Source: Aplectana chamaeleonis (taxonomy: Eukaryota > Nematoda > Chromadorea > Rhabditida > Cosmocercidae). From it: DNA of 64,000 bases. The position numbers and the translations under genes were made by a program. The notes under the pieces are model-generated. The model was not told where the DNA came from. It made no database searches and saw only the letters and a list, made by a program, of their open reading frames with translations. Shown here in pieces: positions 1 to 64,000 of the stretch. The stretch spans positions 124,001-188,000 of the forward strand of contig JAPDOI010001170.1 of NCBI GenBank assembly GCA_029168955.1, written 5' to 3'. Positions within the stretch are counted from its first letter, which is position 1. The number at the start of each line of letters is the position of its first letter.

Positions 1-240
1 AAACTATAGTTGTGCTCTGGACGAAAAGACCGAATATCGAATAGATTTGAAAGACTCATTTTTCAGTGTCCGATTTTTAGAATAGATAAGAATACTTTTT
101 TTGAAGATAGATTTTGAATACATTCGAATGACCCCTTTCTCTCGGGTTCCGGATTTCCGAATAATTTCGATTCGAATATATTCGAATTATATTTCGAATA
201 ATTTCGAATCGACAAACTTGAAACAATCCAATGAGCAGTC
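1..240. repeat. Degenerate TTCGAATA-rich repeat, copy 1
   Basis: AT-rich sequence in which short motifs such as ttcgaatatattcgaa and tttcgaataatttcgaa recur in both orientations. The same vocabulary reappears at 38,786-39,068, 55,862-56,003 and around 58,050-58,110, so this is a dispersed, diverged minisatellite-like family. The short open frame at 101-352 lies largely inside it and has no recognisable domain. Confidence 0.55.
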
Positions 241-340
241 AATGTATCCTCTATTTCGGAGGAATTTTACTGCCATTGGTCGTGAGCTTGTGCGCCCGTA
301 TGCTACGTCCCTCTGCCTAACACTTTTCCCGCCATGCGGT

Positions 341-437
341 CCCAAAACCTAAATATGGTATGCTCATTCCACCCACTTTCCTGTGGACACCGAGGAAATG
401 GGTGGGGCGAGTACACCATATTCAAAGTTTAGGGGCC
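341..437. repeat. Small palindromic element, copy 1
   Basis: An imperfect palindrome: aaatatggt near the left end is mirrored by accatatt near the right, with ccacccac / gtgggtgg inside. A second copy with the same design is at 27,288-27,384. This fits a short foldback MITE; no coding content. Confidence 0.55.
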
Positions 438-999
438 GCATATTGCTATTGGTTGGTAAGACTTAGTTTTTAGTAGAGCCGGGTCCTGGCTCTACTAACC
501 CGAAACGTCAACCGAATAAAGTGGTTAACATCTTGGTCACATGTGCAAGTTTTTAAAGCCCATATTCACAACCGCTCGTTCGATCAAAGTCGTAATGGAT
601 AAGAAGAACTGTGGAGGGAGCGTTTGTGGGAAAATAAAAAATGGACCCCATACATGTTCATGTGGCCTAGTGGTGTGTTGGGCGCTGTATTGAGCATCAG
701 CCGCCTACTCCCATGCTGTGTTGGTTGAAATACTTCGGTTAGTGGAATTTCGCCGTCAAAGCCACTCTTCGAGAATAAATCTTGTTCCAAGGTGATAACC
801 GTAGTAGGCATCTACTCAGAATTTTGAGATCAAGTTACTTGCGAGATATCCGGAGCAAAATCAAGTAACTTGTGGCTTCTCTGAGTTTTTCAGGTTACTT
901 GCGAGGTTGAGACTCGCAACAAAAAATGGTTCCGAAACAGGATGGGGTGGAATTTGCTTAAACAGCAACATAAAACCTAAGTTAAAGTTACTAGTTGCT
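438..999. other. Unassigned intergenic sequence
   Basis: No gene recognised. A short motif of the form caagttacttgcgag is repeated in both orientations between about 820 and 910, and tactcagaa near 816 resembles the outer inverted repeat at 3,384. Probably decayed transposon sequence. Confidence 0.4.
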
Positions 1000-1410
1000 C
1001 GGAGCCGGCATGAAATGTAATTTTTCGGTAGCCTCATTACATTTTATCATCTCTCCCATCGTTAATGTACGATAAATACTCGTTTTCCCTTTCTCATGCC
1101 GTATTTTGTGCGTGTGAACTGTGATGTCTGCAATTTTGCGCCACATAGGCAAGGTTGTGACGAAAAATTGCGGACTAGTCGCTTCGACTAGACGAATCGC
1201 TTCCATTGTGGAAGCGACCCGATTAGTCGAAGCGACCTAACAAAATCAAGCAGGTCGCTTCGACCAGCTATGAAATACCGCAGTCGCTCGGCGATCGCGA
1301 CTGAAACTGCAAACTGTTCCAATCCGTCGCGATTCAGTGCAAGATCTGTTGGTGCGATGGGTTTTGTAACTGTTGGCAGTTCCACGACTAGTCGAAGCGA
1401 CCTGCAATGA
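1000..1410. repeat. Dispersed repeat with cgactagtcg motifs, copy 1
   Basis: Shares long stretches with 61,530-61,755: gttaatgtacgat, then cagtcgctcggcgatcgcga, ending in gactagtcg followed by a gcgacc motif. Copy 1 has an extra segment (about 1,145-1,265) with further copies of tcgcttcgactagtcg. Non-coding; likely a non-autonomous DNA element. Confidence 0.6.
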
Positions 1411-2080
1411 ATGAGACTTCAGACTCCCGGCTACGAGTTCGATACCAATAGGGCGTGTTCCTCTGGAAATCAGCCGGAACATGACCGCTTGGTAGAAGGA
1501 GGGCAAGAGTTTCAATCTATCATGATAATACATGTTAGTTGAACACAGATTTCCAAAAAGATTGTATATTAGATTGCCACAGGCTTTCAAAAAGATGGTA
1601 TACCACGAAATTGTGATTATTTGACAACAAAGCGTTGTAACACTTGGCGCCAGAATGGAGCCTCGCTTTAGAACGCTCATCAACTCTGAGTTTGCTTAAA
1701 CATTTAATCCTCTGGCAAAATTATGTGTGTTTTACATGAAAAAACAGAGTTCTTCCGCCAGACAATGCATTTTCTGTAATCTTCTAGAGATATATGGAGC
1801 CCCCTTATTCATTTTAGTCCAGTGAATGGAGGGTGTGGCTGAGGTAGACTGTCGCGCGCGATCGAGAACCACTCCGGAGTTTTTGATTAAGTTACATGCG
1901 AACTAAGTACTCTTAGCATGTTACCTGCGACTTATCCTTACAACTTTGTGTTACACCTGACGTTCAACATAACTTAAATGTGTTATTTTATAGCGCATGT
2001 AACTTATCTACGCGGCAGGAGTCCCCTCGGGAAGTATACGACGCACTCCTGAGGCAGAACTCAGAAGTGTGCACCCTTGT

Positions 2081-2102
2081 CGTTTAATTACCCAAGTTTA
2101 AG
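2081..2102 (+). other. SL1 spliced-leader-like sequence
   Basis: The run gtttaattacccaagttt at 2,082-2,099 is identical to positions 2-19 of the 22-nt nematode spliced leader SL1. The two flanking differences (first base C for G, base 20 A for G) give 20 of 22 matches. SL1 is trans-spliced to the 5' ends of many nematode mRNAs from a roughly 100-nt SL RNA. The sequence downstream lacks the SL RNA donor site and Sm-like site expected for an SL RNA gene, so this is read as a fossil: the 5' end of a retrocopied trans-spliced mRNA or a broken SL RNA gene. Confidence 0.6.
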
Positions 2103-2212
2103 ACACTTGGACCCGCTTGGCCGCTGAAAGCCCCCCCCCCTCTCAACGCCTGGCGGCCCCAGCTCTCAGAAGTTTTTCAACAACTTAACAACTACCATTC
2201 CAACAACTTAAC

Positions 2213-2306
2213 GATTGCCTCGTTGAGTTGACGATAAGGCGTCGGAAAGTTGTGGGACGATTGCCTCGTTGAGTTGACGATAAGGCGTCAGGAAGTTGTG
2301 GGAAGG
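2213..2306. repeat. 46-bp tandem duplication
   Basis: Two near-identical units beginning gattgcctcgttgagttg at 2,213 and 2,259. They differ mainly by one inserted base in the second unit. Non-coding. Confidence 0.8.
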
Positions 2307-3143
2307 CGCCTCTCAACTTGTTCAAAGGTAGGCCCTAACTTGAGTGCAGAACCTCCTTTCAACTACTTGTTGGTCATTTACTCTCAAGCTAAACAGCTGT
2401 TTCTCACTGTTTGTTTCGCTCTAATCAACAACATAAAGACCTCTATTCAACAAGTGTTCACCCTCTTTTTAACTAGTTAAACACTTCCATCCAACTACTT
2501 TTCTCCCACTTATCAACAAAAATACACTATACTAGACATCGAAGCTAGAATCATCCAATAAATGAATTTTCCTCATTCTGCCCAGGCCTGACTCATAGGA
2601 AGTTTTCCCCTTACCGACACTCGGGAGGAAAATTTATTTATCGGATGGTTCGGAACCATTCGATGCCAAAGTATAGAACACACCACTCGCGAGAGAATTC
2701 AAAATCACAAGAAAATATTTAAGCAGTATTATATAGATCACAAATACTCCTGAGCATACAAGATCGACTAAAACAATCATTATATGAGTAGAATAATATC
2801 GGATATGACACAGTTGAAGAAAGGAGTGAGGGAGCAGATTTGAGAAGTGCACTGGTCAATCTCATCGCTTCATTTTTCTAGAGTATCATGTCGTAGGCAT
2901 TATCCCGCTTCATCGTCTCATGGCGTCAACCTCACACGTTCTTCATAACATCCGTGACCGAACATATCCTGCCTGAATGTAATGCGTTACTGTAGGGGTT
3001 TCCGGGTGTAGCGCACTGGGTTACCTTGGAGAATGGGCGGCAGGTCTAGCGAGGGTGGAACCGGGCACAACCACGGGGTGGGGGGGCAACAGGAAAAATT
3101 TTGGGCTAGAAAGGGGAAATGTGTAAATTTGGTGTGGTGATCA

Positions 3144-3232
3144 GGGGGGTGCGGCAAAGGAAACTACAATTTTGGCAAACGGCAACGGCAAACCCCAAAA
3201 ATGACTGGCAAACGGCAAAATCTATTTTGCGC
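3144..3232. mobile_element. Possible hAT-like left end
   Basis: Begins caggggggtgcggcaaagg and is followed by several ggcaaacggcaa subterminal repeats. hAT elements commonly start CAGGGGTG with clustered subterminal motifs. No matching right end was found, so this may be a solo end or a chance resemblance. Confidence 0.3.
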
Positions 3233-3383
3233 TATATTACACAAACTTTTGTTTAGTTGTGCGGTAATCCATGCAATATCTTCCAGTTACTATGTACCTG
3301 ACGTTTCACTAGCCTTAACAAGAAGAAAAAAATCCTATTTAGCAAAAGCTCTATGAAAGCCTCGGGTGATCAGAGAACGCCAG

Positions 3384-3445
3384 TACTCAGAACTTTTTAC
3401 TCAAGTTAAACACTAACTAAAACGCCTCGGACAAGTATAAAACAA
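3384..3445 (+). repeat. Outer inverted repeat, left copy
   Basis: The 25 bases at 3,384-3,408, starting tactcagaactttttactc, are the exact reverse complement of 26,579-26,603. Similarity continues inward (actaact, then tcggacaagta). Both copies end with the dinucleotide TA at the outside. They bracket the two satellite elements, or they are two independent copies of one element end. Confidence 0.65.
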
Positions 3446-3928
3446 TACATCTAGACACTCACAATTATAAAATCACTTATTTAATTCAAACCTAAATTGT
3501 TTGCGGTGGTTTGCTTCATAGACAACTAATGAACGAACAAAGGGGCGACGGACAAGTAATCTTCAATATATCTTGAGAATGGACAAGTATAAAACCACTT
3601 CGAGCTGAGAAGAAATGACGAACAACAAACGCTTGACATTGCATCGACTCATTACCCGAACTACTTAAAAACAACACACTGCACTAGTTAACTCCTACAA
3701 TGGCATGATTGTGTTGCGCACAACGAAGAGTATTGACAGGTGGGTTTCATTTTGAAACCGATATCATCCCCTCGCGGTCGACCGACTGTTCGAAGACCGG
3801 CGACGGCGCAAGTGGATACGAGAAAGAAATTCTGGATGGGGTGGTATCAACAATTTTTAAAATGTAAGTATACTTTGATTTTTTCTATTTCTTAATTTTG
3901 AGGTCTTCAAAGTCAGAAAACGCAGCTA
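3446..3928. other. Unassigned sequence left of the satellite element
   Basis: AT-rich, with a few ggacaagtataaaac motifs (about 3,438 and 3,583) related to the outer repeat family. No gene recognised. Similarity to the other side of the 23-kb structure does not continue through this block. Confidence 0.4.
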
Positions 3929-3932
3929 ATCG

Positions 3933-3955
3933 CTCCAGCCGCGAAGCGGCTGGAG
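3933..3955. repeat. Terminal GCGAAGC hairpin, copy A
   Basis: Perfect 10-bp arms, ctccagccgc and gcggctggag, close on a GAA loop. The core GCGAAGC is a DNA mini-hairpin known for unusual stability. It is followed by aggtttggtttt. Related hairpins occur at 8,791-8,813, 25,964-25,986, 45,738-45,760 and, reduced, near 43,810. Confidence 0.85.
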
Positions 3956-4165
3956 AGGTTTGGTTTTGCCTGGCACTTGTGATCACTTAGATTTTGGTAA
4001 AGTAGTTAATAAAACCTGTAAAACAAATTTTCTAGAGATTTCCTTCTGGATATAAGTGAGAGAGTATAGAAGACACCCGCTGACAAAATTTGAGCCAAAT
4101 CGATTGAAAATTAACAAAGTTAGATCGGCGGAAGCTTAGCTAAAATTCGCGTTTTTTCTTGTAAC

Positions 4166-4216
4166 GCGTCCCTCGTGTCCTGTTCCTCGTCCCTCGTCCC
4201 TCGTTCCTCGTTCGTA
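4166..4216. repeat. Short (ccctcgt/tcctcgt)n tract
   Basis: Seven- to eight-base repeats of the type tccctcgt and ttcctcgt inside the flank of the satellite element. The reverse complement is at about 25,710-25,760 in copy B. Confidence 0.75.
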
Positions 4217-4251
4217 CCACTAGCCACTGCCAGTGGTCGCAGGCTATCAGT

Positions 4252-7200
4252 ACATAGGGCATCTGATGACGTCATCAGGGTGTCATGTAAAGTACATAGG
4301 GCATCTGATGACGTCATCAGGGTGTCATGTAAAGTACATAAGGCATCTGATGACGTCATCAGGGTGTCATGTAAAGTACATAGGGCATCTGATGACGTCA
4401 TCAGGGTGTCATGTAAAGTACGCATAAGGCATCTGATGACGTCATCAGGGTGTCATGTAAAGTACATAGGGCATCTGATGACGTCATCAGGGTGTCATGT
4501 AAAGTACATAAGGCATCTGATGACGTCATCAGGGTGTCATGTAAAGTACATAAGGCATCTGATGACGTCATCAGGGTGTCATGTAAAGTACATAGGGCAT
4601 CTGATGACGTCATCAGGGTGTCATGTAAAGTACATAGGGCATCTGATGACGTCATCAGGGTGTCATGTAAAGTACATAAGGCATCTGATGACGTCATCAG
4701 GGTGTCATGTAAAGTACATAGGGCATCTGATGACGTCATCAGGATGTCATGTAAAGTACATAGGGCATCTGATGACGTCATCAGGGTGTCATGTAAAGTA
4801 CATAAGGCATCTGATGACGTCATCAGGGTGTCATGTAAAGTACATAGGGCATCTGATGACGTCATCAGGATGTCATGTAAAGTACATAGGGCATCTGATG
4901 ACGTCATCAGGTGTCATGTAAAGTACATAGGGCATCTGATGACGTCATCAGGGTGTCATGTAAAGTACATAAGGCATCTGATGACGTCATCAGGGTGTCA
5001 TGTAAAGTACATAGGGCATCTGATGACGTCATCAGGGTGTCATGTAAAGTACATAGGGCATCTGATGACGTCATCAGGGTGTCATGTAAAGTACATAGGG
5101 CATCTGATGACGTCATCAGGGTGTCATGTAAAGTACATAAGGCATCTGATGACGTCATCAGGGTGTCATGTAAAGTACATAGGGCATCTGATGACGTCAT
5201 CAGGGTGTCATGTAAAGTACATAGGGCATCTGATGACGTCATCAGGGTGTCATGTAAAGTACATAAGGCATCTGATGACGTCATCAGGGTGTCATGTAAA
5301 GTACATAAGGCATCTGATGACGTCATCAGGGTGTCATGTAAAGTACATAGGGCATCTGATGACGTCATCAGGGTGTCATGTAAAGTACATAGGGCATCTG
5401 ATGACGTCATCAGGGTGTCATGTAAAGTACATAAGGCATCTGATGACGTCATCAGGGTGTCATGTAAAGTACATAGGGCATCTGATGACGTCATCAGGAT
5501 GTCATGTAAAGTACATAGGGCATCTGATGACGTCATCAGGGTGTCATGTAAAGTACATAAGGCATCTGATGACGTCATCAGGGTGTCATGTAAAGTACAT
5601 AGGGCATCTGATGACGTCATCAGGGTGTCATGTAAAGTACATAGGGCATCTGATGACGTCATCAGGGTGTCATGTAAAGTACATAAGGCATCTGATGACG
5701 TCATCAGGGTGTCATGTAAAGTACATAGGGCATCTGATGACGTCATCAGGGTGTCATGTAAAGTACATAGGGCATCTGATGACGTCATCAGGGTGTCATG
5801 TAAAGTACATAGGGCATCTGATGACGTCATCAGGGTGTCATGTAAAGTACATAAGGCATCTGATGACGTCATCAGGGTGTCATGTAAAGTACATAGGGCA
5901 TCTGATGACGTCATCAGGGTGTCATGTAAAGTACATAGGGCATCTGATGACGTCATCAGGGTGTCATGTAAAGTACATAGGGCATCTGATGACGTCATCA
6001 GGGTGTCATGTAAAGTACATAGGGCATCTGATGACGTCATCAGGGTGTCATGTAAAGTACATAAGGCATCTGATGACGTCATCAGGGTGTCATGTAAAGT
6101 ACATAAGGCATCTGATGACGTCATCAGGTGTCATGTAAAGTACATAAGGCATCTGATGACGTCATCAGAGGTGTCATGTAAAGTACATAGGGCATCTGAT
6201 GACGTCATCAGGGTGTCATGTAAAGTACATAGGGCATCTGATGACGTCATCAGGGTGTCATGTAAAGTACATAGGGCGTCTGATGACGTCATCAGGGTGT
6301 CATGTAAAGTACATAGGGCATCTGATGACGTCATCAGGGTGTCATGTAAAGTACATAGGGCATCTGATGACGTCATCAGGGTGTCATGTAAAGTACATAG
6401 GGCATCTGATGACGTCATCAGGGTGTCATGTAAAGTACATAAGGCATCTGATGACGTCATCAGGATGTCATGTAAAATACATAGGGCATCTGATGACGTC
6501 ATCAGGGTGTCATGTAAAGTACATAGGGCATCTAATGACGTCATCAGGATGTCATGTAAAGTACATAGGGCATCTGATGACGTCATCAGGGTGTCATGTA
6601 AAGTACATAAGGCATCTGATGACGTCATCAGGGTGTCATGTAAAGTACATAGGGCATTTGATGACGTCATCAGGGTGTCATGTAAAGTACATAGGGCATC
6701 TGATGACGTCATCAGGGTGTCATGTAAAGTACATAGGGCATCTGATGACGTCATCAGGATGTCATGTAAAGTACATAGGGCATCTGATGACGTCATCAGG
6801 GTGTCATGTAAAGTAAATAAGGCATCTGATGACGTCATCAGGGTGTCATGTAAAGTACATAGGGCATCTGATGACGTCATCAGGATGTCATGTAAAGTAC
6901 ATAGGGCATCTGATGACGTCATCAGGGTGTCATGTAAAGTAAATAAGGCATCTGATGACGTCATCAGGGTGTCATGTAAAGTACATAGGGCATCTGATGA
7001 CGTCATCAGGATGTCATGTAAAGTACATAGGGCATCTGATGACGTCATCAGGGTGTCATGTAAAGTACATAGGGCATCTGATGACGTCATCAGGGTGTCA
7101 TGTAAAGTACATAGGGCATCTGATGACGTCATCAGGGTGTCATGTAAAGTACATAGGGCATCTGATGACGTCATCAGGGTGTCATGTAAAGTACATAGGG

Positions 7201-7590
7201 CATCTGATGACGTCATCAGGGTGTCATGTAAAGTGCATAGGGCATCTGATGACGTCATCAGGGTGTCATGTAAAGTACATAGGGCATCTGATGACGTCAT
7301 CAGGGTGTCATGTAAAGTACATAGGGCATCTGATGACGTCATCAGGATGTCATGTAAAGTACATAGGGCATCTGATGACGTCATCAGGGTGTCATGTAAA
7401 GTACATAGGGCATCTGATGGCGTCATCAGGATGTCATGTAAAGTACACAGGGCATCTGATGACGTCATCAGAACGTCGTGCCAAGTGCATAAAGCATCTG
7501 GTGACGCCATCAGACGTCGTGCAAAGGTTGTGCCAAGTGCATAGGGCATTTTCTGACATCATCAGGACGTCGTGGATAGTGAGTAGCGCT
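4252..7590 (+). repeat. 42-bp CRE-palindrome satellite array A
   Basis: About 79 tandem units of exactly 42 bp. Each unit contains the perfect 16-bp palindrome ctgatgacgtcatcag, with the full CRE/ATF core TGACGTCA, and a second inverted motif, atgta-aag-tacat. Variants are mostly single substitutions (aggg/aagg; cagggtg/caggatg). Units are near-perfect from the hairpin side and decay towards 7,400-7,590. Single-base indels at about 4,910, 6,128 and 6,168 shift the frame. All the long open frames across the array on both strands arise because 42 is a multiple of 3 and several frames of the unit lack stops. The array is judged non-coding. Confidence 0.95.
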
Positions 7591-7689
7591 TCATTTTTAG
7601 CGTGCGCAACAAGTTTGTTGCTTACTGATTATTATAGCAATCCATGCTATTCGAAAATTATTGAAGATTTTTCAGGGATATTACTTCGT

Positions 7690-8535
7690 AATATCAATAA
7701 AAAAGTGAACAATTCTATCAAAAGGTCTTCCAAGCAAAGAGGTTTGGTTGGCGTCAGAAACGTTCAACAAAAGGGAACAATAGGTAAAGTTGAATGAGGA
7801 GAGTCTACAAGAAGTGAACAATATTCTATCGAAAAGGGTCTTCCAAGCAAAGAGGTTTGGTTGGCGTCAGAAACGTTCCAACAAAAGGGAACAATAGGTA
7901 AGCAGAATGAGGAGTGTCTACAAAAGTGAACAATATTTTCTGAGACTGATTTTCCTGGCCGATACTTCTTAACAGTAAAAACAAACCGTTGCGGTGTTCT
8001 ACACGGAAGCCCTCTGTGGTTCCAAACATGGTCTTGACTACACGAGAACCGTTAAAAAGTATGTGCATGTAAACCTAATACTTACCATCAGAATAGAAGA
8101 TGATGCCAAAAACACAGACGGACGGTTAGCTCCAGCTGCTACGAGAAGCGAAACCAAAGTGCAGCATCTAATGAGAATATTTTTTAAATAATCTCGTCAA
8201 CGAATAGAAGTCCATTCTTGAAACCATTGAACTCTTCCTTGTGAAGTACCACAACGGTTTGTTTTTGCTGTTAAGAAGTATCGGCCAGGAAAGTCTCAGA
8301 AAATATTGTTCACTTTTTGTAGACACTCCTCATTCTGCTTACCTATTGTTCCCTTTTTGTTGGAACGTTTCTGACGCCAACCAAACCTCTTTTGCTTAGA
8401 AGACCCCTTTTCGATAGAATATTGTTCACTTCTTGTAGACTCTCCTCATTCAACTTACCTATTGTTCCCTTTTTGTTGGAACGTTTCTGACGCCAACCAA
8501 ACCTCTTTTGCTTGGAAGACCCCTTTTTGATAGAA
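7690..8535. repeat. Foldback at inner end of copy A
   Basis: Inverted arms at about 7,705-8,005 and 8,245-8,535 share the sequence from gtgaacaat through aacaaaccgttgcgg. The left arm includes a tandem duplication of a roughly 110-bp unit containing gaggtttggttggcgtcaga. The loop carries no recognisable gene. The same structure, more diverged, ends copy B at 18,917-19,560. Confidence 0.8.
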
Positions 8536-8790
8536 TGTTGAACTAACTTTTCTTTGCAATAACGGCGGTTTCCAGCGTTTTGAGTGCGAACAAAGCACTG
8601 CAACGTCAAATCTTGCTCCAAAAGAGTCCGCTTTTCATTTTGAAAACGTTTTCGCACTTCTCTAAACAAGTACCATCTGATAGTCTTACGAAATAACCAA
8701 ATCGATTCCAGAACTTTATCGGAACTTGCATAGTTACACCTCAAAATCCCTTGATATGAACTAATCAGACGGTTATAATAGATAGAATTG

Positions 8791-8813
8791 TGGTGAGCGC
8801 GAAGCGCTCACCA
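8791..8813. repeat. GCGAAGC-type hairpin upstream of the 21-bp array
   Basis: Arms tggtgagcgc and gcgctcacca (10 bp, perfect) around a GAA loop, followed by ggatttggcttt. The geometry and the 3' motif are the same as at 3,933, but the arm sequence differs. This suggests structure is conserved rather than sequence. Confidence 0.75.
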
Positions 8814-8998
8814 GGATTTGGCTTTGATCTCTTCCCGCGCGGATGCCCTACAATGAGATCACCTATTCATACCGTCAACAGAGGTATGAGCTGTACACTA
8901 TTCGACGCGCTGCAAGAAATTACATATGTGTGCAACTTTTCATCCCAATTGGTCCCCGCTTTCTGAAGTTATGACCTCTCAAAGTACGCAAAAACGTT

Positions 8999-9052
8999 CT
9001 CCACCACCGCCTCCGCCTCCGCCTCCGCCACCGCCTCCGCCTCCACCTCCGT
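8999..9052. repeat. (CCNCCN)n microsatellite
   Basis: Run of ccaccaccgcctccgcctcc-type hexamers and trimers. It encodes polyproline on one strand and poly-Arg/Trp on the other, which explains the short open frames on both strands. Not evidence of a gene. Confidence 0.85.
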
Positions 9053-9422
9053 CCGTCGAAAACCATTTTTTTGGAAGGCGTGGACCAAATCGCTCGAAAA
9101 TTTGTGACTAGATGTAATAGACCACGGGAATGACGAAAATAATTGTCAGAACTCACCATAATGACTTCTGGGCCCCTAACGGGCGTTTGAAACTCGGAAA
9201 CCGGCCTCTCAAGATTAGTCTATAAAAATGACGGGTTTTTCGTTATCAGTCATTGTTTTCTTAGAGACTCCATATAAATACCTTGCTCTAGGGTGGTGTA
9301 CTCTAAACGTCCGGCTTGGAACAGGACGCTATGCGGAAGGGTTGTTTTTGAGCGTGGCGCGTGTTTGTACCATGCGCACCAAAGATAAGAAGTCGTCGCA
9401 GGGTGTGCTGAAGTGTCGGTTG

Positions 9423-12400
9423 ACTATGCGAGACCGCAGTAGGAGTATGCAGGACGTCGTGGAACTACAGCAACCCCTCAGTAGGGGTGTGCAGGACGCC
9501 GTAGAATGTGTGCAGGACCTCAGTAGGAGTGTGCAGGACCTTAGTAGTAGTGTGCAGGACATCATGGAACCTGTGCAGGACCTCAGTAGGGGTGTGCAGG
9601 ACCTCAGTAGGAGTGCGCAGGACCTTAGTAGGAGTGTGCAGGACATCATGGGACCTGTGCAGGACCCCAGTAGGGGTGTGCAGGACCTCAGTAGGAGTGT
9701 GCAGGACATTTTGGGACCTGTGCAGGACCCCAGTAAGGGTGTGCAGGACGTCGTAGAATGTGTGCAGGACCTCAGTGGGAGTGTGCAGGACCTTAGTAGG
9801 AGTGTGCAGGACATCATGGGACCTGTGCAGGACCCTAGTAGGAGTGTGCAGGACCTCAGTAGGAGTGTGCATGACATTATGGGACCTGTACAGGACCTCA
9901 GTAGGAGTGCGCAGGATATCATGGAACGTGTGCAGGACCCCAGTAGGGGTGTGCAGGACGTCGTAGAATGTGTGCAGGACCTCAGTAGGAGTGTGCAGGG
10001 CCTTAGTAGGAGTGTGCAGGACATCATGGGACCTGTGCAGGACCCCAGTAGGAGTGTGCAGGACATCGTAGAATGGGTGCACAACATCAGTAGGAGTGTG
10101 CAGGACATCATGGGACCTGTGCAGGACCCCAGTAGGAGTGTGCAGGACATCGTAGAATGGGTGCAGGACCCCAGTAGGGGTGTGCAGGACGTCGTAGAAT
10201 GTGTGCAGGACCTTAGTAGGAGTGTGCAGGACATCATGAAACATGTGAAAGACCCCTGTAAGGATGAGCAGGACTTCATGGAATGTGTGCAGGACATCAG
10301 TAGGAGTGTGCAGGACATCATGAAGCGTGTGCAGGACCCCAGTAGAGTTGAGCAGGACGTCATGGAATGTGTGTAGGACCTTAGTAAAATTACACAGGAC
10401 ATCATAGAACGTGTGCAGGACCCCAATAGGGGTGTGCAGGACATCATGGAATGTGTGCAGGACCTTAGTAGGAGTGTGCAGGACATCATGAAACGTGTGC
10501 AAGACCCCTGTAAGGATGATCAGAACTTCGTGGAATGTGTGCAGGACATCAGTAGGAGTGTGCAGGACATCATGAAGCGTGTGCAGGACCCCAATAGGGG
10601 TGTGCAGGACATCATGGAATGTGTGCAGGACCTTAGTAGGAGTGTGCAGGACATCATGAAACGTGTGCAAGACCCCTGTAAGGATGATCAGAACTTCGTG
10701 GAATGTGTGCAGGACATCAGTAGGAGTGTGCAGGACATCATGAAACGTGTGCAAGACCCCTGTAAGGATGAGCAGGACTTCATGGAATGTGTGCTGGATC
10801 TCAGTAGGGGTGTGCAGGACGCCGTAGAATGTGTGCAGGACCTCAGTAGGAGTGTGCAGGACCTTAGTAGGAGTGTGCAGGACATCATGGGACCTGTGCA
10901 GGACCCCAGTAGGGGTGTGCAGGACGTCGTAGAATGTGTGCAGGACCTCAGTAGGAGTGTGCAGGACCTTAGTAGGAGTGTGCAGGACATCATGGGACCT
11001 GTGCAGGACCCCAGTAGGGGTGTGCAGGACCTCAGTAGGAGTGTGCAGGACATTTCGGGACCTGTGCAGGACCCCAGTAAGGGTGTGCAGGACGTCGTAG
11101 AATGTGTGCAGGACCTCATAGGAGTGTGCAGGACCTTAGTAGGAGTGTGCAGGACATCATGGGACCTGTGCAGGACCCCAGTAGGGGTGTGCAGGACCTC
11201 AGTAGGAGTGTGCATGACATTATGGGACCTGTACAGGACCTCAGTAGGAGTGCGCAGGATATCATGGAACGTGTGCAGGACCCCAGTAGGGGTGTGCAGG
11301 ACGTCGTAGAATGTGTGCAGGACCTCAGTAGGAGTGTGCAGGACCTTAGTAGGAGTGTGCAGGACATCATGGGACCTGTGCAGGACCCCAGTAGGAGTGT
11401 GCAGGACATCATGGAACCTGTGTAGGACCCCAGTAGGGGTGTGCAGGACATCGTAGAATGTGTGCAGAACATCAGTAGGAGTGTGCAGGACATCATGGGA
11501 CCTGTGCAGGACCCCAGTAGGGGTGTGCAGGACGTCGTAGAATGTGTGCAGGACCTTAGTAGGAGTGTGCAGGACATCATGAAACATGTGCAAGACCCCT
11601 GTAAGGATGAGCAGGACTTCATGGAATGTGTGCAGGACATCAGTAGGAGTGTGCAGGACATCATGAAGCGTGTGCAGGACCCCAGTAGGGTTGAGCAGGA
11701 CGTCATGGAATGTGTGTAGGACCTTAGTAAAATTACACAGGACATCATGGAACGTGTGCAGGACCCCAATAGGGGTGTGCAGGACATCATGGAATGTGTG
11801 CAGGACCTTAGTAGGAGTGTGCAGGACATCATGAAACGTGTGCAAGACCCCTGTATGGATGATCAGAACTTCGTGGAATGTGTGCAGGACATCAGTAGGA
11901 GTGTGCAGGACATCATGAAGCGTGTGCAGGACCCCAATAGGGGTGTGCAGGACATCATGGAATGTGTACAGGACCTTAGTAGGAGTGTGCAGGACATCAT
12001 GAAACGTGTGCAAGACCCCTGTAAGGATGATCAGAACTTCGTGGAATGTGTGCAGGACATCAGTAGGAGTGTGCAGGACATTATGGGACCTGTACAGGAC
12101 CTCAGTAGGAGTGCGCAGGATATCATGGAACGTGTGCAGGACCCCAGTAGGGGTGTGCAGGACGTCGTAGAATGTGTGCAGGACCTCAGTAGGAGTGTGC
12201 AGGACCTTAGTAGGAGTGTGCAGGACATCATGGGACCTGTGCAGGACCCCAGTAGGAGTGTGCAGGACATCATGGAACCTGTGTAGGACCCCAGTAGGGG
12301 TGTGCAGGACATCGTAGAATGTGTGCAGAACATCAGTAGGAGTGTGCAGGACATCATGGGACCTGTGAAGGACCCCAGTAGGGGTGTGCAGGACGTCGTA

Positions 12401-15400
12401 GAATGTGTGCAGGACCTTAGTAGGAGTGTGCAGGACATCATGAAACATGTGAAAGACCCTGTAAGGATGAGCAGGACTTCATGGAATGTGTGCAGGACAT
12501 CAGTAGGAGTGTGCAGGACATCATGAAGCGTGTGCAGGACCCCAGTAGGGTTGAGCAGGACGTCATGGAATGTGTGTAGGACCTTAGTAAAATTACACAG
12601 GACATCATGGAACGTGTGCAGGACCCCAATAGGGTGTGCAGGACATCATGGAATGTGTGCAGGACCTTAGTAGGAGTGTGCAGGACATCATGAAACGTGT
12701 GCAAGACCCTGTATGGATGATCAGAACTTCGTGGAATGTGTGCAGGACATCAGTAGGAGTGTGCAGGACATCATGAAGCGTGTGCAGGACCCCAATAGGG
12801 GTGTGCAGGACATCATGGAATGTGTACAGGACCTTAGTAGGAGTGTGCAGGACATCATGAAACGTGTGCAAGACCCCTGTAAGGATGATCAGAACTTCGT
12901 GGAATGTGTGCAGGACATCAGTAGGAGTGTGCAGGACATTATGGGACCTGTAGAGGACCTCAGTAGGAGTGCGCAGGATATCACGGAAGGTGTGCAGGAC
13001 CCCAGTAGGGTGTGCAGGACGTCGTAGAATGTGTGCAGGACCTCAGTAGGAGTGTGCAGGACCTTAGTAGGAGTGTGCAGGAAATCATGGGACCTGTGCA
13101 GGACCCCAGTAGGAGTGTGCAGGACATCATGGAACCTGTGTAGGACCCCAGTAGGGGTGTGCAGGACATCGTAGAATGTGTGCAGAACATCAGTAGGAGT
13201 GTGCAGGACATCATGGGACCTGTGCAGGACCCCAGTAGGGGTGTGCAGGACGTCGTAGAATGTGTGCAGGACCTTAGTAGGAGTGTGCAGGACATCATGA
13301 AACATGTGAAAGACCCCTGTAAGGATGAGCAGGACTTCATGGAATGTGTGCAGGACATCAGTAGGAGTGTGCAGGACATCATGAAGCGTGTGCAGGACCC
13401 CAGTAGGGTTGAGCAGGACGTCATGGAATGTGTGTAGGACCTTAGTAAAATTACACAGGACATCATGGAACGTGTGCAGGACCCCAATAGGGTGTGCAGG
13501 ACATCATGGAATGTGTGCAGGACCTTAGTAGGAGTGTGCAGGACATCATGAAACGTGTGCAAGACCCCTGTATGGATGATCAGAACTTCGTGGAATGTGT
13601 GCAGGACATCAGTAGGAGTGTGCAGGACATCATGAAGCGTGTGCAGGACCCCAATAGGGGTGTGCAGGACATCATGGAATGTGTACAGGACCTTAGTAGG
13701 AGTGTGCAGGACATCATGAAACGTGTGCAAGACCCTGTAAGGATGATCAGAACTTCGTGGAATGTGTGCAGGACATCAGTAGGAGTGTGCAGGACATCAT
13801 GAAACGTGTGCAAGACCCTGTAAGGATGAGCAGGACTTCATGGAATGTGTGCTGGATCTCAGTAGGGGTGTGCAGGACGCCGTAGAATGTGTGCAGGACC
13901 TCAGTAGGAGTGTGCAGGACCTTAGTAGGAGTGTGCAGGACATCATGGGACCTGTGCAGGACCCCAGTAGGGGTGTGCAGGACGTCGTAGAATGTGTGCA
14001 GGACCTCAGTAGGAGTGTGCAGGACCTTAGTAGGAGTGTGCAGGACATCATGGGACCTGTGCAGGACCCCGGTAGGGGTGTGCAGGACCTCAGTAGGAGT
14101 GTGCAGGACATTTTGGGACCTGTGCAGGACCCCAGTAAGGGTGTGCAGGACGTCGTAGAATGTGTGCAGGACCTCAGTGGGAGTGTGCAGGACCTTAGTA
14201 GGAGTGTGCAGGACATCATGGGACCTGTGCAGGACCCCAGTAGGGGTGTGCAGGACCTCAGTAGGAGTGTGCATGACATTATGGGACCTGTACAGGACCT
14301 CAGTAGGAGTGCGCAGGATATCATGGAACGTGTGCAGGACCCCAGTAGGGGTGTGCAGGACGTCGTAGAATGTGTGCAGGACCTCAGTAGTAGTGTGCAG
14401 GACCTTAGTAGGAGTGTGCAGGACATCATGGGACCTGTGCAGGACCCCAGTAGAAGTGTGCAGGACATCATGGAACCTGTGTAGGACCCCAGTAGGGGTG
14501 TGCAGGACATCGTAGAATGTGTGCAGAACATCAGTAGGAGTGTGCAGGACATCATGGGACCTGTGCAGGACCCCAGTAGGGGTGTGCAGGACGTCGTAGA
14601 ATGTGTGCAGGACCTTAGTAAAATTACACAGGACATCATGGAACGTGTGCAGGACCCCAATAGGGGTGTGCAGGACATCATGGAATGTGTGCAGGACCTT
14701 AGTAGGAGTGTGCAGGACATCATGAAACGTGTGCAAGACCCCTGTATGGATGATCAGAACTTCGTGGAATGTGTGGAGAACATCAGTAGGAGTGTGCAGG
14801 ACATCATGGGACCTGTGCAGGACCCCAGTAGGGGTGTGCAGGACGTCGTAGAATGTGTGCAGGACCTTAGTAGGAGTGTGCAGGACATCATGGGACCTGT
14901 GCAGGACCCCAGTAGGGTTGAGCAGGACGTCATGGAATGTGTGTAGGACCTTAGTAAAATTACACAGGACATCATGGAACGTGTGCAGGACCCCAATAGG
15001 GTGTGCAGGACATCATGGAATGTGTGCAGGACCTTAGTAGGAGTGTGCAGGACATCATGAAACGCGTGCAAGACCCCTGTATGGATGATCAGAACTTCGT
15101 GGAATGTGTGCAGGACATCAGTAGGAGTGTGCAGGACATCATGAAGCGTGTGCAGGACCCCAATAGGGGTGTGCAGGACATCATGGAATGTGTACAGGAC
15201 CTTAGTAGGAGTGTGCAGGACATCATGAAACGTGTGCAAGACCCCTGTAAGGATGATCAGAACTTCGTGGAATGTGTGCAGGACATCAGTAGGAGTGTGC
15301 AGGACATCATGAAACGTGTGCAAGACCCCTGTAAGGATGAGCAGGACTTCATGGAATGTGTGCTGGATCTCAGTAGGGGTGTGCAGGACGCCGTAGAATG

Positions 15401-16564
15401 TGTGCAGGACCTCAGTAGGAGTGTGCAGGACCTTAGTAGGAGTGTGCAGGACATCATGGGACCTGTGCAGGACCCCAGTAGGGGTGTGCAGGACGTCGTA
15501 GAATGTGTGCAGGACCTCAGTAGGAGTGTGCAGGACCTTAGTAGGAGTGTGCAGGACATCATGGGACCTGTGCAGGACCCCGGTAAGTGTGCAGGACCTC
15601 AGTAGGAGTGTGCAGGACATTTTGGGACCTGTGCAGGACCCCAGTAAGGGTGTGCAGGACGTCGTAGAATGTGTGCAGGACCTCAGTGGGAGTGTGCAGG
15701 ACCTTAGTAGGAGTGTGCAGGACATCATGGGACCTGTGCAGGACCCCAGTAGGGGTGTGCAGGACCTCAGTAGGAGTGTGCATGACATTATGGGACCTGT
15801 ACAGGACCTCAGTAGGAGTGCGCAGGATATCATGGAACGTGTGCAGGACCCCAGTAGGGGTGTGCAGGACGTCGTAGAATGTGTGCAGGACCTCAGTAGT
15901 AGTGTGCAGGACCTTAGTAGGAGTGTGCAGGACATCATGGGACCTGTGCAGGACCCCAGTAGAAGTGTGCAGGACATCATGGAACCTGTGTAGGACCCCA
16001 GTAGGGGTGTGCAGGACATCGTAGAATGTGTGCAGAACATCAGTAGGAGTGTGCAGGACATCATGGGACCTGTGCAGGACCCCAGTAGGGGTGTGCAGGA
16101 CGTCGTAGAATGTGTGCAGGACCTTAGTAAAATTACACAGGACATCATGGAACGTGTGCAGGACCCCAATAGGGGTGTGCAGGACATCATGGAATGTGTG
16201 CAGGACCTTAGTAGGAGTGTGCAGGACATCATGAAACGTGTGCAAGACCCCTGTAAGGATGATCAGAACTTCGTGGAATGTGTGCAGGACATCAGTAGGA
16301 GTGTGCAGGACATCATGAAGCGTGTGCAGGACCCCAATAGGGGTGTGCAGGACATCATGGAATGTGTGCAGGACCTTAGTAGGAGTGTGCAGGACATCAT
16401 GAAACGTGTGCAAGACCCCTGTAAGGATGATCAGAACTTCGTGGAATGTGTGCAGGACATCATGAAACGTGTGCAAGACCCCTGTAAGGATGAGCAGGAC
16501 TTCATGGAATGTGTGCTGGATCTCAGTAGGGGTGTGCAGGACCTCAGTTCAATGTTCAGGACAC
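9423..16564 (+). repeat. 21-bp satellite array with higher-order structure
   Basis: About 340 units of 21 bp, nearly all beginning gtgcaggac (or gtgcaagac). The last 12 bases define recurrent unit types, e.g. ctcagtaggagt, atcatgggacct, cccagtaggggt and gtcgtagaatgt. Types occur in a fixed order, producing higher-order repeats. The rare unit with gtgctggatctcag recurs at about 10,791, 13,849, 15,360 and 16,513, and the 1,511-bp spacing equals about 72 units. Scattered one-base deletions (e.g. near 12,456, 12,632 and 13,740) break the frame. The heptad-like translation (VQDLSRS and relatives) and the antisense frames are therefore treated as by-products. Confidence 0.93.
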
Positions 16565-16744
16565 TGTATGCAAGCCAGGCCTCCGAATCTACAAGAACGA
16601 TAGTTAAGTCCGCCAGAACAGGGCTACCGTAATCTCACTCGAGTTGGCTCTAAAATTTTCTAAGTTCTGACTCCGATTTCGCTTCATCTTCCCTACAGGT
16701 GGTGATGTTTCACTGCTTTTTAGTCCAGGCAGATCCTCAACTGC

Positions 16745-18591
16745 TGACCCCTAGAGAAGGACGGTGTGTGAATCAAGACACACCGCTCTTCACTTCTTTT
16801 ATACTTTATCATTGATCAATTGGGTATCATCAAATTTGTTTACGAGAGCCGAATAACATCATTCCTGAGATTACGGTAGTCCTCTTCTGGCGCACTTAAC
16901 TATCGTTCGCGCTGGAAATCAATTTCCATTTTTCAGGCTCAATTTCATGATTGAGCCCGGTAGACCACACTGGTAAACTTTGGCGAGTCAAAAACGTTGG
17001 ACGGTGAGGTTAATATCCGCCACCAATTCTCACCAGTCATCTAGCCCTTTTTCCTAGAATGTTGGTGCGACAGTAAGATAACAGGAAAAATTGGTTACGG
17101 CACGAACTCCACATGCAGAAAAACTCCGAAAATGATTTTGGCGCGAAATTCAAATTCGTATTTACAATGTGTTCCGATTGACTTTTCTTTACAAATGAAG
17201 GTTTTTCATGGGCCCCTTCAACATTTTCTTTCACTAGAGGGGCCAAGCTACGCAAAACTCATAGAAATGATGAAAAACTCTGATAAAGAGGCCTGATACT
17301 GCGCTATCAATCATTGTTTTTATTAGAGCTCTACGGAAATACTTCGACTGGTAGCCTCACCAATGGGCCGTTCATTTCATTTCTGTCTTGAGTGGTGCGT
17401 GCCCCCCCCCCGTCTAGAAGAGTGCCTAGAACCTGTACAATTGGGTCATTTTGAAACTCATTTCTTCATTTTTCGACTTTTAAATTCAAAAAGTATTTGC
17501 CTTGCATCTATTTGTAGGAAGCCGCGTTGCAACAATTATCTTGCAGTCTTAGCAGCGGAGCGGTTGTTTCTTCATTTCTACCACTATGTTTTCGAAAAAA
17601 AAACAACTTGACTTCTGGAGCTCGACGATATTGTAGAAGGGAAACCCTTGTAAAAGTTGTGAAATTTCTGAAAGTTGGGCTCCGCAGAAAAGGTCAAGGA
17701 TTTGGCATTGCTCCTAAATGTTGTGAAATTGTTTTATTGGATTTGGCTCTCAACTTGATTTTTCAAATGTAGTGAAATTGTCGAATTGATTTGGCTGCGA
17801 TGATACTATATGCAGATAACATAATCATTAAATCTAGTGAAATTGTTGCAAACGGATTTGGCAGGAGCTCTATCAATTATCACAGTCAAATCACGCGTCA
17901 GAAGGTCCTCTGGCGAGCGAATGAAGACAAAAAGAAAAAAATAATAATCCTCAGTCAACAATGCTGAACGAAACGTGGCCTTATGGGCTAGAATTAAGGT
18001 TTCCGAATGCTATTCTGCCCTTTCAGTGTAGCTCCCACTAGCAATAAGGTACCAGACCTTCCCTCACCGATGAGATAAAAATCATGAAAACGAAATCTAA
18101 CGCAATTTACTCGCTACTGACTCTATGTCTTCGTGTCCTCAACGCTTTCACGGTTCGCATTGTATAGAAACGTTTTTTGCTGGTAGGTTTATTCCTGTTC
18201 TCATTCGATTCAATATGCGCTTCAAGGAAAACCCCTTCTGACGCGTGATTTGACTGTGATAATTGATAGAGCTCCTGCCAAATCCGTTTGCAACAATTTC
18301 ACTAGATTTAATGATTATGTTATCTGCATATAGTATCATCGCAGCCAAATCAATTCGACAATTTCACTACATTTGAAAAATCAAGTTGAGAGCCAAATCC
18401 AATAAAACAATTTCACAACATTTAGGAGCAATGCCAAATCCTTGACCTTTTCTGCGGAGCCCAACTTTCAGAAATCTGTCATTTAAAATTCTCACGGTAA
18501 ACAAAATTGATGATACCCAATTGATAAAGGGTAGGGTATAAAAGAAATTGAGAGCGGTGTGTTTTCATTCACACACCGTCATTCTCCGAAG
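16745..18591. repeat. Nested foldback between the satellites
   Basis: Outer arms (about 16,756-16,843 and 18,497-18,591) share gacggtgtgtgaa, a TATA-like tract and attgggtatcatcaa. Each outer arm contains its own small ggtgtg...cacacc hairpin. Inner arms (17,664-17,905 and 18,234-18,475) are each 242 bp and are near-perfect reverse complements. The two pairs are not concentric, so the structure grew by nested insertion or duplication. No transposase; short open frames only. Confidence 0.8.
16918..17262. repeat. Dispersed repeat D, copy 1
   Basis: Closely related to 63,228-63,600. Shared blocks include ttcaggctcaatttcatga, tccacatgcagaaaaact, aaattcaaattc and aggccaagctac. It lies in the loop of the foldback. 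The short minus-strand open frame here has no recognisable domain. Confidence 0.75.
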
Positions 18592-18916
18592 GTGAGCGGC
18601 TGGAGCTCAACACACTAGGGATTAGGGAGACAGCCTCACCGGTGATAAAGATAACACGATATTGGGGCCTACTCATGGAAAACTCTGGCAAGAAAAACTA
18701 TTTCACTTTCGTGAGAATTTTGTGCCGGTGGCAAATTATAATCCTGTCAATTCGTCATTTTTGAAGTGAGCTATGTCCACGCGGCGTTTTGAGCAAGCAA
18801 AATTCACCGCTAGACCCCGTTTTGACAAAAAATCTGCTAGGTCCTGCAGTTGCGTATTATTGCATCCCAAAATCAATGGATTTTAAGTGAACAATCTGGT
18901 CGCTATGATTTATTCT
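18592..18916. other. Unassigned spacer
   Basis: About 325 bp between the foldback and satellite element B. Nothing recognised. Confidence 0.4.
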
Positions 18917-19560
18917 ATCAAAAAGGGGTCTTCCAAGCGAAAGAGGTTTGGTTGGCGTCAGAAACGTCCCAACAAAAAGAGAACAATAGGTAAGTAGATT
19001 GAGGAGAGTCTACAAAAAGTGAACAATATTCTCTGAGAGTAATTTTTCTTGGTGAACACTTCTTAACAGCGGAAACAAACCGTTGTGGCATTTTACGATG
19101 ATGGGTATAGTGTCTTTCGGAAAAAGCACTTCTATTCGTTTAGCGAGATTTTACGGGATTACTCTTGCTTAATGCTGTATTTCTATTTTATTGTTTTGCT
19201 TCTCCTTACAGCAAGACCTAACAGTCTGTCTAAGTCTTTGCGACGTCATCTTCTATTCTGATGGTAAGAGTTAGGTTTACATGCACATACGTTTAAACGG
19301 TTCTTGCGTAATCAAGACCATTATTGGAACCACAGAAAGCTTCTGTGTAGAACACCGCAACGGTTTGTTTTCGCTGTTAAGAAGTGTTCACCAAGAAAAA
19401 TTACTCTCAGAGAATATTGTTCACTTTTTGTAGACTCTCCTCAATCTACTTACCTATTGTTCCCTTTTTGTTGGAACGTTTCTGACGCCAACCAAACCTC
19501 TTTCGCTTGGAAGACCCTTTTGATAGAATTGTTCACTTTTTATTGATATTACGAAGTAAT
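18917..19560. repeat. Foldback at inner end of copy B
   Basis: Arms of about 190 bp (18,917-19,100 and 19,350-19,545) share cttccaagcgaaagaggttt, aacaataggtaagtag and acaaaccgttg. This is the counterpart of the foldback at 7,690-8,535, but without the tandem duplication in one arm. Confidence 0.8.
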
Positions 19561-19667
19561 ATCTATGAAAAAATCTTCAATATTTTTCAAATAGCATTGA
19601 TTGCTATAATAATCAGTAAGCAACAAACTTGTTGCGCACGCTACGAATTAAGCGCTACTCACTTTCC

Positions 19668-22600
19668 ACGACGTCCTGATGAAGTCATCAGATGCCCTAT
19701 GTACTTTACATGACACCATGATGACGTCATCAGATGCACTATGTTCTTTACATGACATCCTAATGACGTCATCAGATGCCCTATGTACTTTACGTGACAT
19801 CCTGACGACGTCATCAGATGCCCTATGTACTTTACATGACACCCTGATGACGTCATCAGATGCCCTATGTACTTTACATGGCATCCTGATGACGCCATCA
19901 GATGCCCTATGTACTTTACATGACATCCTAATGACGTCATCAGATGCCCTATGTACTTTAGATGACACCTTGATGACGTCTTCAGAAGCCCTATGTACTT
20001 TGCATGACACCCTGATGACGTCATCAGATGCCCTATGTACTTTGCATGACACCCTGATGACGTCATCAGATGCCCTGTGTACTTTACATGACACTCTGAT
20101 GACGTCATCAGATGCCCTATGTACTTTGCATGACACCCTGATGACGTCATCAGATGCCCTATGTACTTTACATGACATCCTGATGACGTCATCAGATGCC
20201 CTATGTACTTTACATGACACCCTGATGACGTCATCAGATGCCCTATGTACTTTACATGACACCCTGATGACGTCATCAGATGCCCTATGTACTTTACATG
20301 ACACCCTGATGACGTCATCAGATGCCCTATGTACTTTACATGACACCCTTTTGACGTCATCAGATGCCCTATGTACTTTACATGACACCCTGATGACGTC
20401 ATCAGATGCCCTATGTACTTTACATGACACCCTTTTGACGTCATCAGATGCCCTATGTACTTTACATGACACCTTGATGACGTCATCAGATGCCCTATGT
20501 ACTTTACATGACATCCTGATGACGTCATCAGATGCCCTATGTACTTTACATGACACCTTGATGACGTCATCAGATGCCCTATGTACTTTACATGACATCC
20601 TGATGACGTCATCAGATGCCCTATGTACTTTACATGACACCCTGATGACGTCATCAGATGCCCTATGTACTTTACATGACACCCTTTTGATGTCATCAGA
20701 TGCCCTATGTACTTTACATGAGACCTTGATGACGTCATCAGATGCCCTATGTACTTTACATGACATCCTGATGACGTCATCAGATGCCCTATGTACTTTA
20801 CATGACACCCTTTTGATGTCATCAGATGCCCTATGTACTTTACATGAGACCTTGATGACGTCATCAGATGCCCTATGTACTTTACATGACATCCTGATGA
20901 CGTCATCAGATGCCCTATGTACTTTACATGACACCCTGATGACGTCATCAGATGCCCTATGTACTTTACATGACACCCTGATGACGTCATCAGATGCCCT
21001 ATGTACTTTACATGACACCCTGATGACGTCATCAGATGCCCTATGTACTTTACATGACATCCTGATGACGTCATCAGATGCCCTATGTACTTTACATGAC
21101 ACCCTGATGACGTCATCAGATGCCCTATGTACTTTACATGACACCCTGATGACGTCATCAGATGCCCTATGTACTTTACGTGACACCCTTATGACGTCAT
21201 CAGATGCCCTATGTACTTTACATGACATCTTGATGACGTCATCAGATGCCCTATGTACTTTACATGACACCCTGATGACGTCATCAGATGCCCTATGTAC
21301 TTTACATGACACCCTGATGACGTCATCAGATGCCCTATGTACTTTACATGACATCTTGATGACGTCATCAGATGCCCTATGTACTTTACATGACACCCTG
21401 ATGACGTCATCAGATGCCCTATGTACTTTACATGACACCCTGATGACGTCATCAGATGCCCTATGTACTTTACATGACACCCTTTTGACGTCATCAGATG
21501 CCCTATGTACTTTACATGACACCTTGATGACGTCATCAGATGCCCTATGTACTTTACATGACATCCTGATGACGTCATCAGATGCCCTATGTACTTTACA
21601 TGACACCTTGATGACGTCATCAGATGCCCTATGTACTTTACATGACATCCTGATGACGTCATCAGATGCCCTATGTACTTTACATGACACCCTGATGACG
21701 TCATCAGATGCCCTATGTACTTTACATGACACCCTTTGACGTCATCAGATGCCCTATGTACTTTACATGACACCTTGATGACGTCATCAGATGCCCTATG
21801 TACTTTACATGACATCCTGATGACGTTATCAGATGCCCTATGTACTTTACATGACACCCTGATGACGTCATCAGATGCCCTATGTACTTTACATGACACC
21901 CTTTTTGACGTCATCAGATGCCCTATGTACTTTACATGACACCTTGATGACGTCATCAGATGCCCTATGTACTTTACATGACACCCTGATGACGTCATCA
22001 GATGCCCTATGTACTTTACATGACACCCTGATGACGTCATCAGATGCCCTATGTAACTTTACATGACACCCTTTTGACGTCATCAGATGCCCTATGTACT
22101 TTACATGACACCCTGATGACGTCATCAGATGCCCTATGTACTTTACATGACACCCTTTTGACGTCATCAGATGCCCTATGTACTTTACATGACACCTTGA
22201 TGACGTCATCAGATGCCCTATGTACTTTACATGACATCCTGATGACGTCATCAGATGCCCTATGTACTTTACATGACACCTTGATGACGTCATCAGATGC
22301 CCTATGTACTTTACATGACATCCTGATGACGTCATCAGATGCCCTATGTACTTTACATGACACCCTGATGACGTCATCAGATGCCCTATGTACTTTACAT
22401 GACACCTTGATGACGTCATCAGATGCCCTATGTACTTTACATGACATCCTGATGACGTCATCAGATGCCCTATGTACTTTACATGACACCCTGATGACGT
22501 CATCAGATGCCCTATGTATTTTACATGACACCCTTTTGACGTCATCAGATGCCCTATGTACTTTACATGACACCTTGATGACGTCATCAGATGCCCTATG

Positions 22601-25600
22601 TACTTTACATGACACCCTGATGGCGTCATCAGATGCCCTATGTACTTTACATGACACCCTGATGACGTCATCAGATGCCCAATGTACTTTACATGACATC
22701 CTGATGACGTCATCAGATGCCCTATGTACTTTACATGACACCCTGATGACGTCATCAGATGCCCTATGTACTTTACATGACACCCTGATGACGTCATCAG
22801 ATGCCCTATGTACTTTACATGACACCCTGATGACGTCATCAGATGCCCTATGTACTTTACATGACACCCTGATGACGTCATCAGATGCCCTATGTACTTT
22901 ACATGACACCCTGATGACGTCATCAGATGCCCTATGTACTTTACATGACACCCTGATGACGTCATCAGATGCCCTATGTACTTTACATGACACCCTGATG
23001 ACGTCATCAGATGCCCTATGTACTTTACATGACATCCTGATGACGTCATCAGATGCCCTATGTACTTTACATGACACCCTGATGACGTCATCAGATGCCC
23101 TATGTACTTTACATGACACCCTGATGACGTCATCAGATGCCCTATGTACTTTACGTGACACCCTTATGACGTCATCAGATGCCCTATGTACTTTACATGA
23201 CATCTTGATGACGTCATCAGATGCCCTATGTACTTTACATGACACCCTGATGACGTCATCAGATGCCCTATGTACTTTACATGACATCTTGATGACGTCA
23301 TCAGATGCCCTATGTACTTTACATGACATCTTGATGACGTCATCAGATGCCCTATGTACTTTACATGACACCCTGATGACGTCATCAGATGCCCTACGTA
23401 CTTTACATGACACCCTTTTGACGTCATCAGATGCCCTATGTACTTTACATGACACCTTGATGACGTCATCAGATGCCCTATGTACTTTACATGACACCCT
23501 GATGACGTCATCAGATGCCCTATGTACTTTACATGACACCCTTTTGACGTCATCAGATGCCCTATGTACTTTACATGACACCTTGATGACGTCATCAGAT
23601 GCCCTATGTACTTTACATGACATCCTGATGACGTCATCAGATGCCCTATGTACTTTACATGACACCTTGATGACGTCATCAGATGCCCTATGTACTTTAC
23701 ATGACATCCTGATGACGTCATCAGATGCCCTATGTACTTTACATGACACCCTGATGACGTCATCAGATGCCCTATGTACTTTACATGACACCCTTTTGAT
23801 GTCATCAGATGCCCTATGTACTTTACATGAGACCTTGATGACGTCATCAGATGCCCTATGTACTTTACATGACATCCTGATGACGTCATCAGATGCCCTA
23901 TGTGCTTTACATGACACCCTGATGACGTCATCAGATGCCCTATGTACTTTACATGACACCCTGATGACGTCATCAGATGCCCTATGTACTTTACATGACA
24001 CCCTGATGACGTCATCAGATGCCCTATGTACTTTACATGACATACTGATGACGTCATCAGATGCCCTATGTACTTTACATGACACCCTGATGACGTCATC
24101 AGATGCCCTATGTACTTTACATGACACCCTGATGACGTCATCAGATGCCCTATGTACTTTACATGACACCCTGATGACGTCATCAGATGCCCTATGTACT
24201 TTACATGACACCCTGATGACGTCATCAGATGCCCTATGTACTTTACATGACATCCTGATGACGTCATCAGATGCCCTATGTACTTTACATGACACCCTGA
24301 TGACGTCATCAGATGCCCTATGTACTTTACATGACACCCTGATGACGTCATCAGATGCCCTATGTACTTTACGTGACACCCTTATGACGTCATCAGATGC
24401 CCTATGTACTTTACATGACATCTTGATGACGTCATCAGATGCCCTATGTACTTTACATGACACCCTGATGACGTCATCAGATGCCCTATGTACTTTACAT
24501 GACATCTTGATGACGTCATCAGATGCCCTATGTACTTTACATGACATCTTGATGACGTCATCAGATGCCCTATGTACTTTACATGACACCCTGATGACGT
24601 CATCAGATGCCCTATGTACTTTACATGACATCTTGATGACGTCATCAGATGCCCTATGTACTTTACATGACATCTTGATGACGTCATCAGATGCCCTATG
24701 TACTTTACATGACACCCTGATGACGTCATCAGATGCCCTATGTACTTTACATGACATCTTGATGACGTCATCAGATGCCCTATGTACTTTACATGACATC
24801 TTGATGACGTCATCAGATGCCCTATGTACTTTACATGACACCCTGATGACGTCATCAGATGCCCTATGTACTTTACATGACATCTTGATGACGTCATCAG
24901 ATGCCCTATGTACTTTACATGACATCTTGATGACGTCATCAGATGCCCTATGTACTTTACATGACACCCTGATGACGTCATCAGATGCCCTATGTACTTT
25001 ACATGACATCTTGATGACGTCATCAGATGCCCTATGTACTTTACATGACATCTTGATGACGTCATCAGATGCCCTATGTACTTTACATGACACCCTGATG
25101 ACGTCATCAGATGCCCTATGTACTTTACATGACATCTTGATGACGTCATCAGATGCCCTATGTACTTTACATGACATCTTGATGACGTCATCAGATGCCC
25201 TATGTACTTTACATGACACCCTGATGACGTCATCAGATGCCCTATGTACTTTACATGACATCTTGATGACGTCATCAGATGCCCTATGTACTTTACATGA
25301 CATCTTGATGACGTCATCAGATGCCCTATGTACTTTACATGACACCCTGATGACGTCATCAGATGCCCTATGTACTTTACATGACATCTTGATGACGTCA
25401 TCAGATGCCCTATGTACTTTACATGACATCTTGATGACGTCATCAGATGCCCTATGTACTTTACATGACATCTTGATGACGTCATCAGATGCCCTATGTA
25501 CTTTACATGACACCCTGATGACGTCATCAGATGCCCTATGTACTTTACATGACATCTTGATGACGTCATCAGATGCCCTATGTACTTTACATGACATCTT

Positions 25601-25670
25601 GATGACGTCATCAGATGCCCTATGTACTTTACATGACACCCTGATGACGTCATCAGATGCCCTATGTACT
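19668..25670 (-). repeat. 42-bp CRE-palindrome satellite array B
   Basis: About 143 units of the same 42-bp satellite in inverted orientation. The five common variants differ in the bases before the CRE: caccctgatgac, catcctgatgac, caccttgatgac, catcttgatgac and cacccttttgac; all keep TGACGTCA. Units near 19,670-20,000 are degenerate. From about 24,461 to 25,640 a strict three-unit (126-bp) higher-order repeat runs to the hairpin side. The rare unit with tgacacccttatgac at 21,180, 23,157 and 24,374 marks larger segmental duplications, about 47 and 29 units apart. Frame-breaking indels lie at about 21,733, 21,902 and 22,054. Confidence 0.95.
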
Positions 25671-25963
25671 GATAGCCTGCGACCACTGGCAGTGGCTAGT
25701 GGCGCGAACGAGGAACGAGGGACGAGGAACGAGGAACAGGACACGAGGGACGCGTTACAAGAAAAAACGCGAATTTTAGCTAAGCTTCCGCCGATCTAAC
25801 TTTGTTAATTTTCAATCGATTTGGCTCAAATTTTGTCAGCGGGTGTCTTCTATACTCTCTCACTTATATCCAGAAGGAAATCTCTAGAAAATTTGTTTTA
25901 CAGGTTTTATTAACTACTTTACCAAAATCTAAGTGATCACAAGTGCCAGGCAAAACCAAACCT

Positions 25964-25986
25964 CTCCAGCCGCTTCGCGGCTGGAG
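25964..25986. repeat. Terminal GCGAAGC hairpin, copy B
   Basis: Reverse complement of the hairpin at 3,933-3,955, with identical 10-bp arms and a GAA/TTC loop. It is followed on the outside by gcgat, after which the two loci diverge. Confidence 0.85.
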
Positions 25987-25990
25987 CGAT

Positions 25991-26544
25991 TGCAATAGCT
26001 CGTAACTGTGCTTTAGGGTAAATTTTTGGAACAACGTGCGACAGGACAAATATGCCACCGGAAACAACACAAATGTTCCAACACAACAAGGATATCGTTC
26101 AAACAAATGTATCAGAAGTAGTTCTCAGTCGGACCAAAACTCAACTCGAGGTGGGACGTGATGGTGGAGAGACCACCGGATCTACACCGTTCTCTGAGCC
26201 AGTCTCCAAATTCACTGCTGCGTTATCGTATTTTTCTGTTGTTATGTTAGAATAAATAAGTCAAATATGTTATTTTTTCGGTTGCCATTAACTGTAATTG
26301 AAGTAGTTTAAAAATAGATGGTGGGTTGTCCACTGAGTACGACGCTTAAATTAAGTACAACATTTGCACAAATACAAAACAACTAAACTATTAGTATTTT
26401 ATAACTAGTTTGAAAGTTGTGCATGAGCGGGGTAGACAAGTATAATTCCACAATTGACCAACTATAAAACAATTACCGAAAAATTAGAGTATCAGCTTGG
26501 AGCGACCTTAACCCTACTAATTGTCAAGCTCCAAACAAGTAACG
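25991..26544. other. Unassigned sequence right of the satellite element
   Basis: Contains a 67-codon frame at 26,052-26,255 (+). Its stop codon overlaps an aataaa, so it could be a short 3' exon, but it has no recognisable domain and no visible splice partner. The rest is AT-rich and unassigned. Confidence 0.35.
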
Positions 26545-26603
26545 TAAGCCATCCGTTACTTGTCCGATAGTTAGTTTTTAACTTGAGTAAAAAGTTCTGA
26601 GTA
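26545..26603 (-). repeat. Outer inverted repeat, right copy
   Basis: 26,579-26,603 is the perfect reverse complement of 3,384-3,408. Similarity continues inward through the acaagtaac and tgtccgatag motifs. It ends with TA on the outside, as the left copy does. Confidence 0.65.
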
Positions 26604-27574
26604 GCGCTGTTGTGTATGTGATTCGTATAGAAGTCACCAAGTTCAATAAGGTTGTTGACTTATCCCTCGCCAATGATAATTCTGTCAATTCCTCCTAACT
26701 ACAATGACGGCGCAAAGTTTTGCAGAAACGAGAAGCATTTGGTAATTTGGCCGGAAAAACGTGAAAAGCTTGTAATTTTTTCGAACGAGGACTTTTTTGG
26801 AGTCTGGAAACGCTATCATATTCACATCTCAAGTTCCTACCCAATAATGTGCTTTGTGGACCAAAGTTTCCTAAAATCTTTTTGCTTCTGAATGAAATTA
26901 TTTTTGCGGTCTTCCTTCAAAAGCTTCGCGCGCGGCACTGTGCGGCGAAAATCTTGAAATTACTCCTGAATGGTTTCCTTTGTGAGGCTACAGGAGTGGA
27001 GCGAGTTTGGTTTAAGTGAATACAGTGCTTACGATACAAACAGCCTTTGAATTTTCAGAGAAAAATAAGAGCTCCAATGGGCATGGTGATCGAGTACACA
27101 GAATGAGAGGCATTTAGTGACAGTTTGACTGATACATGCGACGCACGAGGGAATCGCGTGCAGTGCGTTTAGCCAGCCGGACTGCTATTGAGCGCTTCCC
27201 TTTTCTCTGTATTAAGCCTACAAACCTGCACGAGGCCTATTATCACAGCATAGCGCTGAAAACGAGCAATAAATCGCTCTATACGGTACCAAAACTTGAA
27301 TATGTTGTGGCCGCCCCACCCATTCCACCTGTGCCTACCGAGGAAGTGGGTGGGGCGAGCACACCACATTCAAGTTTCGGGGCCGTAAATGTTATCGATT
27401 GTTTGTTTTGAGCCTGTGTTCCTTTACTGCTGTTGCAATGGGCCTCGGACCTTTCCATTTTCGGTGAAAAGTAAATTTTTCTTTTTTACATTAATTCTTA
27501 GCAAACTCACCTCACAAACTCACAGCTCTTACAGGAAGTGAACCCTTCGTTTTTGTTCTCAGACACTGGGAGCA
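26604..27574. other. Unassigned sequence with one small palindrome
   Basis: No gene recognised apart from the palindromic element at 27,288-27,384. The frame at 27,136-27,411 owes its proline-rich tail to that palindrome. Confidence 0.4.
27288..27384. repeat. Small palindromic element, copy 2
   Basis: Same design as 341-437: ccaaaacttgaatatgttgt at the left end mirrored by acaccacattcaagtttcgg at the right, with gccccaccca / tgggtggggc inside. Confidence 0.55.
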
Positions 27575-27930
27575 GCGGACAGCTGGCGAAAATTCGCCAG
27601 TCGCTCAATATCTGGATGACAGCTGGCATTTAGCTGGCCAATGACAATCACGAGGCCAACAGCTGGCATACACTCGCCATGTCATTTAATGCCAGCGACG
27701 GAAGACTGGCGAATATGTGCCAGTTGCCTAAAAGCTGGGTGATAACTGGCATTTAGCTGGCGATGAGCGATTACGAGGCCGACAGCTGGCTCATACTTGG
27801 AATGTCAATTAGTGCGAGCGTCGGACTGCTGACCAAAATCGGACCTTCCAGTTGCTTGGAAGCTGCGTGATAACTTGCATTTAGCTGGCAAGTGCCATCA
27901 GACCTCGAAATTACCGAGCGCATGAAAACG
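27575..27930. repeat. CTGGC/GCCAG-rich tandem repeat
   Basis: Roughly 127-bp units seen at about 27,614, 27,740 and 27,870, each containing a gcatttagctggc motif. Dense ctggc and gccag motifs in both orientations continue to 28,400. Likely a transposon subterminal repeat region or minisatellite; diverged. Confidence 0.5.
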
Positions 27931-28205
27931 CAGTTATCCACCAATCGGCACTCGGCTGGGGCCTAACAGCCCAGCAGCCTTCGCTTGGCACTGAGTCGTC
28001 ACATGGCTGGCACTCGAGAGAGCACGTTTTAACATGTTTGATCTCTGATTTCATTGATAAGCCGAGCCGGTATATAAGGCGGTTCAGTCCAATGAGTGTT
28101 CACTCGGCACTTTGATGCCGGCCCTTTGATGGCAGAAGTCTGAACCTGAAGTCTTTCTTCAGAGGCTAGCATCAGCTCAGGGGAAAGTGTCTACGGCGTG
28201 GGGGG

Positions 28206-28295
28206 GAGGTGAGGTGGGTGCCACACCTCAGATCGTTGCGTAGGCAATCTCCTACGCAACGATTTGCGGTGAGGGACCCACCTCGATCCATGGGT
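28206..28295. repeat. Long hairpin with 34-nt arms
   Basis: Arms at about 28,206-28,243 and 28,250-28,295. The inner 13 bp, atcgttgcgtagg / cctacgcaacgat, are perfect around a 6-nt loop. The outer gaggtgggt / acccacctc also pair, with several mismatches between. Transcribed, it would fold like a small-RNA precursor; as DNA it fits a tiny foldback MITE. Confidence 0.7.
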
Positions 28296-28861
28296 TGCCA
28301 AGAGACTGGCGGAACGCTGGCAAATGATTGCCAGCGGATTGCCAGGTAATAGCTAAGAGACCACCAGCGGTCGGCCAACGTCCTGGCGTACCGCTGGCAG
28401 GGTTTTGGCGGACCGCCGACTAATGCTTTTTCCGCAACAGTAGCGATACCACATAGTTTTGTGATCTTGGAACTCTCAGGAAGCTTCTGGAATTTTTTTT
28501 GTATTTTTGGGATTCCTAAGAGATTATAAAAATTTGATGAATAAGAAGACTTTTGGAGGCACCCAAATAACGAAGAACTTGAATGAACACCTCTGATTAC
28601 CGAGTGAAAAAAATTTCATCGGTTACCTATGTGAAGGGTGCAAGTACACATTACATGAGCCGGAAATAGTAGCTGGAAATAGTCAAAATAATTAATTGTT
28701 GCTGCTTTGAATAGCTGACCAACACAGGTGCGGTGAGAGCAAACCCTGTTGTTCTAAGGCTCTGTCCATACGTGGCGAGAGAGTGCGTTCCCGCTGTTGT
28801 GCGCATCTCGACGCTCCTCAACGCTGGAGTAGCCCGTGCCAGCAATTATGCTTTGGCAAAC
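28296..28861. other. Unassigned sequence left of the hAT element
   Basis: Continues the ctggc-rich repeat to about 28,410, then AT-rich sequence with no gene recognised. Confidence 0.4.
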
Positions 28862-28869
28862 ACCCCCAC

Positions 28870-30818
28870 CAGGGGTGTGCGTAATTACAATTTACGATTT
28901 TAAGATTTACGGTGTTTTTCAGCCTCGTAACTACGGTTTACGATTTACGACATTTTGGACCGTAAATCGTAATTTTTCGTAAATTAAAATACATGCAATG
29001 GAAGTTAATCGCGAGGCATTTCCAGTTGACCTGCTCTACTCTCACTTTGCGTATACTAATGTTTTTGGTCAAACGATGGGACCAGACCAGACCGCGCATC
29101 AAACTTTTGAAGTATCGTCGATCACTGGTAGAGGGATAGCCGCGGCGCAGCGATCTAACGTGATATCACTTGATCGATGTTCATGACTATCATTACCTCC
29201 TCGCTTGCGTGCGTACCAAATGTGTTCTTCGGGCGATCTCTCAACCAGTGATCGATCAAAATGAAAAACGCTTCTTCTGTTGATCGGAGTAGCCATGACG
29301 ACAAAGCGTCGCTGGATTTCTTCTGCCCTTAAAGGCACAGTCCAAGCTGTTGGATAAAAGTTGATATCATGGTCCTGCCGGTCTGTGTAGCAACCCTGCC
29401 AAAGGCGGAATCTCAGCTCTTCCGAATAAGCGAGATAAATCGAGCACCCATTCCCTCCGCCCCCTATACCAGCACCCATTGGCTCCGCCCACTTTAGGGG
29501 TTTCGGTCTCAATATAGGCGAGACGCGTTACGGATTTTCATTGAATCTACGTCCTTCCGTTCGTTATCGGTCTAGCTTTATAGTGTGGTCTGCTCCAGTG
29601 CGCTGATTGCGACCGACGAGGAAAAACAGGCCCGAGACAACTCGTCCCCGAAATTCTCATTTTTGCAATCTTCGAGGGACATAACCCGCTCGTAGTGAGT
29701 TTCAAGCAATTCCGAAGACATTGTAATCGGCTAGAAATTCTCTCCAAACAAAACAGAGAAACTAGATAACGATTCTGAGATTGGACTGTGCCTTTAACTA
29801 GTTCTGCGAATCAGGACAGTTGCTCTCAATATAAAACAATCAGATCAACAGAAGCAGCGTTTTTCATTTATCTCGAAATTTGATGCGCGGAATTGTTTTC
29901 TTTGTTCGTTTTATTTGCGTCCGCAAAAAAAACGGTCCCTCGGAAAAGGCGCATGCGAGAATTCGAACGCTTAATTCGCCTTTTTTTGAAACCATTATCT
30001 CTTACAAATGTGAAAGTTTCGTGGGGCGGTTTTCGCTATAATCCTTAACTATGAAGACCAAACTACACAAAGTCACAGAAAATTGAAAGCGGTTTTTTGT
30101 GCGTACGTTGTATTTAATGATCTACGTCATCGTTATCACAGAGCTACATACGATTCTATTGTTTTAGTGGATATAAGAAGTAAGCGGTTTCTGGAATGGC
30201 ATCCATCGACCTGCTTAGAGACAACTGAGATCGCCTAAGAACAGACCCTTTCTTGTATCATTATTATCATGCCTTCGGTGAACATGGCACTGCATGAGGC
30301 GTACGTTGAGTCTGCGCTGGATCCCTAAACCTGCAAAAAGGTTTTGCTCTTCTAGATAAAGTCAGTCCGCCCACGCGGTCCGCGAGCGCGTTGATCGACT
30401 GGGGCAAATCAATTCTTGAAACCAACCCGTGAGTCGATTAGCGGAATATCAGACTAATGATGAATAATATCCCACTGAGTTCTATCCGAGGCGTGGAAAG
30501 GCTCGTCCAAAAAATGCCTTGGTGACGCTTGCTCGATACGCACGCCGACCGCGTGGGCGGACAGACCCATTCGGACAGACTTTAGACTCTTCGCTGAATC
30601 TTCAGCGCAAAAAGCAACAAACTCCTGAGAGGACTCTTCCTCTCTCATTGAATTAAAGTATCCCAATTCTTGTCTCATCATAGTAATTGTATTTTTAGTG
30701 GCTGTTGTCATATTTGCAATTTACGATTTAAGGTTTACAATTTAAGATTTACGGCGGTTTCAACGTAATTACGTTTTACGATTTACGAAATTTGAAATTT
30801 CATTTACGCACACCCCTG
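28870..30818. mobile_element. Non-autonomous hAT element with 8-bp target duplication
   Basis: Begins caggggtgtgcgtaa and ends ttacgcacacccctg. The 8 bases acccccac flank both sides (28,862-28,869 and 30,819-30,826). CAGGGGTG-type inverted termini with an 8-bp duplication are the hallmark of the hAT superfamily. Both subterminal regions contain repeated ttacgatttacg-like motifs, as expected for transposase binding. The 1.95-kb interior has no transposase. It contains a nested TTAA MITE (29,329-29,797) and a 16-bp inverted repeat (gtccgcccacgcggtc at 30,365 and its complement at 30,547). Confidence 0.85.
29329..29797. mobile_element. TTAA MITE, copy M1
   Basis: Starts ttaaaggcacagtccaag and ends gactgtgcctttaa: inverted termini with TTAA at each end. 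The interior shares ataagcgagata and the cgcccac/cgcccc block with other members at 41,172, 47,214 and 51,601. It is inserted in the hAT element above, so it is younger than that insertion. Confidence 0.8.
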
Positions 30819-30826
30819 ACCCCCAC

Positions 30827-31164
30827 CTCGTTTTGATTCGATTGACAATTTTCGTCCGGCGCAACGACTGACCATTTCCTATGGTTTGTGTTTTTGTGAT
30901 GGAGTTCATTCATTTATTCATTTATTCATTCCAGTCGAGAAGAACATGCACATTTTACGAAAACCAACAGGAAACGGAACGACTGGTTATATTAAAAATA
31001 TGCATAGTTATGAGTAGAAATATTAAAAGAAGCACACGAGACGAATTACGTTGATCTGAACGGCTGTCGCGCTTTGAAAAATGCTCAGAAGCTTCCAATA
31101 TGAAGAAGATCCTCGCATTATGTAGTTATTGGGAATTAGACGCGATGTTATGGGGTACTAGGGC
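30827..31164. other. Unassigned sequence
   Basis: A short (ttcatttattca)n-like run near 30,906-30,930; otherwise nothing recognised. Confidence 0.4.
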
Positions 31165-31527
31165 AACACCTTACCTTGATACCTTGATGGTCCATCTTCA
31201 CTGCGCGTCGCCGCCGTGTGGACCACACCTCAACCAGCTCGACCGATCCCGAGCAAGGGACATCCAGTTTCAGGAAGCCCTGTCTCGGTGCAGAACGTCT
31301 TGACTCTGCTTGAAAATACAGAGTTCCATCTTGTGGGAGGACGGCCTAGAGGCCGGCGGCAATCACGTGGTAATCAGACTGTTGTACGGAGGCTCCATCG
31401 GTCATCCATGCGCCGCAACACGTGCCCTGCCCATCGGTGTTTAGACTGGGCCATGAACAGAAGCGTGTTCAATAACTGCGACTGTTTCCGAAGATCAGCA
31501 CTGCGTAGGCCACTAGCTCGCTACTGT
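31165..31527 (-). mobile_element. 5'-truncated RTE 3' end (R1b)
   Basis: Reverse complement of about 34,385-34,745, including the C-terminal coding part and a tail of caaggtaaggt-type repeats. It lies head-to-head with the longer copy that follows. It may be a separate 5'-truncated insertion or the inverted half of a twin-primed insertion. Confidence 0.75.
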
Positions 31528-31879
31528 ACAGGGATCTACCTCCTCGTTGGTGTATGGTGGAAGCGTTCACAGACCCTGTAGGGTTGCCTGGCAAGCCTTG
31601 GTGTGAACGACGAACAGATCCGAACTGTCTCCCCCTAGAATGTCAGCGTCAAGCCAGCGCTGAAGCGTTTATGGGGCTCATCCCACGCCCTTGCCCGGCT
31701 TAGGACGAGATCTAGGAGACGAATGCCTTTACGCATCGACATCCAGTCAGCTGCCCCAGTCCTCTGCACACCGCGCCCAGCCGTCTACGACGTCGGGAGG
31801 TATGGCGACCGGTGAGGGGCGGTCAAATATCGGAGTACGCAGGACGTTTTATGGAAACGGACAAACTGGACCGGACAAA

Positions 31880-32700
31880 CGCAGGCATCACGACTGTGTA
31901 CGATTTTGCTCTTTCAATGTCCGAACTTTTTCAACTGAAGCGGATCAGAACGTCTTTCTGCGAGCTGCGGATCGAATACTTTACGATGTTATAGCAGTAC
32001 AGGAGACAATGACGAACAAAGATTCCGTGCAGAAATTGAAAGATGGAAGGTTGTTAATTCTCGGAAAAAAGTGGAGGGACGGAACGTTGGCGGTGTTGGC
32101 TTCTTACTCAACAGCACCATAGCACACACTATGGACTCGCACTTCAGCTACTCTCGCGCCTGGCCGTTTTACGACTCAACCCCAAAAGGGCACCCAGAAA
32201 TCTCTATCATCAACGCATATGCACCAACATCAGCTGCTGCGGATGATGAGCTCGATGAGTTCTACGGACAACTTGAGGATGTAGTAGCTAAAGAAAGAGG
32301 CTTTTACAAGATTTGTCTGGGTGACTTCAATGCTGTCCTCGGAAGGGCAGTAGATGGAGAAGGAAGAATCGGATCGTATGGAGGCAACATCAGAAACGAT
32401 AACGGTTTTCGCCTGGCAGATTTTTTGTGTAGCGCACGTATGTTCCACGGTAATTCGTTTTACAAGAAGCCCGAAAGTCGAAGATGGACCTGGAAGTCAC
32501 CGAACCGAACGACGACCAATGAGATTGACCATATTCTCGTTAATCGGCGATGGGCCCGCCTAGACTTCGGCACTGTTCCATCATTCGTGACAGGCTCTGA
32601 TTACAGAATGCTTCGTGCAAAGCTTCGACTTCACAACGACTTCACGAGAAAACATCTTAGAGATTTTGCAGCAAAGTTCGAATCGTGGATTCAGAAGTGA
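31880..32700 (+). pseudogene. RTE R1 endonuclease domain, frameshifted
   Basis: APE-type endonuclease that would nick target DNA for target-primed reverse transcription. Visible motifs in order: an N-terminal FNVRTFS and IAVQE (catalytic Glu region), NVGGVGFLLN, INAYAPTS, GDFNA (the D-x-N active-site motif) and, near the end, GSDYR where SDHR is expected. A frame change near 32,080 separates the N-terminal part (to 32,122) from the rest (32,071-32,700), and a stop at 32,698 cuts it from the reverse transcriptase. The His-to-Tyr change in the last motif would also impair catalysis. Confidence 0.8.
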
Positions 32701-33048
32701 TGCAGCACAGTGTAGCCGATACGCAATGGAATGTTTTTGTTGATCCTACAGACGATTACGAGGATCTGTGTCGCAAGATAAAGGACGCCGAAAAAAAATT
32801 CACTGGTTGGAGCAGCGGAACCAATTGAGAGGTTGCGCAAGAAGACTAAACTGCTGCTGGAAAAACGCCGCCTGGTACATCTCGATCCGAATACCAGTCA
32901 CTTGGAAAATGTTACGATCAGCAAAGTTTGCAGAGCTGAGGTATCGAGCGATTTGAAGCAATATCGAGCGCGGAAGTTGTTGGACACCGTGAACTAGAGG
33001 AAAAGCATCAGGTTTTGTCGGAGTGAGCTGTCAGATCGCAGAGAACAA
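32701..33048 (+). pseudogene. RTE R1 linker, degenerate
   Basis: Region between endonuclease and reverse transcriptase. Only short frames in different phases remain (e.g. 32,768-32,956). Confidence 0.5.
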
Positions 33049-34679
33049 GTGTTGGCCCTTCGGGATTCCTCGGGTTGCACTTGCACGTCCCGCGCTGGTA
33101 TGGGAAAAATTGTGGTGAATTTCTACAGCACTCTCTTCAACTCAACACTGTCCGTGCCGCGTAGCCCACTACCTGCAATAGCAGATGACCCACCTCCAAT
33201 CCTTGAGAGTGAAGTTGCTTCTGCTGTCAAAGGGATGAAGAAAAACACAGCTACTGGACCAGATGGCATTACCACCGAGTCCCTCAGAGCGGGTGTAAAA
33301 CCTCTATGGAAAGTTCTGGCGGAACACTTCTCGAGATACCTCGCGCAAGGAGTCGTTCCCACGCAGTGGGAATCGTCAAGAACGATACTCCTATTCAAAA
33401 AGCGTGATCGGGATGACATCAACAACTACAGGCCAACCGCTCTACTCTCAGTGCCGTACAAGGTCTTTACGAAGATTCTGCTGAACAGGATAGAGAAGGC
33501 TCTGGATGACTTCCAGCTCAGAGAACAGGCTGGCTTCCGTAAGGTTTACTGCTGTCTTGATCACATTCAGGCGCTATCGCAGTCATTGAGCGGACAAGGG
33601 AGTATCATCTACCTCTAACGCTCGTCTTCGTGGACTATACCAAGGCATTCGATTTGGTTGAAGTCCCGGCTGTTCTTAACGCTCTCATCCACGCTGGTGT
33701 TGACGCCCAGTACATCAGAATATTGGAAGAGTGCAACAACGGATGCAACACCATTATTCAACTATTCTAGAGGAAACTGAAGGTGTCGATTGGAAAGGGT
33801 GTCAGACAGAGAGATATCATCTCGCCAAAGCTGTTCACGACCGCATTACAAGACGTGATGCGCCACATCGACTGGGAGAGCAAAGGTATCCTCATAGACG
33901 GGTGCAGACTATCCAACTTGCGTTTCGCTGACGACATTGTGCTGCTGTGTTCGTCTTCCGCAGAAGTCGAAGGAATGCTTAACGAACTGGACGCTGCAGG
34001 AAAAGCGATCGGCCTTACAATGAATCTGAAGGAAACCCGTAATGCGCAACCAGTGGTGCGACGACAGCCCCATTCGTCTCTCTGGCATTCCCTACCCACT
34101 ACGAACAGCTACGTCTATCTCGGAAGAGAGGTGAACATGCAAAACGACTTGTCTACGGAGATCGGACGGAGACGACGAGCCGCCTGGTCTGCAGTTGGAT
34201 CGATAGTGGAAGTGACAGACAAATTGCGGGATGTGAAGACACGAGCACGTTTGTTCGACACCATGGTGCTACCTGCGTTGTGCTATGGAACCGAGACATG
34301 GGCGGAAACGAAGGCGACCACACAGGCCATAAGGACAGCTCACAGGGCCCTGGAACGCAGACTTCTGAAGACTAATCGTCGTGCCCAGCGAGCTGGTGGC
34401 CTACGCAGTGCTGATCTTCGAAAGCAGTCGCAGTTAATGAACCCTCTTCTGTTTATGACCCAGTCCAAACACCGATGGGCAGGACACAAGTTGCGCCGCA
34501 TGGATGACCGATGGAGCCTCCGTACAACAGTCTGGTTACCACGCGATTGCCGCCGGCCTCTAGGCCGTCCTCCCACAAGATGGAACTCTGTATTTTCAGG
34601 CAGAGTCAAGACGTTCTGCACCGAGACAGAGCTTCCTGAAACTGGATGTCCCTTGCTCGGGATCGGTCGAGCTGGTTGA
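33049..34679 (+). pseudogene. RTE R1 reverse transcriptase, frameshifted
   Basis: Fingers region at 33,049-33,618 contains ATGPDGITTE and NNYRPTALLSVPYK. A frame change near 33,570-33,615 is followed by VDYTKAFD (catalytic motif A). The frame shifts again near 33,770. The last frame (33,783-34,679) carries VRQRDIISP (motif B), RFADDIVLL (motif C, FADD), YLGREV and the C-terminal tail, including ALCYGTETW. The protein would copy the element's RNA at nicked DNA in the nucleus. With three broken phases it is a pseudogene. Confidence 0.85.
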
Positions 34680-34771
34680 GATGTGGTTCACACGGCGGCG
34701 ACGCGCAGTGAAGATGGATCATCAAGGTTTCAAGGTAAGGTAAAACATATTATAGTTCACCGCAATGTTAA

Positions 34772-35033
34772 AAGGACATGGTGCGGTTGCGGACTTGTGC
34801 TAACATACGGTAGTCTGATTGCGTTATCACTCATTTTTCCGGAATAACTGAGGTTGGTCGGTGAGTTCCTCATTCCACTCTCACATTTTCACCTGTTTTC
34901 ATTGCTTCCACAGATGTAGTCATATCGGTGGAAACACCGACTCACCGATCTATCACAGCTGTTTCGGAAAAATGAGTGGTACCGCTAACAAACTACCGTA
35001 TGTTAGGACGAGTCCGCAACCTCACCAGGTCCT
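34772..35033. repeat. Short foldback element
   Basis: Arms of about 80 bp: ggttgcggac...ctaacatacggtagt...cactcatttttccg on the left is mirrored at 34,965-35,033. Typical MITE-like foldback with no coding content. Confidence 0.75.
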
Positions 35034-35167
35034 ACTTCCATTGATGTAGACTATAAGGTTTCGTCGCATTTCGCTAAGAGTTGGCCCACTTACATTCAAA
35101 ATAGCGTCTTTAAAGAACGGTTGTTCGTATGCTTACGTGTCTCACTAGCACTGCCTCACTAACATCT
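35034..35167. other. Unassigned spacer
   Basis: Nothing recognised. Confidence 0.4.
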
Positions 35168-35470
35168 CGTAAAGTGTGCCCGAATGAGAAAGGCGGCCCA
35201 CGCGGCCGGCGTTCTTGGCAGGGGGCCGCCGCATGTGCCGCCCTCGGACGAGTGTTGGATTCCAACGACGGCCGTCCCCTCTCCCCTCGTCTGCAGAGCT
35301 GATTGATCGGCGCAGTGCTTGCTGCCAGCCGGTGCCGACCCCGTTCGTAGTCGATGGCGGTGGGGACTTTTTGCATGCTTGTCCGAGAGCGGCGAACGCG
35401 ACAGCGGCCTGCCAAGCACGCCGGCCGCATGAGCCGCCATTCTCATTCGGACGCACCTTACATGTAAAAG
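35168..35470. repeat. GC-rich foldback element
   Basis: About 300 bp that is clearly richer in G and C than its surroundings. The left end, cccgaatgagaaaggcggcc, mirrors the right end (gccgccattctcattcgg). Matches continue inward, e.g. gcggccggcgt and its complement. Several overlapping frames on both strands derive from this palindromy. Confidence 0.75.
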
Positions 35471-36433
35471 GGGTTGCCGGCTGCAGGGTGAAGCGGGGCG
35501 TTGCGTAATTTTCCCAAATCGTGGCGAACACACAGCATGATTTTTTTCAGGTTTCAAAGTTTTTGCGATCCCCCGAGGCGAAGTTTCTGGACAGTTTATA
35601 GCCAGATGCTGGAAATTCTTAAAAAACCTGTGCGATTCTACGATCCTTCCCCTTTGATTACCAAAAATATTGAGAATTTTCAGGGCATTTCCATCAAATT
35701 TTAATTTTTTAGACCGAAAATTCTGCAACCCCTCACCCTAACCTTGATTTTCGGGCCAAAATTTCTGAAAAAATTCAAATTTACCATACCCCCTTGCGAA
35801 GATTCTCAGCCTCGCCTGACCCTGGCCGGCAGTCCTAGTCCTGGCTTAGGTCCTCCAATCGTTCTCGACCCCTGAGTCGTCCATTCGTTGCCGCTTTTCC
35901 GCATTGTCTTCGTCGGCCGCTTCTGTGATGATCTTCCTTGTTTTCTGAAAAAAAGGATAACATAAGACGGCCGAAGAACTGGAAAAACATACAAATAGTA
36001 AGCTTTACCTTTCGAGCTACCAGCTTGTGATGAAGTATGTGCAAGCTGATGATTCAGCTAAACTTCAATGGCATTACTCGAATTGAGAATAATGCAGCTT
36101 GTGATCTAAAAGCAGTAACATGTGTGTTCCACTTCCGCGATAAAACAGCCGTATGCGGGTAAAGCCATTGATGGTTTCAGGAGTTTATTCAAGGAACTAC
36201 TCCGCTGCTTTCTCTTTGGGTGGAGCCATGAATGAAATCTCACTACTAAGAATTCCGATTGTTCGTGTTTTCGCGGCATTCTCGGCAACGAGAAATTTTC
36301 CAAGGGATTTTTTTCGGGCGCCTGTTCTACTCATAAGGCCTCCTAAAAATTTTCTCCAAAATCAGCTACAAGTATTCCAAACAACAGCGCATCGGTGTGA
36401 ATCACACTGTCTGATTGGTGCGATTCACATGCC
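35471..36433. other. Unassigned sequence
   Basis: AT-rich with short frames on both strands, none with recognisable domains. The block at 35,640-35,790 contains ttttcagg motifs found widely in the window. Confidence 0.4.
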
Positions 36434-36938
36434 TTAGGCCTTAGTTATACACCGGCGCGACGCTGCGTAAATAGCAAGACAACTATCACTTATATGCGCC
36501 CTAACTGTGCTCAGGCATGCCAAAAGGAACAGTAGTCGCAGAAAAACGCGCCGGAAGGCCGCACAGAGCAGTTACACACGCCGCGGCACCGTATACTGTA
36601 TCCTTGAGGGACCTGCCCTGTTGGAAATTTGCCAATTTCCACCAGCTGATTATTTTTCAGGTTTCAAATTGTTAAAACACTACCAAAACGACATGACGAG
36701 TACTGTATTGACGAGAGAAATTGATTATTAGTGATATTCTGCAAGTAAAAAGTGTCAGAAGCGAAGAAACCGATAAAATACCATTAAAAACGCCTGGAAA
36801 ATTTAAATTTTTGTCTGCAGTATTGCGTCAAAGACGCCAAAGACGCAACATTGCAGACGAGTCCCTAATTCACGCAGCAAGCGGCGGAAATGTCATCGCG
36901 AGACGTTTTCATTCCGCTGGTGTATAACTAGGGCCTTA
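36434..36938. mobile_element. 505-bp TIR element
   Basis: Left end ttaggccttagttatacacc and right end ggtgtataactagggcctta match over 18 of 20 positions as inverted repeats. The interior includes gcgacgctgcgta and ggcggaaatgtc but no transposase. Superfamily unclear because the target duplication cannot be read with certainty. Confidence 0.65.
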
Positions 36939-37629
36939 CCCAGTTTATAATTCTGCTTCTACATCTCGGTATCACACATTCGGAAACGAAAACTTTCGAC
37001 TCCGGAAGTTAGCTTTACGGACAAGTAAGAAAATGCCCATCCCAAAATGATTAATTCATCCTGACTATCAAAAATTCGTATTCATTAGAAAAAGCGACGA
37101 GCGCTGGCTTTAATTGGAGTGGATGAAGAGAATGACTTTCTCCAAGGGATACTGAAGTGTTCAAACTCTTCATCCGAAAAAAACTCTTTAGGCAAAGTTT
37201 GAAATGCTATTGACATCATCCGAAAATTGCCCGAAACCTGCTTCAATGGCGGTGAAAAGTTCAGAAAAGCTAATCGATACCATGAAGAATAGTGAGTGAA
37301 ACAGGCTGATCGAAATGGCGGAGGGACGGAGGACGTTAGAGGTCTGAAGCGAGTGCCGTATTACGGTAGCAGAAATAAGCCGAAGTCCTACCTTTAGGAT
37401 GCGAGCAGTACTGATCGAAAAAAGTACGTCATACCAGATTGCCGAAGGACAAAAGGCGGGGTTTTCAGGCAGAAATACTGCAAAATTCCAACAATTTCGA
37501 GCATATATCTAAAGGTTTCTGGAAATCTTCGGCTCCATTTTCGGCTTTTCGGGACCCTTTCATCGGAAGATTGTCTGACAAAATAGAAACTTTTTCGGGT
37601 CTACTAAATATTTTTCAGCCTATGTGAGT
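36939..37629. other. Unassigned sequence
   Basis: No gene or repeat recognised in this stretch. Confidence 0.4.
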
Positions 37630-37885
37630 AGTGGAGAATTCTGCCAGATAACTAGAAAAGTCTGCCAGATCACGAGAGAAATCTGCCAGATTGGGGGAAA
37701 ATTCTGTCAGAGAAGGGCAACATCGTTTCGTAATCTGGCAGAGTTTCCTCGTATTCCCCAGTCCGTATACGTAAGGATTCTGCCAGATTACTAGAAATAT
37801 CCGTCAGATCACGAAAGAATTCTGCCAGAATACGGGAGAAATCTGTCAGAGGAGGGCAACATCGTCTCGTAATCTGAGAGATTTT
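37630..37885. repeat. TCTGCCAGA tandem repeat, about 21-22 bp
   Basis: Units of the form tctgccagat plus about 11 variable bases recur from 37,637. The block is duplicated about 145 bp downstream (gagggcaacatcgt at 37,714 and 37,853). Diverged minisatellite. Confidence 0.65.
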
Positions 37886-38785
37886 TCTCATATTCTTTCA
37901 GAATTTTCCCGTAATGGTCAGGCCTGAGAAAAAATGGGAAGAAATGGCAATAAATTGGCAAGAAAAGGCAAGAGAAAGCGAAACGGAAAGAAACGAAAGT
38001 GCGCGAACTCTGATGCATGGAGGAAAGTCGGCTTCCAAGCGCGAGGCGAGGGACGATTTGAGAGTGTCTCCGATTGGCCGCTATGGAAATTCAAAACACG
38101 AGTGCTCGTGTTTCACACCGTCTCAAACACGTGATGTTAAGGCGCCATAGCTCGCCTCACGGGAACATTCAGGATCGGGTTGTAGCTTGAGAAAATCACC
38201 ATAATGACGTCACGCCCGAAGGTCGGCTATTATGGTGAAAAAGGCGCTAGAGTTCAAGAAACGGACCTTAGTATGGGGCTACTAGCCAGCGTTTGCCAGA
38301 GTTAGTGCTATCTTCTGCTACCATGATAGTGGACGCATGTACAGATTTTGCATGATCGGCAAAGTTGGGACCTATTTTAATCCGCTCCGCCATAGCGTCG
38401 CGCTGGAGTATTCATAGTCTTCCACAAGCGCGTCATGCGCGTTTAGCACAAGACGCTTGGCTTTAGGCGAGACTTCTGACCACCACTATACCTTTCCGGG
38501 TAAGCGCCTTATTGCACCCAAGCGCCGAGACCTCCTCCTAAAACCCTGGTTCTGTCCATATCTGGCTGATAGCTACACAATAAATGCGAAAACGAGAGAA
38601 AAAGGTTTGCGTTGGCTGGCCATTCGAGCCAGCCTATCCCACCAATGGAGCACCTTGACGCAATATTTCACACGATCCAAGCGTGTGAGAGCCCCAAATT
38701 GGCCGTGGGTGAATAGGCCGAGATGGTGCTTTGATTGAGTGGGCTTTCAAAGGTTGATCACAAAAAAGAACTTCTAATGAAATGA
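37886..38785. other. Unassigned sequence with a small inverted repeat
   Basis: Open frames on the plus strand (37,914-38,150 and 38,457-38,738) have no recognisable domains. At 38,196-38,238 tcaccataat and attatggtga pair around a loop that contains tgacgtca. Confidence 0.4.
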
Positions 38786-39068
38786 TGATTGTGCATTTTC
38801 GATTATTCGAATTTCAAAAAATTCTGATTATGCTCTAAAAAATATTTGAATTTCGAGTATCATTCGGAAGTCTGTTTTTAAATATTCGAATGTCGAATAC
38901 TATTCGAAATCGCTTTTTACGAAGTATGCGAATTTAGAATAGTACTCGAAAGTCCGTTTTCGAAATATTCGAATTTCGAATATTTTTCGAAAACCAAATT
39001 TTTCGAATTTTGAATGATTCGACGTTCAAAAAATCGTTCGAATATTTCTCGAATAATGTAATTCGGTC
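38786..39068. repeat. TTCGAATA-rich minisatellite, copy 2
   Basis: About 45-bp units built from tattcgaatttcgaata and a gtttttacgaa-like spacer. Same family as 1-240 and 55,862-56,003. Confidence 0.65.
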
Positions 39069-39772
39069 CGAAGCATAGTTGTATATGTCCTGATTACCCT
39101 TGACCCATGTACTTATCGTCGATGAATCAGAGCCAGTGCCTGCCTCGCCGCGGCCCTAACCTCACCAATTGCTATACAGCTACTGTTTCCATCGAACCCT
39201 ATATGTCCTTGATTAGTTTAATAACATGTTTGAAGGTGTTCACTACGAATTCGTTGCCCGCTTTTGAAGGGTTACGGTAGTTTACCATAGCCGAGTTAAA
39301 ATAAACCTACCGTAACTTCCCGTAATCTACCTGAACTCGAAAAAGAGTTTTGTTTTCGTTATCAGCACTCGAGGAACCCACCTTGACAAAGTATACATCC
39401 GAATTTAGAATTTCAACCTACTACGGTATAGCTACTTTTCAGACCTGTCGTTACTTCCCAGATAAACTGATAGCGGACTTCATGGTTGTTCCAAGCACCT
39501 CACCGTTCTGAACGTAGTTAGGGGAAATCCAACTTCCGGGTCCGAAAAGTGGTATAAGGCCACTAATGCGGTCATGATGGCCTTTGCAGGAGAGTCTGTT
39601 CTATATACTTTTTTGTATATTATTAACAACTCAATGATCCGCAGTTAGATCTCCTCGAAGAATATAGCTGCCTCATCCACCCCAGCGGAATCCGACAGAA
39701 TGTTCCCCGAAATGTCTTTATTTCGTCTCGTGGTTGTTTTTACTCTTGCTTTGTTATCCGATTCTCGTGAAC
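39069..39772. other. Unassigned sequence
   Basis: Short cctaccgtaac motifs at about 39,308 recur at 40,053 and 40,210. No gene recognised. Confidence 0.4.
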
Positions 39773-40863
39773 TCACAAGGGAACCACAATAAGTCATAGT
39801 GACCATTCCAAATGAAATGTAGTTTTCTATAATCATTTTCGGACGACGAGTCCGAATATGTCCATCGCAGCTGCATAGAACCACTCTGAAAGAAGTTATG
39901 AGCGTTTTTCAAAGCTTCGCGGCAAGGTAAGGAACGATACATACACTCCATGGAATTTTGAAGGTGTTTTTAAATTTTCCTCTGGATTTCGCTAAAAACA
40001 TGTATGTAGAGGTAATCTGGGGTTCGCTTGTGGGAATCTTAAGGTTTACTGTAGGTTACGGTAGGTAACATTTTATTATTATTTCATTTATGAGGCAAAA
40101 CCTGCCTCAATATTCCCATAATCGACAAATGGACATCGAATTCGTCTTCAGCACCCCCAAATAGCCCCCACATAGAAATTTTGAGACAAATCTGAGACTT
40201 TGACCAATTTACCGTATGCCCATCGTAACCTACCGTAAGCTGTCAAAAATCGATAAACTGACATCAGATTCGGGTTCAGCACTCCAAATAACTCCCAGAA
40301 AATTAATTTGAGCATGATCTATAGTAGCACTCCTTAAATCGTCAAAAGTCGCGATTTGCCATAAAATTCTCCCCCGATGGGAATCTGTCAACGAATACAG
40401 TCGAAAACTTTGGAAACTCGATAAATGAACCTCAGATTTGTGATCAGCACCCCAAATAACCTCCCAGAGCGAATTTTCAGTCAAATCTGGAATATTTTTC
40501 TAAAACGCTTCGAGAGCCCTCTCATTGGTATAAATAATCGCCCAACCGAAAATCCATTAAAGTCCAAAACGCCGTTAGTCTGCGCAAGGCTTGGAGAATG
40601 TTCCTTCACCCAAACTTTGCTTAGGGAAGTAGTTTTGGGCGCTGAACACGATTATGAGGTCCGTTTCCGGATTTTCGTAAAAACAATGCGCTTTTTAGAG
40701 GGTACAATAGGTACGAAAATCAGAGAAAAAATGCCTATAACTTTTTTCAGAGCGGGCCTATGCAGCTGCGATGGGCATATTCGGACTTCTCGTCCGAAAA
40801 TGGTTCTAAAAAAGTACACTTCATTCGGAATGGTCACTATTACTTATTGTGGTTCCCTTGTGA
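39773..40863. repeat. 1.1-kb foldback with internal tandem repeat
   Basis: Arms at 39,773-39,908 and 40,726-40,863 share tcacaagggaaccacaata, the cattttcgga/tccgaaaatg block and gctgc(a/g)atgg. The interior holds three diverged copies of a 130-170-bp unit starting near 40,122, 40,250 and 40,421 (cga(c/t)aaa(t/c)gacatc...cagcac). No transposase. Confidence 0.7.
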
Positions 40864-41171
40864 GGATATTTTGTATTCGTTCCGCGTTATTGTTACCCTT
40901 CCAAACCGAGATGAGTTTGACACATTATTTTTTCAGCATGGAAATCCTTTTGATGATTCTATCAATATCACTCTTACCTGTCTTCGGCGAGCTAGGTAAG
41001 TTGCACTCGCCTAAGATGAGGTCTTTCATTTGATAAAAAAGAATTTGAGGTAGATCAACGTTTATAATGTATGAATAGCTTGAATTCTAGTGCCAATATG
41101 GGGCTGGTTACATGAACGATTAAGGCATGGTTACGCGGTGTAACTTACCCTGCAACCCCGCTCACCTGCTT
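40864..41171. other. Unassigned sequence
   Basis: Nothing recognised beyond short AT-rich repeats. Confidence 0.4.
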
Positions 41172-41634
41172 TTAAAGGCACAGGACACCCAAAAATTAAT
41201 TTTCAGATTTCATACTTATCTTGGAGAGAGTCACACGCTGATCACAGTGGTTGCTCTAAAACCGTCCGAACTTTCCTGTGAACAAAGTTATGGCTCTTCA
41301 AAGATGCCTACATTTTGAGGGTGGAAAATTGGTGGACGAGTTGTCTCAGGCCTGTTTTTCTCTTCATTCGCAATCGTTGCGCGAGAGCGAGCCAGCATGA
41401 GGAGATAGCTCAGCAATGGACTGAAGAACGACGACGTATTGGAATTCATCCATCCATCCAGCCGCTATCGAGTCCGAAAATCTGTTAGGGGGTCGGGCCT
41501 GTGGTGGTCGCTTATATCTCGCTCATTTGGAGGGATTGAGATCTTGCATTTGGCACGTGTTATACAGGAGGGGTCTTCTACACAGTTACATGATAAACTC
41601 GAAATTCATATCTGAGGGTGTACTGTGCCTTTAA
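41172..41634. mobile_element. TTAA MITE, copy M2
   Basis: Starts ttaaaggcacaggacaccc and ends gtactgtgcctttaa, with TTAA at each end. It is the reverse-complement orientation of copy M3 (47,214-47,704): cttggagagagtcacacgct here matches its complement there. Non-coding. Confidence 0.8.
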
Positions 41635-41641
41635 GGGATGC

Positions 41642-41815
41642 TGCACATTTTCTAATTAGATAGCAATGGATCTCGGACTCCTGCATACCCTCCGGGGGGT
41701 GTCCTGCACAATTTTCCAAATGAACAGCAGCGGGTCCTCACCCATACTTCTTTTTGAGATGTGCTGCATAATTTCCCGAATGGATAGCCATGGATGGCGG
41801 ACTCACATCAACGCG
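41642..41815 (-). repeat. Decayed 21-bp satellite relic, part 1
   Basis: Spaced motifs such as ctcctgcataccctccg, ggtgtcctgcacaattttcc and gatgtgctgcataatttccc resemble the reverse complement of the 21-bp satellite (tcctgcac once per about 21 bp). Many substitutions. The second part is at 43,144-43,500. Confidence 0.55.
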
Positions 41816-43143
41816 GCAGTGCTGGTAGCCCTATCCCGTGGTGGCTCTACCCACGGTAGAATGCTACCCTAACCATCAAATTGTGATTCACGTGCGCACG
41901 TTACCGCGGGTAGCGCTACCACGCAGTTACGCCTAAAAGCGTTATGTGTGTGGCGACGCCGCCGTGTTTTACAAACGAGGGCTACTGCACATCGCTCGTA
42001 GTCGCTTTCAAAAGCTCAAACTTTTGACAACTCGCAAAACCTAGCGCATAAAAAAGCAAAAAACCATGAATAAAGTAAATCTATGTTCGAATCACATGAA
42101 GCGGTATGGGAAACGCGGCTATGGTTTCTGTTTTTTTTTCGGTAGATTTCATTGATATGTTCTTTAATCTGTAACATATGTAGTTTGAATATTGAGAATG
42201 AGGATGATGTGTATATTAACCGGGAAAATTTTTTCGGACGCTCAAATGATTTCGCGTCTCATATGTAACTGGATTGCGGCGTCCCATGAAAGTACCTAAG
42301 ACGATATTTTTGCGTAGAAAGTGTCAATAACTAGAAAAAAAAAATTAGAAGCTGTGAGAACCCGATTCTCGTACGAAAGGGAAATTAAAGATACATATCA
42401 GTTTCGTTCAAAAATAATTGCGGTTTTTACTGATTTATGCTTTTTCTTTTTTTTTGTACTTCTTGGAAAATTTAATATGGCATTTAAAAGCGCATTTCTC
42501 GATCTATCTTACCCTACCGGTGAAAGAAAAGCAAAATAAATTCCGCGGATTAAGGGATTCCTTGTGGTTTTTAACTAAATTTGGTGTCTCAAGGTCATTG
42601 CGTGAAAGAGAAATTGAAGGCAGCAAGAATATTCACAACTTAGAATAAACATCAAATTTTATTTTAGAAAAGATAGAGTATTATGAGAAAATACAAGAAG
42701 TATCAGATCGAGAAGCATCAAAATCCACAAAAAAAAAATCAAGAAAAAGTATTTATCAAAACAGACAATTATTTTTGCTCCACCCAAATAATTCAAAAAT
42801 AATCAAGCCTTGACGATAAATAACGAGTATTGAGAAGAGGGTGGCGGAAATTGACGATGAAAACACAACATCTTGACTAAATAAATATAAAAATTGCCGG
42901 AAATCCGTTATACAAGGGGCTTGAAAATAGCTGTTCAAAGGACGTGCGCACAAATTCAGCATCAGAGCGCGAAATCTCGCTGTGTAGGACGCCGCTGGTA
43001 GGACCCTACTCGAGATTCGCGCAGGGTAGGCTTGGTAGGCTGCCACCGTGGGTAGCAAGTTTCGTGAATCGGGTCATTTGCGCGAATTTCGATAGGAAGC
43101 TTTCCTTACCTAGCCTAGCAGCGCTAAATTTCGTGTATGAATC
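41816..43143. other. Unassigned block interrupting the satellite relic
   Basis: About 1.3 kb between the two satellite relics, so probably an insertion. The left edge (cagtgctggtagccctatcc) and the right edge (cctagcctagcagcgct) are weakly inverted to each other, and both edges have gtggtagc/gggtagca-rich sequence. No transposase frame. The poly-T run near 42,450 and other AT-rich tracts are unremarkable. Confidence 0.35.
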
Positions 43144-43500
43144 CGGAATTCGTTGATGAACCCTCCGAGGTGTCCTGCACAACAGCAACGGGTCCCTTTC
43201 TCCTTCTGAGTTTCCGAGGTGTTCTGTTCACTTTATCGGGTGGCCCGCACCGGGTCACCGCACTCGTCTTCTACAGAAGCTTGCACACTCTCCGACATGT
43301 CATGCACTCTTTCCAGGTTTTCTTACTCCTGCTAATTCTGAAAGGTATACAGCGCCCTTCCTCAGACGATCTGCTATTTGTTCTTAATTCTAGATGTCAA
43401 CACACTCTTCTTTACGACGAGTCCACTTTCTCCAAGGTTCTGCACACTCTTTGAAGCATCCTGCCCAATTAAGTGAGGCGCACTCTTCCAAATTATCTGC
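43144..43500 (-). repeat. Decayed 21-bp satellite relic, part 2
   Basis: Motifs gtgtcctgcacaac, gcacactctccgacatg, catgcactctttcc, ggttctgcacactcttt and catcctgcccaatt recur at roughly 21-bp steps. They match the reverse complement of gtgcaggac units. An old, non-homogenised array of the 9.4-16.6 kb family. Confidence 0.55.
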
Positions 43501-44013
43501 GCCCTCCATCCGGTGCTGATTACGCGCTCAAAATCTCCTACTTGCCAACGCTGAGCGATGACAGTCTCGACTGACAAGTGTAGATGGTGAGCACCGACAG
43601 TGAAGAATGAGAAGAGTGACGGCTCACGGCCTACGGTTCACGGCTCACACCATGAAATTCTCTTGAGCTTCCTCGCTGATAAAATTTTCATTTGAGGACC
43701 GTTTCGAGCGAAACGTTGTCGTTGGGTAAATTTGATGTCCCTTCCTACGCGACCTAAAAGAGTCTTTGAATTCGAAATCATTCAGCCGATCACTAGGCTG
43801 AAGTGAAACCCGCGAAGCGGCTGGAGCGATACATTGATCTGAATCTATTTTGGGTGTAAAGAGGCTCAGTTCAGCTTTTTTCAGGTTGCGCATACTCATT
43901 TACTAAATATTGTTTGATTGTTTGTCATTTTGTGAAAAAAATTGCTTCCAGTTCAGCATTAGATTGATCGGCGAATGAAAACCTTGTCTCCAGAGTTCAG
44001 AAATATAAAAATT
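43501..44013. other. Unassigned sequence with a reduced GCGAAGC hairpin
   Basis: Near 43,810-43,830 the string ccgcgaagcggctggagcgat matches one arm and the outer boundary (ggagcgat) of the satellite-element terminus, but the other arm is lost. Tandem cggctcacgg motifs lie at 43,620-43,650. Confidence 0.45.
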
Positions 44014-44023
44014 AATTGGAAAG

Positions 44024-45319
44024 AGTAAGTTGTCGTGAGAAGAGTAATTGAATCGTGGCAGCGGTATTCGAAGCCATTACAGCTTGCTTTTTTGGACTTT
44101 GAAGCCGCATTCGACTCTCCTCATCGTGATCGATTGCTCAACGCTCTGCGAGCCAATGGAGTCCCGGAAAAGTATGTTCGGTTAATCGAGGACATGAACA
44201 AAGGAACAACAGCAGCAGTTCGTACACCTGTCGGATTTACGTCAGCTTTCGAGGTGAAAACAGGAGTAAGGCAAGGAGCCGTTGCAGGACCTTTTCTTTT
44301 CAACTTCGCCGTTGATGAAATCATGCGTAGAGTAGCAGAACAGTTTCCTGCGGATGTGATCCTAACACCATCGGGACGCTCCCTTGTCGACCTGGAGTAC
44401 GCCGACGACATTGTATTATTCGCTGAAAACAACGCAAAACTCCAAAGGATTGTGAACCTCGTTTCAAAGTATGCCGCAGCCTATGGACTTCGTCTTCGTA
44501 CCGACAAATGCAAGCAGATGTGGGTCTCTCAGAGGCCTTCAACGGGAGTTTGTGTGGACGGACAACGTATCGAACTGGTGGATGATTTCTGTTATTTGGG
44601 CTGTTTGCTGAAGAACGATGGTAGTTATGCAGCGGATATTCGACAACGATGTGCGAAAGCTACGTCTGCATTTAATTCTCTAACCAAGTGTTTGTGGTCT
44701 ACCACCATTGCGAAGGAAGTCAAGTTGCGCGTCTACCTATCCGCTATTCGCCCTATCATGATGTACGGATCGGAGACGTGGGCAGCACCGAAGACGCAGA
44801 TGGAAAGGTTGGATTGCACGAAGAGGAAGCTTTTTAGGCGTTTGCTTGGACATTTGTGACCGCGTGTATGCCATAACGAAGATCGTTACAGGGAAATCGA
44901 TGCAGTACATCAGTGCTTGACACGAGGGAGGTGCCAGCATCTCCTGACGCCATCTCAAGCAGCAATGGAAAGTCGACTTAGACTGCTCGGGCATATACTA
45001 AGAAGAACTCCGGATCATCTCGTACAACATGCTTTAAGAATGCTTCCAAATCCTGTCTGGAAACGGCCACCTGGGCGTAGGCGAAAGTTTTGGACGGATG
45101 TGGTTAAAGAGGATTTGAAGTCACTCGGCATCGAAAGACAGTTCAGGCGCGATGTTTTGTTTCGCAGGAAATGGAATAGTGACAGCTGGATGGAATGTGT
45201 TCAAATTGTGGCTGAAGACCGTGAAAAATGGACACGGCTGACTACTAGAACGGCACACCTCGGTTAAAATGTGGAGTGGCCGCGTAAGGCGAAAGCCAAC
45301 CGATCAAGTCAAGTAAGTC
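44024..45319 (+). mobile_element. 5'-truncated RTE retrotransposon R2
   Basis: The 10-bp sequence aattggaaag occurs on both sides (44,014-44,023 and 45,320-45,329), consistent with a target-site duplication. The copy begins inside the reverse transcriptase and ends with gaaagccaaccgatcaagtc plus aagtaagtca tail repeats. 5' truncation with a short target duplication is the usual outcome of target-primed reverse transcription. Confidence 0.85.
44035..45267 (+). pseudogene. RTE R2 reverse transcriptase fragment with in-frame stop
   Basis: Begins at RRVIESWQRY, shortly before catalytic motif A (LDFEAAFDSP). It continues through motif B (GVRQGAVAGPFLFN), motif C (LEYADDIVLF, active-site YADD) and LGCLLKNDGSY to the C-terminal tail with MYGSETW and PPGRRRKFW. 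A TGA at 44,857-44,859 interrupts it where the related copy on the minus strand (48,262-51,150) has a Trp codon, so a single G-to-A change made the stop. The frame continues unbroken to 45,267. No endonuclease domain is present. It is otherwise little decayed, indicating a fairly recent insertion. Confidence 0.9.
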
Positions 45320-45560
45320 AATTGGAAAGTTGGAAATTACCTCATTCGAAAAATAATTATTCATTCTTGAACTAAAAGGGAATGTACCTGAAATTTGAAG
45401 GGCTCTGAAGTGTCGAAAACGAGTTCAAGAGTGGAATTAATTAGAACGAGCTTCCGCTGTACAGCGGACATGAAATTCGAATGACACACAAATTTGTTAA
45501 AGGGGAATGTTTCTTAAACCTTCCTTTTGACGATTATATACTTCTTATCTGATATATATA

Positions 45561-45600
45561 CAGTAGCGGTCATAAATCTATTGACATGGCCTTTTTACAA
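45561..45600 (+). mobile_element. Possible Tc1/mariner-like terminal repeat
   Basis: tacagtagcggtcataaatc followed by tattgacatgg resembles the CAGTG(G)CGGTCA...-type ends of Tc1-like elements and is preceded by TA. No opposite end was found. Confidence 0.35.
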
Positions 45601-45737
45601 AAACTGTTTTTATACATATCTCGACCTAGTCTTCTCGAAAGTTCATGAAACTTTAGTATGTCATGGGGTGTCACAAACCTTACTCTAGACATACACAAGC
45701 TCAGGTTATGAAAACGCGGTTTCCGAATATGGAATCG

Positions 45738-45760
45738 CTCCCGCCGCGAAGCGGTGGGAG
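45738..45760. repeat. GCGAAGC hairpin, dispersed copy
   Basis: ctcccgccgc and gcggtgggag pair with one G-T wobble around a GAA loop. It is preceded by atcg and followed by aggtttggttttttt, the same boundary sequences as the satellite element, but no 42-bp repeat follows. Confidence 0.75.
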
Positions 45761-46583
45761 AGGTTTGGTTTTTTTATTTATAATTTACTATTAAAATTCC
45801 AAATTAGAAGTATACTCTCGAAACGTAGCTATTAATATCCCAAACCGGTAGAGCATATTCTTTATTGGAAGCTCTTCTGAATCGTCGTATAACCTTGTGA
45901 GAAAATAGTCTCCATCACTTTTTTTCTGGTAATGAATTCGAAACTGAATTATGTTATTTTACATCTATTAAATATCTCTCTTCGAAGTTAACGAAGTAGA
46001 GCGAAATTCGTGTACCGTTTGTATCTTGTCAAAGTCCATGAAGTACATTTTTTAGATTGGTTCACGCGCGATTAATTTTGTAGTGGTAAATTTTCAAAAA
46101 TATGTCAAAATCTGTGTAATTTTCGGAATTCTGAAAAAAACTCGATAGAGATCATTCTCTCTTTGGATTGACCCTGAAAATTGGCCCTTTGACCCTGAAA
46201 ACTTTCGGTCTACTTGAAAACTGTTTTTAAATTCATCGAGAAGCGTATGCGGAAGCCTACAGCTTTGATGAAGACATAGATGATGGAAATCCCAGGGGGA
46301 ATCATGAGGGATCTCGAATGGGGCTGCTGGTTAAAAGGAAAAAAGGAACGTAAGCGCTTGTGCGACCCCGCACGATTTCGCGGGCGACGGTAGATGAAAG
46401 TCGCCTTGCTCTACCATAGATGGCTTCAAATATCCCCAAACCGCGGGTTTTTCGCCGATGAATCCAGCCCATGTTGGCTTCTGAAAGATTGATTTTCTAA
46501 GAGAAACATATCTCTCCTTTTTTGTAGAACATTCTTTTTGAAACGTTGGTCTTGCAACAAGGAAAAGTTTCTCTGACTTACAG

Positions 46584-46934
46584 GACCCAACAGCGACGAA
46601 CTATCAGTGCTTAGGAAGGCTGCCGATGCCCTCAAGTGTTCCGATCAGTGCCTTTTCGACTTTTTAACCCTATTAAAGGATCGAAAGTCTGGTGATCCTT
46701 GCAGGTGGGTACGCTACTTAACCTTGAAAATATGAGATCACCACATCAAATTTTAGGACATATGAAAACGCTGTGCTGTGCTTCAATAAGAAGAACTGCA
46801 CACGGACGCCATACTTTGACTCAGACCTCAAAACGCTTAGTGATTTGTGCAGAGAGAATGCTGACAGTAAGTTCCGTCGGAAATCCAGTTTTTAAAAACA
46901 TTTTTTTGCTGCAGAGCATCTATATAGGTTTTGA
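46584..46934 (+). CDS. Partial cysteine-rich secreted-type gene, paralogue 1
   Basis: Three exons inferred from conserved splice sites: 46,584-46,704, 46,757-46,866 and 46,915-46,934 (stop TGA). Exon phases agree (2, then 1). The first of these reads PNSDELSVLRK...LKCSDQCLFDF...GDPC, the next TYENAVLCFNKKNC...LSDLC. Cysteine spacing (CxxxC; C-R-x-YENA-x2-C-x5-C-x16-C) is identical to paralogue 2 at 55,637-58,473. Introns are short (about 50 bp), as in nematodes. The pattern resembles small nematode extracellular cysteine-rich domains, possibly the CPG4-like type, but this is a guess. The 5' exon with start and signal peptide was not found. The last exon is weakly supported: sequence similarity to paralogue 2 continues past the stop in a different frame. 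It may be a functional gene or a recent pseudogene. Confidence 0.6.
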
Positions 46935-47213
46935 TTTCGCACAAAATAATGTCTCAATGTCAGAGCTGGCTGGCATAAATATCCGAATCTGATGTATAAA
47001 TACAGTTAACAAGCTGTCTAAAAGCTATTTTTTTTTCGTGAAGCGTGAACGGAGCGGAGGTTACAGGCTTTTCGACAAGATGCTCAGCTCTCATTCTCAC
47101 GGTTCGAAACGTGAACGACCTGATCCAGAACCCCCAAGCCGTTGAATCCGCTAAAACGGGGACGCCTGACCGCGTCTTAGATTGCTCGTATTTAGCAAAG
47201 TTTGGGGCATTCC
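46935..47213. other. Sequence downstream of paralogue 1
   Basis: The first 60 bases (gattt cgcac aa aataatgtctc) are conserved with 58,443-58,490 downstream of paralogue 2. The rest is unassigned. Confidence 0.4.
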
Positions 47214-47704
47214 TTAAAGGCACAGTACACCCTCAGATATGAATTTTGAGATTGTCATGTAATTTTGTAGAAGACCCCTCCTGTATAACACGTGCCAAAT
47301 GCGAGATCTCAATGCATCCAAATAAGCGAGATATAAGCGACCACCACAGGCCCGACCCCCTTCGCTCACTACCACAGGCCCGACCCCCTTCAGATTTTCG
47401 AACTCGATAGCGGCTCTATGGATGGATGAATTCCAACAAGTCGTTGTTCTTAAGTCCATTGCCGGGCTGTCTCCTTATACTGGCTCGCTCTCGTGCGACG
47501 ATTGCGAATGAACAGAAATACAGGCCCGAGACAACTCGTCCACCAATGTTTCGCCCTAAAAATCTAGGCATCTTTGAGGAGCCATAACTTTGTTCAGAGA
47601 GGGTCTTGGACGATTTCAGAGATACCACTGTGATCAGCGTGCGACTCCCTCCAAGATAAGCATGAAATCTGAGAATTAATTCTCTGGGTGTTCTGTGCCT
47701 TTAA
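47214..47704. mobile_element. TTAA MITE, copy M3
   Basis: ttaaaggcacagtacaccct at the left and ggtgttctgtgcctttaa at the right. The interior has the ataagcgagatataagcgac block shared with other members. It shares its right-hand TTAA with copy M4. Confidence 0.8.
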
Positions 47705-48193
47705 AGGCACTGTTCGCGATAAACTTCATCCTCAAATTTTTCATGACAAACGCTTCTCGTGGCTCTCAGAAGCAGAACATCGTCGAAAAAACGGGACGAA
47801 AAGCTACCCAGGAGCCGCAAAACGGCTTAGAAAAGTGGGCAAACCCCGCCGCTGTGGGGAAGTCCCGCCCCTTTTCGCCCCTCGACGTGAACAAAGGAAC
47901 ACTCCAAATCGTGAGTTGAGCGATGGTTTCCGATCAAAAGCCCCGTTCTTCCCTTCATTCTCAACTTCTCTCTTTACTCAGGTCAGCTCGCATTCATTGG
48001 CTGCAAAAGACGGAAGTTACAAGCCTCGGACAACTCGTCCACCATGCTTCCTTAGCTAAATTTTCGAGGGACCATAACTCCATTTCCAGAAGATCTTGTA
48101 CGATTCCAGAAGCATCATTGGAATCAGAATGGGGCCGGTTTTAAGATAGACAAAAAACAGAAAGGCGATTCCCATCGCAAACAGTGCCTTTAA
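47701..48193. mobile_element. TTAA MITE, copy M4
   Basis: ttaaaggcactgttcgcgat at the left and cgcaaacagtgcctttaa at the right. A different subfamily from M3, close to M5 and M6 (shared gaagccccgttcttccc-type and ggaccataactcc blocks). It abuts M3 with a single TTAA between them and is followed by a third TIR start (ttaaaggcagcatacac) at 48,190. Confidence 0.8.
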
Positions 48194-50361
48194 AGGCAGC
48201 ATACACGCTCGTAAACCCGACTTACTGACTGACTTAATCGGTTGGCTTTCGCCTGACGCGGTCATTCCGCATCTTCACCGAAGTGTGCCGTCCTAGTAGT
48301 CAGCCGTGTCCATTTTTCACGGTCTTCAGCCACAATTTGAACACATTCCATCCAGCTGTCACTATTCCATTTCCTGCGAAACGAAACATCGCGCCTGAAT
48401 TGTCTTTCGATGCCGAGTGACTTTAAATCCTCTTCAACCACATTCGTCCAGAACTTTCGCCTACGCCCAGGTGGCCGTTCCCAGACAGGATTTGGAAGCA
48501 TTCTTAGAGCGTGTTGTACGAGACGATCCGGCGTTCTTCTTAGTATATGCCCGAGCAGTCCAAGTCGACTTTCCATTGCTGCTTGAGATGGTTTTAGGAG
48601 ATGCTGGCACCTCCCTCGTGTTAAGCGTTGATTTACTGCGTCGATTTCCTTGTAAAGTTCTTCGTTATGGCATACACGCGGCCAGAAATATCCAAGTAAA
48701 AGCCTAAAAAGCTTTCTCTCCGTGCAATCCAACCTTTCTATCTGCGTCTTCGGTGCTGCCCACGTCTCTGATCCGTACATCCTGATAGGGCGAATAGCGG
48801 ATAGGTAGACGCGCCACTTGACTTCCTTAGCGATGGTGGTAGACCACAAACACTTGGTTAGAGAATTAAATGCAGACGTAGCTTTCGCACATCGTTGTCG
48901 AATATCCGCTGCATAACTACCGTCGTTCTTTAGCAAACAGCCCAAATAACAGAAATCGTCCACCAGTTCGATACGTTGTCCGTCCACACAAACTCCCGTT
49001 GAAGGCCTCTGAGAGACCCACATCTGCTTGCATTTGTCGGGACGAAGACGAAGTCCATAGGCTGCGGCATACTTCGAAACGAGGTTCACAATCCTTTGCA
49101 GTTTTGCGTTGTTTTCAGCGAATAACACAATGTCGTCGGCGTACTCCAGGTCGACAAGGGAGCGTCCTGATGGTGTTAGGATCACATCCGCAGGAAACTG
49201 TTCTGCAACTCTACGCATGATGTCATCAACGGCGAAGTTGAAAAGAAAAGGTCCTGCAACGGCTCCTTGCCTTACTCCTGTTTTCACCTCGTAAGCTGAC
49301 GTAAATCCGACAGGTGTACGAACTGCTGCTGTTGTTCCTTTGTTCATGTCCTCGATTAACCGGACATACATTTCCGGGACTCCGTCTGCTCGCAGAGCAT
49401 TGAGCAATCGATCACGATGAGGAGAGTCGAACGCGGCTTCAAAGTCCAGAAAAGCAAGCTGTAATGGCTTCGAAAACCGCTGCCACGATTCAATTACTAT
49501 TCTCACGACGAACACTTGGTCGATGGTCGATCTTCCAGGTCGAAAACCTGCTTGCTCATCTCGGTCGTTCCTTCACGATGTTCTTAGGATCCGTGACGGA
49601 TAGCTTCTTGTCAAGAGGTACGATGATCGCATGTCTCCACGAATCGGGTATCCTTTCGCTCATCCATATGGCACGGATGGTGTTGGTCATTTCACGAATC
49701 CCAGACGGAGGAAGAGCTTCCAGCATTTCAGCAGTGATGTTGTCATCTCCACCTGCCTTTCCATTCTTCATTTTCCGGACACAATCCAAAACTTCAGACT
49801 CAGTCGGCGGTTCCTCACTGACATCGTAATGTGCTCTCTGAACATGCGGTAGCTCAGGTACTGATGGCGCTGGACGATTCAGTAGTGAACTGAAGTAATC
49901 CTTCCATATTGGCAGCGTCGCATCACCAACTGCAACTCCATTGGTAGTGTTCAAGACAGGAGAACATCTCTTCATCTTCCCGCTATACTGTCGCAGCAAC
50001 CTGTAGGCTTTCTTCAGATTCTTCTCCTCCCAAGCCTTCTCGAACTCCTCAGCTCTACACGCCCACTCTCGTTCGCGGTCATTTTGAAGCTGCCGACGCA
50101 ACTTCCTCCTCAGACGCTTCTCCTCCACGAAGTTTCCTGCAGTTCGGAGAGCACATACTCTGTTGTAGATATATGTTGTTTCTTCTGAGACGTAGGCGAA
50201 CTTCTTCTTAGGCTGTACAACCGGGAGTGCCTCTTTCGAAGCGTCCTGGATGCACTTGACAAAAGAATCCGCGTCGCAAAGTTTCTTCTTAGTCCGTACT
50301 CCGATGTGAATAGAAACGCGTTGTCGAAAATTCCTTCTGCACTCTTCATCTCTGAGACTTG

Positions 50362-51596
<1,235 letters not shown>

Positions 51597-51600
51597 AGCC

Positions 51601-52083
51601 TTTGAAGGCACAGTCCAACCTCAGGAGTAATTTTTGATATTATGCTCCAACCGCCGTGTATAGCGACCCTGCCAGATGCGAAATCTCAGTCCGCTCAAAT
51701 AAGCGAGAAAAAGCGCGGAAAAAGTCGACCACGCCCCCAGAAAGAAAAAAGAGCGCCCAGCGGCAAGTTTTCGTTCTCAATAGGGACAGCATGCGGGACG
51801 GATTCTGAACAAAATCTACCTTTTCCTATTTCTAATTGGTCTAGCTTTATATTGTGATCTGCTCCGGAACGATAGCGGCAAACGGCGAGAAAAAAAACAG
51901 GCCCGCGACAACTCGCCCAGTAAAGTCTTGCTGTTCAAATCTTTAATGTTTGAGGGGCCATAACTTCGTTCTCAATGGGTTCTGGGCGATTTTGGAGACA
52001 CCATTGCGATCCGCGTGAAATTCTTGCCAACATCAGCTGAAAAAACTGAAAAACGATTTCGAGGTTGGACTGTACCTCCAAAG
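51601..52083. mobile_element. TTAA-family MITE, copy M7
   Basis: tttgaaggcacagtccaacc at the left and ggttggactgtacctccaaa at the right are inverted repeats of the M1/M3 type, with the terminal TTAA mutated. The interior contains caaataagcgagaaaaagcg and ccataacttcgttctc, shared with other copies. Confidence 0.7.
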
Positions 52084-52368
52084 GCAGTATACACACTCGC
52101 ACGCGTCATTGAGATGAGTACGGAATTAGAATGGTATGGCACAGAAGACAACGCCTACGCATTTCGAAGCGTCAAACACGACCCACAATGACGGAAAAAG
52201 AAGTTGGCCCCGCCCCTGTATTTGCGTCCTCCTTCAAAACGGGGGTGCTGGACTATACTCACCGTCGGCGACCTTTGTGTGTGGTAGAATAGGTACAATA
52301 GGTAAACCACACACATCGACCACGATGAAAATATTCAAGCACCCCCGTTTTAATGGAGGACGCAAATA

Positions 52369-53696
<1,328 letters not shown>

Positions 53697-54383
53697 GATA
53701 TCAACTTCTGCTAGTAGTCAACGTGGTTAGTGATGGATCGATTTCAAAGGTGCCTCACTCGCTCCCGGTCGTCTACTACATAACTGCAGCGGGGCTTGGC
53801 CGTGGTGGAATCGAATCGGGTTAGTTCGGGTATTTTAGTTGTTGCCGCCTGAAGTTCTTGTGGAAGTGAATACTGGCAAGAGCGAAGGCAGCGTTTGGCC
53901 GTGTAGTTTTGCACATGGATTGTTTCGACGATTTTTCATGCCTCTGATAACGGCGAGCTTGTCGAAATGTCTGGCCAATAAAGTCGATTCTGCCTTAAAA
54001 AATCTGGTGTGGCACAGAAGTTGATGAAAATATACTCGTGATGCCCAGGTTTGAAGAAAACCGGACCTGGAGATTTTGAAGGCAGTCTTAACGATAAAGG
54101 ATAAAGGGTACAGTTCTCGGCATATATCAATCCTCTGAGGATGCGCCACACATTCGGCTTCCATTCAGAATCCTAGAGGTTTTTGAATGTGTATTGGGCC
54201 TATACAATGAATGACTTGCGGGGGCCAGCCGATGTTCAAGTCAGTATTGTTATCCTCCCAGACAAGTCTGCTACCAATTTACCGACTACGGAGGGATAGA
54301 AGGCTTGGTTGACCCAGGGCGAGGATCGATCACTCGACCGTGTGCGTGACGGTGGCGTCTTTTGCCATTGCCCCACACTCGCC
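53697..54383. other. Unassigned; probably Penelope-like 3' region and decayed repeats
   Basis: No gene recognised. The short frame at 53,839-54,024 has no domain. Confidence 0.35.
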
Positions 54384-54897
54384 GGCGTGTTAACGATAAA
54401 AATCTTTCTTCTGCTTTTCCACCTTTTAGTGTTCTCCTCCTCTTGTTTGATCTTGAAAACTGTCTCATGTTGATTCCAATGATGTCTCTGAAATCGTACA
54501 AGTCCTTCTGGGAACGAGTTATGGTCCCTCAAAAATTGAGCTAGGGAAGCATGGTGGGCGAGTTGTCCGAGGCTTCTGACTTCCGTCTTTTGCAGCCGAT
54601 GTATGCGAGCTGACCTGAGTGAGAAGAGAAGTTGAGAATAAAGGGAAGAACGGGGTATTGATCGGCAACCATCGTTCATCTCACGATCTCAAGTTTTTAT
54701 TTGTTCACGTCGTTGGGTGGGCGTTGCGCTTTTGAGGTTAGCCTTGCGCTCAAAGTGTCGACTTCGGGCTTTCTTGAGACTAATCCTGGCTCGTTTTCAT
54801 GCGTTCTTCCGAGGTAAACGTTACAGTGTGCCCCTCTAGTACTCATTCCTAGTGGAAACTGAAACACATTTCTTATCGTTAACACTGCCTTTGTAGG
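54384..54897. mobile_element. TTAA-family MITE, copy M5
   Basis: Reverse orientation relative to M6. The left end (gtgttaacgataaaaatc) and the right end (cttatcgttaacactgccttt) are inverted. The interior shares tgttgattccaatgatgt, tggtgggcgagttgtccgag and gacttccgtcttttgcagcc with M4 and M6. The outermost bases are partly lost on the left. Confidence 0.7.
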
Positions 54898-55230
54898 CAC
54901 AGTCCAAGCTCAGGGACGAAATCTGAGATTTCCACATAATTGTTAAAGAGACCCACCCTATATAGCGCTTGCCGAATGCGAGCTCTCAATTCCTACAAAT
55001 AAGCGAGGTATAGGGGGAAGCCACCCTGGAGCGCCCACATCCGGAAGCCACTTTGGCGTGTCCCTTTCTACGACTTTTCGAGCTCAACAGTGGCGAGACG
55101 GACAATGGTGTCTGATCGAAAGCCCCGTTCTTCCCTTCACTCCAAACTCCTCCTCTTGTTCGAGCCGGCTTGCTTACGTCAATTGCGAATGACGGAAGCC
55201 TTTTAGTTAGTTAGTACAAGCCAGTTACAA
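54893..55230. mobile_element. TTAA-family MITE, copy M8, partial
   Basis: Starts tttgtaggcacagtccaagc directly at the end of M5, with caaataagcgaggtataggg inside. No clear right terminus; probably truncated. Confidence 0.55.
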
Positions 55231-55636
55231 GCCTAAGACTTTTCTTTTATTTTTTAGAATTCCTGGTTTTATATTCAGTCCTGTAGGCTGCAAAATCTCA
55301 AAAAAATGCAGAGTCGTCAGCGATATTAGGAAAATTCTATTTTGATCAGCTTCGAGCAGTGCGGACGTCTAGCCGACTCACTTCCTGGAGGATAGGCTGT
55401 ATGCGCTTCTGGGTCCCCATACGGCTTCTCGGGCGATGGTTGGTGGAAAACGCCATGTGCTACCAGAACTGACATGTGGAGCTTGACCCGAACCGCAGGT
55501 TTTTTGTTGATGAGGCCGGTCCCAGTATGAATCTGAAAATTTTTCAACACGGAACAGCTCACTCTCCTTCCGTTATTGCTAACATTCTTTTTGAAAGGCT
55601 GAGTTTCTTACATGGGAGAGTTTATCTGACTTTCAG
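55231..55636. other. Region before exon 2 of paralogue 2
   Basis: Alignable in blocks to 46,350-46,583 (gaaccgcaggttttttgttg; acattctttttgaaaggctg). Probably the preceding intron. No first exon was recognised. Confidence 0.4.
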
Positions 55637-58473
55637 AAAACAGCAGCGTCGAACGGCTAGTGCTTAAGGACCTTGATGGCAAACCCTACTGCTCCTTTCT
55701 GTGCCTTCCCGACCCCTTCTCATTCAGAGCAGAGGTCAAGCGTTATCAGGATCCAGTTGAAATTAATGCAATCTACTGCAGGTGGGTACGCTATACTTTT
55801 CGGACCGAATTGCATTATTTGCAAAATATCCCAATCATTTTTTTTTCAATTTCCAATCACTCAAAATTTTGAAGTTTTGGTTTTCGAATAAAATTTGATG
55901 TTCGAACACTTCGTAAAAAGCGGTTACAAATAATATTCGACATCCGAATATTTCGAAAACAGGGTTTCGAATGTTCGTGGAAGTTTGAATATTTCAATAT
56001 CAGACTTTCCAGTAATACTCCTCCTCGTCTTCTTCCTAGCGTCTGTCCCACAAGTTCGCAGAGTCCGCTTGTTTGCTCTTTGCTCGCCATTTGTTCCTGT
56101 TAGCTGTGTCCCTCATATTGAGTTGTTTTTCAGCCATGGCCGTTTTCGCTCGATCAAGCCATCGGGTTTTCAGTCTTCCGCGAGGTCTGGTCCCTGCAAC
56201 TTCCACCTCGAGTGCGGTTTTAGCTACTGAGTCTTCGTCCTTCCTTTGAACGTGGCCAAACCATCTGAGGCGGTAATCTTTCATCTTCGCAGTAATGGGG
56301 CCACACCAAAGGTGGAACGCACCAAGTCATTCGTTAACCTGTCTTTCAAGGTAACTCTCACTGACCACCTGAGCATCCTCATCTCCATCACATCAAGATG
56401 TTGATCAACAATCTTTGTGGCCGGCCAGCATTCGGTGGAGCAAAGGGCAACTGGCCTCACTATCGTCCTTTAGATTTTAGACTTGAGTGTATTGGCATCT
56501 GCTTGTCACACATTACGCCAGTTGTCGCTCTCCACTTCGTCCCCGCTGCATTGACGCGCCGATGGGCATCCAGTAGCACGTCGCCGGCATATCTGATCTT
56601 TGATCCGAGGTACTTGAAACTGAACACCTTCTCGAGGTTGGTGTCATTAATGCTGATGGATCCTTCCTCGATTCTCAGTCCACACTCCATGTATTCGGTT
56701 TTGGCGACATTAAAGGCAGTGGTCACAATGAAAAACCTTTAAAAAAAATTTACTAAAATCAGCTAAGATCGAAAACAACTGAAAACTACGAAGGTAGCGG
56801 GGTGAAAAACGGGCTAGAATTAGAGTTACAAGAACCCAAAGATGTCAGTTCGTGCACACGTGCACAGCAGCGCCCAAGAAGATTGCAGTCTCGTGCCGAG
56901 CGCTCAAAAATTATCGACATTCAGAGGAAGAAATATTTGCAAATTTACCAAATAAAAACAGTTGAACAATGAAAGCAAACACTCCCGTTGATGTTTTTGA
57001 CTAGATGTGTACATAAATCCGAAGATTTATTGATTGAAATTCAATTTCGAGCCAGCCGATGTTCTTGGTGTTACAGATCATCGACGCCGATGATGTGGAG
57101 TGGGCTCGTCCACCATCGGAAAGCAAGAAAGTTTAGGCTTCATGTTTGACCCGAAACAGCGGTTTTTTCGCGATTTTTTCTCATAGGTCCTACTACTCTA
57201 AACCCAGGGAAGGGTTTGAAGAGGAAAAGAAGACAGGCATATTTTATAGCGACCACTGCCTTTAAGACGTAGCCCTTAGCTCTTCAAGCGATCATTCTGT
57301 AGTTGTACTTGATCGTGCAACTCCTCTCGCGACTCGGCAGATAGTGTTACGTCGTCAACGTACAGTAAAATTCATGGATGCGGTTTCTGCAGCTCGGGAG
57401 TAATTGCATTCATGCATGGGATGAATAGCAGCTGCGACAAGGCTGATCTTTGGTGGACCCCGACTTCAAGTAGGAAAGGGATCACTAGTTCCTGCTGAGC
57501 ACCGGACAAGACTGCTCGGATTCGCGTACAGCAAACTCACCCAGCGCACATACTCTCTCTTCTGGCACGCCACGTGACTTCAACGACATGTATATAAGAT
57601 CGTGAAGGACTTCGCCTCGCCTTCTACTTCGCCTCCTTCTTGTTCGTCTTCTCTTTCTTCGCCCCTTCTTGCTGGCCTCCTTCATCTTCGCTCGCCTTCA
57701 TAATCGCTCGCCTTCATCTTCGCCTTCATCTGCGCCTTCATCTTCTTTTTTTTGCCTTCTTCTTCTTCGTTGATCATGTCCAAGCCGCCTTGAACAGGAT
57801 TCCTTCATTCTTCCAGATTGGTGCAACTCCGAAGGTGGCACGCACAGCATTGTTCGTGATTCAATCCCTCAGAACGATATCCACTGGCCATCTGAGCGTT
57901 CTCACCTTCATGGTGTCTTCGGAATACTCGACTGCTTCAGTTGTCGGCCAGCATTCACTAGCGTAGATAGCGACAGGTTGCACTACCGCCTTGCAAATTA
58001 TCGATTTGATTTCTGCTCGGTAATAGATTCAGACTAAATGTCATTTCGGAATTAGTTCTCAAAATTGATGCTATCGAATGTAAATTCGGAATATTATTCG
58101 AAAATAAAAAAAAATGATTGGAAAATATTGATTCCCCATTACACTCGAAAATTTGGAAATTGAAAAATTTGTTTTTCGAATCTTTTGAACAATACTAACA
58201 TTTTGACCAATTTGTCCAAGTATATTAAGTAACTTACCATGAAGAAATCGATCACTAAATATAATTTAAGGGCATATGAGAACGCTAAGGAGTGCATCAA
58301 AAGGCAGAACTGCAAAAGGACGACATCTTCCAACATGGACATTTTCATACTCAGCATTGCGTGCCTTGTGAAAGGTGAGAATCAGTTCCGTCGAAAGAAC
58401 CGTTTTCTACATTTTACGGTGCCAAGCAGCCATGTTAATCTTGATTTCGCACCTAATAATGTCTCAGAGCTAA
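55637..58473 (+). CDS. Partial cysteine-rich secreted-type gene, paralogue 2, with transposon-filled intron
   Basis: Exons inferred at 55,637-55,781, 58,271-58,374 and 58,430-58,473 (stop TAA). The first reads NSSVERLVLKDLDGKPYCSF...VEINAIYC, the next AYENAKECIKRQNC...FILSIAC. Donor gtgggtacgct after ...TGCAG and the acceptor phase are the same as in paralogue 1, and all six cysteines keep the same spacing in both genes except the loop after CxxxC, which is eight residues longer here. The intron at 55,782-58,270 has grown to 2.5 kb by RTE and MITE insertions; the corresponding intron in paralogue 1 is 52 bp. The last exon and the missing 5' exon are uncertain. Because coding frames and phases survive, recent function is plausible. 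Confidence 0.55.
55862..56003. repeat. TTCGAATA-rich repeat, copy 3
   Basis: Motifs tttcgaataaaatttgatgt, ttcgacatccgaatatttcg and tttcgaatgttcg, related to 38,786-39,068. Confidence 0.55.
56030..57610 (-). pseudogene. RTE-like reverse transcriptase R5, decayed, interrupted by a MITE
   Basis: Minus-strand fragments of a second RTE subfamily. 57,270-57,610 contains HDLIYMSLKSRGVPEERV and the catalytic YVDDVTLSAES. 56,460-56,709 contains NVAKTEYMECG and FKYLGSKI. 56,285-56,460 contains ECWPATK and MRMLRWSV, and 56,036-56,284 the tail LRWFGHVQRK. Frames change near 57,500 and 56,285 and carry stops. The MITE M9 (56,710-57,265) splits it. If the MITE and one TTAA are removed, the frame reads continuously as GLRLNVAKTEYME across the junction. 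It lies in the intron of the cysteine-rich gene, antisense to it. Confidence 0.8.
56710..57265. mobile_element. TTAA MITE, copy M9, inside R5
   Basis: ttaaaggcagtggtcac at the left and gcgaccactgcctttaa at the right. The 15-bp termini are perfect inverted repeats with TTAA at both ends. Inserted in the RTE R5 coding region with exact duplication of TTAA. An internal block (tgacccgaaacagcggtttt, about 57,158-57,180) resembles the pre-exon regions of the two cysteine-rich genes. Confidence 0.88.
57611..57765. repeat. Polypyrimidine tract (cttcgc/ccttcat)n
   Basis: Imperfect repeats of cgccttcatcttcgccttca and cttcttcgcc. It explains the Lys/Arg-rich minus-strand frame and the Ser/Phe-rich plus-strand frame across it. 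Confidence 0.8.
57775..58020 (-). pseudogene. RTE-like C-terminal fragment R6
   Basis: Minus-strand reading gives IICKAVVQPVAIYASECWPT and VRTLRWPV, then ATFGVAPIWKN, the thumb and C-terminal part of the same RTE subfamily as R5, with a stop in between. It is a separate insertion because R5's own C-terminus lies downstream at 56,036-56,460. Confidence 0.7.
58021..58270. other. AT-rich intron sequence
   Basis: Contains a few ttcgaat motifs. It ends in tatattaagtaacttaccatg... and the ttatttaag acceptor of exon 3. Nothing else recognised. Confidence 0.4.
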
Positions 58474-58875
58474 CTGGTACAAGACTCTGAATTGTACGAG
58501 CAGTCTGAAAACGAAATTTCCATGTTGCGTTTGCGGCACGCTGTGATGCGCCTGTGAGTAAAGCGCTAGAGACCTCTATACCTCCAGTCAGAAAAACGGA
58601 CTGCAGCTAGAAAAGTCAAATTCGATTTTTCTCTCGAAAATTGTGGTCCGAGAGAAGCGCGCACCTGATTTGTTGTAGAATTACATCTGCCCACACCCCT
58701 CATTCCAGAATCTCGATTCGGAAGACATTTTTAAACTCGGCACTTTCAAAAAAGATAGAACAGTCGAGGTACTCTAAGTTGCCCAAACTTGAGAAAAATC
58801 CGTATTGTGGGTCTCGAGATATTTTGACATTTTCGAGAACTTCAAAATGTGTGCGAATGTGTGTGTCGGAAGAAA
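58474..58875. other. Sequence downstream of paralogue 2
   Basis: The first bases remain similar to the region after paralogue 1. The rest is unassigned. Confidence 0.35.
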
Positions 58876-59365
58876 TTAAAGGCAGTGCCTACGATAAAAA
58901 CCAATAAAACCATTTTTTTAATGGATATCGGCAGCTGCGGGGCCCAGCGCAATTCTAACGTTGGAAAAACTAAGAAAAATGACCTCGGAACGGTCCCCTA
59001 CGGCCCAAAGTTGGACAGCCGTCAGCTCGTCACACCCCAGATGCACTTTCCACGCCCACCGACGTGAACAAATGAATGCTCGAGATTGTGAGATGAGCGA
59101 TGGTTTCCGATCAATAGCCCCGTTCCTCTTTTTATTCACAGCTTCTCTCTTTACTCAAGTCAGTCACATCGGATGTAAAAGACGGAAGTTACAGGCCACG
59201 GACAACTTGTCCAACATGCTTTCCTAGCTCAATTTTGAGGCACCATAACTCCGTTCCTAGAAGGTCTTGAACGATTCCAAAAACATCATTGGAATCAGCA
59301 TGGGACCGTCTTAAAGATAGACGGAAAAGCAGAAAAACGATCCTTATCGTGAACACTGCCCTTAA
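58876..59365. mobile_element. TTAA MITE, copy M6
   Basis: ttaaaggcagtgcctacgat at the left and atcgtgaacactgcccttaa at the right, TTAA at both ends, 490 bp. The interior has gatgagcgatggtttccgat and atcattggaatcagcatggg, shared with M4 and M5. Confidence 0.8.
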
Positions 59366-60537
59366 GTGATAAGAAGTCCGGTCGGTATTCTAAGAGAAAT
59401 GGAGTGGTGACGTTATAAGACTGGATTAACGAAAAAAGTAAAAGGCTTAACATGTGGTATGAGTTTCCTAAAGTATGCGAATACCTAATTCTGTTCTGTT
59501 GTGTACGAAGTATCTTGTTGCGCCAAGCACAGTGATTATCGATTGGCCGAGTTTTGATTGAACCGCAGAAGGCGGAATTGCAAGGTGTGTGTTATAAACT
59601 GGGGCAGTGTTCACCCCGCATGAGGGTATGGCGTCACACCATCATAGTTGTTGGTAGAGGCTGTAGGGCCACCGCACCGCTGGTTACCATATACCCGCCT
59701 AGATTAGGTTGGGTATTCTCAACCGCGTGGCAGTCTTCGGCGAGCTTGGGAACTTGTGCGTAACTACTCTAATAATACCCTAAGCGCGGCCACGGGACCT
59801 AGACCCCTTGTCTACCGATGCTACTAGGCCGTAGCCTTGGGCGAGGGCCACGCGTCGCGACACAATCGATATGCTCGACATATTCGTCTTCGCGGTGCCT
59901 TTGGCGGCAAAACGTTTGCTCGTTTTTAAAAACGATTGATAATTTTTGTCCACAGCGCCGTTTTCTCATGACAGGCGGAAGCTTCTTCATCAAAGTAGTG
60001 TCGAGATCGGCGCCTATCCATGGGAAAACTATACGAACCGACTTCATATATTCCACGATTAAGTAACTACATTTTTCATACAATTTAACTATTTTACTAT
60101 GAAGTAGTCTTCGAAAATCAAATGATCGAGTTGTAGTGAACTTCTTTCCAATCCATTAGATTTTTTGCCCCCCCCCATTTAGCTAGGTTCTTAAAGCGTA
60201 TGTGCTGTGAGCGCAGTTGTTCCCCTCCTGAAGTAATGTTACTATGGAAAGGATGGATAAGACAAAACAGTCTTGCTTCATCTTGCTGAAAAAAAAACCG
60301 TCTGGCAGGCAAGCTTCGGCAACGAATATATCGCACATATCGATCGTACAGGGGTGCCAAAAATCCATACCTGGTCCTGCCACAAAGTGGGGTACTGTGG
60401 ATCGGGGGCAGGACGGGAAATTTTGACTATTACTGGCTTGTGGCGATGATGCCACGATCTGAAATTGCTCCATGCCGCGACCTGAAATCGCTTCGTCGAC
60501 TGATTTCAAATCGATGGGGCGGATGCAATTTCGCGTA
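59366..60537. other. Unassigned sequence
   Basis: No gene recognised. The GC-richer block at 59,600-59,890 has several short frames without domains. The string caggggtgccaaaaatcc at about 60,349 could be a solo hAT-type end, but no partner was found. Confidence 0.35.
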
Positions 60538-61303
60538 AAGGGGTCCGCAGAGTTCCGGCGACCGGTCGCCGAGCGTTGGACTGGGGCGTGGGCTAATCTT
60601 GTTGCCGCGACCGATGAAGGGGGGATACCAGAGTTGACCGGCGTCGATTATGGTGTCGGTGGTTAAATTGCGGGCGTGGTGTGGTGGCTGACGACCGTGC
60701 GGAATTGATGACTCACACGGCGTTATGTTTTCGCAATTTACGTGTCATCAGAGTACACGCTCATATTCTAGAATGAAGTTTAGAAAAAATGTTCGCTCAA
60801 GGAAAGTATCACGCATAATTGTGGAAGGGGGCAGAAAAATTTGCATTCACATAATGTTTTCACACCGTCCTGGAAATTTAATGAAATCTCACGTGTATGC
60901 GAAACGTTCTCACAGTGTTTAATTCCTAGGTGAGCGAAAATTCGAAGGCCAAAACCCCTCGATTGGTGCCTTAACTGAGCTTGGATCATTTAAGAAAGAA
61001 GTATGCGTTGAAAGGAGGAAATAAGCGTTCGTGTGAAATTGCGGACGGCTAACTGTTGTCTTGTCCGGAATTGCGCAACGCCAACGTTGGATTTGACGCA
61101 GGACTTTCACTAGTCGCCGGCGACAAAAATGTTTCCGAACATTATTGACGCGGCGTCGGTTGCCGCTCGCTGGGGCCGACGTGGCGTCAAAACACTCTGT
61201 GACACCCCCCCCCTCCCTCGTCGCCGGAAGATATCGATATTGCATCACCCAGCGTTTTTCTTCGCTGCGAGCAACGCCGCAGCTTGAACTCTGCGGACCC
61301 CTT
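60538..61303. mobile_element. TIR element E, copy 1
   Basis: aaggggtccgcagagttc at the left and its complement gaactctgcggacccctt at the right. The right half contains gcgacaaaaatgttt, gtcggttgccgctcgctgg and gagcaacgccgc. No transposase. The target duplication is not clear. Confidence 0.7.
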
Positions 61304-61479
61304 GAGGAAGACGGACAATTGCGGGCGACGCCGCGGGAACAAAAAATTTATTTTTTCCCAACATTCGTCCTTACCTTCTTGTGGGTCTATTGCCTTTACC
61401 TGCTAAATTGACTAGTTTTGGTTAGCTTTAAAACAAAAGTTGGTTTCAATGGACGAAGGGGTGGAATTGGCTCGAACCT

Positions 61480-61755
61480 TAACATTAAACTACAAGTAAA
61501 TTTAGTATTCGTTTTAAGCGCTGCGTCTTTCTCAATGTTAATGTACGATGAATACTCGTTTTTCCCTTTCGCATGTCGCCTTTTATGTGAGTGAACTGTG
61601 ACTGAAGTCTGTATATAAAATTCCCCAGTCGCTCGGCGATCGCGACTGAAACTGCAAACTGTTCCAAACCGTCGCGTTTCAGTGCAAGACCAGTTGTCGC
61701 GGTAGGTTTTGTAACTGTTGGCAGTGATGCGACTAGTCGAGGCGACCAGGTATGA
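61480..61755. repeat. Dispersed repeat with cgactagtcg motifs, copy 2
   Basis: Counterpart of 1,000-1,410: gttaatgtacgatgaatact, cagtcgctcggcgatcgcga, gttttgtaactgttggcagt and gcgactagtcg. It lacks the inserted segment of copy 1. Confidence 0.6.
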
Positions 61756-62008
61756 ACGGGGCTCTATAGTAGCTTGAACCCTAACCCGTGTCTTAACAAG
61801 TCCAAATTAAAGCTATCAACGGAACGTAATCACCGTGTTTTTTTGGCACGTCACCTTCAGAGTTTTTAGCTTTTTACGAACCAAACTGCTTTTGATGGCT
61901 CTCTCAGCAACTTTTTCATTGCGGACGCTGCCTTTTAGAACCTTTACGGCTGGTATCACAACACCTAAGCTGTTGGAGGCATCAGAAATGAGCAAACCTG
62001 ACTGCATT
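61756..62008. other. Unassigned spacer
   Basis: Nothing recognised. Confidence 0.4.
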
Positions 62009-62270
62009 AAGGGGTCCGCAGAGTTGAAGTCGCGGCGTTGCTCGCAGTGACGAACAGCTCTGGGTGGTGTAATACCGATTACATTCGGCGATGATGGCGA
62101 CCGACGCGGCGTGAAGGGCGACAAGGGGGCACCGCAGAGTGTATTGACGCCGCGACGGCCCTATACATCTGCCAGCGAGCGGCAACCGATGCCGCGACGA
62201 TAATGTTTCGAAACATTTTTGTCGCGTTCGGCGACCACTCGCCGGTCTCTGCAACTCTGCAGACACCTCT
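62009..62270. mobile_element. TIR element E, copy 2 (short, inverted)
   Basis: aaggggtccgcagagttg at the left and caactctgcagacacctct at the right. Its body is the reverse complement of the right half of copy 1 (ccagcgagcggcaaccgatg; aatgtttcgaaacatttttg). An internally deleted derivative. Confidence 0.7.
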
Positions 62271-63227
62271 AGAGGATACCCGTTTTTGCTGAGGTTCGAG
62301 AGCTCCTAAGGAGCCTTCGAATTTGAATATCACCTGCAGCAAAGTGTGATTTTTTTGTCGAAACATCATAATCGCCAGATCTCTCACTTATTTCACTGTG
62401 GCCCACCGCTTTGCTGCTGATTAAAATCATCTGAAACCAGAACTCTCAGGAAATGTTCCAGAGGGTAGGCTCTGTCTCGTGCGAAAATGTGAGCTGGGTG
62501 GCCCTCTTATTGAGGCTCAAAAGGGAAGGTCTTTTTGAGAAATGGGCCCCTCCAAACGAAATGCAACTTTTTAAAACCAAATCAATATTTGACTAGCTGC
62601 GCTCCGTTTTTCTGACAGAATCCATAGACACGAATTGGTCGATTACCATAGTCAGTAGCCATCATGCCTACCGTGACCCACCCTCTATAAAACGTCGTAA
62701 TTCACACGCTACGCCTCGGCGCGCGCGACGTCTAGGCCTCCGTCTGCCCAACACTCTCTCACTGTCTCTAACCTCCGCTCCGCACCAGCACGCGTAGGAA
62801 CCAAGTTAATTTCGTCGTTTTATAGCCTGTACCTTTGTCTGTCTCTAAACTGACTTTCCACGAGACAATCTTCGGGTGAGATTTTGTCTCGACCTCTGGC
62901 GGTTGCGGCGCAAGGTGTGGATATGTATCGTGGAAGTTGAGCTTCGAAGGATTAGAGCTCCGCCGGAAGACCGAGTGTACCATTCTGAAGCGGGGGTATG
63001 CACTATTAAGATTCAGTTTCTACGCAATATTGGACTGTACTTACCAATTAGCATGGAATGCTATTTTAGCTGAGTTAGAGTACAATTTCTGAATATAGTG
63101 AAGGTTCTCCAAAGGTTGAATGTAAGACATACAGATTTTGGGCGAGTATCTAAAATGGTTAGTCTAATAAAATGTAAACGTCATACTACCACGAGTGCTA
63201 GGCTAGGTTTAGAGGCATCGATCGCTC
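62271..63227. other. Unassigned sequence
   Basis: Short frames without recognisable domains. No repeat identified. Confidence 0.4.
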
Positions 63228-63600
63228 TGAAAACCATTTTCAATTTTTCAGGCTCAATTTCATGAATGAGCCTTGTAGACCACACCGGTGAGCTTCGGCT
63301 CGTCAAAAAAAAGTAGAGTAATGAGGTTGGAAGGAGTCAAAGATGAGGATCCGTCACCGCAAAATACTGATGCAACCGTCAAACAACATGAAAAACAGTA
63401 GCGGCACAGACTCCACATGCAGAAAAACTTTGAAAATGACAGTGACGCAGCCTCCAAACGCGGGAAAATAACAAAAACCATTTTGGCGCAAAATTCAAAT
63501 TCCTATTTACAATGTGTTCCGAGTGACTTTTCCTTACAAATGAGGGTTTTTATAGGCCCTTACAACATTTTCATTCACTGGAGAGGCCAAGCTACACAAA
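63228..63600. repeat. Dispersed repeat D, copy 2, interrupted by mariner
   Basis: Matches 16,918-17,262 in order, with a short extra segment near 63,440. The match stops at 63,600, where the mariner TIR begins. Confidence 0.75.
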
Positions 63601-64000
63601 TACCAGGTTGTCCAATAATTCTTCTCCGAAAATTTCACCATTTTTAATTTTTTTTCAACTTTATTAAAAAACAAGTATAATCAACAATTTAATCACCACG
63701 GTTAGCCACAACAGTGGCCCGTCGATTGGGCAGGTCGCCGATGCCCTTCGCCCAGAACTCCGGGGGCTGCGACACGAAGAAGTCCGCGATGTCGGATTTG
63801 AGGTTGTCGTAGTTGGTGAATTTTCTTCCGGCCAAATGTTGCTTCAGCGGGCGGATCAAGTGGTAGTCGGAGGGGGCGAGGTCCGGGGAATACGGCGGAT
63901 GGGCAACCGTCTCCCAGCCGAGCGTCGCCAACTTCTGCTGGGTCTCCTTCGCCACGTGGGGGCGCGCGTTGTCGTGCAGCAGGTGGACCAAGGCCCGTCG
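63601..64000 (-). mobile_element. Mariner element, 3' part (runs off the window)
   Basis: TA at 63,601-63,602 followed by ccaggttgtccaataattct, a mariner-type terminal inverted repeat. The transposase reads inward on the minus strand. The element is inserted at a TA within dispersed repeat D. The other end is outside the window. Confidence 0.85.
63689..64000 (-). CDS. Mariner transposase, C-terminal fragment
   Basis: Cut-and-paste transposase acting at TA sites in the nucleus. The visible C-terminal part contains LVHLLHDNARPHV, with the second catalytic Asp (HDNARPH), and PPYSPDLAPSDYHL, with the third Asp of the mariner D,D(34)D triad (YSPDLAPSD). It then reads LAGRKFTNYDNLKSDI and a stop after VANRGD. 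No stop or frameshift is seen in the visible part. The reading frame continues upstream beyond the window, so the N-terminal DNA-binding domain and the first Asp cannot be judged. The region is more GC-rich than its surroundings, which may reflect recent arrival. Confidence 0.88.
   Translation of the reverse strand, partial: RRALVHLLHDNARPHVAKETQQKLATLGWETVAHPPYSPDLAPSDYHLIRPLKQHLAGRKFTNYDNLKSDIADFFVSQPPEFWAKGIGDLPNRRATVVANRGD

What the first reader, a model, noticed from the sequence alone, without database searches (positions are those of the whole stretch)
4252..25670. More than 200 copies of a perfect CRE/ATF palindrome in a satellite
Seen: each 42-bp unit has ctgatgacgtcatcag, a 16-bp perfect palindrome containing TGACGTCA, plus a second inverted motif (atgta-aag-tacat). 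The TGACGTCA core survives in most variants, including those that break the outer palindrome (cttttgacgtcatcag, cttatgacgtcatcag). Known: TGACGTCA is the full binding site for CREB/ATF bZIP factors, and GATGACGT cores are also used by unfolded-protein-response bZIPs. Inference: the arrays could act as a sink or assembly platform for bZIP proteins, or the site may be retained only by array homogenisation.
Basis: partly seen in the sequence, partly recalled or inferred. Interest (0 to 1): 0.85.

Follow-up and report, generated by a model that had tools for sequence, protein, structure and literature searches.

The report
CRE-palindrome satellite inside Helitron-like transposons
The repeated DNA-switch sites are real, but they belong to two copies of a widespread jumping element that carries this repeat as cargo, and the sites are about as well preserved as the rest of the repeat, so a role as a protein-binding platform is possible but not shown.

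Summary
The window holds 211 TGACGTCA cores, 210 of them in two 42-bp arrays (76 and 134); only 151 lie in the perfect 16-bp palindrome. The arrays run in opposite directions, 12 kb apart.

They are not a free satellite. They belong to two independent copies of a non-autonomous, Helitron-like transposon (3930-8535 and 18913-25989). All 19 further copies fetched carry the same 3' module and a CRE array (40-209 cores in reach). Most copies begin T(T)CTATC and all end in a GAA-loop hairpin plus CGA. One insertion into a Penelope-like element is exact: joined flanks match an empty copy over 300 of 300 columns without gaps, no target-site duplication, between A and T. The plan matches HINE elements; the CTRR end of classic Helitrons is absent.

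Across 2,623 units in 21 arrays the core is intact in 92.3%, rank 8 of 42 8-mers; single-copy mutations in it are nearly as frequent as elsewhere (P=0.28; distinct variants P=0.065). A relative with the same hairpin end carries a 145-bp satellite without CRE. Best reading: transposon-borne, homogenised satellite, CRE incidental. bZIP binding is untested but plausible: C. elegans Helitrons carry HSF-1-bound arrays (PMC6927752).

The parts
3930..8535 (-). Copy L of the Helitron-like element (5' end at 8535, 3' end at 3930), subfamily A
   Evidence: boundaries; different inner flanks in the copies; 5' module 94.7-97.9% to L009, L010, L022 in the main aligned piece
18913..25989 (+). Copy R of the Helitron-like element, subfamily B, inverted relative to copy L
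   Evidence: 5' module 96-99% to L011, L014, L015, L016, L018, L019, L021, L024 and C91R, but 82% (634 bp) and 93.5% (232 bp) to copy L
4249..7513 (-). 42-bp CRE satellite array, about 78 units, 76 intact TGACGTCA
   Evidence: TRF
19661..25670 (+). 42-bp CRE satellite array, about 143 units, 134 intact TGACGTCA, 3-unit higher-order repeat in the outer 33 units
   Evidence: TRF
3930..4248 (-). 3' module (called FD in the report) of copy L
   Evidence: found in the 19 other loci fetched at 99-100%
25672..25989 (+). 3' module (FD) of copy R
   Evidence: 99.06% over 320 bp to copy L
3933..3955 (-). 3' terminal hairpin, 10-bp stem and GAA/TTC loop
   Evidence: fold z-score -5.0
25964..25986 (+). 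3' terminal hairpin, 10-bp stem and TTC loop, followed by CGA|T
7602..8535 (-). 5' module (called ID) of copy L, starting TTCTATCAAAAAGGGG
18913..19639 (+). 5' module (ID) of copy R
18942..18953 (+). 5' subterminal inverted repeat AGAGGTTTGGTT; a 32-bp stretch including it has a perfect inverted copy inside the 5' module
   Evidence: shuffle P 0.008 for the 5'/3' match
25954..25965 (-). 3' subterminal inverted repeat AGAGGTTTGGTT

Best explanation
The two arrays are the central satellites of two independent copies of one family of non-autonomous, Helitron-like transposon with the HINE plan: 5' module with subterminal inverted repeat and its inverted copy, then a tandem 42-bp array, then a 3' module with the matching subterminal repeat and a terminal hairpin. 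Shown: a precise 3' end, a nearly precise 5' end, A|T junctions, no target-site duplication in the one empty site found, an identical terminal 250 bp in the 22 copies compared. Inferred: copies are made by a Rep/helicase supplied by the Helitrons of the same genome; the hairpin acts as the 3' end signal; the array grows and is kept uniform by unequal exchange or replication slippage after insertion. The CRE core is retained because the whole unit is homogenised, not because a bZIP protein selects it.
For: All 19 further loci fetched carry the 3' module plus a CRE array, and the 16 whose stretch runs past the array carry the 5' module. The sequence beyond the inner edge of the 5' module differs in 16 of 16 loci and both window copies; in 14 of the 16 the edge lies at or within about 15 bases of the same point, in L012 and L017 about 20 bases short of it. 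3' junctions: CGA|T followed by T or A in 22 of 22; the T is favoured by how hits were chosen, the T-or-A after it is not. 5' junctions: A before T(T)C in 16 of 17 listed, of which L012 may be internal; L016 has C. Empty site: joined flanks of the L015 copy match Penelope-like element copies; L034 300/300 columns, 99.0%, 0 gaps; 10 of 11 such loci at 95.7-99.0% and one at 81%, 8 of 11 without gaps. Copies L and R are of different subfamilies. 42 places with Helitron_like_N (PF14214), open frames to 3,351 aa. Core not clearly more conserved within arrays. Relative with the same hairpin end but a 145-bp, CRE-free satellite.
Against: The 3' end is GCGA, not the CTRR of classic Helitrons (CTRR rule recalled). 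Only one empty site was examined. No Rep/Hel copy with these ends was found: the single 2.5-kb stretch looked at beside a Helitron gene (L043) has two other GAA-loop hairpins (stems of 7 and 9 bp) but not this family's stem or CCAAACC motif, and may not reach that Helitron's end. The fetched copies were the best-scoring 19 of 38, so identity is biased upward. C91 holds an inverted pair of the same subfamily, which alone would fit a foldback. Distinct variants in the core are somewhat fewer (P=0.065; third lowest of 42 windows), and an older related satellite keeps the palindrome better than the rest (1 of 16 against 8 of 26 positions changed, P=0.063), a hint of constraint.
Confidence: 0.75

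Rival explanations
1. The arrays are selected bZIP (CREB/ATF/XBP-1-like) binding platforms: the transposon recruits a host factor for its own transcription or opening, or spreads cAMP/stress-responsive elements near genes.
For: Full consensus CRE in 92.3% of 2,623 units; core 8/8 and palindrome 15/16 unchanged in a diverged satellite; precedent: Helitron-borne HSEs are bound by HSF-1 and rewire the heat shock response in C. elegans (PMC6927752, abstract and passages).
Against: No significant excess conservation within arrays; edge units lose the core as fast as other 8-mers (6 of 12 intact against a mean of 6.6); a TGACATCA unit occurs in 3 copies; the relative in L016 lacks CRE altogether.
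Confidence: 0.15
2. The palindrome serves the element's own DNA life cycle: binding site for the Rep/helicase, or hairpins on the displaced single strand that aid replication and array growth.
For: A 16-bp perfect palindrome is improbable in a random 42-bp unit (0.0005); Helitrons are thought to go through single-stranded intermediates (recalled); in Galileo, TIR repeats hold transposase sites (stated in PMC4079207, passage).
Against: Single-strand fold of the unit is only modest (z -1.8); paired compensatory changes in the palindrome are rare, 12 of 55 two-sided changes against 995 one-sided; the 145-bp unit of the relative has no perfect palindrome of 8 bp or more.
Confidence: 0.2
3. One 22-kb foldback (Mutator/Tetris/Tm1-like) element whose terminal inverted repeats contain the satellite.
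For: Inverted arrangement with 99% identical outer ends; C91 has a second inverted pair, both of subfamily B; nematode foldbacks with tandem-repeat TIRs exist (PMC3169594, abstract and passages).
Against: In the window the two arms belong to different subfamilies; each arm ends at its own inner boundary, seen also in 16 other loci; no inverted hairpin end within 14.5 kb inward of the L009 copy; no target duplication.
Confidence: 0.03

Closest known systems
HINE elements (non-autonomous Helentrons), e.g. Cg_HINE of Crassostrea gigas (PMC7492417, passages read)
   Same: 5' subterminal repeat and its inverted copy, central satellite-like array, 3' subterminal repeat and terminal palindrome, no target duplication; related flanks can carry different satellites
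   Different: arrays here reach over 200 units (longest in the oyster sample 29 monomers); target is A|T followed by T or A rather than oligo-T; Helentron Rep partner not identified
C. elegans Helitrons with satellites / HSE arrays (PMC4595182 passages; PMC6927752 abstract and passages)
   Same: nematode Helitron carrying a palindromic transcription-factor-site satellite; one HelitronY4_CE copy carries 96 HSEs
   Different: site is a CRE/ATF palindrome, not HSE; binding untested; the unit was not searched against C. elegans
Tetris / Tm1 / Galileo foldback transposons (PMC4079207 abstract, two sections, passages; PMC3169594 abstract, passages)
   Same: transposon-borne tandem repeats next to the ends, non-autonomous copies
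   Different: no terminal inverted repeat pairing within one copy, no 8-10 bp target duplication in the one empty site
Classic Helitron (Helitron1)
   Same: A|T insertion, no target duplication, TC-like 5' end, 3' hairpin
   Different: no CTRR 3' end (rule recalled); hairpin lies 3 bases from the end

Membership tests
HINE / non-autonomous Helentron | subterminal inverted repeats in both modules and an inverted copy in the 5' module | tested here: met
   tested on copy R: AGAGGTTTGGTT 12/12 at both ends, shuffle P 0.008; perfect 32-bp inverted copy in the 5' module
HINE / non-autonomous Helentron | palindrome near the 3' end | tested here: met
   10-bp stem hairpin 3 bases from the end in 22 of 22 copies
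HINE / non-autonomous Helentron | central tandem array | tested here: met
   19 of 19 fetched loci and both window copies
HINE / non-autonomous Helentron | no target-site duplication | tested here: met
   one empty site, L034 300/300 columns, 0 gaps
HINE / non-autonomous Helentron | insertion in oligo-T / T-T | tested here: inconclusive
   observed A|T then T or A; A|TT in the empty site
HINE / non-autonomous Helentron | autonomous partner with Helentron-type Rep | not tested
   PF14214 present at 42 places but ends and Rep motif not compared
Classic Helitron | A|T target, 5' TC, 3' hairpin | tested here: met
   5' end is TC or TTC; A before it in 16 of 17
Classic Helitron | 3' CTRR (recalled) | tested here: not met
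   end is GCGA in 17 of 17 junctions listed
Foldback (Mutator-type) transposon | long terminal inverted repeats of one element | tested here: not met
   in the window, arms from different subfamilies with own inner ends
Foldback (Mutator-type) transposon | 8-10 bp target duplication | tested here: not met
   none in the empty site; across the 22-kb span no exact repeat longer than 2 bases, only a gapped 6-of-9 match
Functional bZIP (CREB/ATF) site array | binding by a bZIP protein | not testable with these tools
   no binding data held
Functional bZIP (CREB/ATF) site array | core more conserved than the rest of the unit | tested here: inconclusive
   P=0.28 (single-copy), P=0.065 (distinct variants) within arrays; P=0.12 core, 0.063 palindrome between satellites

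The most novel reading that the evidence does not exclude
A Helitron-like family has seeded the genome with very many consensus CREs per insertion (76 and 134 in the window, 40-209 in reach in the 19 other loci fetched), and these arrays are bound by a nematode CREB/ATF or stress bZIP, either titrating it or putting nearby genes and the element itself under cAMP/stress control: a CREB counterpart of the HSF-1/Helitron case.
Probability: 0.15. Interest if true: 0.75.

Novelty: new variant of a known kind. Interest (0 to 1): 0.45.

Why it matters
It moves the finding from a curious satellite to a transposon family that spreads dense transcription-factor-site arrays. If bound, it would be a second case in nematodes, after HSEs in Helitrons, of a satellite-carrying element redistributing a regulatory site, and so a test of whether this recurs. 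The empty site, the A|T target and the different satellites found behind closely related 3' modules also show how satellites can be loaded onto and dispersed by such elements.

Tried and rejected
Foldback element: my first reading, rejected. Target duplication across the 22-kb span: only a gapped 6-of-9 match, chance 3.4%. Hammerhead ribozyme (CTGATGA motif recalled): no Rfam match at gathering score and, in 3700-26300, 23 matches up to E 1, all miRNA families far below cut-off. Coding satellite: no homologue at E 0.001 for a 170-aa satellite frame (only the 7,994 candidates sharing most words were scored), none at E 0.01 among 134 candidates for a 154-aa frame of the 5' module. Penelope-like origin of the 5' module: suggested by a GIY-YIG frame running into it, rejected when the match to the other listed copies ended at the junction (nearly all stop by residue 130-131, one at 136) and the flanks joined cleanly. 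Exact matches in the viral and the bacterial/archaeal collections: none (the tool warns that records of this genome may be left out). A two-unit query of the older satellite found nothing genome-wide, but the tool skips common words, so this shows nothing. No similarity of the unit to either module was found. In one search my script set the core one base off, so its lines on 'core intact 0 of 17' and the printed core letters are wrong; one search gives the right core (0 of 8 changed; 13 intact cores in that array). Literature: TGACGTCA with satellite or tandem-repeat terms gave 0 papers; one search listed 10 of 11 papers, none opened. No binding data could be had with these tools.

Full report
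OBSERVATION. Tandem Repeats Finder reports 42-bp arrays at 4249-7513 and 19661-25670. The window has 211 TGACGTCA: 76 and 134 in the arrays and one at 38205. The perfect 16-mer CTGATGACGTCATCAG occurs 74 + 77 = 151 times. Outside the arrays 1 core is found against 0.83 expected. The arrays run in opposite orientation. A random 42-bp unit of the same composition has a perfect 16-bp palindrome with probability 0.0005, so the palindrome itself is not trivial. That it is a CRE is less telling: there are only 256 self-complementary 8-mers and many known factors bind such sites (established knowledge).

HOST. The reverse transcriptase in the window is closest to Necator americanus proteins (69% identity for the best), so the source is probably a nematode of the hookworm kind (inference). 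The assembly has 1.04 Gb in 2,087 contigs and the window lies on C288.

WHAT CARRIES THE ARRAYS. The sequence outside each array is the same: a 320-bp 3' module (called FD), 99.06% identical between the two sides, ending in a 10-bp-stem hairpin with a GAA loop (fold z -5.0). A search with it scored 40 of 1,342 candidates; all 40 (two of them the window's own) matched over the full length or all but one base at 99-100%. All 19 have the 3' module and a CRE array (40 to 209 cores within reach), and 16 of 19 also show the 5' module (ID); the other three arrays run to the end of the stretch. Among 22 copies the last 250 bp are identical in all 231 pairs; these were picked by score, so the figure is biased upward.

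BOUNDARIES. The inner edge of the 5' module..GGAAGACCCCTTTTTGATAGA, is a boundary: beyond it each of 16 loci and both window copies has different sequence. In 14 of the 16 the edge falls at or within about 15 bases of that point; L012 and L017 stop about 20 bases short. In some loci (L012, L025, L026) the 5' module is itself partly inverted or rearranged. So the mobile unit is 5' module + array + 3' module, and the window holds two copies, 3930-8535 and 18913-25989. They are not arms of one element. The 5' module of copy R is 96-99% identical to subfamily B (L011, L014, L015, L016, L018, L019, L021, L024, C91R). That of copy L is 94.7-97.9% identical, in the main aligned piece, to L009, L010 and L022, 94.2% to L023 and 92.0% to L017, with L012, L025 and L026 matching in pieces at 88-94%. 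The two window copies are 82% identical over 634 bp and 93.5% over the adjoining 232 bp.

INSERTION. Read 5' to 3', most copies begin T(T)CTATC (L010 TCAATC) and all 22 end ..GGCTGGAGCGA. The base after the end is T followed by T or A in 22 of 22; the T is favoured by the way hits were chosen. The base before the start is A in 16 of 17 listed; L016 has C, and L012 may be an internal repeat. The copy in L015 lies in a Penelope-like element (GIY-YIG frame, E 5.4e-8). Its two flanks joined match uninterrupted copies of that element: L034 over 300 of 300 columns at 99.0% without gaps, 10 of 11 loci at 95.7-99.0% and one at 81%, 8 of 11 gap-free. The insertion is therefore exact, between A and T, without a target-site duplication. 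This is the behaviour of Helitrons (A|T insertion, 3' hairpin and conserved ends named as hallmarks in PMC5714489, passages).

ARCHITECTURE. In copy R, AGAGGTTTGGTT is shared in inverted orientation by both ends (shuffle P 0.008), and a 32-bp stretch around it has a perfect inverted copy in the 5' module. Subterminal repeats, an inverted copy, a central satellite and a 3' palindrome without target duplication are the plan of HINE elements as described in PMC7492417 (passages). The CTRR end of classic Helitrons (recalled) is absent, so I do not file it as a classic Helitron. The genome has 42 Helitron_like_N matches with open frames up to 3,351 aa, so replication machinery exists, but no partner with these ends was found. 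One 2.5-kb stretch near such a gene showed two other GAA-loop hairpins (stems of 7 and 9 bp) but not this family's stem or motif, and it may have missed that element's end.

IS THE CORE RETAINED? In the window's 222 full units the core ranks 10th of 42 8-mers. In the 12 inner-edge units it is intact in 6, against a mean of 6.6 for all 8-mers. Over 2,623 units of 21 arrays (19 loci and the window's two) it is intact in 2,421 (92.3%), rank 8 of 42. Variants seen once: 16.4 per core position against 17.8 elsewhere, permutation P 0.28. Distinct variants: 23.1 against 28.0, P 0.065, third lowest of 42 windows. Two-sided changes in the palindrome number 55, of which 12 are complementary, against 995 one-sided. 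Variation is dominated by amplified blocks: a three-unit repeat in the outer 33 units of the right array and repeated multi-unit blocks inside. A core-broken unit (TGACATCA) occurs in 3 copies. This is what homogenisation gives.

RELATIVES. Beside the L016 copy lies another element with a 94% identical 3' module and the same hairpin end. Its array is a 145-bp satellite, with no TGACGTCA in 3,150 bases and no perfect palindrome of 8 bp or more in the unit. Closely related 3' modules thus carry different satellites, and this one does without the CRE. Beside the L024 copy lies an older relative (3' module 76.5% over 196 bp) with 17 units of a 42-bp satellite whose consensus differs at 9 of 42 positions: none of 8 in the core (P 0.12), 1 of 16 in the palindrome against 8 of 26 outside (P 0.063); 13 cores are intact. 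With the P 0.065 above this is the only hint of constraint on the palindrome, and neither reaches significance.

MECHANISM. Shown: family, ends, target, one empty site, uniform units. Inferred: rolling-circle copying by a Helitron Rep/helicase in trans, the 3' hairpin as end signal, array growth by unequal exchange or slippage, CRE carried along. Not excluded: binding by CREB/ATF-type proteins. In C. [quoted passage not shown] one HelitronY4_CE copy carries 96 (PMC6927752, abstract and passages). Caenorhabditis satellite families often hold palindromes and some ride on Helitrons (PMC4595182, passages).

Noticed in passing
window 9424-16563: A second array between the two copies, 21/42-bp units (CAGTAGGAGTGTGCAGGAC), open in long but broken frames on both strands; an exact 11-base piece of it was not printed for any of the 19 other loci.
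   Followed up: partly
window 17664-18475: Perfect 242-bp inverted repeat (17664-17905 / 18475-18234) flanked by a further 90-bp inverted pair.
   Followed up: no
window 45733-45772, 43813, 8791-8813: Further GAA-loop hairpins. At 45733 the 3' end of the element recurs at 92.5% over 40 bp with a G-T pair in the stem; at 43813 half of it; at 8791 a different stem with the same loop and a similar downstream motif: probably ends of related families.
   Followed up: partly
L043 395-434 (C65): Two adjacent GAA-loop hairpins (stems 7 and 9 bp) in the one stretch read beside a Helitron_like_N gene; relation to this family's end unknown.
   Followed up: no
window 31168-34741, 44032-45319, 48219-53271: Several non-LTR retroelements (RVT_1, Exo_endo_phos), two stretches inverted at 94.7%, with long TA microsatellites.
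   Followed up: no
L018+L029 (C91), L024+L030 (C14), L016 (C155): Neighbouring copies within about 500 bp: an inverted pair 420 bp apart (C91), an inverted older relative (C14), a direct relative (C155). With the window's pair this may be more clustering than chance; not tested.
   Followed up: no
window 4249, 9433, 9478, 19661, 37637, 37768, 37931, 38840: Several tandem arrays of the window have periods of 21 or 42 bp; other periods occur too.
   Followed up: no
G000 genome: Penelope-like elements with GIY-YIG are very numerous (10,767 first-look candidates; of the 150 scored, some open frames exceed 950 aa).
   Followed up: partly
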